Of a DNA stretch of 64,000 nt, positions 1-64,000 are shown piece by piece. The stretch spans positions 62,001-126,000 of the forward strand of contig JAPWJW010000001.1 in NCBI GenBank assembly GCA_028283825.1, read 5' to 3'. Below the pieces are notes generated by a model. It worked only from the letters and a program-made list of their open reading frames with translations. It ran no database searches and was not told the origin of the DNA. Both the position numbers and the translations under genes were made by a program. The DNA is from Azospirillaceae bacterium (lineage in GTDB: Bacteria; Pseudomonadota; Alphaproteobacteria; Azospirillales; Azospirillaceae). Positions within the stretch are counted from its first letter, which is position 1. Each line of letters opens with the position of its first letter.

Positions 1-2730
1 TCCCCCGCCCCTGTTCTGGAAGCCCGTCCGCATCCCCTGCTGGACCGGCGGTTCGGCAGCGCGCTGACGCGCGACGTGTTCTATGAGGGCCGGCTGGAGG
101 TGGCACGCCTACCGCTGCTGGCCGACCATCTGGTCCACGGCCAGCCGGTGGTGTCCGGCGCCTGCTACATGTCCATGCTGACCGGCGTGGCGGCGGCGGA
201 AAGCGGCCGGCTGGAGGTGCGCGACGTCGCCTTCCTGCAGGCCCTGCCCGTGCCAGCGGATGGCGTCACCGTGCAACTGGCGCTGCAGCCCCAGGCGGAT
301 GGCAGTCGGGTCGCCACCTTGATCTCTTTGGGCACGGTGGAGGGTGAGTACCGCAGCCACGTTACCGCCACCCTGCATCCGCTGGAAGAATCCACCGCCC
401 TGACCGCCCTGGACGTATGTCAGGCGGGATGCCCGCAGACGGTGGCGCTGGACGACCATTACGGGCGCCTGGAAGAACGCCACATCGCGCTGGGTCCGCA
501 GTATCGCTGGATGACGGCCCTGTCGCGCGGCACGGACCAGGCGTTCTGCCGCCTGCGCCGCCCGGCGGAACTGGATGCCGCGACCGACGCCGCCTATGGC
601 CTGCACCCGGGCCTGATCGACGCCTGCTTCGGCCTGATGATCGCCGCCGTGGACCTGGACGTGGCCGATACCTTCATCCCGTCCAGCATTGAGCGTTTGC
701 GCCTGCATCGCCAACCGGCCGCGGAAACCCTGTGGGCCTGGGGCCGTTTCACCCGCCAGGCCGACGGCGGCGGGGTTCGCGGCGACATCCAGCTGTGCGG
801 CGATGACGGCATGCCGGTGCTGACCCTGATGGGTTTCACCGGCCGTGTCGCCCGCCGCGAGCAGGTCCTGGGGACCGGCCCCGCCCTGCCGCTGTATCGC
901 CTGGACTGGCAGGCCGACGCCCCGCCCCAGACCGAGGCCCCCACGCCCGGCGCCTGGCTGGTGCTGGCCGATAGCCATGGGCTGGGCGAAGTGGTGGCGG
1001 CCAAGCTGGCTTGCCGCAGCGTGCCGATCAACAGCCCGGCCCTGGAACAGGTGCTGCGCGACGAGACCACGGCTGCCGGCCGCGGCGGCCTGGGCATCCT
1101 GCACCTGGGCAATCTGGACATCGACGCCAGCACCGCGCCGGCCCAAGCCCGCACCCTGGGCCTGGCCCCGGCCCTGCTGGCCGCCCAGGCGCTGGCGGCC
1201 GCGGCCGCGCCGGGCGCCCTGTGGCTGGTGACCCGAGGCGCACAAGCGGCGACCGACGGCCAGGCCGTGACGGCGGGCCAAGCCACTGTCTGGGGCCTGG
1301 CCAAGGTGCTGCGGCTGGAACAGCCGTCCCTGCCCTGCCGCACCATCGACCTGGACCCCGCGACCACCGGCCAGGAGACGGAAGCCGACCGGCTGCTGGA
1401 CGAACTGGCCATCGGCGGCCAGGCGGAGGTGGCATTGCGCGGCGACCGGCGCCTGCACCCGGTTCTGGTTCCCCTGGCGCCCGTCGCATCATCCCAGGCA
1501 CCGGCCCTGTCCCCCGACGCCAGTTACCTGGTGGCCGGCGGTTCCGGCGCCCTGGGATCGGTGATGGTGGACTGGCTGGCTGATCGCGGCGCGCGGCACA
1601 TCGTCATCGCCAGCCGGCGCGGCACGGTCGATGACGGGCAGGTCCGGCAGTTGGCGGAACAGGGCGTATCCCTCTATCCCCTGCGGGCCGATCTGGCCGA
1701 CGGCGCGGCGCTGGCCCTGGCCTGGCGCCGGCTGGAACCGCAGCTGCCGCCCTTGCGCGGCCTGATCCATGCCGCCGGCGTGCTGGACGACGGTGCCCTG
1801 TCCGCACAGACGCCGCAGCGCCTGGAGGCGGTGGCAGCACCGAAGATGGAGGGCGCGCTGGCCCTGGCCCAATTGGCCGAGGGGCGTGACCTGGACTTCC
1901 TGGTGCTGTTCTCCTCCGCCGCGTCCATCCTGGGCCATCCCGGCCAGGCCAACTACGCCGCCGCCAACGCCCATCTGGACGCGCTGGCCGCCGATTTGCG
2001 GGCACGGGGGCATCGGGCGGTGGCCATCAGCTGGGGCCCGTGGGGGGCGGCCGGCATGGCCGCCAGCGACCGCGTCACCGCCGGCTTCAACCGCCTGGGC
2101 ATCCATCCGCTGACCGCCGACCAGGGGCGCCGTGCCCTGGAAACGGCGCTGGCCGCCAACGTGCCGCATGTCGGCGCGCTCAGTTGCGACTGGGACCGGT
2201 ATGTCGGCCAGAGCGTGGCGCAGCACGGCGACGGCACCGGCCGCACCGCCCTGTTCCGTCGCCTGGTGAAACCCGCCGCCCCGGTCGTGGCGCCCGCAGT
2301 GGCGGCCGAGGTGGACCTGTCCACACGGCTGGCCGGCGCCACGGGCGAGACACGGCGGCAGTTGCTGGCGGCCCTGGTGCTGGACGTGGTGACGGAGGCG
2401 TTGAGCTTCACCGGCGCCGACGTGGTGGACCGTCGCGTCGCCCTGATGGAGCAGGGGCTGGACAGCCTGGCCGCCGTCAGCGTCCGCGCTAACCTGGCCC
2501 GGGCGCTGAACGGCGCCTTGCCGCGCGCGTTGCCCGTCGGCCTGGTTTTCGAACACCCGACGGTGGACGATCTGGTCCATTTCCTGGAACAGCAGACGGC
2601 CCCCGCCACCGCCCCGGAAAGTGCGGCCCCGTCGAACGAGGATGACGACCTGGACGATTTGAGCCTGGCTGAACTGGAGGCGCTGGTCAGCCGTGAGTTG
2701 GATGGCGGCCTGCTGAAGGCCGGATCATGA
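1..2730 (+). CDS. Modular type I polyketide synthase, 3' part (DH-KR-ACP), cut by window start
   Basis: The frame is open from base 1, so the gene starts upstream; an in-frame GTG at 76 lies inside the dehydratase and is not a start. It holds a hot-dog dehydratase (about 40-870; His at 127 in HLVHG, Asp at 619 in HPGLIDA), a ketoreductase (about 890-2200; GGSGALG cofactor loop at about 1537, catalytic Ser and Tyr in the FSSAAS...NYAAANA stretch near 1915-1965) and an ACP (about 2340-2600; Ser at 2464 in GLDSL). The KR has the LDD motif of B-type reductases, which fits removal of water by the DH to give a trans double bond. The dehydratase HxxxGxxxxP motif has Ser for Pro. The C-terminal tail is acidic and helical (DDLSLAELEALVSREL), typical of a PKS docking tail. 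It overlaps the next gene by ATGA. KS and any AT lie outside the window. Confidence 0.93.
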   Translation, partial: SPAPVLEARPHPLLDRRFGSALTRDVFYEGRLEVARLPLLADHLVHGQPVVSGACYMSMLTGVAAAESGRLEVRDVAFLQALPVPADGVTVQLALQPQADGSRVATLISLGTVEGEYRSHVTATLHPLEESTALTALDVCQAGCPQTVALDDHYGRLEERHIALGPQYRWMTALSRGTDQAFCRLRRPAELDAATDAAYGLHPGLIDACFGLMIAAVDLDVADTFIPSSIERLRLHRQPAAETLWAWGRFTRQADGGGVRGDIQLCGDDGMPVLTLMGFTGRVARREQVLGTGPALPLYRLDWQADAPPQTEAPTPGAWLVLADSHGLGEVVAAKLACRSVPINSPALEQVLRDETTAAGRGGLGILHLGNLDIDASTAPAQARTLGLAPALLAAQALAAAAAPGALWLVTRGAQAATDGQAVTAGQATVWGLAKVLRLEQPSLPCRTIDLDPATTGQETEADRLLDELAIGGQAEVALRGDRRLHPVLVPLAPVASSQAPALSPDASYLVAGGSGALGSVMVDWLADRGARHIVIASRRGTVDDGQVRQLAEQGVSLYPLRADLADGAALALAWRRLEPQLPPLRGLIHAAGVLDDGALSAQTPQRLEAVAAPKMEGALALAQLAEGRDLDFLVLFSSAASILGHPGQANYAAANAHLDALAADLRARGHRAVAISWGPWGAAGMAASDRVTAGFNRLGIHPLTADQGRRALETALAANVPHVGALSCDWDRYVGQSVAQHGDGTGRTALFRRLVKPAAPVVAPAVAAEVDLSTRLAGATGETRRQLLAALVLDVVTEALSFTGADVVDRRVALMEQGLDSLAAVSVRANLARALNGALPRALPVGLVFEHPTVDDLVHFLEQQTAPATAPESAAPSNEDDDLDDLSLAELEALVSRELDGGLLKAGS

Positions 2731-5700
2731 CGGAAGGTCCGGGCACGGCGCCCGAACTGGCCTCGGCGCAAGAAACCATCAAGCGCCTGTACCGCGCGCT
2801 GAAGGCCGAGAAACAGCAGCGCGAGTCCCTGGAAGCCAAGCAGGCACCAACCTCGGGCGACCGGCAGGAACCCATAGCCATTATCGGCATGGCCTGCCGC
2901 TTTCCCGGCGGCGCCAATGATCCGGACGCCTTCTGGCGCCTGCTGGACGGTGGTGTGGACGCCGTCGGCACGGTGCCGGCCGACCGCTGGGACGCCGCGG
3001 CGTATCTGGACCCGGACGGCACGGTACCCGGCACCATGCACACCGCCCAGGGCGGCTTCCTGGACGTGGCCCTGGACCAATTCGATTATCCCTTCTTCCG
3101 CCTGTCGCCCAAGGAGGCGCGGGCGTTGGACCCGCAGCAGCGCCTGCTGCTGGAGATCGCCTGGGAGGCGCTGGAGTCCGCCGGCATCGTCCCCGCCACG
3201 CTGAAGCGCAGTCGCACCGGCGTGTTCGTCGGCCTGTCGGGCGACGACTACACCCTGGCGCACCGTCATTCCGCCGACCTGTCGCGCATCGACGCCTATT
3301 CCATCACCGGCAGCACGCCCAGCACGGCAGCCGGGCGCATCGCCTATTTCCTGGGGCTGGAGGGGCCGGCCATCCCGGTGGACACCGCCTGCTCCTCCTC
3401 CCTGGTCGCCTTCCATCTGGCCTGCCAGAGCCTGCGGGCGGGGGAGACGGATTTGGGCTTGGTGGGGGGCGTCAACCTGATCCTGGCGCCCGCCACCCAC
3501 GTCTGCTTCTCCCGCCTGCAAGCGATCTCGCCCGACGGCCGATGCAAGAGCTTCGCGGCCACCGCCAACGGCTATGGCCGGGGCGAGGGCGGCGGCATGG
3601 TGGTGCTGAAGCGCCTGGCGGACGCGCGCCGCGACGGCGACCCCATCCTGGCGGTGGTCAAGGCCACGGCGGTGAACCAGGATGGCGCCAGCAACGGCTT
3701 CACCGCCCCCAATGGTGCTGCGCAAAAGCGCCTGCTGCGTGAGGCGCTGGACAAGGCCGGCCTGGTCCCGGCCGACATCCAGTATGTGGAGACGCACGGC
3801 ACCGGCACGCCGCTGGGCGATCCCATCGAGGCCGACGCCCTGGCCGACGCCCTGTGCCAGGGCCGGGATGCCGCCCACCCGCTGGTCCTGGGCGCCGTCA
3901 AAAGCAACATCGGTCATCTGGAGGCGGCGGCCGGCATGGCCGGCGTGCTGAAGGTGCTGCTGGCGCTGCGCCATGGCCGCATCCCGCCCAATCTGCACTT
4001 CACCGATCCCAACCCCCTGATCCCCTGGGACAGCGCGGGTTTGGCCGTGCCCACCAATGCGGTGCCCTGGCCGACGGGCGACAGCGCCCGCCATGCCGGC
4101 ATCAGTTCCTTCGGTTTCAGCGGCACCAACGCGCACGTCATCCTGGGCGAACCGCCGGTCGCCCCGGTCGCCACCGCCCCGGCCGCCGGCCCCGCCCTGC
4201 TGTGCCTGTCCGCGCGCACGCCGGCAGCACTGCGCGAGACGGCGCTGCGGGTCCAGGCCCATCTGGCGGCCCTGCCCACCGGCACCGGCATCCACGACAT
4301 CTGCGCCACCGCGCTGCACCACCGCAGCGCCTTCACCCATCGCCTGGCCGTGGCCGGCACCGACGCGCGGGGCCTCGCCCACGCGCTGGACGCCTGGCTG
4401 CGGGATGGCACCGTGGCCGGCCATGCCGCAGCCGTCGCCTACGTCGCGGGCGCGGAACCGGATGCCGCCGCCCTGGGTCTGGACGGGCCCTATCGCCGGG
4501 TGGACCTGCCTACCACCGCCTTCGATCCGCAACCTTGCCACTTCGGCCAGCCCGGCGGGCCGCTGGTGCCCCTGCCGGCACCCACCGCCACGGGCCACGC
4601 CATCCGGGAAGCTTCGCACCCCCTGCTGGGTCGGCAGTGGCGTAGCCCGCTGCTGAACGACACCTTGTGGGAGGTCGCGGTCGGCCTGGGCAGCCATCCG
4701 CTGTTCCGCGACCATCGCGTCTTCGGCCAGCCGGTGGTGCCGGCCGCCGCATACCTGTCCATGATGCTGGCGGCGGCCAGCCGCCATCTGCCCGGCCGGC
4801 CGCTGGCGCTGGAGAATGTGGCCTTCCCCGCCGCCCTGGCCCTGCCGGAGACGGGCAGCGTCACCCTGCACCTGCGCCTGCGGCCCCTGGATGGCGAGGG
4901 TGAGCGGGCGGAACTGCGCCTAGTACGCCTGACCGACACCGGCGCCGTCACCCACGCCACCGCCATCCTGGTCCCCGCCGCCGTTGAGGATTTGGCCACC
5001 GACACGCCCGCCGCCCGCTGGGACGGCTGGTCCGAGACGCTGGACGCCCTGTTCGACGCCCAAGGGGATCGGCTGACCCTGGGCCCGGCCTTCCGCCGCG
5101 CCGGCACCGCCCGCCGGGCGGGTGACGACGCCCTGGCCCGGCTGGACGCGGCCAGTGCCGACGATGCCGCCTGGGCGCCCGGCCCCCACCCCGGCCTGAT
5201 CGACGCCGGCCTGCAACTGCTGCCCGCCCTCTGGCAAGGCGGTGGCGACGCCGCCCTGGTGCCGGTGGGCGTGGACCGGGTGACCTGGTCCGGCCAGGCC
5301 GGCACCGTAGCGTGGGCGGCCGCCACCTTGCGGGACGCCGGCGACGGCTTGCCCGGTGGCGATATCCGTTTGCTGGATGCCGGCGGCCACGCCCAGCTGG
5401 TATTGCGCGGCCTGCGCGGCGAAGCCCTGTCCGCCGACGCTTTGCGCCGCGCCATCGGGCTGAACGACACGAGCGGCGGCACCGCCGCCACCTGCTATCG
5501 CATCGCCTGGCACCCGGCCCCGACGACAGCGGAGCGGCCCGCCGGCCGCTGGATAGTCCTGCCCCATGCCGGCCTGCCGGCGGAGGCCTTTCCCGACGCC
5601 GTGCGCGTGAAGGATGAGGCCGCGCTGGCTGCGGTGGCGACGGATGCGGACGCCATTCTGGACCTGCGGGCGCTGGACGGCGGCGCCGACCTGGCACTGG

Positions 5701-8700
5701 CGGCACCGGCCCTGCGCCTGGCCCAGACGCTGGCGCGGCTTCCCACCCCGCCCCGGCTGTGGATCGCCACCCGTGGCGCCCAGGCCGCCACCCCGATTGA
5801 CGCGCCCGATCCCTTCCAAGCCGCCTTGTGGGGCCTGGGCCGGTCGCTGGCAGTGGAACAGCCGCAGCTGTGGGGCGGCCTGATCGACCTGCCGGCCGCC
5901 CTGGGCACCGTGGCTTGGGATCGCTTAGCCGATCTGTTGGCGCCCGGTGAGTTGGCCCTGCGGGACGATACCGTCCTGGCCCCCGGGCTGGCGGCGGCAT
6001 CGCCGGCGGACCAGCGCTTTGAGCCCCGCGCCGACGCCACCTATCTCATCACCGGCGGGCTGGGCGCCCTGGGCTTGGACCTGGCGGAAGGCCTGGTCCA
6101 GCGCGGCGCCCGCCACCTGGCCCTGCTGGGCCGTACCGGACCATCGCTCATGGCGCAGGCACGGCTGGATGCGCTGGCGGCATCCGGCGCACACGTTCTG
6201 GTCCTGGCGGCCGACGTGGCGGACGCCACCAGCCTGGGATCGGCCCTGGCGCGCATAAGGGCGGAGATGCCGCCGCTGGCCGGCTTCTTCCACCTGGCCG
6301 GCCAATTGGACGACGGCCTGCTGGCCGACCAGACGCCGGAGCGCCTTGCGCAGACCATGGCCGCCAAGGCCGGCGGCGCCTGGACCTTGCATGAGCTGAC
6401 CCGCGACCTGGTGCTGGACGTGGCGGTGTTTTTCGCGTCGGCCGCCGGCGTGCTGGGTGCCGCCGCCCAGACCAACTACGCCGCGGCCAACGCCTTCCTG
6501 GATGCCCTGGCCGCCCGCCGGCGTCAGATGGGACTGGCGGGCACCAGCCTGGCCTGGGGCCCGTGGGCCGGTATCGGCATGGCGACCGACGGCAAGGCCG
6601 CCACCAACCTGGCGGCGCTGGGCTTCAGCCCCCTGGCTTCGACACAGGCGCTGGCCGCGATGGACCGGGTGCTGGTCGCCGGCTGGCCCCAGGCCACGAT
6701 CCTGGCCGTCGACTGGGCGCGGTATGCGCGCAGCCTGCCGGCGAAGGCATCCCCCACCCTGTTGCACGGCCTGCTGCCGGCCGGCCAGGTGACAGCAGCC
6801 CCCGCTGACTTGGGCGCCTTCCTGGCCGCCACCGCCGCCGAGGTCCTGGGCGCCGCCCCGGGCACGGCCATCGATCCGGCGCAGGATCTGTTCGAACTGG
6901 GCCTGGATTCCCTGATGGCGCTGCGCCTGCGCAACGCCATCGAGGCCCGGCTGGGCATCAGCCTGCCCGCCACCATCCTGTTCGACCACCCCACGCTGGC
7001 GGGCCTGGCCCAGGCATTGGGCAAGCCCGCCGCCCCGACCATCGTGCCCGAGCCAGCTCAAACCGCCGCCGATCCGGCGGCCTTGAGCGCCGGGCAAAAG
7101 GGGCTGTGGTTCCTGCAACAGCTGGCGCCGGACAGCGCCGCCTTCCACACCTGCTTCACCGCCCGCATCCGCAGCGTGCTGGATGTCGAGGCGTTGCAGC
7201 GCGCCTTCCGCCGGGTGCTGGACCGCCACCCGGGCTTAAGCGCCCGCTTCAGTGCCCCTGACGGCGTGCCGCGCCAGGACCCCGTGCCCGCCGATCATTT
7301 TGTCATCGAAACATATGAGGCACCGGCTGATCCGGATGCCCTGCGCGCGGCGGTGGACGCGGCCTACCGCCGGCCCTTCAGGCTGGAGGATGGGCCACCC
7401 CTGCGTGTCGCCCTGTGGCGTGGCGCGGAAGACGACCATGTGCTGCTGATCGCCGTCCATCACATCGCCATCGACGTCTGGTCGTTCGAACTGCTGCTGG
7501 ACGCGGTCAAGGCCGCCTATGCGGCGGAACGGGACGGCACGGCCGCCCCCACGCCACCGGGCCGGCCCTATGCCGATTTCATCGCCTGGCAGCAGGACCT
7601 GCTGACTGGCCCCAGGGGTGCGGCCCTGCGCGGCTATTGGCGCGAACAATTGGCCGATGCGCCGGCGGCGGGCGAACCACCGCTGGCCACCCGATCCCAG
7701 GGCGCCACCGCCTTGGCCGGCCGGTCGCTGCACTTCACCCTGGGAGCCGACACCACCGCGGCGCTGGAACGGATGGGTCAGGAACAGGGCGTCACCCTGA
7801 ACATGACCCTGCTGGCCGCCTGGCTGATGCTGGTCGGCCGCCTGACCGGGCAGCAGGACGTGGTGGCCGGCACCCCGGCCCTGGGCCGCAGCGAACGCGC
7901 CTGGGCCCAATCGCTGGGCTTTTTCGTCAACGTCCTGCCCATCCGCGCCAGCTTGACCGGCACCTGGCCCGACCTCTTGCGCCAAGTGCGGCGCACGCTG
8001 CTGGACGCCATCACCCACCAGGATCTGCCCTTCGCGGAGATCGCGGCCCAGGCGCCGGCGGTGGAGCATGCCGGCCCGCATCCCCTGTTCACCACCCTGT
8101 TCCACCTGCGCAACCTGGAGGACATGGGGCCCCTGGGGAACGCCTTCATCCCCGGCCGGACGGGGCGCATCCCCTTCGGCCCGCTGGAGATCGAGCCCTA
8201 TTTCCTGGACCAGCAGGAGGGGCAGTACCCCCTGACCATGGAATGGTTCAAGGCGGACGGTGACCTGCATGGCGTCCTGAAATACGACACCGCGTTTTAT
8301 GACGCGGCGGATGCCGCACGGATCGCGGAGCATTACCGGGTGGCCCTGGCGGGCCTGGTCAATCAGCCCGACACCCCAGTCACCGCCATCGACCTGCTGA
8401 CCGACGACGACCGCGCGACGCTGGCGGCCTGGAACGACACCACCCGCGACAACCCCGCCGCCTGCATCCATCACCTGATCGCGACCCAGGCGGCCCGCAC
8501 GCCCGACGCCCCGGCCCTGCTGTCGGGGGAGGCGGTGTTGAGCTACGCGGCCCTGGATCGCCGCGCCAACGCCCTGGCCCACACGCTGGCCACCCGGGGG
8601 GTGGGCCCCGGCACCCTGGTCGGCCTGTGCCTGGAACGGTCAACCGCCCTGGTGGTGGGCGTGCTGGCCGTGCTGAAGGCCGGCGGCGCCTATGTGCCGC

Positions 8701-11700
8701 TGTCGCCCGACGACCCGGCGGACCGGCTGACGGCCCTAGCCCAGGACGCCGGCCTGGCGCAGATCCTGGTGCAGCCGGACCGACGCGACCGCTTCGCCGG
8801 CCTGGATGACGACCGCGTGCTGGTCCTGGCCGATACGGGGACGGAGCGAACGGATGCGCCGCCGGCGGCGGTGACGCCGGATGATCTGGCTTATGTGCTG
8901 TTCACCTCCGGCACCACGGGCACGCCCAAGGGCGTGATGGTGCCACACGGCGCCGTGACCAACCTGCTGGCCTGGTGCCAGGACAGCTGGGCCCTGGCGG
9001 CGGATGACGCGCTGCTGCAACGCACACCGCTGACCTTCGACCCGTCGGTGACGGAGATGTTCTGGCCGCTGACCACCGGCGCCCGGCTGGTGCTGGCCGG
9101 GCCGGACGATCATCGCGACCCAGGGGCCCAAGTGGCCCTGATCCGCCACCACCGGGTCACGGCACTCTTCACCGTGCCCTCGCAATGGCACACCCTGCTG
9201 GAGGAGCCGGGGATCGCCGCGTGTGACACCCTGCGCCTGGTCATCAGCGGCGGCGAGACCTTGGCCGCCTCCTTGATCGGCCGCTTCCAGGCCACCCTGC
9301 CCCGGGCGACGCTGGTCAACGTCTACGGCCCGACGGAAGCCACGGTGCTGGTCAGCGCGTGGCCCTGCCCGCCCCGGCCGGATGACGCGGCGGTGTGCAT
9401 CGGGGCGCCCATCGCCAACACGCGCCTGTACGTGCTGGACGAAGGCTTGGCGCCGGTGCCGCCGGGTGTGGCCGGTGACCTCTACATCGCCGGGTCCTGC
9501 CTGGCGCGGGGATACCTGAACCGGCCCGACCTGACGGATGCCGCCTTCATCAAGGATCCCGCCGTGCCGGGCGGGCGCATGTACCGCACCGGCGACCGCG
9601 CCTGCCTGGCGCCGGACGCCGATGGCCGCCTCAGCCTGCGTTTCCTGGGCCGGATCGATCAGCAGGTGAAGCTGCGCGGCATGCGGCTGGAGATTGGGGA
9701 GGTGGAGGCCGCCCTGCGCCTGTATCCGGCCGTCGCCGCCGCCGCCGTGCGTGTGGTCACGCCGCCCTCGGGCGAGGCCATGCTGGGCGCCTGCCTGGTG
9801 CCGGCCGCCGGCGCCACCATCGCGCCTGAGGACACCGCCGCCTTCCTGACCGGGCGGCTGCCGGGCTGGATGGTGCCACGGGTGTGGATCACCCTACCGA
9901 CCCTGCCCCTGACCGCGCATGACAAGGTCGATGGCGCCGCCCTCGACCGGCATCTGCGGCTGGCGCTCAGCCAACGGACAGCGGATCCGTCGCCCGCGGC
10001 ACCCGTGGCGCTGGGGGCGATGGAACGCACGGTCGCCCGCATCTGGTGCGACCTGCTGAACCTGCCCGCCGTGGGCCGGAACGATCATTTCTTCGACCTG
10101 GGCGGCACGTCCCTGATGCTGGCGCGCGTCCGCCGGCGGCTGCAGGATGCTGGCCTGGGCGACGTGCCCATCGCCGAGCTGTTCCGCCATCCCACCGTGG
10201 CCGGCTTGGCCGCCCATCTGGGTGGAAAAAGCGCGTCGGCAGCGCCAGTGACAGTCGCTCCCCGCGCCAAGGCGGGCGATCACGCCGTCGCCGTCATCGG
10301 TTTCGCCGCGCGCTTCCCCGGCGCCCCGGACGTGGAGACGTTCTGGGACAACCTGCTGCGCGGCGTGGAAAGCATCCGGCGCTTCACCCGCGCCGACCTG
10401 CTGGCCGCCGGCGCCCCGGCCGCCTTGGTGGACGATCCGGCCTATGTCCCCGCCAATGGCGTGCTGGACGGGGTGGAGGATTTCGACGCCGGCTTCTTCG
10501 GCTATTCCCCGCGTGAGGCGGAAACCCTGGACCCGCAGCAGCGGCTGTTCCTGGAAACGGTGTGGCATGCGCTGGAACACGGCGGTTATGGCCGGCGCGG
10601 CCTGGCCGAGCGGGTCGGTGTCTATGCGGGGTCGGAGATCAGCAACTATCTGCTGTTCAACCTGGCCGACCGGCTGGATCCCACCGACATGAACGGCGGC
10701 TACGCCCTGAGCCTGGCCAACGACAAGGATTTCCTGGCCACACGCGCCGCCTACACCCTGGACCTGCGCGGGCCGGCGATGACGGTGCAGACCGCCTGCT
10801 CCACCTCGCTGGCGGCCGTGGCCATGGCCTGCGACGCGCTGGTCTCCGGCCATTGTGAGATGGCGCTGGCTGGTGGCGTCTCCATCCAGTTGCCCCAGAT
10901 CCAGGGCTATCGCCATCGCGAGGGCATGGTGGCGTCGGCCGACGGCCATTGCCGACCGTTCGACGCCGCCGCCAGCGGCACGGTCAACGGCAACGGCGTC
11001 GGCGTGGTGCTGCTGAAGCCGCTGGTCCAGGCGCGGGCCGATGGCGACACCGTGCACGCCGTGCTGAAGGGCTGGGCGGTCAATAACGACGGATCGCACA
11101 AGCTGGGCTACACCGCCCCCAACGCCGACGCCCAGGCCCGGGTGCTGGCCTCGGCCTGGGGCCATGCCGGCGTGCGGCCGGATGAATTGGGTTATGTCGA
11201 GGCCCACGGCACCGGCACACCGCTGGGCGACCCTATCGAGGTGACGGGCCTGGTCCAGGCCTGGGGCGACCAGCCGCGTTCCACGGCGCCCTGCCTGCTG
11301 GGCTCCGTCAAGGGCAACATCGGCCATCTGGGGGCGGCATCCGGCATCGCCGGGCTGATCAAGGCGGTGCTGACGGTGCGGGAGGGGCAAATCCCGCCCA
11401 GCCTGCACCTGGACACCCCCAACCCGAAGATTCCCTTCGCCGGATCGCCCTTCGCGGTGAACGGCGCCTTGCGTGCCTGGCCAGGTGCCGGCATCCGCCG
11501 GGCAGGTGTCAGTTCCTTCGGCATCGGTGGCACCAACGTGCATGTGGTGGTGGAGCAGGCGCCGATAACGGCCCCGGCCGCCCCTGAGGATGGCTGGTAC
11601 CTGCTGCCCATTTCCGCCGGCAGCGCCACCGGGCTGGACGCCGCCCTGAGGGCCCTGGCCGCAGCCAAGGCGCCGGCGCTGGCCGATATCGCCCATACCC

Positions 11701-14700
11701 TGCAACAGGGCCGCGACACCTTCGCCCACCGCGCCGCGTTGGTGGTGCGCACCGGCGCCAATGTGGGTGAGGCCTTAGCACAGGCGCCGCGCGCCCATGT
11801 CCGGCCGGCGGCGGGCGAAGTGCTGGACGTGGCCTTCCTGTTCCCCGGCCAGGGGGCGCAGCATCCCGACATGCTGCTGGACCTGTACAGTACCTGGCCC
11901 GAGTTCCGCCGCGACATCGACCAGGGGCTGGACCTGCTGGCGGCCCTGGACGGCACGCCGGCCGCCGCGTTGCGGGCCATGTTGTACCCGGTGGCAGAGC
12001 GGCGGGAGGAGGCGCGGACCTTCCTGGGCAAGACCCGCCACACCCAGCCTTTCCTGTTCATCATGGAACACGCGTTGGCCCGGCAGTGGCAGCGCGTGGG
12101 CGTGGAACCGGATGCCTTGATGGGGCACAGCGTCGGCGAATACGTGGCGGCCTGCCTGGCCGGCGTGTTCACCTACGAGGATGCCTTGCGCCTGGTGGCG
12201 GCGCGCGGCCGCCTGATGCAGGACCTGCCGGCCGGCGCCATGCTGGCGGTGAATCTGCCCGTCGCGGACATCCATCCCTATCTCTCCGAAGCCGTCTGCC
12301 TGGCGGGCGACAACGGCCCCACCCAATGCGCGCTGTCCGGCCCGTTTGACGCCATTGCCGCCGTGGCCGCCACACTGGCGGAGCGTGGCGTGACCACGCA
12401 TGCGCTGGCGACATCACACGCCTTCCACTCATCCATGATGGACCCTATCCTGGACACCTTCCGCCGGGTGGTGGCGGGCGTGACACGGCAAGCGCCGCGC
12501 ATCCCGGTCATCTCCTGCCTGACAGGCGACTGGCTGACAGCGGAACAGGCGACCGATCCGGATTACTGGGTGCGGCAGTTGCGCGGTGCGGTGCAGTTCC
12601 GCCAGGGCGTGGAGACGCTGAAGGCCGTCCCCGGCCGGCTGATGCTGGAGGTGGGTCCGGGCCGGGCACTGAGCGCCCAGGCGCAGCGCATCGTCGGGCG
12701 CGATGGCCCTGTCATCCTGGCCACCGCCCGGCGGGAGACGGAAAAGCGTGACGACCGCGAGGCCTGGCTGACCGCCCTGGCCGGCCTGTGGCTGGCGGGC
12801 GTCGAGGTCCGCTGGCTCGCCATCGCCGGCGCGCGGCGCATCCCCCTGCCGCTTTATCCCTTCGACCGGCAACGCTATTGGGTGGAACCGGCCGCCAACC
12901 GGCCCGCGCTGGCAAACCCGATGCGGGCGGACGCCGCCAACCGCTTCTACACCCCGCGCTGGACGCCCACGCCCCTGCCGTCCGCCTCGGTACCGGTGAA
13001 CGACGGCCTGACCCTGGTCTTCGCCGATGGTGCCGGCGTGGCCGACCGGCTGGCGGCCCGCCTGGGTGCCGGCACGGTGGTGGTCGACATGGGCGACCAG
13101 CCGCATGACCCGGCGGCCTACGCCGCCCTGCTGGCCCGGATGCGGTCCCAAGGTACCTTGCACCGCATCATCCACGCGGCCTGCCTGGGCGTCCCGTCCG
13201 AGCGTGTGCGCACCATGGGCCTGGAAAGCCTGCTGTTCCTGGGCCAGGCCCTGGCCCAGGCGCCGGATCCGGTGCAACTGTTCATCGTCGCGGCCGGCGT
13301 TCAGGACGTGGCAGGTGATCCGCCGGGGCCGTCGGAGGCGGCGCTGCTGATGGGCCCCGCCCTGGTCCTGCCGCGCGAATGTCCCTGGGTCGACTGCCGG
13401 CTGGTCGACATCGTGCACGGCAGCGCCACGCCGGACCAGACCGCCGGTCGTATCGTGGATGAGATGGCCGACCCGCGCGGCGACCGGCTGGTGGCCTATC
13501 GCCACAACCGCCGCTGGGTGCGTGATTTCCAGCCGCTGGCGATCCCGGATGCGGCGCCGGGGCCGTTGCGCCAAAAGGGTGTCTACCTGATCACCGGCGG
13601 TCTGGGCGGTATCGGCCTGACCATCGCCCGGGCACTGGCCCAGCGCTGCCAAGCGCGGCTGGTGCTGTGCGGCCGCACCCTGCCGGGGTCGGACGATCCG
13701 CGCCAGGACACCCTGCGCCGGATCCGCGAGACCGGAGCGGAGGTCACGGTGGTTGCCGCCGACGTAACCAACGCGGAAGACATGGAGCGCCTGGTCGCCG
13801 ACATCCTGGCCCGGCACGGCGCCCTGCACGGCGTCATCCATGCCGCCGGTCTGGCCGCCCACGGCGCCCTGACCGCCAAGACCACGGCCGGCATGGCAAC
13901 CGTGCTGGCGCCCAAGGTGGACGGCACGCTGGCGCTGGCCGACGCCATTGCCGACGTGCCGCTGGACTTCCTGGCCCTGTTCTCCTCCAGCAGCGCCGTC
14001 CTGGGTGCGGCGGGCCTGATGGACTACGCCGCCGCCAACGCCTTCCTGGACACCTTCGCCCACCGGCGCAGTGCCGCCGGCCTGCCCACGGTGGCCATCG
14101 GCTGGGATGCGTGGGCGGATGTGGGCATGGCGCAAGGCGCCTTCACCGGCACGGTCAGCGCCCGCCAGGCGGCCCAGGCCCTGACGGCGGAAGAGGGCGT
14201 GGACGCCTTCCTCCGCATCCTGGGCCAAGGCGGCCTGCCGCACATCGTGGTATCGCCCACCGACCTGAACGCCATGCTGGCCGACATCGCCGCCGCCGGC
14301 CGCGCGGACGGGACACCGGCGACAGCGGTGGCCCCCTCTTATGAACGCCCGGAACTGGCCACCAGCTTCATCATGCCGTCCACGCCGACCCAGCGGCAGG
14401 TGGCGGCGCTGTGGCAGGAGATCCTGGGCATCCGCAACGTGGGCATCCACGACAACTTCTTCGATCTGGGTGGCGACAGCCTGGTGGGCGCCAAGCTGGT
14501 GGCGCGGCTGAACCGCACCTTCGATGCCAGCTTGCCGGCCGTCGTGCTGTATGAAGCATCAACGGTGGCGGCGCTGGCCGACCGGCTGGACGCGGCCAAG
14601 GCACCGCAACGGCCGGTGGCCGTGGCGGAAACGATCGTGCATGAGGCCGACGGGCGGGACAGCCGCCGCGCGCGCCGCGACAGGAAACGGGACGATTTCT

Positions 14701-14705
14701 TCTGA
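2727..14705 (+). CDS. Hybrid PKS-NRPS, 3992 aa: KS-DH-KR-ACP-C-A-T-KS-AT-KR-T
   Basis: Starts with a charged helical docking segment (residues about 12-40). Module 1: KS (48-475; Cys222 in DTACSSS), DH (628-905; His663 in HRVFGQPVVP), KR (about 920-1340, LDD B-type), ACP (Ser1395). There is no AT: only about 150 linker residues separate KS and DH. Module 2: C (about 1452-1890; HHIAIDVWS), A (1912-2410; FTSGTTGTPKG, NVYGPTE, YRTGD), T (FFDLGGTSL). Pocket residues read by eye are D-P-T-F-I-G-V-V-L-K, which I cannot assign to an amino acid. Module 3: KS (2515-2945; Cys2691 in QTACSTS), AT (3032-3340; GQGAQ, Ser3135 in GHSVGE, HAFH, hence malonyl-CoA), KR without LDD, T (FFDLGGDSL). The basic C-terminal tail (RRARRDRKRDDFF) could pair with the acidic start of the next protein. 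Stop overlaps the next ATG. Adds two ketide units around one amino acid. Confidence 0.95.
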   Translation: MTEGPGTAPELASAQETIKRLYRALKAEKQQRESLEAKQAPTSGDRQEPIAIIGMACRFPGGANDPDAFWRLLDGGVDAVGTVPADRWDAAAYLDPDGTVPGTMHTAQGGFLDVALDQFDYPFFRLSPKEARALDPQQRLLLEIAWEALESAGIVPATLKRSRTGVFVGLSGDDYTLAHRHSADLSRIDAYSITGSTPSTAAGRIAYFLGLEGPAIPVDTACSSSLVAFHLACQSLRAGETDLGLVGGVNLILAPATHVCFSRLQAISPDGRCKSFAATANGYGRGEGGGMVVLKRLADARRDGDPILAVVKATAVNQDGASNGFTAPNGAAQKRLLREALDKAGLVPADIQYVETHGTGTPLGDPIEADALADALCQGRDAAHPLVLGAVKSNIGHLEAAAGMAGVLKVLLALRHGRIPPNLHFTDPNPLIPWDSAGLAVPTNAVPWPTGDSARHAGISSFGFSGTNAHVILGEPPVAPVATAPAAGPALLCLSARTPAALRETALRVQAHLAALPTGTGIHDICATALHHRSAFTHRLAVAGTDARGLAHALDAWLRDGTVAGHAAAVAYVAGAEPDAAALGLDGPYRRVDLPTTAFDPQPCHFGQPGGPLVPLPAPTATGHAIREASHPLLGRQWRSPLLNDTLWEVAVGLGSHPLFRDHRVFGQPVVPAAAYLSMMLAAASRHLPGRPLALENVAFPAALALPETGSVTLHLRLRPLDGEGERAELRLVRLTDTGAVTHATAILVPAAVEDLATDTPAARWDGWSETLDALFDAQGDRLTLGPAFRRAGTARRAGDDALARLDAASADDAAWAPGPHPGLIDAGLQLLPALWQGGGDAALVPVGVDRVTWSGQAGTVAWAAATLRDAGDGLPGGDIRLLDAGGHAQLVLRGLRGEALSADALRRAIGLNDTSGGTAATCYRIAWHPAPTTAERPAGRWIVLPHAGLPAEAFPDAVRVKDEAALAAVATDADAILDLRALDGGADLALAAPALRLAQTLARLPTPPRLWIATRGAQAATPIDAPDPFQAALWGLGRSLAVEQPQLWGGLIDLPAALGTVAWDRLADLLAPGELALRDDTVLAPGLAAASPADQRFEPRADATYLITGGLGALGLDLAEGLVQRGARHLALLGRTGPSLMAQARLDALAASGAHVLVLAADVADATSLGSALARIRAEMPPLAGFFHLAGQLDDGLLADQTPERLAQTMAAKAGGAWTLHELTRDLVLDVAVFFASAAGVLGAAAQTNYAAANAFLDALAARRRQMGLAGTSLAWGPWAGIGMATDGKAATNLAALGFSPLASTQALAAMDRVLVAGWPQATILAVDWARYARSLPAKASPTLLHGLLPAGQVTAAPADLGAFLAATAAEVLGAAPGTAIDPAQDLFELGLDSLMALRLRNAIEARLGISLPATILFDHPTLAGLAQALGKPAAPTIVPEPAQTAADPAALSAGQKGLWFLQQLAPDSAAFHTCFTARIRSVLDVEALQRAFRRVLDRHPGLSARFSAPDGVPRQDPVPADHFVIETYEAPADPDALRAAVDAAYRRPFRLEDGPPLRVALWRGAEDDHVLLIAVHHIAIDVWSFELLLDAVKAAYAAERDGTAAPTPPGRPYADFIAWQQDLLTGPRGAALRGYWREQLADAPAAGEPPLATRSQGATALAGRSLHFTLGADTTAALERMGQEQGVTLNMTLLAAWLMLVGRLTGQQDVVAGTPALGRSERAWAQSLGFFVNVLPIRASLTGTWPDLLRQVRRTLLDAITHQDLPFAEIAAQAPAVEHAGPHPLFTTLFHLRNLEDMGPLGNAFIPGRTGRIPFGPLEIEPYFLDQQEGQYPLTMEWFKADGDLHGVLKYDTAFYDAADAARIAEHYRVALAGLVNQPDTPVTAIDLLTDDDRATLAAWNDTTRDNPAACIHHLIATQAARTPDAPALLSGEAVLSYAALDRRANALAHTLATRGVGPGTLVGLCLERSTALVVGVLAVLKAGGAYVPLSPDDPADRLTALAQDAGLAQILVQPDRRDRFAGLDDDRVLVLADTGTERTDAPPAAVTPDDLAYVLFTSGTTGTPKGVMVPHGAVTNLLAWCQDSWALAADDALLQRTPLTFDPSVTEMFWPLTTGARLVLAGPDDHRDPGAQVALIRHHRVTALFTVPSQWHTLLEEPGIAACDTLRLVISGGETLAASLIGRFQATLPRATLVNVYGPTEATVLVSAWPCPPRPDDAAVCIGAPIANTRLYVLDEGLAPVPPGVAGDLYIAGSCLARGYLNRPDLTDAAFIKDPAVPGGRMYRTGDRACLAPDADGRLSLRFLGRIDQQVKLRGMRLEIGEVEAALRLYPAVAAAAVRVVTPPSGEAMLGACLVPAAGATIAPEDTAAFLTGRLPGWMVPRVWITLPTLPLTAHDKVDGAALDRHLRLALSQRTADPSPAAPVALGAMERTVARIWCDLLNLPAVGRNDHFFDLGGTSLMLARVRRRLQDAGLGDVPIAELFRHPTVAGLAAHLGGKSASAAPVTVAPRAKAGDHAVAVIGFAARFPGAPDVETFWDNLLRGVESIRRFTRADLLAAGAPAALVDDPAYVPANGVLDGVEDFDAGFFGYSPREAETLDPQQRLFLETVWHALEHGGYGRRGLAERVGVYAGSEISNYLLFNLADRLDPTDMNGGYALSLANDKDFLATRAAYTLDLRGPAMTVQTACSTSLAAVAMACDALVSGHCEMALAGGVSIQLPQIQGYRHREGMVASADGHCRPFDAAASGTVNGNGVGVVLLKPLVQARADGDTVHAVLKGWAVNNDGSHKLGYTAPNADAQARVLASAWGHAGVRPDELGYVEAHGTGTPLGDPIEVTGLVQAWGDQPRSTAPCLLGSVKGNIGHLGAASGIAGLIKAVLTVREGQIPPSLHLDTPNPKIPFAGSPFAVNGALRAWPGAGIRRAGVSSFGIGGTNVHVVVEQAPITAPAAPEDGWYLLPISAGSATGLDAALRALAAAKAPALADIAHTLQQGRDTFAHRAALVVRTGANVGEALAQAPRAHVRPAAGEVLDVAFLFPGQGAQHPDMLLDLYSTWPEFRRDIDQGLDLLAALDGTPAAALRAMLYPVAERREEARTFLGKTRHTQPFLFIMEHALARQWQRVGVEPDALMGHSVGEYVAACLAGVFTYEDALRLVAARGRLMQDLPAGAMLAVNLPVADIHPYLSEAVCLAGDNGPTQCALSGPFDAIAAVAATLAERGVTTHALATSHAFHSSMMDPILDTFRRVVAGVTRQAPRIPVISCLTGDWLTAEQATDPDYWVRQLRGAVQFRQGVETLKAVPGRLMLEVGPGRALSAQAQRIVGRDGPVILATARRETEKRDDREAWLTALAGLWLAGVEVRWLAIAGARRIPLPLYPFDRQRYWVEPAANRPALANPMRADAANRFYTPRWTPTPLPSASVPVNDGLTLVFADGAGVADRLAARLGAGTVVVDMGDQPHDPAAYAALLARMRSQGTLHRIIHAACLGVPSERVRTMGLESLLFLGQALAQAPDPVQLFIVAAGVQDVAGDPPGPSEAALLMGPALVLPRECPWVDCRLVDIVHGSATPDQTAGRIVDEMADPRGDRLVAYRHNRRWVRDFQPLAIPDAAPGPLRQKGVYLITGGLGGIGLTIARALAQRCQARLVLCGRTLPGSDDPRQDTLRRIRETGAEVTVVAADVTNAEDMERLVADILARHGALHGVIHAAGLAAHGALTAKTTAGMATVLAPKVDGTLALADAIADVPLDFLALFSSSSAVLGAAGLMDYAAANAFLDTFAHRRSAAGLPTVAIGWDAWADVGMAQGAFTGTVSARQAAQALTAEEGVDAFLRILGQGGLPHIVVSPTDLNAMLADIAAAGRADGTPATAVAPSYERPELATSFIMPSTPTQRQVAALWQEILGIRNVGIHDNFFDLGGDSLVGAKLVARLNRTFDASLPAVVLYEASTVAALADRLDAAKAPQRPVAVAETIVHEADGRDSRRARRDRKRDDFF

Positions 14706-17700
14706 TGGGCATTGAGAACGACAACAACGACCTGGACGGCGCCATCGCCATCATCGGCATGGGCCTGCGCGTGCCCGGCGCCGACACGGCCGAGGGGTTC
14801 TGGCGCAACCTGTCCCAGGGCGTGTGCTCCATCACCCGCTTCACGCCCGATCAGCTGCGCGCCGCCGGCGTGCCGGAGGCGGAATACAGCCGCCCCGACT
14901 ATGTGCCCGTAGGCGGCATCCTGCCCGATGTCGATCATTTCGATGCCGGTTTCTTTGGCTTCACCCCGCGTGAAGCGGAATGCCTGGCGCCACAGAACCG
15001 CCTGCTGTTCGAATGCTGCTGGGAAGCGCTGGAGGATGCCGGCTACGACCCCAAGGGCACGCCCGGCCGCACCGGCCTGTTCTTCGGCCAGAGCCTGAAC
15101 AGCTATTGGCAGAACAACGTCGAACCCAACCTGACGGCCCTGGACGTCGGCCTGGATTTCTTCGCCAATCCGGATTTCCTCAGCACCGGCATCGCCTACA
15201 AGCTGGATTTGCGCGGGCCGGCCCTGACGGTGCAGTCCTTCTGCTCCACCTCCCTGCTGGCGGTGCATCTGGCCCGCCAGAGCCTGCTGGAAGGGGAGTG
15301 CGACATGGCGCTGGCCGGCGGCGCCTCGGTGCGCATTCCGCAGGCCCAGGGCTATATCCACATGCCCGACAGCCTGTATTCGCCCGACGGCGTGGTGCGC
15401 GCGTTCGACGCCGGCGCCAACGGCACGCTGTTCAGCAACGGCGTGGGCACCGTGCTGCTGAAACGACTGGACGATGCGCTGGAGGATGGCGACCGCATCG
15501 TCGCGCGATCATCCGGGGATCGGCCGCCAACAACGACGGCGGCCGCAAAGCCGGGTACAACGCCCCCAGCGTGGACGGCCAGGCCCGCGCCGTGGCCCAG
15601 GCCCTGCGCGACGCCGGCGTGGCCGCCGACAGCATCGGCTACGTCGAATGCCACGGCACCGGCACCCTGTTGGGCGACCCGATCGAGGTGGCCGCCATCA
15701 CCAAGGCCCACCGCGCCTTCACCGACCGGCGGGGCTATTGCGCCATCGGCTCGGTCAAGCCCAACATCGGCCACGCCGACCGCGCCTCGGGCGTCGTCGG
15801 CCTGATCAAGGCGGCGCTGGCCTTGCGCCACCGCACCCTGCCCGGCCTGCTGAACTACCGCAGCCCCAATCCGCGCCTGGAGTTGGCGGACAGCCCCTTC
15901 TACATCAATGCCGAGACGCGCCCCTGGGAAGCGGCAGACGGCCCCCGCCGTGCCGGTGTGACCTCACTGGGTTATGGTGGCACCAACGTCCACCTGGTGC
16001 TGGAGGAGGCGCCATCCCAGCCGGCGCCTTCCAGCACGGGAACGCCCCAGGCCATCGTCCTGTCGGCCCGCAGCGCCGCCGCCCTGGCCGCCGCCAGCCA
16101 CCGGCTGGCCAATCATCTGGAGACCAACCCCGATCTGCCCCTGGATGCCGTCGCCCACACGCTGCAGGCCGGTCGCCACGGTTTCAACCACCGCCGGGCG
16201 GTGGTGGGCGCCAGCACCGCCGAGATCATCGCGAAACTGCGTCAGGCGGACGGCGGCCGTGAGGTCACGGTGCGCAACCCGCCTGTCCACCTGGTGCTGA
16301 TCGGCGCGTCCCCGGACCAAGCGGCCGCCCAGATCCGGGCTGTCATAGCCTGGGGTGTCACCCCCGCCAGCCTGGCGGGCGAGGGTGCCGACCGCGTGGC
16401 GGCGGCACTGGAACCGGCGGCCATTCCCGTCCGGTCGGCTGATGCGCCGATTGAGGCGGGCGACATCCGGCTGGATATCGGCACTGGCACCTCAGCCCAG
16501 CTGTTGGCCGACTTGTGGCTGGCCGGCGTCACGCCGGACTGGCGGGCCGTGTGGGACGATGCACCGCCCGCGCGCCTGGCCCTGCCCACCTACCCCTTCG
16601 AACGGGAACAGTATTGGCTGGACGGCCGTCAGGAACGCGCCGTAGAGACCTCCACAACCCCCATCCCTGTGCCAGTGGAGGAAGCCCCGCCCGCCTTCCA
16701 GGTGCCATCCTGGCGCCGCCTGCCGCCGCTGACGGGAAGCGCCGGGCCCGCGCGCTGCCGCATCGTCGTGCTGGATGAAGCGGGCCTGGGTGATGGCCTG
16801 GCCGATGCCCTGGAAACGCTGGGCGACACCGTCATCCGTATCGCCCCCGGTACCGCCACCACCAACCCGGCGGAACGACGCTACACCGTGGACGCCACCC
16901 GGGCGGATCAGCTGGACGCCCTGCTGAACCGTCTGAAGATCTGGGGGCCCACCGGCCTGGTACTGTGCGCGCCCACACCGGTGGCGGACCCCGCCGAGGC
17001 GGCCCTGGCGGCCTTCAACGACCTGCATCGCTGGATCCGGGCCCTGGATGGCGTCTGGCCGGGCAAGCCCTGGGGCCTGACCGTGGCGGCCCCTGGCCTG
17101 TTCCAGGTCACCGGGAGCGACACGACGGTGCCCGCGTCGGCCGTGCTGACGGCGCTGACTGCCGTGGCGGCGCAGGAATATCCCCATCTGACCTGCCGGG
17201 TTATCGACGCCGGCGGGCCAGCCGCGACACTGGCGGCCGAGATCCGCCAGGGCGATGGTGCCACCGTGGCGTTGCGCGGCCCCCACCGCTGGGCCCCCAC
17301 GCAGGAAGCGGTGGAAATCACGGAGGAGGGGCCGGCGGCCCTGGCCCACCGGTTGCGACCCGGCGGCGCCTATCTCATCACCGGCGGGCTGGGTGGCATC
17401 GGCTATACCCTGGCCAGCCACCTGGCCGGCACCTTGGGCGCCCGCCTGGCCCTGGTGTCGCGCACCGTTCCGGCGGCCGGCGAGACCAATGACAAGGCCC
17501 GCCGCCTGGCGGCGCTGACCGCCCAGGGTGCCGAGGTCCTGGCGCTGGCCGCCGACACCGGCGACGCCGCACAACTGGCCCGCGCCGTGGCGGAGGCCCG
17601 CGCCCGTTTCGGTCATATCGACGGCGTCATCCATGCCGCGGGCCTGCCCGGCGCCACGACCCTGGATCGGCTGACGGCGAATGACGCCCGCGCCGTGCTG

Positions 17701-19254
17701 GCGCCCAAGGTGGCAGGTGCAGCCGCCCTGATCGACCTACTGCGGGACGATCCGCCGGACTTCCTGGTCTTCTGTTCCTCCCTTGCCGCCGTGCGGCCCA
17801 CAGTGGGCCAGGGGCACTATGCCGCCGCCAACGCCGTGCTGGACGCCCTGGCCCAGACGCCCGGCCTGCCCATGCCCATCCTGTCGGTGAACTGGAATTC
17901 CTGGCGCACGGTGGGCATGGCCCAGGACATCTGGAACCGCCAGGCCACCGCCACGCCGTTGGACCACCGGTGGTTCCGGGAAAGCGTACGCATGCCGGAT
18001 GGGGAGGTGCGCTTCCACGCCCGCCTGGACGGGCGGACCGACTGGCTGTTGGCCGACCACTGCCTGGCCGGCCGCCCCACCGTGCCCGGCACCGGCATCC
18101 TGGACCTGATCCTGCAAGCCCACGCGCTGCACCAGGGCGGCGACTTCCGTCCGGTTGAGGTGCGCGACCTGGCCTTCCAGCGGCCGCTGGCCACCGACAC
18201 CACCGTCGATGTGCGCATCGGCTTCGTGCCGCTGGCCGATGGCCTGTCGGTGTGGGTGGAAAGCGTGGCGCCGGATGCCGAGCCCGTGCTGCACGCCCAC
18301 GCCACCCTGCACGCCTTGGCCGCCATTGCGGAAACGGTGGCGGTGACGCCCGGGGCGCAGACTCACACCCTGCCCGACCGCGCGCCCGATGGCCTGCACC
18401 TGGGTGACCGCTGGCGCTGCCTGACCCGCCTGACCAGCGGTGACGGGCGTAGCGTGGCGGATCTGTCCCTGCCCGCCGCCTTCCAGGCCGACCTGGCCGC
18501 GACTGTGCTGCACCCGGCAGTGGCGGACATCGCCTTCAGCATTCATCACCACCTGCGCCACGATGGCGCCCCAGCCCTGCCGGTGGGCTATCGCCGCCTG
18601 CGGGTGTTCGCCCCCCTGGGCGCCGACATCGTCAGCGTCGCGGCCAAAGCCCCGACCGACGGCTGGACCGAATGGACGGTGGCCCTGGCTGACCGGACGG
18701 GCCGCGTGCGGGTGGCGGTGGAGGGTTTCGCCCTGGCGGCACCGGACAGCGTCCAGTCGCCCCCCCCACCCCGCATCCAAGCCGACGGCGTGCACGGCAA
18801 CCCGTTCGAGGCCGACAGCATCACGCCGGCTGAAGGCATCGCCATCTTCCGCGCCCTGCCCTTGGGCCTGACCTCCCAGCTGATGGTGTCGCGCGGCCGG
18901 TCCGCCCCCGTGCCCAAGGCCACGGCGGCCGAACCGGCCTCCACCCAGCCACCGGCGGCCCAGCCGCGGGATGAAGCGGCGGTGCGCGCGGCCCTGGCCA
19001 CCCTGTGGCAACGCATCCTGGGTGGCGGCGTGCCGTCAGCGGACGCGCATTTCTTTGAGCTGGGCGGCAACTCGCTGGGCGCCACCCGGGTGCTGTCGCA
19101 CATCCGCGAGGTCTACGGCGTCACCCTGGGCATCAAGGACTTCTTCGCCGACCCCACCCTCACCGCCTTGGCCCGGCGCATCGCCGGCACCGGCACGCCC
19201 GCCGCTGTCCCTGTCCCCGATGAGAGCGACGACCGGGAAGAGGGGGTGCTGTGA
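14705..19254 (+). CDS. PKS module KS-(AT remnant)-KR-DH-T, broken by a one-base frameshift at about 15505
   Basis: ATG at 14705 overlaps the previous stop region. The KS begins in one frame (IAIIGMGLRVPG; active Cys in QSFCSTS) to about 15503, and continues without loss of alignment in the -1 frame (GSAANNDGG..., VECHGTGT, KPNIGHA). Adding one base near 15505 restores about 1516 residues. After the KS only about 90 residues resemble an AT (about 16281-16560); GQGxQ, GHSxGE and HAFH are absent. Then comes KR (GGLGGIG near 17390; Ser and Tyr kept), a dehydratase C-terminal to the KR (HCLAGRPTVPG near 18058; HPAVADIAF near 18515) and a carrier domain (FFELGGNSL near 19060). The DH-after-KR order is unusual. 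The module would need malonyl loading in trans. Frameshift could be a sequencing error or a real lesion; if real, the line is interrupted here. Confidence 0.85.
15503..15507 (+). other. Frameshift site (apparent one-base deletion) inside the KS
   Basis: The run GTCGCGCGATCATC reads I-V-A-R-S in the upstream frame, where the KS homology stops, and A-I-I-R-G-S in the downstream frame, where it resumes. A KS would normally read through as I-V-A-A-I-I-R-G-S, which needs GCGGCG instead of GCGCG. No slippery heptamer or following pseudoknot is evident, so programmed shifting is unlikely. Confidence 0.8.
16281..16560 (+). other. Vestigial acyltransferase domain
   Basis: Between the KS tail (GYGGTNVHLVLEE) and the post-AT linker (LALPTYPFEREQYWL) about 90 residues remain where a working AT has about 300. 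The start (VHLVLIGASPDQ) sits where FPGQGxQ is expected, and LDIGTG sits where the closing LEVGPG is expected. The nucleophile loop GHSxGE and the specificity motif HAFH are missing, as if the core had been excised in frame. I read it as non-functional. Confidence 0.7.
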
Positions 19255-22200
19255 CGGTGGACGTGCAATCCCTGCTGCGGCGGCTGGCGGACCTGGACGT
19301 CCGCCTGTGGGTGGAGGCGGGGCAACTGCGCTTCTCCGCGCCCAAGGGCGTGTTGCAGGGGGCCGTACGCGACGACCTGGTGGCCGCCAAGGCCGACCTG
19401 ATCGCCCACCTGTCCGCGCCACAAATCCTGCCGGCCTCCGCCAACCAGGAAATGCTGTGGTCCCTGGACCGGCTGGAGCCTGACTGCCCGCATCTGTATA
19501 TCGAGGCGCGGGCCGTGCGCCTGACCGGCACGCTGGATCTGGCCGCCCTGACGGCGGCCCTGAACGCGCTGTGCCAACGCCATGACAGCCTGCGCACGCA
19601 CCTGGACATGGCGGATGACGGCCTGCGCCAGGTGGTGGCGCCGGACATCGCCGTCACCATCCCGGTGGAGGATGCCACCGGCCTGGACGGCACGGCGCTG
19701 GACGCGCGGGTGAACGCCGCTGCCTGGGCGCCGTTCGACCTGGGCGCCGCTCCGCTGCTGCGCCTGACCTGGCTGCGCACAGGCGCCGACGACGGCATCC
19801 TGGTCTTCGCCCAGCACCATGTCATCACCGACCGCTGGTCCATCGCCCTGCTGGTACGGGAACTGTCGGCCCTGTACGCCGCCTTCCTGGCCGGCCAGCC
19901 ATCGCCACTGGCCCCCGCGCCGGCGCAGTACAGCGACTACACCCGCTGGCAGCGACAGTGCCTGGCGGAACGGGGCGACGCGCTGATGGCCTATTGGCGC
20001 CAGGCGCTGGACGGGGCGCCCCCCGTCCTGAACCTGCCCACCGACCGGCCGTACCCCAAGCGCGCCAGCCACCGGGGCGGCCGTATCGAGCGTCGGCTGG
20101 ACACCGCATTCAGTGGGGTTTTGGAAGCCTTTTGCCGGCGGGAGGGGGTGACGCCCTTCATGGCGATCACCGCCGCCTACGCCGCCCTGCTGCACCGCCT
20201 CAGCGGCCAGGACACGGTGGTCGTGGGCACGCCCATCGCCAACCGCCTGCGGGCGGACTTCGAGGGGGTCGCGGGCTATTTCGTCAACACCCTGGCCCTG
20301 CGCCTGGACGTGGACGGCAGCGCCCCTTTCAGCACCCTGCTGGGCCGGGTGCGCGACGTGGCGCTGACGGCCTACGAGCATCAGGACCTGCCCTTCAGCC
20401 AGTTGGTCACGGCCCTGCAACCGGACCGGGGTGCCAGCCATCCGCCGCTGTTCCAGGCCATGATCGCCCTGCAGAACATCGAGATGGCGGAACCGACCTT
20501 CGGCGCCGCGACGCTGACCCCCCATCCCTTGGCGGCCGACACCGGCAAATACCCGCTGATGCTGACGGTGCTGCCGGATGAGGCCGGCGGGCCATTGTTG
20601 TGCTGGGACTATCAGACCGACCTGTTCGATGCTGGCACCGTGGCCGCCATTGCCCAGCGTTTTGAGTTGCTGCTGGCCGACGCGCTGGCCGCACCCGAAC
20701 AGCCGGTGGGGCGCTTGGCTCTGCTAACACAGGCCGATCAGGCGCGGGTGCGCCAGGCCAGCAACCGCAACGCCCTGGTGCCCCGGCCCGCCCTTGAGAC
20801 CATCGCCACCCTGTTCCGCGCCCAGTCCGCCGCCACGCCCGAGGCAACCGCCCTGGTTCACGGGGTGGAGCGCATCGACTATCGCACGCTGGACCGGCGA
20901 TCCGACCAATTGGCGGCTCGCCTGGCCCGCGCTGGTGTCCGGACGGGCGACGCCGTGGGCATCGCCCTGGACCGGTCGCCCGACTTCATCACCGGGGTGC
21001 TGGCCATCCTGAAATGTGGGGCGGTCTATGTGCCGCTGGACCGCCGCTATCCGGCCGAACGCCTGGCCTGGATGGCGGCGGATTCCGGCATCCGCCTGCT
21101 GCTGACCGATACCGACGCGCCGTGGACGGACGCGCCCCGCCTGGCCGTGGATGCGCCGGCGGACGACGAAGGCCCAGTGCCCGATCCCGGCATTGGTGCC
21201 GATGCCCCCGCCTACATCATGTATACCTCGGGTTCCACCGGCCAGCCCAAGGGCGTGGTGGCACCGCACCGGGGCATCACTCGCCTGGTGAAGGATGCCG
21301 ACTATGCCCGGCTGGATGCCGATCAGGTGATGCTGATGCTGGCGCCGGTGTCGTTCGACGCCTCCACCCTGGAAATCTGGGGGGCGCTGCTGAACGGCGG
21401 CACGCTGGTGATCGCCCCGCCGCTGGAGGACGACTTGCTGGCCGTGGGCCGCGTCATCCGTGAGGACGGCGTGACCACCCTCTGGCTGACCGCCGGGCTG
21501 TTCGCCCTGATGGTCGAGAACCGCCTGGATGATTTGCGCGGCGTGCGCCAGCTGCTGGTCGGCGGTGACGCCCTGCCCCGCCGCACGGTGGCGGAGGTGC
21601 TGGCGAAGTTGCCGGACACCACGCTGATCAACGGCTACGGCCCTACCGAGAACACCACCTTCACTACCTGCCATACCTTTGATCGTGGGCAGGTGGTCGA
21701 TCTGATCCCCGTGGGCCGCGCCATATCCGGCACCACGGTTTACATCGTCGATGCCCACGGCAACCCCGTGCCGCCCGGCGTGGTGGGCGAACTGCTGACA
21801 GGGGGCAACGGCCTGGCGCTGGGCTACCACAACCGCCCCGACCTGACGGCGGAACGGTTCGTCACCCAGGCGTTCGACCTGGACGGCCAACGGTGGAGCG
21901 AGCGCCTGTACCGCACCGGCGACCTGGCCCGCTGGGTTCCCGACCCCACCGGTGGCGACGGCCTGGTGGTGGACCTGTTGGGCCGTATGGACGCCCAGGT
22001 GAAAATCCGGGGATTCCGTGTGGAACCGGGCGAGGTGGAGGCTGCCTTGGGCGCCCTGCCCGGCATCGTCGACGGCGCCGTGGTGGTGCGGCGTGATGAC
22101 GGCCAGGCGCGGCTGGTGGCCTATTACGTCGCCCGTGATGGCGCGGAGGTCGCCGACCCGCGCACCGCCCTGGCCCGCCTGCTGCCGGACCATCTGGTGC

Positions 22201-25200
22201 CGGCGCAGATAGTGGCGCTGGCCACATTGCCGGTGACGCCCAACGGCAAGGTCGACCGCCAGGCCCTGGCCGGCGACCGCTACAAGGTCGCGGCCGTCGG
22301 CGCCGCGACCGAGGGGAAGGCGCCCACCACCCCCACTGAGGTCCTGCTGGCCCAGGTGTGGGCCGATGTGCTGGCCGGTGGGCCCTATTCCCTCACGGCG
22401 CACTTCTTCGAGCAGGGCGGCAATTCCCTATCGGCCATCCGCATGGTGACCCGCGCCCGCGACGCGCTGGCCGCCGCAGGCCGGCCGCAGGCCTTGCCTG
22501 TGCGCACGGTGTTCGAACACCCCACCCTGGCCGCCTTGGCCGCCGCCATCGATGCCGGCGACGACGCGGTAGCGGACGAGGATGCGCCCGGCCCCCGCAA
22601 TCTGGGCCGCACCGGCCTGCCCCTGTCGCATGCGCAGGAGCGGCTGTGGGTGCTGGAGAAGATGCTGCCGCTGGGCGGCGCCTATAACGTGCCGGGCCAG
22701 TACCAATTGGACGGCCCGCTGGACGTGCCGGCCCTGGCCCGCGCCATTGAGGCGGTGGCCCAGCGTCACGACGTGCTGTCGGCGGTGTTCGTGGAACAGG
22801 ATGGGCGGGCGGTGCAGCACATCGCCGCCACCGGCTTCCGGTTGGACGTGCGCGACGCCGATGAGGCGGAGGTGGCCGACCTGCTGGCGGCGGGGGCGGA
22901 AGCGCCGTTCGACCTGGAATGCGGGCCCCCCCTGCGCGCCACCCTGCTGCGCACCGGGCCGGATCGGCACATCCTGCAAATGGTCATGCACCATCTGGTG
23001 TGCGACGGCTGGTCCGTGGCCGCCTTCCTGCGCGAAGTGGAGGTCGTCTATGCCGGCGGTCGCCTAGCCCCCCTGCCCCTGCAATACCAGGATTACGCCC
23101 ACTGGCATCGCGGCTGGCTGCAAGGGCCACGTCCGGCAGCCGCGCTGGACTATTGGCGGGGCAAGCTGGCGGGCCTGCCGCCCAGCCTGGAACTGCCGGC
23201 CGACTTCCCCCGCCCCGCCGTGCCGGGCAACCGGGGTGCGACCGCGACCCTGCCCCTGGACGTGGCCCCAGCGGCGCTGGATGCCCTATGCCGGGGGCAC
23301 GGCGTCACGCGCTTCGTGCTGTTCTATGCCGCCTTCACCGCCTTCCTGCACCGCGTCACCGGTGAAGTCGATTTCGGCGTCGGCACCCCCATCGCCGGCC
23401 GCCACCACGCGGCGGTGGAACCGCTGGTGGGTTTCTTCGCCGACAATTTGGTGCTGCGCACGCCGGTGAATGACGGCGTTCCCTTCACCACCCTGCTGGC
23501 GAGCGCACGCACCACGGTGCTGGAGGCGTTCGAGCACCAGGACGTCCCCTTCACCACCCTGGTGGAGGCCCTGCAGCCCGAGCGGCGTCTGGACACCACG
23601 CCGCTGTTCCAGGTGATGCTGGCGGTGGAGGAGGATGCCGCCTTCCCCCTGCGCCTGGATGGGGTGAACGCCACCCCGCTGGCCTGGGACAGCCCCTACG
23701 CCAAGTACGACCTGACGCTCAGCATCCGCACCACGGAAAGCGGCCTGGCCGCCAGCCTGGAATACAACACCGACCTGTTCCACCCAATCAGCGCCGGGCG
23801 CCTGACCCGTCAGTTCGCCACCCTGATGACGGAACTGCTGGCCGATCCGGCGCAGGGGGTGAGCGCCATCGATCTGCGGCCGGCGCCTGAGCGGACGGGG
23901 GTGCCGGGTCTGGCCGGCGCCACACGCGCCCGGCCGGCCAACGTCGGCCTGCACGGGCTGGCGTCCGGCGAACCGGATGCCCCGGTTCTGGTCCACGGCG
24001 ACACCATCCTGACCCATGGGGAGGTCCAAGCTGCCGCCAACCGGCTGGCCCACCATTTGATCGCCCGGGGCCTCAAGCCCGGCGGCCTGGTCGGTGTGCA
24101 CCGCCGCCGCGCCCTGGACCTGCCCCTGCTGCTGCTGGCCATCCTGAAGGCCGGCGGTGGCTATGTGCCCCTGAACCCCAACCATCCGGCGGACCGTCTG
24201 GCCGCCATCGTGCGCACGGCCGCCCCCACCTTGATCCTGGCCGGCCCGGACTTCCCCGTCACCGGCACCGACGCCGTCCTGCTGGATCCGGACGCCGAGG
24301 CGACCGCCATCGCCGCCCAGCCGGACACGGATCCGGCCGTGCCGGTGGATGACGAACGGCCGGCCTATGTCATGTTCACCTCCGGCTCCACCGGGGTGCC
24401 CAAGGGGGTCGCTGTACCCCACCGGGCGGCGGTGAACCACCAACTGTGGTTCCGGGAGGTGACCGGTCTGACCGCCGGCGACACCCTGCTGCAAATGACC
24501 TCGTTCGATTTCGACGCCTCGGTCATCGAGTTCTTCGCACCGCTGACCTGTGGCGGTCGGCTGGTCATCGCCCCGCCTGAGGCGGAGAAGGACCCGGCCG
24601 CCCTGGGCGCCCTGATCCAGGCCCACGGCGTGACGGTGTTCCAGGCGGTACCCGCCCTGCTGCAGGTGATGGCGGACGAGGGCATCCTGGCCGCCTGTCC
24701 CAGCCTGCGCCTGGTCTGTTCGGGGGGCGAGGTGCTGGCGACGGAGTTGCAGGACCGCCTGCTGGCCCAACTGGGCACGGCGCGTCTGCTGAACTGCTAC
24801 GGCCCCACGGAAAGCGGCATCGACGCCACCTGGCATGAATGCGGGCCGACGGCCGGCCAGCGCCCGGCCAGCGTGCCCATCGGCCGGCCGGTGCATAACA
24901 TGCGGGCCTATGTGCTGGACGGACGGATGCGCCCGGTGGCAACGGGCCTGGCGGGCGATCTCTACCTGGCGGGGATGAGCCTTGCCACCGGCTATCTGAA
25001 CGCGCCCGCCCTGACCGAAGCGGCCTTCCTGCCTGACCCGTATGCCGGCGGCGCCTTATACCGCACCGGCGACCGCGTGCGCCTGGGCCCAGACGGAAAC
25101 CTGGCCTTCCTGGGCCGCGCCGACCAACAGGTGAAGGTGCGTGGCTACCGCATCGAGACGGCGGAGGTGGAGGCGGCGCTGAACGCCTTGACCGGTGTGC

Positions 25201-28200
25201 GGGAAAGCGCCGTCATCGGGTTGAAGCGGCCGGGCGACACGGAGCACCGCCTGGTGGCCTTCATCGTCGGCACCGCCGAGACGGCGGACTTGCGCGCCGG
25301 CCTGCGCCGCACCCTGCCCGACTATATGGTGCCGGCCCATTTCCTGGCGCTGGACGCCCTGCCCCTGGTCACCAGCGGCAAGGTGGACCGCCGCCGGCTG
25401 GCCACCCTGGCTGAACCCGCCCTGCGCGACGCCAACCACACCGCCGACCGCGTGCCCCCGCGCAATGAAACGGAACAGCGCCTGGCCGCCATCTGGGCCG
25501 ACGTGCTGGGTGGCAACGGCGTCGGCGTGCACGACAATTTCTTCGAACGCGGCGGCCATTCCCTGAAGGCGGTGCAGGTCGTGGCCCGCGTCCGCGACCA
25601 ATGGCCGGGGATGGATCTGTCCGTCCGCCACGTGTTCGAGGCGCCGACCATCGCCGGCCTGGCCACCCTGTTGCGGCCGAAGGCGGAGGGGACAAGCGAC
25701 CGCCCCGCCCTGCTGCCCCAGCCCCGCGACCGGGCACCCGACGGCACGACCCTGATGCCGGTATCCTACGCCCAGCGGGCGCTGTGGTTCCTGGACCGGT
25801 TGGAAGGCGGGCGCGCCTACACCACCGTCGATGCCTTCATCCTGGCCGGCCGGCTGGACCTGGCGGCCCTGCAAGCGGCGTTGGACACCTTGGTGCGCCG
25901 CCACGAAAGCCTGCGCACCTGCTTCGTCCTGGAAGACGGCGAACCGCGCCAGCGCATCCTGCCGCCCCTGCCCATGCCCTTCATCCACAAGATTGCGGCT
26001 GCGACGACCGACCTGGCCGGCCTGGCGCTGGCGGAAACCACCCGGCCCATCGACCTGTCGCGTGAACCGCCCCTGCGCGTCAGCATCATCACCCTGGCGC
26101 CCGACCGGCATCTGGGTGTCCTGACCTGGCACCACATCGCCACCGACGGCTGGTCCACCGGCGTGCTGGTGCGGGAGATCGGCGCGCTCTATACGGCGGC
26201 CCTGGCGGGGCAGGCGCTGGACCAAGCCCTGCCGCCGCTGCCCTTGCAGTACGGCGATTATGCCGCCTGGCAGCAACGCTGGCTGGCCAGCGCCGGGTTC
26301 AAGCGCCAGCTGGATTACTGGACGGAACAGCTGGCCGAGGCGCCGACCCATCTGAATTTGTGCACCGACCGGCCCCGTCCTCACCGCCAGAGCTTCCGGG
26401 GCGCCACCCTGCGCTTCAGCGTCGGGGCCGGTCTGGCGCGACGGTTGGAAAGCGTGGGCCAGGCGGCCGGGGCCAGCCCGTTCATGACCCTGCTGGCCCT
26501 GTTCATGGTGCTGCTGCACCGCCATTCCCGCCAGGACGACGTGCTGGTCGGCACGCCGGTGGCCAACCGACCGGCCCGGGAATTGGAAGGCCTGCTGGGC
26601 TTTTTCACCAACACCCTGGTGTTGCGCGGCCGCCTGGCCGGCAACCCGCGCTTCGGCGACTTCCTGGCCCAGGTGCGGCAGATAGCGCTGGACGCCTACG
26701 CCAACGCCGACGTGCCGTTCGAAAAGCTGGTCGATGCCCTGGACCCACCCCGCAGCCTGGCCCATTCCCCCCTGTTCCAGGCCATGTTCAACCTGCAGAA
26801 CACGCCCCGCAGCCCCTTGGCGCTGCCGGGGCTGGACCTGTTGCCGGTGGAGATCGACACCCACACCGCCAAGTTCGACCTGCTGCTGACCCTGATCGAG
26901 GCGGCGGACGGCGGGCTGGATGGACATTGGGAATACAGCACCGACCTGTTCGACCCCGCCAGCGCCCAGCGCATGGTGGACCAGTATCTGACCCTGCTGC
27001 GCGCCGTGGCGGCCGACGCCGACCTGCCCTTGCGCGACCTGGCCCTGGCGGCGCCTGAGGACACCGCCCGCCTGCTGGCCGACTGCCAGGGGCCGGTGGT
27101 GGCGAACGGTGGTGACGGCAGGCTGCACCAGTTGTTCGAGGCGACGGCGACACAGCGGCCGGACACGGTGGCCGTCACCTTCGACGGCGTTGAGCTGACC
27201 TATGCCCAGTTGGACCGCCGCGCCAACGCCCTGGCCCATCGCCTGGTGGCCCTGGGCGTGCGGCCGGATACGCCCGTCGGCATCCGGCTGGACCGGTCGC
27301 TGGACATGGTCATCGCCATGTTGGGCATCCTGAAGGCCGGCGGCGCCTACGTGCCGCTGGACCCGGCCCTGCCTGCCGCCCGCCTGGACTATATCATCGG
27401 CGACGCCGGCCTGACGCTGGTGGTGGGCACCGCACCGGATGGCGGCCTGCCCCATGGGGCGCAGGCCGTGGCGGTAACGGGGGAGGAAACGGAGACCGGC
27501 CCGGCTGTGGACCTGACGCCGGAACATCTGGCCTACGTCCTCTACACCTCCGGCTCCACGGGACAGCCCAAGGGCGTGCTGATGCCCCACCGGGCGCTGG
27601 TCAACCTGATCCGCTGGCAGGTGGCGGAGCCGTCGTTCGCGTCCGGCTTGCGCACCCTGCAATTCACCACCCTGGGCTTCGACGTGGCCTGCCAGGAGAT
27701 GTTCGCCTGCTGGGCGTCGGCCGGTACCCTGGTGCTGATGGCGGAGAGCTTGCGCCGCGACGTGCCGGCGATGATCGCCCAGGCCGCCGCGTGGGGCATC
27801 CAGCGCATCTTCCTGCCCTTCACCGCCCTGCAGCAGTTGGCCGAGGCCTGGCCCCTGGCCGCCCGCCGCCCCCAAGGCCTGGTGGAGCTGATCACGGCGG
27901 GCGAACGGCTGAAGGTCACGCCAACGCTGCGCGCCCTGTTCCGCGACCTGCCGGACTGTCGCCTGGTCAACCAGTACGGGCCCACCGAGACCCATGTCGC
28001 CACCGCTTTGGTCCTGCCGGCCGATCCCGACGGCTGGCCGGAACTGCCGCGCATCGGCCGGCCGGTCGCCAATAGTGCGGTGTACATCCTGGATGAGGAC
28101 GGTCACCCCTTGCCGGTGGGGGTGCCGGGGCAGCTGTGGATCGCCGGGACGGCGGTCAGCCGGGGGTACCTGGGCCGGCCCGATCTGACAGAGAAAAGCT

Positions 28201-29000
28201 TCCGGCACAATCCTTACGGACCCGGAATGATGTATGCCACGGGTGACCTGGCCTGCGTCCGCTGGGACGGCGCGGTGCCGGAACTGGACTTCCTGGGCCG
28301 CATCGACGCCCAAGTCAAAATCCGGGGCTACCGCATCGAGCCGGAAGAGGTGGAGCGCGCGCTGATCGCCCAGGGCCGGGTGCGCGACGCCGCCGTGGTC
28401 GCCTGGACCGATGGCAGTGGCGAGAAGCGGCTGGTCGCCTATTACGTCCCGGCCGATGCCGCCGCCGGTGACACCCGCGTGGTGCGCGATGGCCTGGCGG
28501 CGCAGTTGCCCGACTATATGGTTCCCACCCTGTGGGTGCCGCTGCCGGCCCTGCCGCAGACCCGCACCGGCAAGGTCGACCGCAAGGCCCTGCCCGCCCC
28601 CGACCAGGCGGGTACCGCCCCTGCCACCGTGGCCACCCCGCCGCGCAGCGTGACGGAACAGGCGGTGGCCGGCATCTGGCGGTCGGTGCTGCAGGTACCG
28701 CAGGTGGGGCTGCACGACAATTTCTTCGATTTGGGCGGCTATTCTTTCCTATTGCTGCGCGTGCTGGCGGAGGTGCGCCGGCGCTTCCCCGCCGCCCGCC
28801 ATGTCACCATGGTCAGCCTGTTCGAGCACCCGACCGTGCAGGCGTTGGCCCGCCTGATCGATGGGGCGCAGGCCGACGCCCTGCGCCACCGCGCCGCCCA
28901 GCGTGAGGCGCAAGGCGCCTTGCGCCAGGATTTGAATGAACGCCGCACGGCCCAGCGCCGCGCCGCCCCCCTTATCGCCCTGGAAGAGATCCCGTCATGA
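19251..29000 (+). CDS. Three-module NRPS, 3249 aa: docking-C-A-T-C-A-T-C-A-T
   Basis: GTG start at 19251 overlaps the previous stop (GTGA). Residues 1-57 (LLRRLADLDVRLWVEAG..., APKG) match TubC-type N-terminal docking domains, which sit at PKS-to-NRPS junctions. Then C1 (about 60-500; HHVITDRWS), A1 (514-1016), T1 (FFEQGGNSL), C2 (HHLVCDGWS), A2 (1563-2056), T2 (FFERGGHSL), C3 (HHIATDGWS), A3 (2623-3120), T3 (FFDLGGYSF). Pocket residues by eye: A1 D-A-L-W-L-G-G-T-F-K (very close to a known valine code), A2 D-A-I-Q-C-G-C-I-D-K (not assigned), A3 D-V-Q-F-I-A-Q-V-A-K (two changes from the proline code). No epimerase or methylase. It extends the ketide chain with three amino acids and hands over to the last protein through an ATGA overlap. 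Confidence 0.95.
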   Translation: MTVDVQSLLRRLADLDVRLWVEAGQLRFSAPKGVLQGAVRDDLVAAKADLIAHLSAPQILPASANQEMLWSLDRLEPDCPHLYIEARAVRLTGTLDLAALTAALNALCQRHDSLRTHLDMADDGLRQVVAPDIAVTIPVEDATGLDGTALDARVNAAAWAPFDLGAAPLLRLTWLRTGADDGILVFAQHHVITDRWSIALLVRELSALYAAFLAGQPSPLAPAPAQYSDYTRWQRQCLAERGDALMAYWRQALDGAPPVLNLPTDRPYPKRASHRGGRIERRLDTAFSGVLEAFCRREGVTPFMAITAAYAALLHRLSGQDTVVVGTPIANRLRADFEGVAGYFVNTLALRLDVDGSAPFSTLLGRVRDVALTAYEHQDLPFSQLVTALQPDRGASHPPLFQAMIALQNIEMAEPTFGAATLTPHPLAADTGKYPLMLTVLPDEAGGPLLCWDYQTDLFDAGTVAAIAQRFELLLADALAAPEQPVGRLALLTQADQARVRQASNRNALVPRPALETIATLFRAQSAATPEATALVHGVERIDYRTLDRRSDQLAARLARAGVRTGDAVGIALDRSPDFITGVLAILKCGAVYVPLDRRYPAERLAWMAADSGIRLLLTDTDAPWTDAPRLAVDAPADDEGPVPDPGIGADAPAYIMYTSGSTGQPKGVVAPHRGITRLVKDADYARLDADQVMLMLAPVSFDASTLEIWGALLNGGTLVIAPPLEDDLLAVGRVIREDGVTTLWLTAGLFALMVENRLDDLRGVRQLLVGGDALPRRTVAEVLAKLPDTTLINGYGPTENTTFTTCHTFDRGQVVDLIPVGRAISGTTVYIVDAHGNPVPPGVVGELLTGGNGLALGYHNRPDLTAERFVTQAFDLDGQRWSERLYRTGDLARWVPDPTGGDGLVVDLLGRMDAQVKIRGFRVEPGEVEAALGALPGIVDGAVVVRRDDGQARLVAYYVARDGAEVADPRTALARLLPDHLVPAQIVALATLPVTPNGKVDRQALAGDRYKVAAVGAATEGKAPTTPTEVLLAQVWADVLAGGPYSLTAHFFEQGGNSLSAIRMVTRARDALAAAGRPQALPVRTVFEHPTLAALAAAIDAGDDAVADEDAPGPRNLGRTGLPLSHAQERLWVLEKMLPLGGAYNVPGQYQLDGPLDVPALARAIEAVAQRHDVLSAVFVEQDGRAVQHIAATGFRLDVRDADEAEVADLLAAGAEAPFDLECGPPLRATLLRTGPDRHILQMVMHHLVCDGWSVAAFLREVEVVYAGGRLAPLPLQYQDYAHWHRGWLQGPRPAAALDYWRGKLAGLPPSLELPADFPRPAVPGNRGATATLPLDVAPAALDALCRGHGVTRFVLFYAAFTAFLHRVTGEVDFGVGTPIAGRHHAAVEPLVGFFADNLVLRTPVNDGVPFTTLLASARTTVLEAFEHQDVPFTTLVEALQPERRLDTTPLFQVMLAVEEDAAFPLRLDGVNATPLAWDSPYAKYDLTLSIRTTESGLAASLEYNTDLFHPISAGRLTRQFATLMTELLADPAQGVSAIDLRPAPERTGVPGLAGATRARPANVGLHGLASGEPDAPVLVHGDTILTHGEVQAAANRLAHHLIARGLKPGGLVGVHRRRALDLPLLLLAILKAGGGYVPLNPNHPADRLAAIVRTAAPTLILAGPDFPVTGTDAVLLDPDAEATAIAAQPDTDPAVPVDDERPAYVMFTSGSTGVPKGVAVPHRAAVNHQLWFREVTGLTAGDTLLQMTSFDFDASVIEFFAPLTCGGRLVIAPPEAEKDPAALGALIQAHGVTVFQAVPALLQVMADEGILAACPSLRLVCSGGEVLATELQDRLLAQLGTARLLNCYGPTESGIDATWHECGPTAGQRPASVPIGRPVHNMRAYVLDGRMRPVATGLAGDLYLAGMSLATGYLNAPALTEAAFLPDPYAGGALYRTGDRVRLGPDGNLAFLGRADQQVKVRGYRIETAEVEAALNALTGVRESAVIGLKRPGDTEHRLVAFIVGTAETADLRAGLRRTLPDYMVPAHFLALDALPLVTSGKVDRRRLATLAEPALRDANHTADRVPPRNETEQRLAAIWADVLGGNGVGVHDNFFERGGHSLKAVQVVARVRDQWPGMDLSVRHVFEAPTIAGLATLLRPKAEGTSDRPALLPQPRDRAPDGTTLMPVSYAQRALWFLDRLEGGRAYTTVDAFILAGRLDLAALQAALDTLVRRHESLRTCFVLEDGEPRQRILPPLPMPFIHKIAAATTDLAGLALAETTRPIDLSREPPLRVSIITLAPDRHLGVLTWHHIATDGWSTGVLVREIGALYTAALAGQALDQALPPLPLQYGDYAAWQQRWLASAGFKRQLDYWTEQLAEAPTHLNLCTDRPRPHRQSFRGATLRFSVGAGLARRLESVGQAAGASPFMTLLALFMVLLHRHSRQDDVLVGTPVANRPARELEGLLGFFTNTLVLRGRLAGNPRFGDFLAQVRQIALDAYANADVPFEKLVDALDPPRSLAHSPLFQAMFNLQNTPRSPLALPGLDLLPVEIDTHTAKFDLLLTLIEAADGGLDGHWEYSTDLFDPASAQRMVDQYLTLLRAVAADADLPLRDLALAAPEDTARLLADCQGPVVANGGDGRLHQLFEATATQRPDTVAVTFDGVELTYAQLDRRANALAHRLVALGVRPDTPVGIRLDRSLDMVIAMLGILKAGGAYVPLDPALPAARLDYIIGDAGLTLVVGTAPDGGLPHGAQAVAVTGEETETGPAVDLTPEHLAYVLYTSGSTGQPKGVLMPHRALVNLIRWQVAEPSFASGLRTLQFTTLGFDVACQEMFACWASAGTLVLMAESLRRDVPAMIAQAAAWGIQRIFLPFTALQQLAEAWPLAARRPQGLVELITAGERLKVTPTLRALFRDLPDCRLVNQYGPTETHVATALVLPADPDGWPELPRIGRPVANSAVYILDEDGHPLPVGVPGQLWIAGTAVSRGYLGRPDLTEKSFRHNPYGPGMMYATGDLACVRWDGAVPELDFLGRIDAQVKIRGYRIEPEEVERALIAQGRVRDAAVVAWTDGSGEKRLVAYYVPADAAAGDTRVVRDGLAAQLPDYMVPTLWVPLPALPQTRTGKVDRKALPAPDQAGTAPATVATPPRSVTEQAVAGIWRSVLQVPQVGLHDNFFDLGGYSFLLLRVLAEVRRRFPAARHVTMVSLFEHPTVQALARLIDGAQADALRHRAAQREAQGALRQDLNERRTAQRRAAPLIALEEIPS

Positions 29001-32000
29001 CCGCCGCCCCGCAACCGACGGAAATCGCCATCGTCGCCATGGCCTGCCGCTTCCCCGGCGTCCGTGACGTCCAGGAATTCTGGCGCATGCTGCGCGACGG
29101 GCGGGAGGCCATCGCCAGCTTCAGTGATGAAGAGTTGCTGGCCCGGGGCGTGCCGGCCGACCTGCTGGCCGACCCGGCCTATGTGAAACGCGGCGCGGTG
29201 GTGGCCGGCATCGAGGATTTCGACGCCGACCTGTTCGGCTATTCCCCGCAAGAGGCCGCCCTGCTGGACCCGCAAAACCGCCTGTTCCTGGAATGCGTGT
29301 GGGAAGCGCTGGAGGCGGGGGGCCAGGCGGGTGAGGGCGGCAGCCGGGACATCGGCGTCTTCGCCGGGGCCGGGGTGAACACCTATTTCCTGAACAATCT
29401 GGCCGGTAATGCCGAGGTGCTGGAGACCTTCGGCAGCTTCCAGATCATGCTGGCCAACGACAAGGACTATCTGGCCACCCTGGCCTCCTACAAACTGAAC
29501 CTGACCGGCCCCAGCGCCACCGTGCAGACCGCGTGCTCCACCTCGCTGGTCGCCGTCCACCTGGCCTGCCAGAGCCTGATCAACGGCGAATGCGACCTGG
29601 CGCTGGCCGGCGGCGTCGCCCTGTCCACGCCGCAGGACCAGGGGTATCTGTACCAGGAAGGCATGATCCTGGCGCCGGACGGCCATTGCCGCCCCTTCGA
29701 TGCCCAGGCCGCCGGCACGCTGAACGGTGCGGGCGCCGGCGTGGTGCTGTTGCAGCCGCTGGCCCAGGCCCTGGCCCAGGGCAGCCCCATCCTGGGCATC
29801 ATCAAGGGCAGCGCCGTCAACAACGACGGCGCGCAGAAGGTGGGCTATACCGCCCCCAGCCCGGAGGGCCAGGCCCGCGTCATCGCCGAGGCCATGGCCG
29901 TGGCCGGCGTCCACCCCGACGAGGTCGGACTGGTGGAGGCCCACGGCACCGCCACCCCCCTGGGCGATCCCATTGAGATCGCCGCCCTGACACGCGCCTA
30001 CCGCGCGGGCGGCGACCGCATCGGCGGCTGCGCCGTGGGCTCGGTCAAAAGCAACATGGGTCACACCGGGGCCGCCGCCGGCGTGGCCGGCCTGATCAAG
30101 GCGACCCTCAGCCTGATGCACGGCCAGATCCCGCCGACCCTGCATTTCCAGACGCCCAACCCGGCGCTGGCCCTGGCCGACAGCCCCTTTTACGTCAACG
30201 GTGACCTGGTCGACTGGCCCGCAGCACCAGACGGCCGCGTGGCCGCCGTCAGTTCCTTCGGCATCGGCGGCACCAATGCCCATGTCGTGGTGGCGGAAAA
30301 CCGCTTTGCCGCCAGCGCCACTGTCCCGGCGCGGCGCCGTTGGCACCTGCTGCCCCTGTCGGCCAAGACGCCCGAGGCGCTGACGGCGCTGACCACGTCC
30401 CTGGCCCGACACCTGGAAACGGCGGATGTCGACCCGGCGGACGTGGCCCATACCCTGCGCACCGGCCGCCGCACCTTCGCCACCCGCACCTTCGCCGTGG
30501 GCCATACCCTGGCGGACCTGCGCCAATCGCTGGCGCCGGCACCCGCGGCGGCAGTGGCCAAACCCAGCCGGGGCGTCACCTTCATGTTCACCGGCCACGG
30601 CGGCCAGTCGGCCGGCATGACGCGCGGCCTGTATGAAACGGAGCCCGTGTTCCGCCAGGCCCTGGATGAACGCGCCGCCGTATTGAACGCCCGCACCGGC
30701 CTGGACGCCCTGGCCGTGCTGCATCCCACCCCCGGCCGCGAGGCCTGGGCGGAGGCGCAATTGCACCGCATGGACGTCAGCCAGCCGCTGATGTTCGTCG
30801 TGCAGATGGCGCTGGCCCGGCTGTGGCAGTCGTGGGGGGTGCGGCCCGAGGCGGTGATCGGCCACAGCAGCGGCGAATACGCCGCCGCCTGCCTGGCCGG
30901 CATCCTGTCGGAGGAGGACGCCCTGGCCCTGGTGGCGGCGCGCGGCCGGCTGATGGACCAGACGCCGGCCGGCGGCATGCTGGCCCTGCGCAACAGTGAA
31001 AGCGAGATCCGCGCCCTGCTGAACAGCACCGGGCTGAACAACCGCCTGTCGCTGGCCGTGGTCAACGCCGCCGACATGGGCGTGGTGTCGGGCCATGAGG
31101 ACGCGCTGGTGGAACTGCAGGCGCGGCTGGCCGACATGGGCGTGGACAGCCGCCGGCTGCAGGTGTCGCGCGGCGCCCATTCCTGCACCATGGACCCCAT
31201 CCTGCCGGCCTTCGCCGAGGTGGCAGGGGGCGTCAGCTATCATGCCCCCACCATCCCCTATTATTCCGGCATGACGGGCGGGCCGGTGGACGCGGCGACG
31301 ACGGCGCGGGCCGACTATTGGGTCCGCCACCTGCGGGAGGCCGTGCGGTTTGGCGACGGCATCGGCCAGGTGCTGGCGGATGGCGACACCGCGCTAGTGG
31401 AGATCGGCCCCGGTACTGCCCTGGGCACCTTCGCCAAGGCCCACACCACCTTCGACCCCGCCCGCCCGGTGGTGCCGTCCCTGCCCCATCCGCAGCAGGC
31501 GGCCGAGGGCGAGCAGGAGGACGATCTGATCGCCCGGTCGCTGGGCCGGCTGTGGCAGTCCGGCGTGACCGTCGACTGGCAGGCCTACGCCGGTGAGGAG
31601 GAGCGGCGACGGGTGCCCCTGCCGACATATCCTTTCCAGCGCCGGCGCTGCTGGATCGACCCGCCGGACGCGGCGGCGGCCCCCCGCAGCCTTCCCGCGC
31701 GCCCGGCCCGCAAGGCCGATCCCGCCGACTGGTTCCTGGTGCCCACCTGGCGACGTGCGGCCCCGCTGGCTGCCGGGGCGTTGCCGGACCGTGCGTTGCT
31801 GTTCGTGGGCGAAGGCGACGACGGCGGTCGCCTGGCCGATCACCTGCAAGCCCAAGGCTGCGCCGTCCTGTGCGTGCATCCCGGCGAGCGTTACGCCACC
31901 CCGGCAGCCGGGGTCGCCACCCTGCGGCCCGACATGGCGGCGGACTATGCCCGCCTGCTGGCCGATATCGCTGAAGTGCCCCGTACCGTCATCCACGCCT

Positions 32001-35000
32001 GGTCCCTGATCCCTGGCGACACCCGCCAGTTGGGCTTCACCAGCCTGTGTCTGCTGGGCCAGGCGCTGGGCAGCGGCATCCACGACCTGACCATCCTGGC
32101 AACCGGCCTGTCCGACGTGACGGGGACGGAGAACCTGGACCCGGAGCAGGCGCTGGCGGCGGGCCCCGCCATGGTCATCCCTCAGGAATATCCCAGCCAG
32201 CGCACCCAGTTGATCGATGTGGCCGGCGCCCCGGCAGCGGGCCTGCCCCAGCGGCTGGCGGCTGAGCTGGCGGCCCCGCACCGCGCCCCGCGCGTGGCCC
32301 TGCGCGGCGCCCACCGCTGGCTGCCGGCCTATGAGCCGCAGCGCCTGGCGGACACCGATCCCGTCCTGCGGACCTTGCGGCCGGGCGGCGTCTACCTCAT
32401 CACCGGCGGCCTGGGCGGCGTGGGACTGGAAATCGCCGGCCATTTGGCCAGCATCCATCAAGCGCGCCTGGTCCTGCTGGGCCGAAATGCGGCCAACCCC
32501 GTCCCGGCGGTGGTGGAGCGGGTGCGGGCGCTGGAAGCCGCCGGCGCCCAGGTTCGCCTGTTCGCCGCCGATGCCGGCGATGCCGACGCCATGGCCGCCG
32601 TGTTCGCGGCGGTGGAGGCCGAATGGGGGGGCATCAACGGCGTCATCCACGCGGCCGGCGCCGTCGGCCAGCGCATGCACCAGCCGCTGGACGAATACGA
32701 TCCGGCACAGGCGGCGGAGCAGTTCGCCGCCAAAGCGGACGGTGTCGCCATCCTGACCCGGCTGTTGCGCGATCAGGACGTGGATTTCTGCGTGCTCACG
32801 TCGTCCGTGGCCGCCGTGCTGGGCGGGCTGGGCCTCGCCGCCTACGCCGCCGCCAACGCCGCCTTGGACACGGCCGCGCAAATCGCGGAGCGGGAGGCGC
32901 CCGGCCGCTGGCTCAGCCTGAATTGGGACAGCTGGAACGTCGCACACAATGACGGGCGCGGCCCCGGCCAGGATTTGCGCGCGCTGGAGATGTCGGCGGC
33001 CGAGGGCTTGGGCGCCTTCCTGCGGGCGCTGCGCCACGGCACCAGCGCCCAGACGCTGGTGACCCCGGGCGACCTGGAACCCCGCCTGCGCCAATGGGTC
33101 AACCTGGCCCCACGTGAGGCGGCGCCCGTCGTGGTCCTGCTGCCCGAGGACGCGGCCGAGGACGGCGGCGTCGAGGGCGGCATCATCGCCATCTGGCGCA
33201 AGCTGCTGGGCCATGAGCGCATCCGGCCGGAGGACAATTTCTTCGACCTGGGCGGCCATTCCCTGCTGGCCACCCAGATCCTGGCCCAGATCCGCCACCG
33301 CTTCGGCGTGTCGCTGCCCATGCGCACCCTGTTCCGCATGCCCACCGCCCGCGCCCTGGCGCAGGCGGTGGAAGAGGCAATGGGACAGGCATCCAACACG
33401 GACGTCGCCCCGGTCCGCGACCGGCCGGCGGACGGCCCGTTGCCGCTGTCGTGGATGCAACAACAGCTGTGGGTCGCCCATCAACTGGACCCACGGTCGG
33501 CCGCCTACAACGTGCCCCTGGCCCTGCGCCTGACCGGCGCCCTGGACCGGCAGGCCCTGGCCCGCGCGCTGGAGGCGATCTTCCATCGGCATGAGGCGTT
33601 GCGCACCCGTTTCCCCCGCCATAACGGCATGCCGGCGCAGGAGGTGACGCCGCCCACGCCGCTGGACCTGCCCCTGACCTCGCTGGTCCATCTGCCGGCA
33701 CACGAGCGCGCGGCCGCCCAGGCCGCCTTCCTGGATGCGGCGGCGGCGGCCCCCTTCGACCTGGAGGCCGGCCCCACGTCCCGAGTCCATCTGCTGGAGG
33801 TGGCGGCGGACCAACACGTGCTGCTGGTGGCGATGCACCACATCGTCACCGACGGCTGGTCCCTGTCGGTGTTCATGCGGGAATTGGTCGCCCTGTACGC
33901 GGCCTTCGCCGAGGGCCGGCCGTCGCCCCTGGCCGCCCCCCCGGCGCAGTACGCCGACTTCGTCCGCTGGCAGCGCCAGGAATTGGGTGCGGACGCGTTG
34001 GCTCGGCAATTGGACTATTGGCGCCACCAGTTGAAGGGCCTGCCGGAACGCCATGGCCTGCTGGGCGACCGCCCCCTGTCGGAGGAACGCGGCTTCGACG
34101 CCAAGGTCGTCAGCCTGTCCCTGGGCGCCGACCTGACGCGCCAGGTGCGCGGCTACGCCCAGGCGCGGGGGCTGACGCCCTTCATGGTGCTGTTGGCGGG
34201 GTTCCACGGCCTGCTGTTCCGCTACACCAGCCTGGACGACCAGGCGGTGGCGGTCAGCGTGGCCAACCGCACCCAGCATTGGCAGGAAGACATCATCGGC
34301 TTCTTCGTCAACCTGCTGGTCCTGCGCGCCCGGCCCCAGGCGGACATGACGTTCGAGGCCCTGGCTGACGCGGTCCGGCGCACGGCGCTGGAGGCCTACG
34401 CCAACCAGGACCTGCCCTTCGCCCAGGTGGTGGAGGCGTTGGCGCCGCAACGGCGACGGAACCAGCATCCCTTGGCCCAGATCGGCTTCGTGCTGCACAA
34501 CCTGCCGCCGGCCCAACTGCCGGCCACCAGCCTGGTGGCGGAATTCACCGAAGCCAACAAGCACGCCAGCCAGTTCGACCTGCTGTTTTCCATCACCGAG
34601 ACCGGCGCGGAGGCGGGTGACGACCTGGCGCTGAGCGTGGAATACGCGACCGCGCTGTTCGACCGCGAAACCGCGGAACAACTGGCCCTGCATTACCGCG
34701 CCCTGCTGGCCGGCGCCGTCGCGGCACCGCGGACCGCCCTGTCGCACCTGCCCCTGCTGGCGGCGGAAGAGGCGACGATGATCCTGGACGTCTGGGGCCG
34801 CACCCCGGCGCCAGCGCCGGCCGGCATCACACCCCTGCCCCCGCCGGATGAGGCCCCGGCCACGCTGGTGGCCCTGGTCGACAGTCTGGCCAGGCGGCAG
34901 CCGCAGGCGGTGGCGCTGCGCTTCGGCGACCAGACCGTCCATTATGACCGCCTGATCGCCGATGCCGACCGCGTCGCCCATCATCTGGGCGGGCTGGGCC

Positions 35001-37438
35001 TAGCCGGCGGATCGCCGGTGTGCGTGGACCTGCCGCGCGGGCCGGCGCTGGTCATCGCCTTCCTGGGCGCCCTGAAGGCCGGCCTGGCCTATGCGCCCCT
35101 GGATCCGGCGGCACCGGAAGCCCGCCGCCAGGGCATCCTGGAGGATCTGGGCCATCCCCCGACCCTGACGGCCGGGGCGATGGACGCCATCCTGTCCGGC
35201 CCGGCGGCAGTGCCCTTCGACAGGGCCCCCGAGCCCGCCGACGTGGCCTATATCATCCACACCTCCGGTTCCACCGGCCGGCCCAAAGGCACCTTGCTGA
35301 CCCATGGCGGCCTGCTGGCACTGGCGCTGGAGCAACGCCGCCTGCTGGGCGTCCGGCCGGGTGATCGCGTGCTGCAAATGGCCAGCGCCGGCTTCGACGC
35401 CTCCGTCTGGGAATTCGTCCTGGCCCTGGGTGCGGGTGCCGAACTGGTACTGGCCCCCGCCGACGCCCTGCTGCCCGGCCCCGGCCTGGCGCAATTGCTG
35501 GACGACCAGGGCATCACCCACCTGACCATCACGCCCGCCGCCCTGGCCGCCCTGCCCCACCGGCCGCTGCCGGCGCTGCGCGTGCTGGTGGCGGCGGGTG
35601 CGGCCCTGCCCCCCGACCTGGTGGCGCTGTGGGGAGCGGGACGCACCTTCATCAACGCCTACGGCCCGACGGAGACGACAGTCTGCGCCACGCTGGCCCC
35701 CTGCGATGCCGCAAATGCCAAACCGCTGATCGGCCGGCCGCTGGCGGGCTGGACCGTGCGGGTGCGCGACCCCCAGGGCAACACCGTCCCGGCCGGCGTG
35801 GCAGGGGAACTGCACATTGGCGGCGTGGGCCTGGCACAGGGCTACTGGAACCAACCGGACCTGACCGCCCAGCGTTTCATCATCGATGCGGGCACGGGTG
35901 AGCGGCTGTACGCCACCGGTGACCGGGTCACCTGGCGGGCCGACCCCGATGGCGGGCCAGCGGCGCTGGAGTTCCTGGGCCGGCTGGACGAACAGCTGAA
36001 GGTCCGCGGCTTCCGCGTGGAGCCGGGCGAGGTGGAAGCGCGGTTGCGCCAAAACCCGGCCGTGACCCAGGCCGCCGTGGTCGGGTATCCCCGGCAGGCG
36101 CCCACCGACCTGGTGGCGTATGTGGTCCCCACCGCCGGTCCCACGGCCGACGATTTGGCCGCCCGGCTGCGCGCCGACCTGGCCGGGACACTACCCGGCT
36201 ACATGGTGCCGGGTTTCATCGTTTTGGTGGATGATCTGCCGCTGACCCCCAGCGGCAAGATCGACCTTGCCCGGTTGCCCGATCCACGCGGCAGTTTCAC
36301 CGACGACGGCTACCGCCCCCCCGTGGACGCGGTGGAAGAGACGCTGTGCGGACAGTGGCAAGCCATCCTGGGCATCGCCCGCATCGGCACGGCCACCAGT
36401 TTCTTCGATGCCGGCGGCACATCGCTGAAAGCGGTGGAGGCGATGGCGGCGGTGGAGCGGGCGTTCGGCCTGACGCTGCCCATCGCCACCCTGTTCCGCC
36501 ACCCCACCATCGCCGCCTTGGCGACACTGGTGCGTGACGGGGACCAGGCATCGGATGAGGACTGGTCGCCCCTGGTCCCATTGGCCGAGGGCGGCACCGG
36601 CACGCCCAGCTTCTGGTTCCCCGGCGTGGGCGGAACCGTGCTGTCCTTCGCGGCCCTGGCGCGACACCTGGCCCGACGCCAGGATGGGCCGGTTTATGCC
36701 CTGCAGCCGGCCGGCCTGGACGGCGTCACGCCGCCCGACGCGGACGTGGACAGCATGGCGGCGCGGGCCGTGGCCGCCATGCGTGAGGCCCAGCCCATCG
36801 GCCCCTATCGCCTGGGCGGGCATTCCTTCGGCGCCAAGGTGGCCTTCGCCGCCGCCCAGCAGCTGATCGCCGCCGGACAGGCGGTGGAACTGCTGACCGT
36901 CATTGATGGCTACGCCCCTGGCCCGGCCTTGCTGACCGGGGCCCGCGACATGGATGACGGCCAATGGCTGGCCGCCGTGCTGGAGGAATTGGCCGCCGCC
37001 GCCGGCCATCCGCTGACGCTGGGACCCAGCCATTTCGCGGGCAAGGATATCGACACGGCGCTCAATGAGGCCCGCGACCTGCTGCGCGCCCATCGCCTGC
37101 CCGACGTGGCCGGCGGTCATCTGCGTGGCATGATCCGCCTGATGCGGGCCAACGCGGCCATGGAATACGCCCCGGCGGGCTTCACGCCTGTGCCGCTGCT
37201 GCTGCTGCGGGCGGCGGACACGCTGGCCCGGCCGGACCGCGCGCAGTTGCCGGGAACCTTGCAGGGGGATGATCTGGGTTGGACGGGCTACAGCGACGGC
37301 CCCTTGGCCGTACACACCCTGCCCGGCAATCATTTCTCCGTGCTGGCCGATCCCGTCGCCGAAAGCCTGGCCGATCTGTGCCTGACCCATTGGGCAAAGG
37401 GGGACACCATCACGACGCTGCGCGGGGTGGCCGAGTAA
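28997..37438 (+). CDS. Terminal PKS-NRPS, 2813 aa: KS-AT-KR-T-C-A-T-TE
   Basis: Domains: KS (7-437; Cys180 in QTACSTS), AT (about 528-828; Ser624 in GHSSGE), KR (about 908-1365), T (FFDLGGHSL), C (about 1478-1920; HHIVTDGWS), A (about 1948-2430), T (FFDAGGTSL), thioesterase (about 2532-2811; Ser2610 in GGHSFGA, His in GNHFSVL). The A pocket reads D-A-W-T-V-A-A-V-C-K, a standard phenylalanine code. The AT is odd: GHGGQ replaces GQGxQ, and the specificity motif is RGAH rather than HAFH or YASH, so the extender may not be plain malonyl; the catalytic His is kept. One ketide unit and one Phe are added, then the TE frees the chain by hydrolysis or cyclisation. Stop TAA is 13 bases from the stop of the convergent exporter gene. 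Confidence 0.96.
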   Translation: MTAAPQPTEIAIVAMACRFPGVRDVQEFWRMLRDGREAIASFSDEELLARGVPADLLADPAYVKRGAVVAGIEDFDADLFGYSPQEAALLDPQNRLFLECVWEALEAGGQAGEGGSRDIGVFAGAGVNTYFLNNLAGNAEVLETFGSFQIMLANDKDYLATLASYKLNLTGPSATVQTACSTSLVAVHLACQSLINGECDLALAGGVALSTPQDQGYLYQEGMILAPDGHCRPFDAQAAGTLNGAGAGVVLLQPLAQALAQGSPILGIIKGSAVNNDGAQKVGYTAPSPEGQARVIAEAMAVAGVHPDEVGLVEAHGTATPLGDPIEIAALTRAYRAGGDRIGGCAVGSVKSNMGHTGAAAGVAGLIKATLSLMHGQIPPTLHFQTPNPALALADSPFYVNGDLVDWPAAPDGRVAAVSSFGIGGTNAHVVVAENRFAASATVPARRRWHLLPLSAKTPEALTALTTSLARHLETADVDPADVAHTLRTGRRTFATRTFAVGHTLADLRQSLAPAPAAAVAKPSRGVTFMFTGHGGQSAGMTRGLYETEPVFRQALDERAAVLNARTGLDALAVLHPTPGREAWAEAQLHRMDVSQPLMFVVQMALARLWQSWGVRPEAVIGHSSGEYAAACLAGILSEEDALALVAARGRLMDQTPAGGMLALRNSESEIRALLNSTGLNNRLSLAVVNAADMGVVSGHEDALVELQARLADMGVDSRRLQVSRGAHSCTMDPILPAFAEVAGGVSYHAPTIPYYSGMTGGPVDAATTARADYWVRHLREAVRFGDGIGQVLADGDTALVEIGPGTALGTFAKAHTTFDPARPVVPSLPHPQQAAEGEQEDDLIARSLGRLWQSGVTVDWQAYAGEEERRRVPLPTYPFQRRRCWIDPPDAAAAPRSLPARPARKADPADWFLVPTWRRAAPLAAGALPDRALLFVGEGDDGGRLADHLQAQGCAVLCVHPGERYATPAAGVATLRPDMAADYARLLADIAEVPRTVIHAWSLIPGDTRQLGFTSLCLLGQALGSGIHDLTILATGLSDVTGTENLDPEQALAAGPAMVIPQEYPSQRTQLIDVAGAPAAGLPQRLAAELAAPHRAPRVALRGAHRWLPAYEPQRLADTDPVLRTLRPGGVYLITGGLGGVGLEIAGHLASIHQARLVLLGRNAANPVPAVVERVRALEAAGAQVRLFAADAGDADAMAAVFAAVEAEWGGINGVIHAAGAVGQRMHQPLDEYDPAQAAEQFAAKADGVAILTRLLRDQDVDFCVLTSSVAAVLGGLGLAAYAAANAALDTAAQIAEREAPGRWLSLNWDSWNVAHNDGRGPGQDLRALEMSAAEGLGAFLRALRHGTSAQTLVTPGDLEPRLRQWVNLAPREAAPVVVLLPEDAAEDGGVEGGIIAIWRKLLGHERIRPEDNFFDLGGHSLLATQILAQIRHRFGVSLPMRTLFRMPTARALAQAVEEAMGQASNTDVAPVRDRPADGPLPLSWMQQQLWVAHQLDPRSAAYNVPLALRLTGALDRQALARALEAIFHRHEALRTRFPRHNGMPAQEVTPPTPLDLPLTSLVHLPAHERAAAQAAFLDAAAAAPFDLEAGPTSRVHLLEVAADQHVLLVAMHHIVTDGWSLSVFMRELVALYAAFAEGRPSPLAAPPAQYADFVRWQRQELGADALARQLDYWRHQLKGLPERHGLLGDRPLSEERGFDAKVVSLSLGADLTRQVRGYAQARGLTPFMVLLAGFHGLLFRYTSLDDQAVAVSVANRTQHWQEDIIGFFVNLLVLRARPQADMTFEALADAVRRTALEAYANQDLPFAQVVEALAPQRRRNQHPLAQIGFVLHNLPPAQLPATSLVAEFTEANKHASQFDLLFSITETGAEAGDDLALSVEYATALFDRETAEQLALHYRALLAGAVAAPRTALSHLPLLAAEEATMILDVWGRTPAPAPAGITPLPPPDEAPATLVALVDSLARRQPQAVALRFGDQTVHYDRLIADADRVAHHLGGLGLAGGSPVCVDLPRGPALVIAFLGALKAGLAYAPLDPAAPEARRQGILEDLGHPPTLTAGAMDAILSGPAAVPFDRAPEPADVAYIIHTSGSTGRPKGTLLTHGGLLALALEQRRLLGVRPGDRVLQMASAGFDASVWEFVLALGAGAELVLAPADALLPGPGLAQLLDDQGITHLTITPAALAALPHRPLPALRVLVAAGAALPPDLVALWGAGRTFINAYGPTETTVCATLAPCDAANAKPLIGRPLAGWTVRVRDPQGNTVPAGVAGELHIGGVGLAQGYWNQPDLTAQRFIIDAGTGERLYATGDRVTWRADPDGGPAALEFLGRLDEQLKVRGFRVEPGEVEARLRQNPAVTQAAVVGYPRQAPTDLVAYVVPTAGPTADDLAARLRADLAGTLPGYMVPGFIVLVDDLPLTPSGKIDLARLPDPRGSFTDDGYRPPVDAVEETLCGQWQAILGIARIGTATSFFDAGGTSLKAVEAMAAVERAFGLTLPIATLFRHPTIAALATLVRDGDQASDEDWSPLVPLAEGGTGTPSFWFPGVGGTVLSFAALARHLARRQDGPVYALQPAGLDGVTPPDADVDSMAARAVAAMREAQPIGPYRLGGHSFGAKVAFAAAQQLIAAGQAVELLTVIDGYAPGPALLTGARDMDDGQWLAAVLEELAAAAGHPLTLGPSHFAGKDIDTALNEARDLLRAHRLPDVAGGHLRGMIRLMRANAAMEYAPAGFTPVPLLLLRAADTLARPDRAQLPGTLQGDDLGWTGYSDGPLAVHTLPGNHFSVLADPVAESLADLCLTHWAKGDTITTLRGVAE

Positions 37439-37451
37439 GGCATGAGCCCCC

Positions 37452-38906
37452 TCACCCCGGCGCGCGGCCTGGCCTCAACGCCAGGGCGCCAACGGCTGCC
37501 GCCAGGGCGCAGCACGCGGCGGCGGCGAGAAACGCCACCTGGTAGCCGCCGTTGAGGGCGACGCGCGGCTCCAGCCCGGCGATCTCCAGGGACTTCGTCT
37601 GGTGGGCCGCGTAGCTCGACAGAACCGCGAGCCAAAACGCGCCCCCCATCGCGAAGGAGGTGTTGACCACCCCGGACGCCAGGCCCGTCTCATTCTCCGC
37701 GACCCCATTGATCGCGGCCAGCAGCATGGGGTTGACGGCGAACCCGGCGCCGACGCCGAACAGCAGCATGCCGGGCAGGATGTCGGTGGTGAAGCTTGCC
37801 GCCACCGGCAGGCGCGACAAAAGGAACAGGCCACAGGCGGCCAGCGCCAGGCCAGAAACCAGGGACCACCGGATGCCGACCTTGTTGACCGTCCAACCCG
37901 ACAGCCCCAGGGACAACAGGGCCATCGTCAGGTTGGTCGGCAGGAACGCCAATCCCACATCGACCGGCCCATACCCCTGGACGAATTGCAGATAGAGCGA
38001 CGACAGGAAGAACCAGGTGAACAGCGCCGCCGCCCAAAGCATCACGATCACATTGCCGGCGGAGACATTGCGATTGCGGAATAGACCCAGGGGCATCAGC
38101 GGCGACTTGGCCCGCGATTCCGCCACCAGGAACACACCGAACAGGATGGCCGCCAGAACGGCGCACCCGACGATGGGGGTTGAGGCCCAGCCCCAGGCGT
38201 TGCCGTTCACAATGGCGTAGACGGCAAGCATCAGCGCCGCCGTCCCGGTCAGGGCGCCGAAAATGTCCAGGCCGCCGGACGCCGGCCGCTGATGATCACG
38301 CGACAGCAGGCGGAAGGACAGTAGGATCACCGCCAGCCCGATCGGCAGGTTGATCAGGAAAATCCAGCGCCAGCCGAGGCCGCCGGTCAACAGCCCGCCC
38401 ACCATCGCGCCGATGCCGCTGCCACTGGCGCAGACGAAGCCGTAGACGCCCATCGCCACGGCCCGTTCCTTCGCCTCAGTGAACAGGCCCATGATCAGGG
38501 ACAGCGCCACGGCGGTGACGACCGCCCCACCGAACCCTTGCGCCGCGCGCGCGGCGATCAGGAAAAGGGGCGTCCCCGCGACGCCGCAGGCGAACGACCC
38601 CAGCGTGAAGACTCCGATGCCGATGATGAAAAGCTTCCGGTGCCCATACAAATCGCCCAGACGCCCGCCGAGCAGCAGGAAGCCGCCAAAAAACAGGAAA
38701 TAGGCATTCACGATCCAGGCGATCGACGTCAGCGGAAACGCCAGGTCCGTCTCAATGGACGGCAGCGCGACATTGACGATGTTGGAGTCCAGCATGATCA
38801 TCAGCACGCCGAGGCACAGGACACCCAGCGCCAGCCATCGCCGGGGGTTGCCCACGGATATTTCCGCCGGCACCGCGGCGTCGTGGATGATCACCTGTTC
38901 CGTCAT
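37452..38906 (-). CDS. MFS drug/siderophore exporter, DHA2 (EmrB/QacA) family, 14 TM
   Basis: A 484-residue inner-membrane protein if started at 38906, where the ATG (MTEQVIIHDAA) follows a good GGGAGAAG ribosome site. An alternative ATG at 38990 overlaps the isochorismate synthase stop and would add 28 low-quality residues. The sequence shows many hydrophobic spans, motif A in the first loop (GGRLGDLYGHRK), the D1-like start (LDSNIVNVALPSI) and a motif-C-like stretch (GSGIGAMVGGLLTGGLG). The length and pattern fit the 14-helix drug:proton antiporters. It sits in one - strand operon with the isochorismate synthase and so behind a putative TetR/Fur-controlled promoter, which makes siderophore export its most likely job. 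Export of the region 1 product is possible but less supported by context. Confidence 0.9.
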   Translation of the reverse strand: MTEQVIIHDAAVPAEISVGNPRRWLALGVLCLGVLMIMLDSNIVNVALPSIETDLAFPLTSIAWIVNAYFLFFGGFLLLGGRLGDLYGHRKLFIIGIGVFTLGSFACGVAGTPLFLIAARAAQGFGGAVVTAVALSLIMGLFTEAKERAVAMGVYGFVCASGSGIGAMVGGLLTGGLGWRWIFLINLPIGLAVILLSFRLLSRDHQRPASGGLDIFGALTGTAALMLAVYAIVNGNAWGWASTPIVGCAVLAAILFGVFLVAESRAKSPLMPLGLFRNRNVSAGNVIVMLWAAALFTWFFLSSLYLQFVQGYGPVDVGLAFLPTNLTMALLSLGLSGWTVNKVGIRWSLVSGLALAACGLFLLSRLPVAASFTTDILPGMLLFGVGAGFAVNPMLLAAINGVAENETGLASGVVNTSFAMGGAFWLAVLSSYAAHQTKSLEIAGLEPRVALNGGYQVAFLAAAACCALAAAVGALALRPGRAPG

Positions 38907-38986
38907 GGTCTTCTCCCATCGCGGCGCGTCCTGACCCGGGCGCCCGCGAAACCTGCTAGGCTGCAAACTCAAGGATTTGGGCGCCG

Positions 38987-40105
38987 TCATCCCAGCGCGC
39001 TGATGAAGGTGCGCAGCTTGGTGGCCGTCTCGACATGTTCCTTCTCAGGGTCGGAATTGGCGACGATGCCGGCGCCCGCAAACACCGTGGCCACGTTCCC
39101 GGTCACGACGCCGCCCCGCAGGACCAGCACCCACTCGCCATTGCCCTCGGCGTCCATCCAGCCGATAAGGCCGGCGTAGAACCCCCGGTCGGCGGTCTCC
39201 AGGTCGGCGATGGTCTGGCGGGCGATCTCTTGCGGCCAGCCGCCGACGGCGGGGGTGGGGTGCAGCGCGTACATCAACTCGATGGGCGACACGCCGGGGC
39301 GCAGGACCCCGGTGATGGGCGTGCCCAGGTGCCAGATCACCGGCGTTTGCACCAGCTGCGGCTCACGCGGCACCTCGACATGGTCGGCGTAGCGGCGGAA
39401 GGTCTCGCCCACCGCCTGCACGACGTGCATATGCTCCGCCAGATCCTTGCGGGAGCCCAGCAGGGCGCGCGCCGCTTCCCGATCCGCGAATTCATTGGCC
39501 GCCCGGGGTGAGGAACCGGCCAGGGGCAGGCTGCGGATCATGCGGCGGTCACTGCCCAGCACCAGTTCCGGGCTGGCGCCCAGCACGACCGCGGAACCGG
39601 CGTGCCCGGGATCGACGGGCAGATCCATGCGGTAGACATAGGCGTTGCGGTTCTGGGCGCAGAGGCGCGCGTACACGCGGTCATCATCAAAGGGCGAAGC
39701 CGCCTCGACGGTCACGCTGCGGGCCAGCACCACCTTGTCCAAGGTCCCCGCCTGGATACGCCGAAGGGCCTCCGCGACGGATGCCCGGTAGGCGGGTGAA
39801 TCGCCACCCCTGACCTCCACCGGTTCCGCCGGCCGGTCGCCCTCGGGCGACGGGACGGAATCGGCCTTGCCCCAGTCCACGCCGGCGGGAACGTAGAACA
39901 CGCCCGGCGTCGCGCTATCGAAAGGCACCAGGCCGATGACGATGGGCTTGGCCCCGCCCCGCCCCGCCTTGACGGCCGCCGCCAGCGCCGCGTCGACGGC
40001 ATCGGCCACGCAGGCGCCCTCCCATCGGGCGGGTGTCACCCTGTGCGCGACACCGCGGGCCCGCAGCCGGTACTTCGGCGTCGTCAGATCGAATCGAGCG
40101 TTCAC
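38987..40105 (-). CDS. Isochorismate synthase (EntC/DhbC/PchA family)
   Basis: Converts chorismate to isochorismate, the first committed step to 2,3-dihydroxybenzoate or salicylate. From the GTG at 40105 (site GGAGATG six bases upstream) the protein is 372 residues, near the usual 390. Its start, FDLTTPKYRLRARG, lines up with EntC-type N-termini. Family motifs are present: LDKVVLARS (general-base Lys), GASPELVLG (general-acid Glu), LAGSSPR, HPTPAVGGWP, RGFYAGLIGW and GAGIVANSDPEKEH. The frame stays open to an ATG at 40384, but that overlaps the promoter and its extra residues look non-coding. The LAGS...DLAEH pattern is EntC-like rather than like the bifunctional salicylate synthases. No isochorismatase, pyruvate lyase, DHB dehydrogenase or aryl-AMP ligase is in the window. 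Confidence 0.93.
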   Translation of the reverse strand: MNARFDLTTPKYRLRARGVAHRVTPARWEGACVADAVDAALAAAVKAGRGGAKPIVIGLVPFDSATPGVFYVPAGVDWGKADSVPSPEGDRPAEPVEVRGGDSPAYRASVAEALRRIQAGTLDKVVLARSVTVEAASPFDDDRVYARLCAQNRNAYVYRMDLPVDPGHAGSAVVLGASPELVLGSDRRMIRSLPLAGSSPRAANEFADREAARALLGSRKDLAEHMHVVQAVGETFRRYADHVEVPREPQLVQTPVIWHLGTPITGVLRPGVSPIELMYALHPTPAVGGWPQEIARQTIADLETADRGFYAGLIGWMDAEGNGEWVLVLRGGVVTGNVATVFAGAGIVANSDPEKEHVETATKLRTFISALG

Positions 40106-40290
40106 GCAGTCATCTCCGCCCTGCCGCCCCGCAAACGCGTCGCCTCGCCCTTGAAGGCGGCGATCACGCCCAGGTGCCGGCCGGCACGATCTGTTGAAAG
40201 ACGGCGGCGGACGCGCCGATGCGGAATAGCCACCCGGCCATCGCGAAGTCCGTCCGCCTGTGGTTCGGAATACGTGAGCCCTGTTCCCAT
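40102..40290 (-). CDS. Small open frame (62 aa) in the leader of the isochorismate synthase gene
   Basis: ATG at 40290; its TGA overlaps the GTG start of the synthase (GTGA), the same coupling style used throughout the locus. It lies inside the roughly 260-base stretch between the putative promoter and the synthase start. The product is basic (IPHRRVRRRLSTDRAGRHL, then GVIAAFKGEATRLRGG) with no signal peptide and no family I recognise. The ribosome site is weak (GGGGG about 11 bases upstream). It may be a coupling leader, a remnant gene or chance. Confidence 0.3.
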   Translation of the reverse strand: MGTGLTYSEPQADGLRDGRVAIPHRRVRRRLSTDRAGRHLGVIAAFKGEATRLRGGRAEMTA

Positions 40291-40341
40291 GATCGAAAGA
40301 CCCCCGGGTTACCTCCCGGCGCCAGGGCGCGGGACATGTAT

Positions 40342-40364
40342 GCAAATGCGTATCGTTCGCGTTA
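40342..40364 (-). promoter_or_regulatory. Fur-like box downstream of promoter A
   Basis: The sequence GCAAATGCGTATCGTTCGCG is an AT-rich imperfect inverted repeat with GCAAATGCG/CGTTCGCG half-sites. It lies just inside the expected transcript start, as at the other three promoters. It is the weakest of the four Fur-like matches together with the one at promoter B. Confidence 0.4.
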
Positions 40365-40373
40365 TTAATTCCC

Positions 40374-40404
40374 CTATAATACAAACGGGACGGTCACGTC
40401 TAGT
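40374..40404 (-). promoter_or_regulatory. Promoter A with TetR-type operator, for isochorismate synthase and exporter
   Basis: Read on the - strand: CTAG, then the 15-base near-palindrome ACGTGACCGTCCCGT (40385-40399), then TTG and the -10-like TATTATAG (40374-40381). The same order and spacing occurs at three other places in the window. The operator fills the -35 to -10 spacer, so a bound repressor would block the polymerase. Start site and binder are inferred. Confidence 0.7.
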
Positions 40405-40583
40405 TGTTATGCGGCCTCCGCCCGAAACTCTTTGACCCTGGGGCATCCCGGATCGAAAGGGGCCACGGGCGGCGGATTAAGGGGAAGGGGCATGGAGTCC
40501 AGCGCTTGCCCCCTGCCCCCCCTGCCCGACTGGAGCAGTCCGTGATGCACCTTCAGCCAGGGTAATTTTTCGCGACACATTAA

Positions 40584-40613
40584 CTAGACGGAACGGTCCC
40601 GTTCATATTATAG
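40584..40613 (+). promoter_or_regulatory. Promoter B with TetR-type operator
   Basis: CTAG, then the near-palindrome ACGGAACGGTCCCGT (40588-40602), then TCA and the -10-like TATTATAG (40606-40613). Identical layout to the other three copies. It points right and lies 205 bases upstream of promoter C, so it either feeds the NRPS operon from further back or drives a short transcript. Confidence 0.7.
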
Positions 40614-40624
40614 AAAGTTAGGGC

Positions 40625-40653
40625 CGCAAACGATATTCATTCTCACTTTATCG
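40625..40653 (+). promoter_or_regulatory. Fur-like box downstream of promoter B
   Basis: The stretch around CGATATTCATTCTCACTTTA contains a GATATTCATTCTC partial match to the Fur GATAAT/ATTATC pattern, at the same relative place as the stronger boxes at promoters C and D. Confidence 0.4.
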
Positions 40654-40788
40654 AATCATCTCCCCGCCCCTGTGGAAATCGCTGGGGAATGGGGCCTTGG
40701 GATGGGGCGGCGGATAGGCCGACATGACAACCCTGAGGGGAGCATATGCCAGCCCCCTCACGATTCAGACCGGGACCCGCATAATTAT

Positions 40789-40818
40789 CTAGACGGAACC
40801 GTCCCGTTTGCCCTAAAG
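40789..40818 (+). promoter_or_regulatory. Promoter C with TetR-type operator, for the NRPS operon
   Basis: TCTAG, then the near-palindrome ACGGAACCGTCCCGT (40793-40807), then TTG and CCCTAAAG at the -10 position. The -10 match is poorer than in the other copies, so this may be the weaker of the two tandem promoters or need activation. Confidence 0.65.
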
Positions 40819-40840
40819 AATGATAGTCATTCTTATTCGC
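40818..40840 (+). promoter_or_regulatory. Fur box downstream of promoter C
   Basis: GAATGATAGTCATTCTTATT contains the inverted repeat GAATGA-TAG-TCATTC followed by TTATTC, a good match to the 7-1-7 Fur pattern. It lies over the expected start region of promoter C, which fits iron-dependent repression of the operon. Confidence 0.65.
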
Positions 40841-41037
40841 AATTATAGCCGCGGATTGGCTGTTGCACCTTGAAGCGCGGGTGCCAACCGGCCTAATCGC
40901 CCCACCCAAGCCCCCAAGGTATTCCCAAGCAATCCAATCAAACTTCGGCGGTTTTGCGGCCTTTCCTGCGGAAGCGAGGGCCGGCCTGGTCCCGACTTCG
41001 GGGCCTCCGAAAGACCGCCGTCACCCGGGAGATCGCT

Positions 41038-42651
41038 GTGAACACCATTCCAGACAGAGTCACGGCCGTCGCGGCGCGCACGCCGGATGCCATCGCCGTG
41101 ACCGCCGGCGACCGAACGCTGAGCTACGCCGAATTGGAGATGCGCGCCAATCGGTTGGCGCGACAGTTGATCGCGGCCGGTGCCGGCCCCGGCCGCATCG
41201 TCGGCGTCGCCCTGCCGCGATCCGCCGACCTGGTGGTGGCCCTTCTGGCCGTGCTGAAATCCGGTGCCGCCTACCTGCCGCTTGACCCCGCCTATCCGGC
41301 GGCGCGCCTTGAGTACCTGATGACCGACGCGCGGCCGGTGGGCATCATCACCGCGCCGGGCGTGCGGATCCCGGACATCGGGCTGCCCCGGCTGGAGTTC
41401 GCGCCCGATGAGGGCGAAGGCGAAGACACGTCCGCCATCGGCGACCGCGACCGGCTTTCCCCCCTGGGGCCCGATCACGCCGCCTACGTCATCTACACGT
41501 CGGGCTCCACAGGGCTGCCCAAAGGCGTGGTCGTCCCCCACCAGAGCTTCCTGGGGCTTCTGGATGTCACCGTGCCCCTGTTCGACCTGGGCGCCGACGA
41601 CGTCTGGACGGTGTTCCATTCCTACGCCTTCGATTTCTCGGTCTGGGAGATCTGGGCGCCGCTGCTGACCGGCGGCAGGACGGTGGTCGTCCCGGCGGAG
41701 GCCACATGGTCGCCCCACGACCTGCTGGACCTGCTGGCGGCCGAGCGGGTCACGGTGCTGAACCAGACGCCGTCCTCGTTCGCATCGCTGGACCGTGCCG
41801 ACGCGGAACGGGCCAGGTCCCTGGATGCCCTGCGGCTGGTGATCTTCGGTGGCGAGGCGCTGGACCCGGCGCGGCTGAACAGCTGGTTCGCCCGCCGGCC
41901 ACGTCGCCCGCGCATGGTGAACATGTACGGCATCACAGAAACGACGGTGCACGTCACGGCGTTCGACGTGCGGCCGGGCGCCAACCAAGCGGCCGCCGAA
42001 AGCCCCATCGGCCGGCCCCTGCCCGGTTTCCGCGACCATGTGTTCGACGCCGGCCTGCGACCGGTCGCAAATGGCCAGGTGGGTGAGCTCTACCTGGGGG
42101 GCATCCAGCTCGCCCGGGGCTATCTCGGCCGGCCGGGGCTGACCGCCACGCGCTTCGTCGCCGACCCGGACGGTGATGGCGACCGGCTGTACCGGACCGG
42201 CGACCTGGTGCAACGGACCGGCGACGGGCTGGCCTTCATCGGCCGCGCCGACACGCAACTGTCCCTGCGCGGCTTCCGGATCGAGCCGGGCGAGGTCGAG
42301 GCGGCCCTGGACGCCTATGAGGGTGTGACGGCCAGCGCCGTCGCGGTGAAGCCCGATCCGGACGGCGTGGCCGGGGATGAATGCCTGGCCGCCTATGTCG
42401 TCACGGTCGGCGGTGAGATCGATGAGCGCGGCTTGCGGATCCATCTGGCCCAGACCCTGCCCGCGCATCTGATCCCCAGCCACATCGTGTCCCTGCCGGC
42501 ACTGCCCCTGACCCCGAACCGGAAGCTCGACCGAGGGGCGCTCGTCCCCCCGCCGCCCCGGAAGAACCCCAAGGCCGATCTGCGCGGGGAACTGATCCGC
42601 CGCCGCCTGGCCAACCGCCCCGAGCAATCACGAGAGGAAGTCCGCCAATGA
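41038..42651 (+). CDS. Stand-alone NRPS adenylation domain, threonine code
   Basis: The GTG at 41038 follows GGGAG at good spacing and gives 537 residues beginning NTIPDRVTAVAARTPD; an upstream ATG frame adds residues that look non-coding. It is a complete A domain: YTSGSTGLPKG, FDFSVWEIW, NMYGITETT, YRTGDL, GRADTQLSLRG, and the closing Lys in LTPNRKLDRG. The pocket residues read D-F-W-N-I-G-M-V-H-K, the canonical threonine code. It has no carrier or condensation domain, so it must load Thr onto another protein. The next gene, overlapping by ATGA, has a Cy domain, two carriers and only the tail of an A domain, so it is the likely partner. No MbtH-like helper is seen in the window. Confidence 0.93.
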   Translation: MNTIPDRVTAVAARTPDAIAVTAGDRTLSYAELEMRANRLARQLIAAGAGPGRIVGVALPRSADLVVALLAVLKSGAAYLPLDPAYPAARLEYLMTDARPVGIITAPGVRIPDIGLPRLEFAPDEGEGEDTSAIGDRDRLSPLGPDHAAYVIYTSGSTGLPKGVVVPHQSFLGLLDVTVPLFDLGADDVWTVFHSYAFDFSVWEIWAPLLTGGRTVVVPAEATWSPHDLLDLLAAERVTVLNQTPSSFASLDRADAERARSLDALRLVIFGGEALDPARLNSWFARRPRRPRMVNMYGITETTVHVTAFDVRPGANQAAAESPIGRPLPGFRDHVFDAGLRPVANGQVGELYLGGIQLARGYLGRPGLTATRFVADPDGDGDRLYRTGDLVQRTGDGLAFIGRADTQLSLRGFRIEPGEVEAALDAYEGVTASAVAVKPDPDGVAGDECLAAYVVTVGGEIDERGLRIHLAQTLPAHLIPSHIVSLPALPLTPNRKLDRGALVPPPPRKNPKADLRGELIRRRLANRPEQSREEVRQ

Positions 42652-45131
42652 GCGCCAACAACCGCCAGTGGGTGCGCACCGTCGTCGCCGACATCCTGGC
42701 CGAGGATCCCGCGGCACTGGCCGACACGGAAAACCTGTTCGAAGCGGGCCTGGATTCCATCGGGCTGCTGCGCCTGGTCAACCGCTGGCGCCGCGACGGC
42801 ATCCAGGTCAGTTTCGCCGAACTGGCGCAGGATCCCACGCTGACCGCCTGGACCGCGCTGGTGGATCGGGAACGGGCCGGCCCCGGCGGTGGCACCCCCG
42901 CCGTGACGGAAACGCCCGCCGCCGCCCCGGCCGACAGCGGATCGGCGCCACTGGGGATCATGCAGCACGCCTACTGGGTCGGGCGCAGCCCGGGGCAGAG
43001 GCTGGGCGGCGTGGCCGCACACCTGTATGCCGAGTTTGACCGGCCCTCCACCGGCGGCGGCCCGGCCATCGACCCAAACGCCCTGCGATCCGCCCTGGAG
43101 CGCCTGATCAAGCGGCATGAGACGCTGCGGACGCGCGTCACGCCGGATGGCCGGCAAGAGGTGTTGGCGACCCTGGCGCCGCCGCTGGCCGTGCACGACC
43201 TGCAGGACCGTTCCGCCGCCGAGGTGTGGAGCCATCTGGCGAAGGTACGGGCCGCCTTTTCCCACCAGATGCTGGATGTGGAGGAGGGACAGGTCTTTGC
43301 GGTCGCCCTCAGCCTGCTGCCCGACGGCGCCACCCGGCTGCATGTCGATGTCGACATGATCGCCGCGGACGCCGTCAGCTATCGCCTGCTGCTGGCCGAC
43401 CTGGTGGCGCTGTACATCGCACCCGCGAAGGGCTTGCCGCCGCTGGGCCTGACCTACCGCCAACACCTCGCGACCACCGAGACCGGCAAGGCGGATCGCG
43501 CCCGACCGGCGGCGGAAGCATGGCGGGACAGGCTGGCCACCCTGCCGGGCGCGCCCATCCTGCCCGAACTGGTCCAGGCCACCGAGGAATTCCCCCAGCC
43601 GGCGGTCGCCCGCCGCCACGTGTGGCTGTCCCCGGAACGCAAGCACATGCTGACCGACATCGCCCGCCGGAAGGGTGTCACGGTGGCCATGGCGGTGGCG
43701 ACGGTCCTGGCCGAAGTGGTCGGCCATTGGAGCGCCACCGACCATTTCCTGCTGAACGTCCCCATGTTCGACCGGCCGGCGAACCATCCCGACATCGACC
43801 GCGTCGTCGGCGATTTCTCCAGCTCGGTCATGCTGGAGGTGGATCTCCGGCAGTCGCTGGCCTTCGTCGACCGGGTGCGGGCCTTGCAGCAGCGGATGCA
43901 CGCAGATGCCGCGCACGCCGCCCACACTGGGCTGGACGTGCTGCGCGATCTCAGCCGGCAGCGGGGCGAGACCGTGCTGGCGCCCGTCGTGTTCACCAGC
44001 GCCCTGGGTTTGGGTGAGCTGTTCGCGCCGGCCGTCACGGAAATCATCGGCCGGCCGGTGTGGGTGGTCTCGCAAGGGCCGCAGGTCCTGCTGGACGCCC
44101 AGGTCACCGAATTCGACGGCGGCCTGCTGGTCAACTGGGACACGCGGGAGGAAGCCCTGGTGCCCGGCGTGGTCGATGCCATGTTTGCCGTGTTCCAGAC
44201 GGCGCTGCAGCGCCTGATCGACCAGCCGGAAACCTGGAACCAGCCCCTGGCGCTTTCCGACCAGAATCCGCGTCGCACCCATGAGGGCCATCTGGTCCGC
44301 GTCGTCGATCCGTTCGAACAAAGCCGCCCCGCCCACGTCCCCGGCCGCCTGCGGGTCATGGGCGAGGACGTGCTGGGCGACCAGCCGGGCGCCATCCGTT
44401 GGGCACGGGCCGACGGCGATGGCCGGGTGACCGTGCTGGGCCGGGACCATGACCGGGTGGAGGTCAACGGCGTCCCGGTATTCCCCGCCGAGGTGGAAGA
44501 GGCGGTGCGATCCGCCCCCCAAATCCGCGACGCGGCGGTCGTCCGCATCACGGACACCCAGGGGGACGGCCTGGTGGCCGCGGTGGTCTTCGCGGCGCCC
44601 ACGGGTGAGGAAACCGCCGGCAAGGCGTTCCGCGCCTATCTCGCCCGGCGGATTCCGGCCCATCTCCTGCCCACGCGGGTCATCGTCCTGAACGAACTGC
44701 CGCGCGACGCCGCCGGCGTGATCGAGGCCGAAATCCTGCGCCAGGCCTCCCTGGCGCAGGCCGAGCCGGCCGGCGGCGTGGCCCCGCGCACCGACCTGGA
44801 ACGCGTCATCGCCGGGGTCTGGGCCGAGGTGCTGGGCCTGGAGCAGGTCGGCGTGAATGAGGAGTTCATCGCCCTGGGCGGCGATTCCCTGCTGGCCGCC
44901 CGCGTGGTGGCGCGCCTGCAGGAGGAATTGGACACCCACGCGATCACGCTGCGCGCCCTGTTCCGGTCCCCCACCATCGCCGAGCTGGCGGAGCAACTGC
45001 GCCGGGATGACGACCCCGGCCGGCTGGACGAGGTGGCGGCCATCATCCTGGAAATCCGCGCCATGTCGGATGAGGACGTGGCCGCCCAGCTGGGCGAGGC
45101 GCCGGTCCTGCGGCAAGAGGCCGTGGCGTGA
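42648..45131 (+). CDS. NRPS, 827 aa: aryl carrier-Cy-(A remnant)-T
   Basis: The N-terminal carrier (Ser37 in EAGLDSIG, then NRWRRDGIQVSFAEL) looks like the aryl carriers of EntB-type siderophore systems. A heterocyclisation domain follows (about 105-540); the usual HHxxxDG is replaced by the Cy signature DxxxxD (D236-D241, DMIAAD). Next is only the last fifth of an A domain (about 560-700: GRDHDRVEVNGVPVFPAEVEE, with A10 reduced to LPRDAAGVIEAEIL and no catalytic Lys). A second carrier follows (about 712-790; FIALGGDSLLAA), then a 40-residue tail. The expected reaction joins an aryl acid to Thr and closes an oxazoline ring, with Thr supplied by the preceding free A domain. Which ligase loads the aryl carrier is unknown; none is in the window. 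Confidence 0.9.
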   Translation: MSANNRQWVRTVVADILAEDPAALADTENLFEAGLDSIGLLRLVNRWRRDGIQVSFAELAQDPTLTAWTALVDRERAGPGGGTPAVTETPAAAPADSGSAPLGIMQHAYWVGRSPGQRLGGVAAHLYAEFDRPSTGGGPAIDPNALRSALERLIKRHETLRTRVTPDGRQEVLATLAPPLAVHDLQDRSAAEVWSHLAKVRAAFSHQMLDVEEGQVFAVALSLLPDGATRLHVDVDMIAADAVSYRLLLADLVALYIAPAKGLPPLGLTYRQHLATTETGKADRARPAAEAWRDRLATLPGAPILPELVQATEEFPQPAVARRHVWLSPERKHMLTDIARRKGVTVAMAVATVLAEVVGHWSATDHFLLNVPMFDRPANHPDIDRVVGDFSSSVMLEVDLRQSLAFVDRVRALQQRMHADAAHAAHTGLDVLRDLSRQRGETVLAPVVFTSALGLGELFAPAVTEIIGRPVWVVSQGPQVLLDAQVTEFDGGLLVNWDTREEALVPGVVDAMFAVFQTALQRLIDQPETWNQPLALSDQNPRRTHEGHLVRVVDPFEQSRPAHVPGRLRVMGEDVLGDQPGAIRWARADGDGRVTVLGRDHDRVEVNGVPVFPAEVEEAVRSAPQIRDAAVVRITDTQGDGLVAAVVFAAPTGEETAGKAFRAYLARRIPAHLLPTRVIVLNELPRDAAGVIEAEILRQASLAQAEPAGGVAPRTDLERVIAGVWAEVLGLEQVGVNEEFIALGGDSLLAARVVARLQEELDTHAITLRALFRSPTIAELAEQLRRDDDPGRLDEVAAIILEIRAMSDEDVAAQLGEAPVLRQEAVA
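44310..44750 (+). other. A-domain C-terminal remnant lacking its core
   Basis: About 145 residues resembling the small mobile lobe of an A domain sit between the Cy domain and the second carrier. The whole N-terminal core with ATP-binding and substrate motifs (A1-A7) is missing, and the A10 Lys position is not Lys. It may act only as a spacer or as a docking surface for the free threonine A domain. Confidence 0.75.
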
Positions 45132-46489
45132 TCGCGGATCGACGCGCACTGCTGCGGGAACGCCTGGCGTCGGCGGGACTGCGCGGGACGACGGACGTCC
45201 AGGGGGTGCCGCGTCGCGGCACCCCCGAGCGGGCCCGCCTGTCCTTCGCGCAAGCGCACACCTGGCGGTATGAGCGCGCCCATCCCGGCAGCGTCAGCAA
45301 CAATTTGGGCCTGCTTCTGACCTTCACGGGCGAAGTGGATGAGAACGCCCTGGTGGCGGCGATGACCCGCGTGGTCCAGCACCACGAGATCCTGCGCACC
45401 ACCTATCACACCGGGCCGGACGACGATTCCTTCCAACGCATCCACCCCACCCTGCCGTTCCCCTGCACCGTCACGCGGGCCAGCGCCGATGACGCCGTCG
45501 CGGCAGCCCAATCCGCGCTGTGCGCGCCCTTCAACCTGGAGAGCGACGCGCCGCTGCGGCTGCTGGTGTTCCGCACGCAGGCCGACCAGGTCATGGCGGC
45601 GATCATCGTGCACCACATCCTGTGGGACGGCGCCACCTTCGACGTGCTGTCGAAGGAATTGGAACAGGCCTACGCGCAGCCGTCGGTGGCCCTGCCCGAC
45701 CTGCCCATCCAGTACGCCGACCTGGCGGAATGGCAGCGTGACCAGCACGCCCGCATCCGCGACGGCCACCTGGCCTATTGGACGGGACGGCTGGCGGCCC
45801 CCCGCCCGCCGCACACCCTTTCAAGCGCCGGGAAGGCCGCCGTCTCGGAATCGGCCGGCCGCGTCGATTACCGGCTGACTGCCGCCGCGGCCCTGGCCCA
45901 ACTGGCGGCCCGGAACAAGGTGACGCCGTTCGTGGCCTTCCTCGCCTGCTGGGCGGCGGTCCTGGGACGGGAGGGCGTGGCCGAGGTAACGGTGGGGACC
46001 ACCGTGCTGACCCGCGACCAGCCGGGTGCCGACGGGCTGATCGGCAACCTGGCCAATCACATCGTGCTTCGCCTGCCCGTCGGCGTGGCGCCGGAATCCA
46101 CGGCCTTGGTCGCCGCGACGGCCCGGGAATTCGACGCCGCCCTCGCCCACCGTGACCTGCCCTTTGAGGATATCACGGACGCGTTGGGTGGGCAGGACGT
46201 GGGGGCCCCGCCCACGCTGTTCGATTCCCTGGTCATCTTCATCCCCGGCGGAACCGACGGCCCGCGCCTGCCCGGCGCCCGGACGCGCTGGCGGCGCCTG
46301 CACAACGGGGCGACGCAGTTCCCCCTGGTTCCCCTGGGGATCGAGGTATTCGTGCGCGGCCGGGGTGCGGAGGCGGTGATCGACGTCGAGGCGACCTACG
46401 CCCGCAACGCGTTTGACATCAAAACCATCAACGAACTTCTCGCCCGTCTGGACCGGACCATCCACGACGCGGCGCGGGAGGTCTGGTGA
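45128..46489 (+). CDS. Free-standing NRPS condensation domain, 453 aa
   Basis: GTG at 45128 overlaps the previous stop (GTGA). After a linker of the type found before many C domains (RRALLRERLASAGL) there is one complete C domain: SFAQAHTWRYERAHP, HHEILRTTY, the catalytic HHILWDG (about residues 162-168), YADLAEWQ, and VGTTVLTRDQPGADGLIGNLAN. No carrier or A domain is attached. It presumably forms an amide between the oxazoline acyl group on the preceding T domain and an amine, either the next aminoacyl carrier or a free diamine. The product of the nearby decarboxylase is a possible acceptor; this is inference. Free C domains are used this way with soluble amines in several phenolate siderophore systems. 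Confidence 0.9.
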   Translation: MIADRRALLRERLASAGLRGTTDVQGVPRRGTPERARLSFAQAHTWRYERAHPGSVSNNLGLLLTFTGEVDENALVAAMTRVVQHHEILRTTYHTGPDDDSFQRIHPTLPFPCTVTRASADDAVAAAQSALCAPFNLESDAPLRLLVFRTQADQVMAAIIVHHILWDGATFDVLSKELEQAYAQPSVALPDLPIQYADLAEWQRDQHARIRDGHLAYWTGRLAAPRPPHTLSSAGKAAVSESAGRVDYRLTAAAALAQLAARNKVTPFVAFLACWAAVLGREGVAEVTVGTTVLTRDQPGADGLIGNLANHIVLRLPVGVAPESTALVAATAREFDAALAHRDLPFEDITDALGGQDVGAPPTLFDSLVIFIPGGTDGPRLPGARTRWRRLHNGATQFPLVPLGIEVFVRGRGAEAVIDVEATYARNAFDIKTINELLARLDRTIHDAAREVW

Positions 46490-46493
46490 CGCC

Positions 46494-49400
46494 ATGAACG
46501 CACGCCTTGAACTCCTGCGGCGCCGGCTGGGCCAAACCGGCCCGGCGCGCGCCGGCATCCCCCCGCGTCCCGACCCGGACACGGCACCACTGTCGGCGCC
46601 GCAGCATCGCATGTGGCTGCACCAGCAGCTGTATCCGGCCAGCGCCGCCTACAACGTGTGCATCCGCATCGACCTGGCCGGCGATCTTGACGAGGACCGG
46701 CTGCGGGCCGCGCTGGCCGAAATCGTGAACCGGCATGAGGTGTTGCGCACGACATATCCGGCGGGTGCCGACGGCCGCCCCCACCAGCGCATCCACCGCC
46801 ACCTGCCGCCACCGGTGCGCATCGTCGAAAGCGCCGACCCGGCCCAGGTGGCGCGCGACGCCGCCGCGCAGCCGTTCGACATCGCCACGTCCGGCTCCAT
46901 ACGGTTCCACCTGGTGCGGGTGGGCGCCCGCCAATGGTCGCTGGTGCTGACCGTGCACCACATCGTCTGGGACGGCGGCTGTTTCGGGGTGTTCAGCCAC
47001 GATCTGGGCCTGGCCTATCGCGGCGATGGCGCCACACCGCTGGCCATCCAGTACGCCGACATCGCCGCGCACGAGGCGCAGCATGAGGCGGCGGCGTCCA
47101 CCGACCTGGACGGGCAGCTGGACCATTGGCGCCGCACCCTGACGCCCCCGCCCCCGGCGCTGCCCCTGCCGTCCCTGCGGCCCTTCGGCCCCGAGGTGGG
47201 GGAGCGGGCGGAACGCCTGGACCGCACATTGCCGGCATCTGGCGCCAAAAGCCTGCGCGCGGCCGCCGCTGCCCTGCGCACCACGCCCTTCGTCGTGTTC
47301 TGCGCCGCCTATGGCCTGCTGCTGCGCCGTTGGACCGGCGAGACCGACATCACCGTGGGCACCATGGTCGCCAACCGCCATCAGCCGGGTACCCGCGAAC
47401 TGATCGGCAACTTCGGCAACACGGCCCTGCTGCGCCTGGACACGTCCGGCGATCCCACGGTCCGCCAGTTGGTGGCGCGCGCCGCCCACACCATCACCGG
47501 CACGCTGGGCAACGCCGACATCGCCTTTGAGCGGGTCGTGGCTGACCTGGCGCCCGCGCGGGAGCCGGGCCACGGCTTTTTCACCGACACGCTCTGCCTG
47601 TTCCTGGACCGTGAGATCGGGGGGCCCGACCTGCCCGGCGTGGACGTGCGGTGGGACAACGTGCCCAACGGCGCCGCCCCCTTCGCCCTCACCTTCCAGG
47701 GTTTCATGAACGGGGATCTGCTGCGGGTGGAGGCCACATACCGCAGCGAACTGTTCGCCCCGGCGACCGTGAACCTCATGCTGGAACATCTGGAGGCAAT
47801 CCTGCTGGCGGCGACGGCCGACCCGGACCAGCCCTGCTCCACCGCCAGCCAGTTGCCCGCCGGCCAGCGCGACCATCTCGCCCGGCTGTCGGCCGGTGTC
47901 GCCACCGACCGGCCCGCCGCCTCCGTTCTGGGCCATTGGCGCCGCCGGGCCGCCGCCACGCCGGACCGCACGGCCCTGGTGCACGGCGGCCGGCGCTTCA
48001 GTTATGGCGAGATCGACCAGGGTGCCAACCGGCTGGCGGCGCGACTGATTGAACGGGGCATGCGGGCGCAGGACATCGTCGCCGTAGCGCTTGCCCGGGG
48101 GCCGTCCACCCTTACAGCCCTGCTGGCCATCTGGAAATGCGGGGCGGTCTATCTTCCCCTCGACCCCCATCATCCCAAGCCGCGTCTGATTGATCTGCTT
48201 TCCCAGGCGGATGCGCGGTTGGTGATCGGTGACGCCGCCCTGGACCTGGGCGGCGTGCCTTGCCTTGTCGCCCACCAGGCGGGGCCGGTCGCAATCGATC
48301 CCGGCCACCAGCCCCACGCCCTGGAGGCCGCCCACATCGGCTTCACCTCCGGCTCCACCGGGGGCCCTAAGGGCGTGGTGACCACCCATGGTTCATTGGC
48401 GGCCCGCACATCGTGGGTCGCGGCCCATTGGCCCGGCGGGACGGGCGGCGCCCGCCTGGCCAAAAGCGCGCCCACCGCCATCGACGCGGTGGCGGAGCTT
48501 TGCGAGGGCCATCACCACCGGCGAAGTCCTGGTGCTGGCGACGGATGAGGAGGCGCGCGACGCCGCCGCCCTGGCCCGGCTGCTGGAAACCCACAGCATC
48601 GGCCATGTCATGGCGGTGCCGGGGTTGATCCAGGCGGTGGCCATCGCCGCCCCCGGTGTCATCAGCGGCCGGGACCGCGTGCTGTCCACCGGCGAGCCGC
48701 TGTTCCCCGGCACGGCCGGCGCCATCCATGACACGGCCCCGGGCGTGCCCCTCTACAACTCCTATGGCTGCACGGAGACCACCGGCGATGTCGCCGCCGG
48801 GCCGGTGAGCGCCGGGGACGCCCAAAACGGCATCGTCCCCATCGGCACCCCACTGCCCGGTTCATTCTGCCATGTGCTGGGCCCCGACCTGGTGCCGGTG
48901 CCGCCCGGCGTGCTGGGCGAAATCTATGTCGGTGGGCCGCAGTTGGCCCGTGGCTACCTGGCACAGCCGGCCCTGACCGCGGCCCGGTTCGTCGCCAGCC
49001 CGTTCGAAGCCGGGGGCCGGCTCTACCGCACCGGCGACCTGGCGCGCTGGCGTGACGACGGGCGCCTGGAACTGGCCGGCCGCAGCGACGATCAGGTGAA
49101 TGTGCGCGGCCATCGGGTGGAACCGGCGGAAGCTGTGGAGGCCCTGCACGCCCTGCCCAACGTGCGGGAGGCCGCCGTGCTGCCCCGCGCCGTCGGCACC
49201 ACCACGGAACTGGTGGCCTATGTGGCCGGCGACGGGCTGGGACCGGATGACGGCCCCCAACTGCGCCAGCAGCTGGCGCGCACCCTACCGGGCCCGCTGG
49301 TCCCCGCCGAGGTGGTGGTCCTGCCGCACTTACCCCGGTTGAACGGCGGCAAGATCGATAGGCAGGCCCTGCTGCGCCGCCCGGCGACACCCCGTGCACC

Positions 49401-50667
49401 CGCCACGGATACGCCGCCCCCACCCAAACCGCCGCAAAATGACCGCGAGGCGGCCTTGGCCGGCATCCTGTGCGCAGTGCTGGGGCGCCCGTCCGTGGGC
49501 ATGGACGACGACTTCTTCGCGTTGGGTGGGGATTCGCTGCTGGCCGTGTCCTTCGCGGCCCGCGCCCATGCGGCCGGCATGAGCTTCCCCGCGGCAGCCG
49601 TCTTCCAATACCCCACCATCGCGCAACTGGTGCGGCAACTGCCTCCACCCCGGGAAGAAAAGGCGGTCGCCCTGACGCTGCCACCGCAGACGCATCGCTT
49701 CCGCCTATCCGGCCTGCCCGTGCAGGACTTCGTCTCCTGGGAGGCGCTGCGCGGGCCGGTCGATACGGACCGGCTGCGGCGCGCGCTGACGGAAACCATT
49801 GCCCGGCATGCCCCCCTGCGCCAGGCGATCAGCACGCGCGGCCGGCTGTGGCGCGCCACCCAGGCGCCGGCCACCAATGGCGACGCCATGGTGATCGAGA
49901 TTGGAAACGCCGATGCCGGCCGGGCGCTGGAGATCGCGGCCCAGGCCATCGACATCGCGGCGGGCCGCGTGATCGTAGCCCTGGTCACGGCCGACGCGGC
50001 CTTGCTGGCGGCACACCCCACCGTGATCGACGGCCTGTCGCTGGCCAGGATCGCGGGAGAGATCGATGGGCAAACGCAGGACCCGCCGCCACCCCAACCG
50101 GCTGGACAAGCGGCGGCCACGCCACCCGCGCATTGGGACGCGGTCCTGGGCGCCGGGCCGGAAAGCCCTTGGTGGGTCGGCCCCGATGACCCGCCGCCGG
50201 CGAGCCCGCATGCCCGCGCCCGCGCGGTGACCGACACCACCGACGCATCAATCCTCGCCGGCACACTGCTGCGCGCCGTCCGCACCCTGTCCGGGCGGGA
50301 GGCCGCCGTGGCCGATGTCGAGGTCGATCCCGAGCTTGTCGGGCCGCTTGTCGCCGTTCCGGTCATCAGCCAGACGGGCAGGGAAATGATCATCGGCGAC
50401 GCCGCCGCCTACACCGCCTACCTGTCCAACCGCCGGCCGGTGGCCGGGGGGCCTGGCATCCTCATCCGCCGCACCGTGGCGCCAGAGCCCTGGCAGGCCG
50501 GTGGCATCGCCCGGGGCGCGGATCGCCTTTACCACATCGTCGCGTCCTGGCAGCGGCTGGGCGGCCGGACGGTGCTGGAAGTCGCGGCCCATGAGCCCGG
50601 CGTCGCCGAAGCGCTGGCGGCCACCTGGGCAGAAGCCCTTTCAGGCCGGGAGCGTGCCCATGGATGA
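46494..50667 (+). CDS. NRPS C-A-T with degenerate C/E-like tail, broken by a one-base frameshift at about 48507
   Basis: ATG at 46494 (MNARLELLRRRLGQTG) four bases after the previous stop. C domain (about 46590-47850; HHIVWDGG), A domain (about 47930-49380; FTSGSTGGPKG, NSYGCTETT, YRTGDLARW, LNGGKIDRQ) and T (about 49430-49640; FFALGGDSLLAV). The A domain is split between frames: one reads to DAVAELCE, the other resumes at AITTGEVLVLA; deleting one G from the GGG at 48506-48508 joins them (about 1390 residues). Even then the A4 motif is one residue short, beside the first pocket residues, so I do not predict a substrate. After T comes a 300-residue domain of the C/E superfamily in which HHxxxDG has become HPTVIDG, probably inactive. 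If the frameshift is real, the A domain is lost. Confidence 0.85.
48504..48510 (+). other. Frameshift site (apparent one-base insertion) inside the A domain
   Basis: At GAGGGCC the upstream frame reads E-G-H-H-H-R and loses A-domain homology. The next frame reads E-A-I-T-T-G-E-V and keeps it. Removing one G restores the frame. The G run makes an indel sequencing error plausible, but the local motif being one residue short leaves a real lesion possible. Confidence 0.8.
49690..50640 (+). other. Degenerate condensation/epimerisation-like domain
   Basis: Follows the T domain of the C-A-T protein. The stretch DTDRLRRALTETIARHAPLR has the fold pattern of the C superfamily N-lobe, and HPTVIDGLSLARIA stands where HHxxxDGxSW is expected, with the catalytic second His replaced by Pro. 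The usual Q-rich first motif is missing. It is probably catalytically dead. Confidence 0.65.
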
Positions 50668-52144
50668 GCTGTGGGTGGATGACGCCCCCCTCGCCACGCA
50701 TCTGGCGCTGCTGAGCGGCAAGGGGCGGTGCCACAATTTCCACGCCGTGCCCTGGGCCGGCATCCTGGACGCGGTCCCCGCCGAATTCGCGCGGGCGTAC
50801 CGCACCCTGCTGGGCACGAACCTGCCGCTGATCGACGGCAGCTGGGCGGGCGGAACGGTGGATTCCTTCTTCGCGCCGGACGGGCCGCTGGCGGCGGCCC
50901 AGCAACTGGCGGCGGACGCCTTCGGCGCCGACGCGACCTTCTTCGGCACCAGCGGCACCACCACCAGCAACCGCATCGCGCTGGCCTCATTGCGCCATCC
51001 GGGCGCGCGGATCCTGATGGATTGCACCGCCCATCAATCGCTGCTGTTCGCGGCGGAGGAGATGGCGGTGACACCCACGCCCGGCACCGGCCGGGAAGAC
51101 GACGCCTGCATCGACGTCGCCGCCACCGCCCGGCTGCTGGCCGACCATGCCGTCCAGGGCCGGCCTTTCGACGCCCTGGTGCTGTCGGCCACCGGGTATG
51201 ATGGCCGGCGCCTTCGCCTGGACCAGGCGCTGCCCCTGCTGGCCGCCGCATCCCCCGCCACGGCGCTGGTGGTCGATGAGGCCTGGTCGGCGCTGCATGC
51301 CTTCGCGCCGCAAACGGCTGGATCGACCGCGCTCGCGGTCTGTTCCGGCCTGGAGCGGCAGGCGCCCGTGCTGGTCACCCAATCGGCCCACAAGACCATG
51401 GCGGCCCTGCGCCAGGGTTCATACCTGCACGTGCTGGGGTCGCCGGACGATGTCGCGCGGGTGCGGCAGGCGACCTACCGCATCCACACCACCTCGCCAT
51501 CCTGGCCCATCCTGGCCTCGCTGGACCTGGCCCGGCAGCATGCCCAGCGGTACGGCGCCACGGCGTTCGCGCGTGCCGTCAAGCTGCGCGCCGGTCTGGA
51601 AGCGGCCCTGCGCCGGGACCCGGCGACGACGGCCCTGCTTGCCCCAGACCCGCAGGACCCGTTCCACGACACCGATCCGCTGGTCCTGCGCCTGCACGTC
51701 GGCCAGGGGGCCCGCGCCCTGCGGGACTGGCTGTTCGCCGAACACAATGTGCTGGTGAAGATCGCCGGCGACCGCTTGATCGTGCGTGTGCATTTGGGCG
51801 TCACCGCCGCCGACGTGGATGCCCTGCTGAACGGCCTGCGGGACCTGGCGGCCGGCGCCGGCCCCACCCGTGCCGACGCCCGACCGATCCGCGCCGCGCA
51901 CCTGGAACCGGCCATCGGCAGCCGCAGCCGCGGCTACATCATCCCCTACCCACCCGGCGTGCCGCTGGCGCGGCCCGGCGAGATATGGACCGCCCGGCAC
52001 GCGGCGGCCCTGGCCCATGAACGGGCGCGGGGCGCGGAGATCCACCACCTGCCGTCCGGCCGGGGCAACGCCCCGGATGACCAATCCCCCGGCGATCCCG
52101 CCATCGCCGAACCCGATTTTTACAGCGCTGGAGCAGACAGATGA
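50660..52144 (+). CDS. PLP-dependent Orn/Lys/Arg decarboxylase-family enzyme, 494 aa
   Basis: ATG at 50660 overlaps the previous stop by 8 bases (ATGGATGA) and follows GGGAG. The fold-type-I pattern of the OKR decarboxylase family is clear: FFGTSGTTTSNR (phosphate/cofactor loop), VVDEAWSALHAF (Asp to the PLP nitrogen), QSAHKTMAALRQGSYLHV (PLP lysine) and, at the C-terminus, RGYIIPYPPGVPLARPGE, the hallmark of the small domain. At 494 residues it matches the short, wing-less form rather than the 700-residue inducible enzymes. The expected reaction is decarboxylation of a basic amino acid to a diamine or agmatine; the exact substrate cannot be read. Set inside the NRPS operon with ATGA coupling downstream, it probably makes an amine building block for the siderophore, much as histidine decarboxylase does for pseudomonine and acinetobactin. 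Confidence 0.85.
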   Translation: MDELWVDDAPLATHLALLSGKGRCHNFHAVPWAGILDAVPAEFARAYRTLLGTNLPLIDGSWAGGTVDSFFAPDGPLAAAQQLAADAFGADATFFGTSGTTTSNRIALASLRHPGARILMDCTAHQSLLFAAEEMAVTPTPGTGREDDACIDVAATARLLADHAVQGRPFDALVLSATGYDGRRLRLDQALPLLAAASPATALVVDEAWSALHAFAPQTAGSTALAVCSGLERQAPVLVTQSAHKTMAALRQGSYLHVLGSPDDVARVRQATYRIHTTSPSWPILASLDLARQHAQRYGATAFARAVKLRAGLEAALRRDPATTALLAPDPQDPFHDTDPLVLRLHVGQGARALRDWLFAEHNVLVKIAGDRLIVRVHLGVTAADVDALLNGLRDLAAGAGPTRADARPIRAAHLEPAIGSRSRGYIIPYPPGVPLARPGEIWTARHAAALAHERARGAEIHHLPSGRGNAPDDQSPGDPAIAEPDFYSAGADR

Positions 52145-55100
52145 CCCTCTCGAACCGCAAGCAGCAGCTGTTGCAGCAGAGGCTGGCCAGCGCCGGCCTG
52201 CGTTCTTCCGAACAGTCGCCGGCGACCGACCATCCCCGGCACGAACAGCACGAGGGGCCGGCACCCCTGTCGTCGGCGCAGCGCCGCATGTGGTACCTTG
52301 CCCAGTTGGCCGAGGGTTCAGCCGCCTATAATTTCTGCCTGCTGCTGCGGCCGGCGGACAGCACTGCCCCCCTGTCCGCCGACGCCCTGACCGCCGCCCT
52401 TGAGCAGGTGGTGCGCCGGCACGAGATCCTGCGCACCCGCTATCGCCCCGGGACGGGCGGCACCCCGGAACAGGTGGTGGAGCCCCATCTGCCCCCGCGC
52501 ATCACCGACATCGACCTGGGACCGGGGACGGCAGCACTTGCCGACCGGCTGGACGACCTGGCACGCCAAGCGCGGGATGAACCGTTCAACCTGGAGACCG
52601 ATGCCCCCCTGCGCGCCATGTTCGTCCGCGATGGCGACACGGTCGTCGCCGTCATCCTGGTCCTGCCGCACATCGCCGGCGACGGCGGGTCCTTCGGCAC
52701 CGTGCTGACGGATCTGACGCGCGCCTATGGTCAAGGCGATCTGCCGCCGGCACCCGACATCCGGTACACGGACTACGCCCTGTGGGAGGGCCGGCGCCTG
52801 GGTGAACCTGGGGATGCGGCAAGCCTGCACGCCCGGCAGTTGCGCTTCTGGGGGGAACGGCTGGCCGACCTGCCGGTGGAACTGTCGCTGCCGTTCGACC
52901 GTCCCCGTCCGGCCAACCCCAGCTTCGCGGGCCAGCAAATCCGGCAATGGCTGGGGACCGGCCTGTCGGCCGCCCTGCGCCGCACGGTCAAGGCCCAGGG
53001 CGGTACCCCGCTGGTGGCGCTGCAATCCGCTGTCGCCGTGGCCCTCGCCCGTGTCGGCGCCGGACTGGACATCCCGCTCGGCACGCCGGTCGATCTGCGC
53101 CAGAACGCGACCCTGGACCAGGTCATCGGCTTCTTCAGCAACACGGTGGTGGTGCGCACCGACCTGACCGGCGACCCGACCTTCGCCGACCTGCTGCGCC
53201 GCGTGCACGACAGCGGCCTTTCCGCCCTGGACCATCGCGACGTGCCGTTCGACAATGTGGTGGAGCATATCAACCCACCCCGCGCCGCCGCCCGCAACCC
53301 GCTGTTCGGCGTCATGGTCACGGCCACCCGCCCCTGGCCCGCCCTGGACCTCGGCGGCACCCCCATCATCCTTGAGGAACCCCGGCAGACCCAGGCCAAG
53401 TTCGACCTGACCTTCGTCATCCATGATGAGGGGGGCGAGGGCCGGATCGGCGTTTCCCTGCTGTACGCCTGCGACCTGTTCGATGAGGCCACCGCCCGGC
53501 AGTTGTTTGAACTGGTGATCGGCATGCTGGGCCAGGGCGTGCACCACCCGGCGCTGCGCCTGTCCCAGCTGGCGGAATTCGGGCACGGGCGTCTGGACGA
53601 TGCGGCGGCGGATCTGGCGGGGATTCTGGCGGCATCCGCCCCACGTGCCACCGCCCGCGCCATCCGGCTGGCGACGGACGCCACCGACGCCGACATCGCC
53701 GCCGCCCTGGCAGGATTGCTGGAACGGCACGACGCCCTGCGCCTGCGCCGCGATCCGCTGACCCGGCGGTGGGATCTGGCGACCGCCGCCGACCTGTGGG
53801 ACGCGCCGGTCCTGCGCGATGCGCCGCCGGCCACCGGCGACGCCGACCGGTTCATGGCCTGGGTGCGGAATGACGGCGGAGAGGCCGCCCATGGCACGCC
53901 GCGCATCCTGGAACTGCGGGCGCCGGGCGTCTGGATCGACGATGAGTCATGGGGTGCCCTGCTGGCAGACCTCACAGCCGTACGGGCCAACGGTGGGGCG
54001 GCACCGCCCCCCACCTCGGGCAGTTATGCCGCCTGGCTGGACCGCACCGCCGCCCTGGCGGCCCGACCCGAGATAGCTGACCACGCCGAAGCCTGGCTGG
54101 ACATGCTGGAAGCGGCGGAGGATCGCACACACGCCCTTCCCACCGACACGTTCCATACCGTGGTAGGCAAGGTGGCGCTACCATCCTTGGGCGCGTGGCC
54201 CGACCCGGTGGCCCTGCGCACCGCCGCCGTGGCGGCGATGCTGAACGTCCGGCGCGGTTCCACCGCCCCCTTCCTCATCCAGATCGACGAGCCGGACCGG
54301 GACCGTTCCCGCACCGGCGGCGCCGATACCGTCGTCGGCCGGTGCCGGCGGACCTTCCCCCTGCTGGTCTCCCCTCCAAGTGAAACCGCCACCGGGGCGG
54401 ACGCGCTGCTGACGGCGGCACGCGACATCCTTGCCGCCTGGAACATGGACGGCATCACGGGTGACCGCGCCATCTCTTACCTGTTGGCCCGGGACGTCAG
54501 TCCGCAGGTCGCCGGGACATTCGATGAAGCGCCGGTGCCGGACGTGACGCTCAGCCTCACCGTGACCGATCCGGGGGATGAGCGGGACACCCTGCCCCCC
54601 GCCCGCCTTTCCGAACAGGACGGGGAACATTGGGCCATCCGGGTGGAGCCCCATGGACATCGGGCGACCCTGACTATCCACGCGCCGCGCGCCGTCGGCG
54701 AAATCCAGGACCAGGTCACGGCGTGGACCGCCATCTTCGCCCAGCTCACCGACGCCGTGGCGGCCGGTACGGCACCTGCCGGCGGCGAACAGGCCCAGGA
54801 CGATTTGGGCCTGGCCTTGTCCCGCTGGGACCACCGCCGCCTGGAAGAGGCGTTCGGCCCCCTGCGCGAGGTGCTACCCCTGTCGCCGCTGCAGGAAGGC
54901 CTGCGTTTCCACGCCGTCGGCACATCGGACGGTGCGGCGGAGGTCTACATCTCCCAGACATCGCTGGACCTGATGGGGGAAATCGACGCCGACCGGCTGC
55001 ACCGGGCGGTGCGCCGGGCCACCGAGCTGGCGCCATCCATCACCGCCGGCTTCGCCGAGATCGGCGGGACCATGGTCCAGGTGATCCCCGCCGGCATCGA

Positions 55101-58100
55101 CATCCCCTGGCGGTCGGAAAGCGCAGCCGACGCGCATGACGCCGCCCGCATCGCGGACGAGGAATACCGGGCGCCATTCGACGCGGCGCGCCCGCCCCTG
55201 ATCCGCTTCGCCCTGGTCCGCCTGCCGGCCGGGGATCATTACCGGCTGCTGCTGACCACGCACCACATCCTGCTGGACGGCTGGTCGATCCGCCTGCTGT
55301 TCCGCCTGGTCATCCGGCTGTACGGCGATGCCGCCGCCGTTTCCGCCCCGCCGCCGTTCCGCCGCTACCTGAGCTGGCTGACCGACCAGAAGGTGGCGGA
55401 TGCGGAAGCGGTGTGGCGCGACGTGCTGGCCGGCGTCCAGCCCACCCTGCTGTACCCGGCGGCGCGCAGCCTGGAGGCCAGCGCCGACCGCAGCGAGGAA
55501 CGGACGGCCAGCGTCGGCCCCGACCTGACCGCCGCCCTGGCAGCACTGGCGCGATCCGCCGCCACCACCTTGAGCACGGTGCTGGAACTGGCCTGGGGCG
55601 CGCTGCTGATCCGGATGAGCGGCACGCCGGACGTGGTGTTCGGCAACGTCGTCTCCGGCCGGCCAGCGGACATCGCGGATGTGGGTGAGATCATCGGCCT
55701 GTTGTTCAACACCATGCCGGCGCGGGTGCAGGCCAGCGGGGACCAGTCGGTCCGCGCGGCCTTGCGCGCCCTGCATCAGCAGAAGGCGGTCTCGCTGGGG
55801 CATTCCAACGTCAACCTGGCGCGCCTGCAACAGATCGCCGGGCACAGCCCCCTGTTCGACACGCTGTTCGCGGTGCAGAATCTGCCGGTCCTGGACCTGC
55901 CCGACCAGACCGAAATCCGGATCGGCGACGCGCACGTCCGCGACGCCACCCACTATCCGCTCAGCATGGCGGTCACACCCACCGACGGCGCCATCGGCCT
56001 GCGGCTGATGTTCCGCAACGACGTGGTGACGGCGGACCAGGCCGAAGCCCTGATCCAGGCCTACATCCGCCTGTTCGAAGCCTTCGTCCAGTCCCCCGAC
56101 CTGCCACTGCTGACGCTGGACGCGCTGCCGGGGGACAACCCCCTGCTACCCCCGTCGATATCGGGGGAGGCGCTGGAGATCGGCACCCTGTCCGTCGCCG
56201 ACCTGCTGGTGCAGCAGGTGGCGCGTACCCCGGACGCCACCGCCATCGTGGCCGGCGAGACCCGCCTGACCTATCATGAGCTGTCATCGGCGGCCCACCG
56301 GCTGGCCCATATGCTGCAGGCCTGCGGTGTGCAGCCCGAACACCGGGTGGCGCTGCTGCTGCCCCGGTCGGAATTGATGATCGTGGCGATGTTCGCAGTG
56401 TTCGCCGCCCACGCCGCCTATGTCCCCATCGACACGGCCACGCCGGCCGGCCGGATCGGCGCCATGCTGGACCGGGCCCAGCCCACGGTCATCCTGACCG
56501 CCCGGTCGCTGGCCGACCAGCTGCCGCCCGAATACCGGACCGACCCGCGCGTGGTCATCCTGGACGGCAACGATGCCCGGCGCGCGCTGGCGGCCCACCC
56601 GACGACACCGCCACGCACCGAACGCCCGGCCGGCCTGGACCACCTTGCCTACATCATCTTCACCTCCGGCTCGACCGGGGAGCCCAAGGGTGTCGCGGTG
56701 CCCTATCTCGGGCTGACCAACATGTTCGTCAATCACCAGAAGGCCATCTTCGCGCCCGTCCTGGCGGCCCAGCAAGGCCGCCGCATCAGGATCGCGCACA
56801 CCACCTCGTTCGCCTTCGACGCCTCATGGGAACAGCTGCTGTGGCTGCTGGCCGGCCATGAGGTGCATGTGATCGACGATGATCTGCGGCGCGACCCGGA
56901 CCGGTTGCTGCCGATGTTCGACCGCGAGCAGATCGACGCCTTCGACGTCACCCCCACCTACGGCGAATACCTGGTCGAACATGGGCTGCTGGACCGCGAT
57001 CGCCCCAACGGGCGGCCGGGCACCGGCGTCGTCTTCGTCTCGCTGGGGGGCGAGGCGGTGGGTGAGGCGCTGTGGACCCGCCTGCGGGAGGCGCCGGGCC
57101 TGGACGCCTACAACCTCTATGGGCCCACGGAATACACCATCAACGCCCTGGGCGCCGATCTGGCGGACAGTGCGGCCCCCACGGTCGGCCGGCCCATTTC
57201 CAACACCGACGCCCTGATCCTGGGGCCCGGGCTGCTGCCGTCGCCCGTCGGCGTCACCGGTGAGCTTTATTTGGGCGGCGTCGGCCTGGCCCGGGGGTAT
57301 GTCGGCCGCGCCGCCCTGACAGCGGAACGCTTCATCGCCAACCCCTTCAATCCCAACGGCGCCCGGCTGTACCGCACCGGCGACCTGGCCCGCTGGCGGC
57401 CCGACGGCAACATCGACTACCTGGGCCGGTCGGACAACCAGCTGAAGATCCGGGGATATCGCATCGAACCCGCCGAGGTGGAGAACGCCCTGGTCGCGAT
57501 TGCCGGCGTGAGGCGGGCGGCGGTGCTGGGCCGGCCGGGGCAGGACGGCGCCCTGCGCCTGGTCGCCTATGTGGTGTGCGACCCGACGGCGCCAGATGCC
57601 GAGACGCTGCGGGACCAGCTGCGGTCGCGCCTGCCGTCCTACATGGTGCCGGCGGCCATCGTCACCGTCGATGACCTGCCCCGCAACATCAATGGCAAGC
57701 TGGATGCGGCGGCCCTGCCCATTCCGGCGGCCGACGACACCAGGTCGGCACCGCCGCTGACCCCGACCGAACGCGCCATCTGCGACGCCTTCGCCGCCGT
57801 GCTGGAGCGTCCTTCGGTCGGCCGGTTTGATGATTTCTTCGATCTGGGCGGCCATTCCCTGCTGACGGTGCGCCTGGTGGCCAGGCTGCGGGACACCGTC
57901 CACCCGGACATCGGCGTGCGGCGGATCTACGACCACCCCACGCCGGCCGCCCTGGCGGCGACCCTTCAGGCGGCGGCACCTGAAGCAGCCGGCAATGATG
58001 ACCGCGACGTCGCCTTGATGCTGGCCGACGCCGTGCTGCCGCCGGACATCACGATAACCCGGCCCGCGACCGCACCATCCCGGCCAAGGCTCGCCAGCCT

Positions 58101-59226
58101 GGGCGCCGTCCTGCTGACTGGCGCCGCCGGCTTCCTCGGTGCCCATGCCTTGGCCGAGTTGCTGAGCCACACGCCGGCCACCATCCACTGCCTGGTCCGG
58201 GCGAAGGATCCGGCAGCGGTCCTGAAACGGATACGGGCGGCACTCACCACCTATGGCATATGGCAGGACACCTTCGAGCCACGGCTGCGCGGCGTGCCGG
58301 GCGACCTGGCGCTGCCCCGCTTCGGCCTGACGGACGGGGCGTTCGCGGATCTGGCCGGCCAGATCGACGTGATCCTGCACAACGGCGGCGCCACCAACGA
58401 GTTCGACCCCTATTCGCGCCTGGCCGCCACCAATGTCACGAGTGCGCGGGAGATCCTGCGGCTGGCCACGACGGGCGGCCGCCTCACCCCCGTCCACTTC
58501 GTCTCCACCGCCTCGGTGGTGGCGCGGCGCGGGGCCAACCCGGCGGTGATCGCCGAGGAAACCCGCCTGCCGGCTGAAGAGGTCGAGCCGACGGGCTACG
58601 TCCAGAGCAAATGGGTGGCGGAGGAACTGATGTTCGCGGCGGCGGAAAAGGGCCTGCCGGTCACCGTCCACCGCCCGGGGCGCGTTTCCGGGCACAGTCT
58701 CACCGGCGCCTGCGCCACCGGCGTCGGCTTCTGGCATTTCATCCGGTCCATGCTGATCCTGGGGGCCGCCCCCGAGTTGCGTTCCGAACGGCTGACCCTG
58801 GCGCCGGTCGACTATGTGGCGCGGGCGCTGGTGGCCCTGATCGAACACGGCAATCCGGGTGCGGCCTATCACATCTCCAACCGCACGCAGACCAGCATCG
58901 GCGCCATCGTGGCGGCGGCGCGCGGGGCGGGATATGCCCTGGAGACGCTGCCGTTCGACGCCTGGCGCCGGCACCTGACGCGCACGGCGGAGGCCCGGGC
59001 CAGGGACGGCGACGATTCCCTGACGCCGGCCCTGCTGCTGGCCGGCCATATCGACAAGTACGATGGCACGGAGGCGGAATCGGCCCTGGGCCAGGACGGG
59101 ATCATGGCGGCGCTGAGCGGCACCGGCATCGCGCCGATGCCGGTGACCGATGCCGTGCTGGACCGCTATGTCCGGTATTTCATCGACGCCGGCTTCTTCC
59201 CGCCGCCGGAAGGTCAGGGGAAATAG
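52141..59226 (+). CDS. NRPS, 2361 aa: C-(E remnant)-C-A-T-thioester reductase
   Basis: Starts at ATGA overlap with the linker RKQQLLQQRLASAGL. C1 (about 40-480) has LPHIAGDGGS in place of HHxxxDG; the second, catalytic His is kept. Next (about 484-897) is a C/E-type domain whose active motif has decayed to APGVWIDDESW. No A or T domain separates it from C1. C2 (about 900-1337; PLSPLQEGLRFHA, HHILLDGWS) has the signature of C domains that accept a D-configured donor. A (about 1350-1863; FTSGSTGEPKG, NLYGPTEYT) has pocket residues D-A-E-D-S-G-L-I-N-K by eye; the acidic positions suggest a basic amino acid. T (FFDLGGHSL), then a reductase (about 1984-2353; LLTGAAGFLG for NAD(P)H, YVQSK) that would release an aldehyde or alcohol. 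Last gene of the operon; a terminator-like hairpin follows. Confidence 0.93.
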   Translation: MTLSNRKQQLLQQRLASAGLRSSEQSPATDHPRHEQHEGPAPLSSAQRRMWYLAQLAEGSAAYNFCLLLRPADSTAPLSADALTAALEQVVRRHEILRTRYRPGTGGTPEQVVEPHLPPRITDIDLGPGTAALADRLDDLARQARDEPFNLETDAPLRAMFVRDGDTVVAVILVLPHIAGDGGSFGTVLTDLTRAYGQGDLPPAPDIRYTDYALWEGRRLGEPGDAASLHARQLRFWGERLADLPVELSLPFDRPRPANPSFAGQQIRQWLGTGLSAALRRTVKAQGGTPLVALQSAVAVALARVGAGLDIPLGTPVDLRQNATLDQVIGFFSNTVVVRTDLTGDPTFADLLRRVHDSGLSALDHRDVPFDNVVEHINPPRAAARNPLFGVMVTATRPWPALDLGGTPIILEEPRQTQAKFDLTFVIHDEGGEGRIGVSLLYACDLFDEATARQLFELVIGMLGQGVHHPALRLSQLAEFGHGRLDDAAADLAGILAASAPRATARAIRLATDATDADIAAALAGLLERHDALRLRRDPLTRRWDLATAADLWDAPVLRDAPPATGDADRFMAWVRNDGGEAAHGTPRILELRAPGVWIDDESWGALLADLTAVRANGGAAPPPTSGSYAAWLDRTAALAARPEIADHAEAWLDMLEAAEDRTHALPTDTFHTVVGKVALPSLGAWPDPVALRTAAVAAMLNVRRGSTAPFLIQIDEPDRDRSRTGGADTVVGRCRRTFPLLVSPPSETATGADALLTAARDILAAWNMDGITGDRAISYLLARDVSPQVAGTFDEAPVPDVTLSLTVTDPGDERDTLPPARLSEQDGEHWAIRVEPHGHRATLTIHAPRAVGEIQDQVTAWTAIFAQLTDAVAAGTAPAGGEQAQDDLGLALSRWDHRRLEEAFGPLREVLPLSPLQEGLRFHAVGTSDGAAEVYISQTSLDLMGEIDADRLHRAVRRATELAPSITAGFAEIGGTMVQVIPAGIDIPWRSESAADAHDAARIADEEYRAPFDAARPPLIRFALVRLPAGDHYRLLLTTHHILLDGWSIRLLFRLVIRLYGDAAAVSAPPPFRRYLSWLTDQKVADAEAVWRDVLAGVQPTLLYPAARSLEASADRSEERTASVGPDLTAALAALARSAATTLSTVLELAWGALLIRMSGTPDVVFGNVVSGRPADIADVGEIIGLLFNTMPARVQASGDQSVRAALRALHQQKAVSLGHSNVNLARLQQIAGHSPLFDTLFAVQNLPVLDLPDQTEIRIGDAHVRDATHYPLSMAVTPTDGAIGLRLMFRNDVVTADQAEALIQAYIRLFEAFVQSPDLPLLTLDALPGDNPLLPPSISGEALEIGTLSVADLLVQQVARTPDATAIVAGETRLTYHELSSAAHRLAHMLQACGVQPEHRVALLLPRSELMIVAMFAVFAAHAAYVPIDTATPAGRIGAMLDRAQPTVILTARSLADQLPPEYRTDPRVVILDGNDARRALAAHPTTPPRTERPAGLDHLAYIIFTSGSTGEPKGVAVPYLGLTNMFVNHQKAIFAPVLAAQQGRRIRIAHTTSFAFDASWEQLLWLLAGHEVHVIDDDLRRDPDRLLPMFDREQIDAFDVTPTYGEYLVEHGLLDRDRPNGRPGTGVVFVSLGGEAVGEALWTRLREAPGLDAYNLYGPTEYTINALGADLADSAAPTVGRPISNTDALILGPGLLPSPVGVTGELYLGGVGLARGYVGRAALTAERFIANPFNPNGARLYRTGDLARWRPDGNIDYLGRSDNQLKIRGYRIEPAEVENALVAIAGVRRAAVLGRPGQDGALRLVAYVVCDPTAPDAETLRDQLRSRLPSYMVPAAIVTVDDLPRNINGKLDAAALPIPAADDTRSAPPLTPTERAICDAFAAVLERPSVGRFDDFFDLGGHSLLTVRLVARLRDTVHPDIGVRRIYDHPTPAALAATLQAAAPEAAGNDDRDVALMLADAVLPPDITITRPATAPSRPRLASLGAVLLTGAAGFLGAHALAELLSHTPATIHCLVRAKDPAAVLKRIRAALTTYGIWQDTFEPRLRGVPGDLALPRFGLTDGAFADLAGQIDVILHNGGATNEFDPYSRLAATNVTSAREILRLATTGGRLTPVHFVSTASVVARRGANPAVIAEETRLPAEEVEPTGYVQSKWVAEELMFAAAEKGLPVTVHRPGRVSGHSLTGACATGVGFWHFIRSMLILGAAPELRSERLTLAPVDYVARALVALIEHGNPGAAYHISNRTQTSIGAIVAAARGAGYALETLPFDAWRRHLTRTAEARARDGDDSLTPALLLAGHIDKYDGTEAESALGQDGIMAALSGTGIAPMPVTDAVLDRYVRYFIDAGFFPPPEGQGK
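53590..54830 (+). other. Degenerate epimerisation-like domain between two C domains
   Basis: About 410 residues with the length and layout of an E domain (late motif GRCRRTFPLLVS), but the HHxxxDGxSW site reads APGVWIDDESW, without His. Because no A-T pair lies between it and the preceding C domain, it has no carrier of its own. It is likely a structural leftover of a lost module. Confidence 0.65.
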
Positions 59227-59239
59227 GACCCGCGAACGG

Positions 59240-59266
59240 GCCCCCCCGGGGCTTATCCGGGGGGCG
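59240..59266. terminator. GC-rich hairpin between convergent genes, likely bidirectional terminator
   Basis: Perfect 8-base arms CCCCCCGG (59242-59249) and CCGGGGGG (59257-59264) flank a 7-base loop. It occupies the 43-base gap between the end of the NRPS operon and the end of the TetR gene. No clear T-run follows on either side, so strength is uncertain. Confidence 0.6.
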
Positions 59267-59269
59267 CCT

Positions 59270-59911
59270 TCAGCGTCCGGCGCCGTGCAGGAACAGCGTC
59301 CAGGCCTGGTCGAAATAGGTGTCCTGGGCATCGGTGGCGGCATAGGTGGTGCGGCCCATCATGGCGTCGTTGGACGGCCCGAACACGATGGAGTGCAACA
59401 GGTGCGCGACCAGCACCTGTGGCGTGCCTTTGCCCAAGGTGCCGCCCGCCTGGGCTTCGGAGACCAGGGCGACCAGCCGGTCGGTGATGGGATCGCTTTC
59501 CCACTGGTCGTGCCGGCCCTCGCCGAAGACGACGGCCTCACTGAGCGCGATCCGGTTGAATGCGATCCTTTCCGGATCCAGGTTGACCGTCAGGCACCAG
59601 CGGGCGATGCGGCGCAGGCGGGCCAACGCGTCACCATCCCCGCCGGCGGCGTCGATCTCCATCTCCAGCCGTTCCAGCGTGCGCCCGCGCATGCGTTCGA
59701 CCACCGCCTCGAACAGGGCGATCTTCGACGGGAACCGCCGATAGATGGTGTCTTTGCCGGCGCTGCAGGCCGAGGCAACCTGTTCGATCGAGGTGCCGGC
59801 GAAGCCCTGCGCCGCGAAAAGCTGGGCCGCGGTGTCGATGATGCGGTTGGAGGTTTCCGCCGCGTCCTCCTTGGGCGGGCGGCCGACACGTGTCCTGGGT
59901 TTTACAGTCAT
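59270..59911 (-). CDS. TetR-family transcriptional regulator, 213 aa
   Basis: Typical size and layout. The N-terminal helix-turn-helix (residues about 20-65: IIDTAAQLFAAQGFAGTS, then IEQVASACSAGKDTIYRRF, then PSKIALFEAVV) is followed by a helical ligand domain with no close family I can name. It starts at ATG 59911, is convergent with the NRPS operon and divergent from the TonB receptor gene. A 15-base near-palindrome repeated four times in the window lies in the receptor promoter next to this gene and at the other siderophore promoters, so this protein is the obvious candidate binder. Its ligand could be the siderophore or a biosynthetic intermediate; that is inference. Confidence 0.92.
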   Translation of the reverse strand: MTVKPRTRVGRPPKEDAAETSNRIIDTAAQLFAAQGFAGTSIEQVASACSAGKDTIYRRFPSKIALFEAVVERMRGRTLERLEMEIDAAGGDGDALARLRRIARWCLTVNLDPERIAFNRIALSEAVVFGEGRHDQWESDPITDRLVALVSEAQAGGTLGKGTPQVLVAHLLHSIVFGPSNDAMMGRTTYAATDAQDTYFDQAWTLFLHGAGR

Positions 59912-60155
59912 GCCCGCGCCCGCATCCGGCGTTCAGCAACGGGTCGCACCCCAGTGAACGAAAGACCGCGATCTTTCGTGAACCTACCGCCGACCATTCT
60001 CTTTCCTCACTTTTCGTCCCCAATCCGGCTGCGGGCCGGCGCGCGACAGATATCCGTCCTAACAGACGGGCGACGTGTCGCCAACGCCTAAACCCCTGAC
60101 ATTCGTACCGCGCCGCCACCTGGCCATCGCCATTAACACCGACAGCATATAACAT

Positions 60156-60185
60156 CTGGACGGGATCGTTCCGTTTGTTTTATAG
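60156..60185 (+). promoter_or_regulatory. Promoter D with TetR-type operator, for the TonB receptor
   Basis: CTGG, then the near-palindrome ACGGGATCGTTCCGT (60160-60174), then TTG and the -10-like TTTTATAG (60178-60185). Same order and spacing as promoters A, B and C, with three to four changes in the core. It ties iron-siderophore uptake to the same control as biosynthesis. Confidence 0.7.
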
Positions 60186-60196
60186 AAGTTACTATC

Positions 60197-60221
60197 GATA
60201 ATGATGCGCATTCGCATAATG
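60197..60221 (+). promoter_or_regulatory. Fur box downstream of promoter D
   Basis: GATAATGATGCGCATTCGCA is a good Fur-type match (GATAATGAT half-site, then GCATTCGCATAAT), located over the expected transcript start of the receptor gene. Confidence 0.65.
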
Positions 60222-60271
60222 GGGACGCGTGCGCTCCTCCAGGCGAACGAACGAGAAGGGATCCAAAAGAA

Positions 60272-62428
60272 ATGGTGGGGGTAATCTCAAAGCGGCTGTG
60301 CGCGGAACTGCTCACGGCGTCCGCGATTCTGTGCCCGATGGCGGCCTACGCCCAGCAATCATCCATCACCCTGCCGGCGGTCCGGGTGGAGGATGAGGCC
60401 CTGGTCGAGTCGACACGGGACGCCTATCTGAAGGCGGACACCACCAGCGCCACCAAGACCGACACGCCGGTTCTTGAGACCCCGCAGTCGGTCACCACGG
60501 TCACGCGCAAGCAGCTGGACGACCAGAATCCCCAGACGGTGAAGGACGCGCTGAACTACACGGCGGGCGTCCTGTCCGCCCCCGATACCAACAGCCGCTT
60601 CGACAGCCTGTTCATCCGGGGCTTCGGCGGTTTCGGCACCGCCACCCGGGTGGTGGATTTCCTGGACGGCCTGAAGCTGCCCCGGGGCCAGGCCTTCGCC
60701 CTGCCCTCGGTCGACCCCTTCCTGCTGGACAGCATCGACGTGCTGAAGGGGCCGTCCGCCATCCTTTATGGCCAGACCAGCCCCGGCGGCCTGGTGAACC
60801 AGACCAGCCGCGCGCCCACCGCCACGCCCCACACCGAAGCCCGGATCGAAGGCGGCAGCGAGGCGCGCCTGCAGGGCGGCGTCAGCACCCAGGGGGCCAT
60901 CGACCCCGAAGGCCACTGGCAATACAGCCTGAGCGCCGTCGGCCGCCGCGCCGACACGCGCTATGACGACGTGAAGGAGGAACGGCTGGCCGTCAGCCCG
61001 GCGATCAAGTGGCAGCCGGACGCCAACACGCAGCTGACCCTGCGCGGCTTCTACCAGTACGATCCCAGCGGCGGCTATTTCAACTCGATCTACATGCGCT
61101 CGCTGGCGCCGACGGCCTATCAATCGGCCCTGAACCGCGACCTGAACGTGGGCGATCCCAAGTTCGACAGCTACAACCGCAAGCAATACGGCGTCGGCTA
61201 CAGCTTCGACCACCGCTTCAACGATGTCGTCAGCTTCAGTTCCAAGACGCGTTATTCCGGCATCGACCTGGATTTCCAGAGCATGCAGATGGCGGCGGCC
61301 CTGTCCGACACCGGCATCCTGGCGCGCCAGGCCGTCCGGTCGATCGAGGATGTCAGCGGCGTGTCCACCGACAACCACGCGCAATTCGATTTCAAGACGG
61401 GCCCCATCGGGCACACGGTGCTGGCCGGCGTCGACTACCAGCATTCGGTGAGCAACTGGGAATACCGCTTCGGCGGCGCGCCGTCGCTGGACGTCACCGA
61501 CCCGCAGTACGGCGTGTCGGTTCCCGCCCTGATGACCTACCTCAACAGCCGGCAGACGCTGGAGCAGACGGGCGCCTACATCCAGGACCAGCTGCGCCTC
61601 GGCGGCCTGCAGGCCACCTTGGGCGCCCGTAACGACTGGACGGACGAGGACACCCTGAGCCGCCTGGCGGGGTCCACCACCAGCCAGTCGGAAAGCGCGG
61701 CCAGCTATCGCGCCGGCCTGCTGTACAAATTCGACAGCGGCGTCGCCCCCTATTTCAGCTATTCCACGTCGTTCGAGCCGACCGTCGGCGTGGACGTGAA
61801 CGGCACGGCCTTCAAGCCGACCAAGGGCAAGCAGTGGGAAGTGGGCGTCAAGTATGAGCCGACCTTCATCCAGGCGCTGTTCACCGTTTCCGCCTTCAAT
61901 ATCGAGCAGACGAACGTGCTGACGCCCAGTGCCGTCCCGGGCTTCAACGTGCAGCAGGGTGAGGTGCGGTCCCGTGGCCTTGAGTTCGAGGCGCGGGGCA
62001 ACATCACCAAGAACCTGGAACTGATCGGCGCGCTGACGCTGCTGGACACGGCGGTCACGGAGACGACGGTGGCGACGACCTTGGGCAAGCGGCCCCAGGC
62101 TGTGCCCGACTACTACGGTTCCGTCTGGGCCAATTACAACATCGACAGCGGCCTGCTGGACGGCCTTAGCCTGGGTGGCGGCGTCCGCTTCGTCGGCAGC
62201 AGCTACGCTGACGACGCCAACACCATCAAGGCCGACGGCTATGTCCTGGTGGACGCGGCGGTGCGTTACGACCTGCGGAAGTTCAGCCCCAGCCTGAACG
62301 GCATGCAGGCCACGGTGAACGCCACCAACATCTTCGACCGGGTCTACTATTCCAGCTGCACGTCCAACTTCTATTGCCAGTACGGCAATGGCGCGCAGGT
62401 GCTGGTCGGCCTGCGCTACCAGATGTGA
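60272..62428 (+). CDS. TonB-dependent ferric-siderophore receptor, 718 aa
   Basis: Outer-membrane gated barrel for uptake of an iron-loaded siderophore, powered by TonB. It has a signal peptide (about residues 1-29, cleavage after AYA), a TonB-box-like start (ITLPAVRVEDE), the plug domain (about 60-200: ETPQSVTTVTRKQLDDQNPQ, LFIRGF, VDPFLLDSIDVLKGPSAILY, SPGGLVN) and a beta-barrel ending YCQYGNGAQVLVGLRYQM, with the Cys pair typical of FhuA/FoxA-type receptors. There is no N-terminal signalling extension, so it is not a FecA-type transducer. It lies behind the operator/Fur promoter and 14 bases before the binding-protein gene, so the two form an uptake operon. Confidence 0.95.
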   Translation: MVGVISKRLCAELLTASAILCPMAAYAQQSSITLPAVRVEDEALVESTRDAYLKADTTSATKTDTPVLETPQSVTTVTRKQLDDQNPQTVKDALNYTAGVLSAPDTNSRFDSLFIRGFGGFGTATRVVDFLDGLKLPRGQAFALPSVDPFLLDSIDVLKGPSAILYGQTSPGGLVNQTSRAPTATPHTEARIEGGSEARLQGGVSTQGAIDPEGHWQYSLSAVGRRADTRYDDVKEERLAVSPAIKWQPDANTQLTLRGFYQYDPSGGYFNSIYMRSLAPTAYQSALNRDLNVGDPKFDSYNRKQYGVGYSFDHRFNDVVSFSSKTRYSGIDLDFQSMQMAAALSDTGILARQAVRSIEDVSGVSTDNHAQFDFKTGPIGHTVLAGVDYQHSVSNWEYRFGGAPSLDVTDPQYGVSVPALMTYLNSRQTLEQTGAYIQDQLRLGGLQATLGARNDWTDEDTLSRLAGSTTSQSESAASYRAGLLYKFDSGVAPYFSYSTSFEPTVGVDVNGTAFKPTKGKQWEVGVKYEPTFIQALFTVSAFNIEQTNVLTPSAVPGFNVQQGEVRSRGLEFEARGNITKNLELIGALTLLDTAVTETTVATTLGKRPQAVPDYYGSVWANYNIDSGLLDGLSLGGGVRFVGSSYADDANTIKADGYVLVDAAVRYDLRKFSPSLNGMQATVNATNIFDRVYYSSCTSNFYCQYGNGAQVLVGLRYQM

Positions 62429-62442
62429 GGCGGCGGGATCCC

Positions 62443-63606
62443 ATGCACCTTCACCGTCGCGCCTTCCTCCTTCTCGGCACGGCCGCCGCCCTCATCCCGT
62501 CTTCGGCGATGGGGGCGCCACCCCCGGCCGGAACCGTGATCGATGCGGTCGGCCGCACCGTCACGCTGCCGGGACCGGTGCGGCGGATCGTGCTGCTGGA
62601 TGCCCGCGACGTGCTGGGCATGGCGATCCTGCATCCCGACCCGTCGGCCCTGGTGGTCGGCTGGGCGGGGGTCGACACCTTCGACAGCGACCTGGTGCGC
62701 CGGCAGTACGAGATGGGGGCCGACGGGCGCCCCATCCCGGCTGTCGGCGGCCAGACCGCCGACACCCTGTCGGTCGAACGCATCCTGGCGCTGGAGCCCG
62801 ACCTGGTGGTGGCCACCGCCTATGTGGAGCCGGAACTAGGCAACGGCGCCCTGACCCGGCGCCTCAACGCGGCAGGCATCCCCGTGATCTTCAGCAACGC
62901 CGCCAGCAACCGGCCATCCGGCACGGGAACGGCCAGCGATCCTTTCAACGACATGGCCCGGACCTTGAGGATGTGGGGCACCATCCTGGGCAGGGGCGAA
63001 AAGGCCGATGCGTACATCGCCTTTGTCCAGGAACATTTGGCCCGGGTGAAGGACCGGCTGGGTGCCGCGCCACCGACCAAGGCCTATCTTGAGGTCCAAT
63101 CCACCTACGACGATTGCTGCTGGGCGGCGGGGCAACACATCTGGGGCGACCTGTTGGCCCGGGCCGGCGGCGCCAACCTGTCCGCGGTCGCGGCATCCTG
63201 GTACGCCAAGATCGCCACCGAACAGCTGATGGCCGAGGCGCCGGCGGTCTACATCGCGTCGGGCGGGGCGTTCGGGACGGGCATGCGGCCCGGCATCGGT
63301 CCCGGCCTTGACCCCGAAACGGCGCGCGCGGGCCTGCGCCGGCTGACCCAGCGCACCGGCCTGGACACCCTGCCCGCCGTCCGTGACGGGCGGGTGCACG
63401 GCATCTGGACCGGCCTGATCGCCGTCGCCCCGCTCAACATCCTGTTCGTCGAGATCGCGGCCAAGTGGCTGCATCCGGACAAGTTCAAGGACTTCGACCC
63501 CGCCGCCACGCTGGCCGAGATCAACCGGCGTTTCCTGGCAAAGCCGCTGCCGGGTCCCTGCTGGCTGAGCCTGACGCCGCCCGGAACAACGAGCGACGGA
63601 GGCTGA
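62443..63606 (+). CDS. Periplasmic iron-siderophore ABC transporter binding protein (FecB/TroA-like)
   Basis: ATG at 62443 with GCGGGAT just upstream gives 387 residues. The N-terminus HRRAFLLLGTAAALIPSSAM carries a twin arginine and suits a Tat-type or Sec signal peptide. The mature part has the family pattern: IDAVGRTVTLPGPVRRIVLL, LSVERILALEPDLVVATAYV, WGTILGRGEKADAYI, then GAFGTGMRPGIGPGLD and a C-terminal lobe ending LHPDKF. It should hand the ferric siderophore taken in by the receptor to an inner-membrane permease; no permease or ATPase gene is in the window. Its gene follows the receptor by 14 bases. Confidence 0.9.
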   Translation: MHLHRRAFLLLGTAAALIPSSAMGAPPPAGTVIDAVGRTVTLPGPVRRIVLLDARDVLGMAILHPDPSALVVGWAGVDTFDSDLVRRQYEMGADGRPIPAVGGQTADTLSVERILALEPDLVVATAYVEPELGNGALTRRLNAAGIPVIFSNAASNRPSGTGTASDPFNDMARTLRMWGTILGRGEKADAYIAFVQEHLARVKDRLGAAPPTKAYLEVQSTYDDCCWAAGQHIWGDLLARAGGANLSAVAASWYAKIATEQLMAEAPAVYIASGGAFGTGMRPGIGPGLDPETARAGLRRLTQRTGLDTLPAVRDGRVHGIWTGLIAVAPLNILFVEIAAKWLHPDKFKDFDPAATLAEINRRFLAKPLPGPCWLSLTPPGTTSDGG

Positions 63607-63760
63607 TACCAGCGGTGCGAGCCTTCAGCCCGTACCGCTGTAGGACGCGATCGCGTCCGCCGGAAGTTTTCGGGGAGCGTAGCGGACTGAAAACTGAGGA
63701 AGCCCAGCCCGCGGATGCGGGCGCCCGGCGCTTGAGGGGCAACTGAATAAACCCCTACCG
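63607..63760. repeat. Intergenic patch of consecutive small inverted repeats
   Basis: Four hairpins follow one another: AGCGGT/ACCGCT (63611-63639), the perfect palindrome GGACGCGATCGCGTCC (63643-63658), AGTTTTC/GAAAACT (63665-63695) and GCCCGC/GCGGGC (63707-63722). The density suggests a repeated extragenic palindromic element that may also end the uptake operon. The rest of the gap up to 63805 shows nothing else. Confidence 0.5.
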
Positions 63761-63805
63761 CCACCGCATTGGCGGATGACGCACTGAACACGAAAGAAAA
63801 AACGC

Positions 63806-64000
63806 ATGCCGCATCTCAAGGCCCAGGCCACCATCCATTTCCCCAACATCGCCAAATATTTCGACACCCTCATCCACTCTTTCTCCGCCCATAACATGGA
63901 ACTGCAGGCCGATGGCGACGGCCACGCCATCACCTCGTCCTTCGGTGCCGCGCGCATGCGCGCCAGGCCGGCGGCGCTGGATTTGTTCGTGGAGGCATCG
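63806..64000 (+). CDS. DUF2218 family protein, 5' part, cut by window end
   Basis: ATG at 63806 opens a frame running to the window edge (65 codons). The start MPHLKAQATIHFPNIAKYFDT, followed by FSAHNMELQADGDGH and SSFGAARMRA, fits the small DUF2218 proteins, which are often found beside siderophore uptake and iron-reductase genes. Their biochemical role is not established. The ribosome site is weak (GAAAGAAAA). A link to iron use is suggested only by position. Confidence 0.75.
   Translation, partial: MPHLKAQATIHFPNIAKYFDTLIHSFSAHNMELQADGDGHAITSSFGAARMRARPAALDLFVEAS

Follow-up and report, generated by a model that had tools for sequence, protein, structure and literature searches.

Phenyloxazoline synthetases of the MbtB type, which we take to comprise those for mycobactin and nocobactin together with their Streptomyces and Pseudonocardia relatives, presumably follow the domain order ArCP-Cy-A-PCP. 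In yersiniabactin synthesis, HMWP2 and HMWP1 contain Cy-PCP modules without an A domain, and these rely on an A domain at another place in that assembly line, which supplies several carriers; no stump of an A domain is known in these Cy modules. The A domain of the pyochelin synthetase PchE, which takes Cys, is interrupted. With regard to activation by a separate protein, the available part of PMC12005286 describes BasA of acinetobactin biosynthesis as a separate Thr-activating A protein that charges BasB with Thr in trans, and the available part of PMC8949500 describes stand-alone A-containing proteins that serve a module without a working A domain in syringomycin (SyrB1), albicidin (Alb04) and enduracidin/ramoplanin biosynthesis.

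In the present work, a 64,000-nucleotide stretch of DNA (the window) from an Azospirillaceae genome of 7.16 Mb was found to carry the gene for a free-standing adenylation (A) domain next to a gene for a T-Cy-T protein, in which a C-terminal part of an A domain, here called the stump, is left between the Cy domain and the second carrier. Judging from sequence comparisons, we consider it probable that the two genes form a salicyl-methyloxazoline module working in trans, in which an MbtB-like ancestor lost its A core and an unrelated Thr A domain took over.

The gene pair and its surroundings

The free A protein scored 291 bits with Pfam AMP-binding and was also matched by AMP-binding_C, and it exceeded the cut-off of the AA-adenyl-dom model TIGR01733 with 429 bits. 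Its core motifs are those of NRPS A domains, with A3, A8 and A10 (Lys present) among them (YTSGSTGLPKGV, NRKLDR), and its specificity code by alignment reads D-F-W-N-I-G-M-V-H, which bears out the original prediction of a free A gene with a Thr code. We take DFWNIGMVHK to be the Thr-specific code and, from DFWNIGMVH, conclude that the protein probably activates Thr. The same code was found in six Rhizobium/Agrobacterium relatives (L074, L075, L079–L082), and the form DFWN(I/V)GMVH in 11 of 13 free A domains, Pseudoalteromonas having DFWNVGMVH (three) and DFWNIGMVH (one); the exceptions are Pseudonocardia (DFWSVGMVH) and the decayed L084. The Asub of the window's free A protein had an identity of 0.73–0.84 to that of its relatives. 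The GTG start at 41038 matches the annotated starts of two of the three aligned Rhizobium orthologues (L075 and L079), the third (L074) being annotated longer, and an in-frame TTG at 40954 offers a longer alternative start. The stop overlaps the start of the Cy gene as ATGA at 42648–42651; this overlap is not universal, the two genes being 21 bp apart in R. tumorigenes.

The free A protein ends in a C-terminal tail (window ~42570–42648; ADLRGELIRRRLANRP) that is kept in Rhizobium, where it is of the LRxELLRRR type, and similar, in a looser form, in Pseudonocardia and Pseudoalteromonas. This tail is a candidate for an alternative docking element or helix.

As predicted, the overlapping gene encodes a Cy domain, two carriers and only the C-terminal lobe of an A domain (Table 1). 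Pfam placed Condensation at residues 140–450 and AMP-binding_C at 615–690, and neither Pfam nor the alignments revealed an AMP-binding core, a complete in-line A domain thus being absent from the protein. Both carriers keep their Ser (GLDSI and GGDSL); the first is expected, from sequence, to be the aryl (salicyl) carrier, and the second to accept Thr and the (methyl)oxazoline. The Cy domain belongs to the MbtB-type lineage in the Cy trees, and D236, D241 and S244, presumably its catalytic motif, are intact. Compared with full relatives, the stump has lost A1–A5, the A6–A7 stretch (GVAxGY...YRTGD) and the A10 Lys, according to an alignment that showed 12 of the full-A Asub domains. The claim that the stump is without its catalytic Lys is true of the window, where Val stands at the aligned position (PRDAAGV), and is not true of the stump family as a whole, since a Lys lies at or beside the A10 position in two of nine stumps (R. 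etli L075 and Rhizobium L080).

Table 1. Coordinates of the gene pair, its domains and the neighbouring genes in the window
Feature	Position	Strand	Basis
Isochorismate synthase family protein (DhbC/EntC-like)	38987..40384	-	Profile matches
Free-standing Thr (predicted) adenylation protein, 537 aa; complete Acore + Asub, A10 Lys, C-terminal tail	41038..42651	+	Pfam; code; 75% to Rhizobium orthologues
T-Cy-(A stump)-T protein, 827 aa; 4 bp overlap with free A gene	42648..45131	+	Pfam; 66–67% to Rhizobium orthologues; AlphaFold2
First carrier, residues ~8–72, GLDSI	42669..42863	+	Pfam; Rhizobium alignment; aryl role presumed
Heterocyclization (Cy) domain, residues ~100–536	42945..44255	+	Pfam; D236/D241/S244 intact; PchE 7en1 structural match
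A-domain stump, residues ~543–704: strands around A6, then A8 + Asub fold	44274..44759	+	Alignments; folded model; Foldseek; VIA
Second carrier, residues ~720–783, GGDSL	44805..44996	+	Pfam; low dN/dS; acceptor role presumed
Stand-alone condensation domain, next in operon	45128..46489	+	Pfam; Rhizobium orthologue 62%
C-A-T NRPS gene, next after stand-alone C; frame change ~48496–48509 within A domain	46494..50652	+	tblastn with uninterrupted Rhizobium proteins
OKR-decarboxylase-like (OKR-decarboxylase-fold) protein, operon-conserved	50681..52072	+	Pfam; Rhizobium comparison
Terminal NRPS: two condensation-type domains, A, T, NAD_binding_4 (thioester reductase-type)	52141..59226	+	Pfam; 65% to Rhizobium
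TonB-dependent receptor	60272..62428	+	Pfam
Periplasmic binding protein (Peripla_BP_2)	62374..63606	+	Pfam

From its gene content, we read the locus as a salicylate/hydroxamate siderophore cluster. Beyond the window end lie ABC transporter genes and genes for a Lys/Orn-monooxygenase-type protein, MbtH, a salicylate synthase, a hydrolase and an aryl-AMP ligase. The salicylate synthase (L047, 4778–6256) reached 397 bits with TIGR03494 (cut-off 325), and the aryl-AMP ligase, ~7 kb past the window in L047, reached 595 bits with TIGR02275, under the DHB cut-off of that model (723.55). By profile matches, genes for the supply and activation of the aryl acid (salicylate) are present in the locus, as in MbtB-type loci. 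The examined Rhizobium records contain the same gene set, with an annotated salicylate synthase, MbtH and SidA/IucD/PvdA monooxygenase, among others.

Two chorismate-using enzymes are encoded in this locus, namely the isochorismate synthase and the salicylate synthase, and this pair is likewise annotated in the examined Rhizobium records. The gene after the stand-alone C gene also starts with a condensation domain, which places two C domains between carrier 2 and the A domain that comes next, and the order in Rhizobium is identical. The OKR-decarboxylase-fold protein matches a Rhizobium ‘hypothetical protein’ (63%) encoded at the equivalent site between two NRPS genes; from sequence, it is possibly a PLP enzyme that forms an amine or modifies a bound intermediate. 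The reading frame of the C-A-T gene switches within the A domain, and the two compared Rhizobium orthologues have a continuous frame. The break would reflect either a pseudogene or an assembly error and, unless it is the latter, this strain may have a pathway that is interrupted after the split module. Directly upstream of the locus, at 76–37438 of the window, lies a separate large PKS-NRPS cluster with a thioesterase at its end. Rfam gave no matches at gathering score over 37000–60500.

Distribution of the split pair

Scans were made of 99 relatives, 385 genomes of the class and 398 genomes of the phylum, which are overlapping sets in which few candidates per genome were scored. The other Cy loci examined in the class scan encoded full Cy-A-T proteins (17 of 17; L057–L073). 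As the scans of relatives and class had given full Cy-A-T proteins only, the split pair could be taken for a unique oddity, a view that was overturned by matches on Rhizobium plasmids: the 8 best records of the plasmid search, all from Rhizobium, aligned with residues 1–817/819 unbroken at 65–67%. In the three of these eight records that were examined for the upstream gene (matches H2–H6 lying outside this examination), the free A gene stood directly upstream in every case.

Among the best 80 of 266 loci in named genomes, 71 had a full A domain, five a stump, one a shorter remnant, and three were stump-less. The stump loci are those of Rhizobium sp. P38BS-XIX, Agrobacterium cavarae, R. paknamense, Pseudonocardia spinosispora and Streptomyces inusitatus (L084, decayed), and the three stump-less loci, with a free A gene and a T-Cy-T protein, are from Pseudoalteromonas. 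Just 23–24 residues separate Cy from carrier 2 in the Pseudoalteromonas proteins (4 of 4 loci), and G574, found in the phylum scan, also combines a free A gene with a T-Cy-T protein and has no stump. With a free A gene taken to be an A-only frame on the + strand whose core scores >150 bits, one was located upstream of 8 of the 9 core-less proteins within these best 80 named loci, the exception being L154 of Streptomyces alkaliphilus, and of 0 of the 71 full ones, counts which refer to related sequences and not to independent events, and which include seven full loci with only ~2 kb or less of upstream sequence. In Rhizobiaceae, Pseudonocardia and the window, at Cy identities down to 58%, the stump has kept its reading frame and its full length. 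As rhizobia and an actinobacterium have the arrangement in common, it is a stable design and did not arise by a sequencing accident.

In the T-Cy-T-Cy protein of S. alkaliphilus (L154, 8905–11688), the remnant is shorter, has a similar junction (RVIDARGRTRPAMVPGEL) and lacks the C-terminal half of Asub; no free A gene was found in its locus. In the decayed pair of S. inusitatus (L084, 7085–11061), most of Asub has gone from the free A, as has part of the code region, and the Cy protein is without carrier 2; a T-Cy-A-T copy is present on another contig of this species (L085). In L172 (G705), Cy is followed directly by a carrier within a cluster with several Cy domains, an arrangement that differs from the split pair, and in L168 and L169, from the phylum scan, no A core follows Cy within the short flanks. 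Judging by these three loci, Cy modules without an A domain also occur in other forms.

Fold, constraint and role of the stump

AlphaFold2 modelled the whole Cy protein with a pLDDT of 84.9 and a pTM of 0.86, and the stump alone with a pLDDT of 87.0; full-A relatives were present in the alignments of both predictions, and the confidence for the stump may partly derive from them. The stump model resembled the C-terminal regions of A domains, and its best match was PheA (1amu, E 1.1e-11) with Foldseek and THR1 (5n9x, Z 11.2, 158 residues, 4.9 Å) with VIA, and the whole-protein model matched PchE (7en1, Z 46.7, 675 residues, 4.0 Å) over model residues 94–788.

The Asub of full proteins had a mean identity of 0.683 and a minimum of 0.58 at Cy identities of 0.65–0.72 (227 pairs), and of 0.771 and 0.669, respectively, at 0.72–0.80 (117 pairs). 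Stump pairs showed 0.46–0.55 in the first bin and 0.53–0.65 in the second, all below the lowest full pair of the bin. At Cy identities of 0.55–0.65, the stump pairs (0.42–0.47) were at or near the low end of the full pairs (mean 0.586, minimum 0.441); L080–L081, the most similar of the stump pairs, was ordinary at 0.82. dN/dS values in nine pairs (Nei-Gojobori, with dS near-saturated) were 0.12–0.62 for the Asub part of the stump, 0.03–0.91 for its N-terminal part, 0.11–1.60 for the carrier–Cy linker, 0.11–0.35 for Cy and 0.01–0.20 for carrier 2, the lowest among the compared domains. These comparisons show a stump that is apparently under weak purifying selection, yet diverging faster than the Asub of full A domains. 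Our reading is that the catalytic constraint on it would be gone, with some constraint on the fold left.

The stump is incapable of catalysis. Most likely, it would persist as a folded structural spacer beside carrier 2, holding this carrier in its native Asub-T setting. Such a role fits the available part of PMC8097286, in which natural NRPS recombination and A-domain exchanges are described as tending to preserve Asub and the Asub-T interface.

It is possible, if unlikely, that the stump is instead a relic without a role, decaying toward the state seen in Pseudoalteromonas. Its fast divergence, the dN/dS of up to 0.91 in its N-terminal part, the stump-less Pseudoalteromonas proteins and the shorter remnant of S. 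alkaliphilus are all in line with decay; however, the stump is predicted to fold, it has been kept in frame and at full length in the lineages listed above, and the dN/dS of its Asub part lies under most values of the carrier–Cy linker.

Quite unlikely, in our estimate, is a scheme in which the leftover Asub would act as a non-catalytic recruiter or orienter of the unrelated trans A domain, with the amino acid exchanged, from that of a DLYNLGLIH-type code to Thr, and the Cy, Asub-T and T-C interfaces untouched, and in which a similar cut near the A5/A6 junction would have occurred at least twice, the second time in S. alkaliphilus. We are likewise rather doubtful about the originally suggested docking platform; in this role, the stump would recruit the free A protein or orient carrier 2 toward it. 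Docking could account for the near-constant distance from the end of Cy to carrier 2 (156–166 residues in eight relatives, L084 being counted to its end, and about 170 in the window), for the derived A8-loop pattern GxPV(W/F)PxEVE shared by most stumps and for the dN/dS below 1 of the Asub part, but Pseudoalteromonas and G574 have the gene pair without a stump, and the short linker in Pseudoalteromonas means that docking there cannot depend on one. Furthermore, the stump diverges faster than the Asub of full proteins at Cy identities of 0.65–0.80, and the free A protein has a complete Asub itself and, in its conserved C-terminal tail, a competing docking element.

Origin of the pair and comparison with known systems

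The Cy trees placed the split proteins among MbtB-like T-Cy-A-T proteins, in agreement with the predicted ancestry from an aryl-carrier-Cy-A-T protein. Here, 14 split rows and three full-A rows (Pseudonocardia, Streptomyces inusitatus and Frankia) formed a 17-row group with support of 97/95, within actinobacterial full-A proteins, and a single origin of the 14 split rows had a support of no more than 69/79; full-A rows were thinned to 30 in the Cy, A-core and Asub trees. Joining L154, which is included in this Cy tree and absent from an earlier one, to the split rows was rejected (AU p 0.0023, the groups of the Cy and free-A AU tests having been named after the first trees were seen), so that the core was probably lost at least twice.

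As to the fate of the A core, described originally as lost or moved to its own gene, our results support loss and speak against a move. The free A cores grouped together (SH-aLRT 99) and lay outside the Cy-A clade, and forcing them together with the nearest Cy-A relatives was rejected (AU p 7.1e-7, in a test with 22 full-A rows and 18 of the 86 C-A cores outside the window). The N-terminal segment of the stump carries the motif R[VI]VDx6PxxVxG, which was picked after the alignment had been inspected and was present in 9 of 9 stumps and 49 of 73 Cy-A domains, and in none of 12 free A or 89 C-A domains. The free-A HMM scored lower than the Cy-A HMM in 9 of 9 stumps, and a generic C-A HMM beat the Cy-A HMM for the window and three other stumps; on HMMs built from window domains, the window’s own scores carry no weight as evidence. 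A tree of Asub only gave the grouping of stump and Cy-A a support of 82, and that of stump and free A an AU p of 0.85, the latter tree being the higher-scoring; this tree leaves the stump unplaced, and its placement rests on the A6-side signature and the HMM contrasts. L084 was excluded from the free-A rows of the Asub tree, the HMM contrasts, the motif count and the free-A AU test. Taken together, the MbtB-type signature of the stump, the separate clade of the free A cores and the rejected grouping argue that the original core was lost and that an unrelated Thr A domain replaced it. The codes of the Cy-A domains are mostly DLYNLGLIH, DLFNLGLIH or DLYNIGLIH and differ from that of the free A, so that the monomer may have changed along with the A domain.

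It is very improbable that the original A domain was moved into a gene of its own and survives as the free A: the two genes are adjacent, and a grouping of the free A with all Cy-A domains was compatible with the data (AU p 0.49), but its union with the expected source, the nearest Cy-A relatives, was the one rejected, and both its code and its A6-side signature are different. An assembly or annotation error that dropped a genuine A core from the gene, which the frame break in the following NRPS gene might bring to mind, has a practically negligible chance, given the same truncation in independent Rhizobium, Agrobacterium and Pseudonocardia assemblies, each examined one with a free A gene.

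Under the preferred reading of core loss and replacement, an internal in-frame deletion would have removed the A core of an ancestral MbtB-like ArCP-Cy-A-PCP protein, the C-terminal lobe being retained as the stump, and a stand-alone Thr A domain encoded just upstream would have taken the place of the lost core. The salicylate synthase and the aryl-AMP ligase, whose genes are present, would put salicylate on carrier 1. The free A protein, probably with the MbtH of the locus, would form Thr-AMP, as its code suggests, and charge carrier 2 in trans. The Cy domain, with its catalytic residues in place, would then perform condensation and cyclodehydration to salicyl-methyloxazoline on carrier 2, which would be passed to the next condensation domain. 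The predicted product is a salicyl-methyloxazoline, hydroxamate-type siderophore common to the Azospirillaceae-type bacterium and rhizobia. From full A domains (71 of the best 80 named loci) through a stump accompanied by a free A to stump-less proteins with a free A, the loci make up a series from in-line to trans activation with intermediates. The split pair is a natural model for monomer exchange via a trans-supplied A domain, and it allows a direct test of the importance of the Asub-T interface once the A core is gone.

The MbtB-type proteins are the closest full-A relatives (44–54% over the best segment among the 71 full loci). They share with the window protein the T-Cy-...-T order, the salicylate-type locus and, in the 49 of 73 cases given above, the signature found in the stump, whereas they have a full in-chain A core, a DLYNLGLIH-type code and a free Thr A gene beside them in 0 of 71 loci. 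PchE (7en1, 7emy), the best structural match over Cy, Asub and the second carrier, has a full A domain. The yersiniabactin modules resemble the window protein in being Cy-PCP without their own A domain and differ in that the A domain lies within the same assembly line. Acinetobactin, known to us by the description in the available part of PMC12005286, is similar in its Cy protein without an A domain and in an oxazoline made from aryl acid and Thr; there, BasD has two Cy domains and the Thr carrier is on BasB, whereas the window protein has one Cy domain between two carriers, and a stump. According to the available part of PMC8949500, albicidin synthesis keeps a dead A domain in place, whereas in the window the in-line A domain is reduced to its C-terminal lobe, and the SyrB1/Alb04-type proteins are A-T proteins for multimodular lines, whereas the free A is a single A domain with no carrier of its own. 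A stand-alone A gene adjoining the A-less acceptor protein, a BasA/SyrB1-like trait, was found in the window and at 8 of the 9 core-less named loci. Sorangibactin, Burkholderia cepaciachelin and kasichelin were considered as precedents and set aside, the available parts of the sources describing free A proteins for salicylate/DHB or Cy-A proteins and not the split arrangement. Activation in trans by a separate A protein is already known. In a search of the literature, with subscription journals mostly outside its reach, the combination of an Asub fossil in a Cy protein with a replacement A domain was nowhere described.
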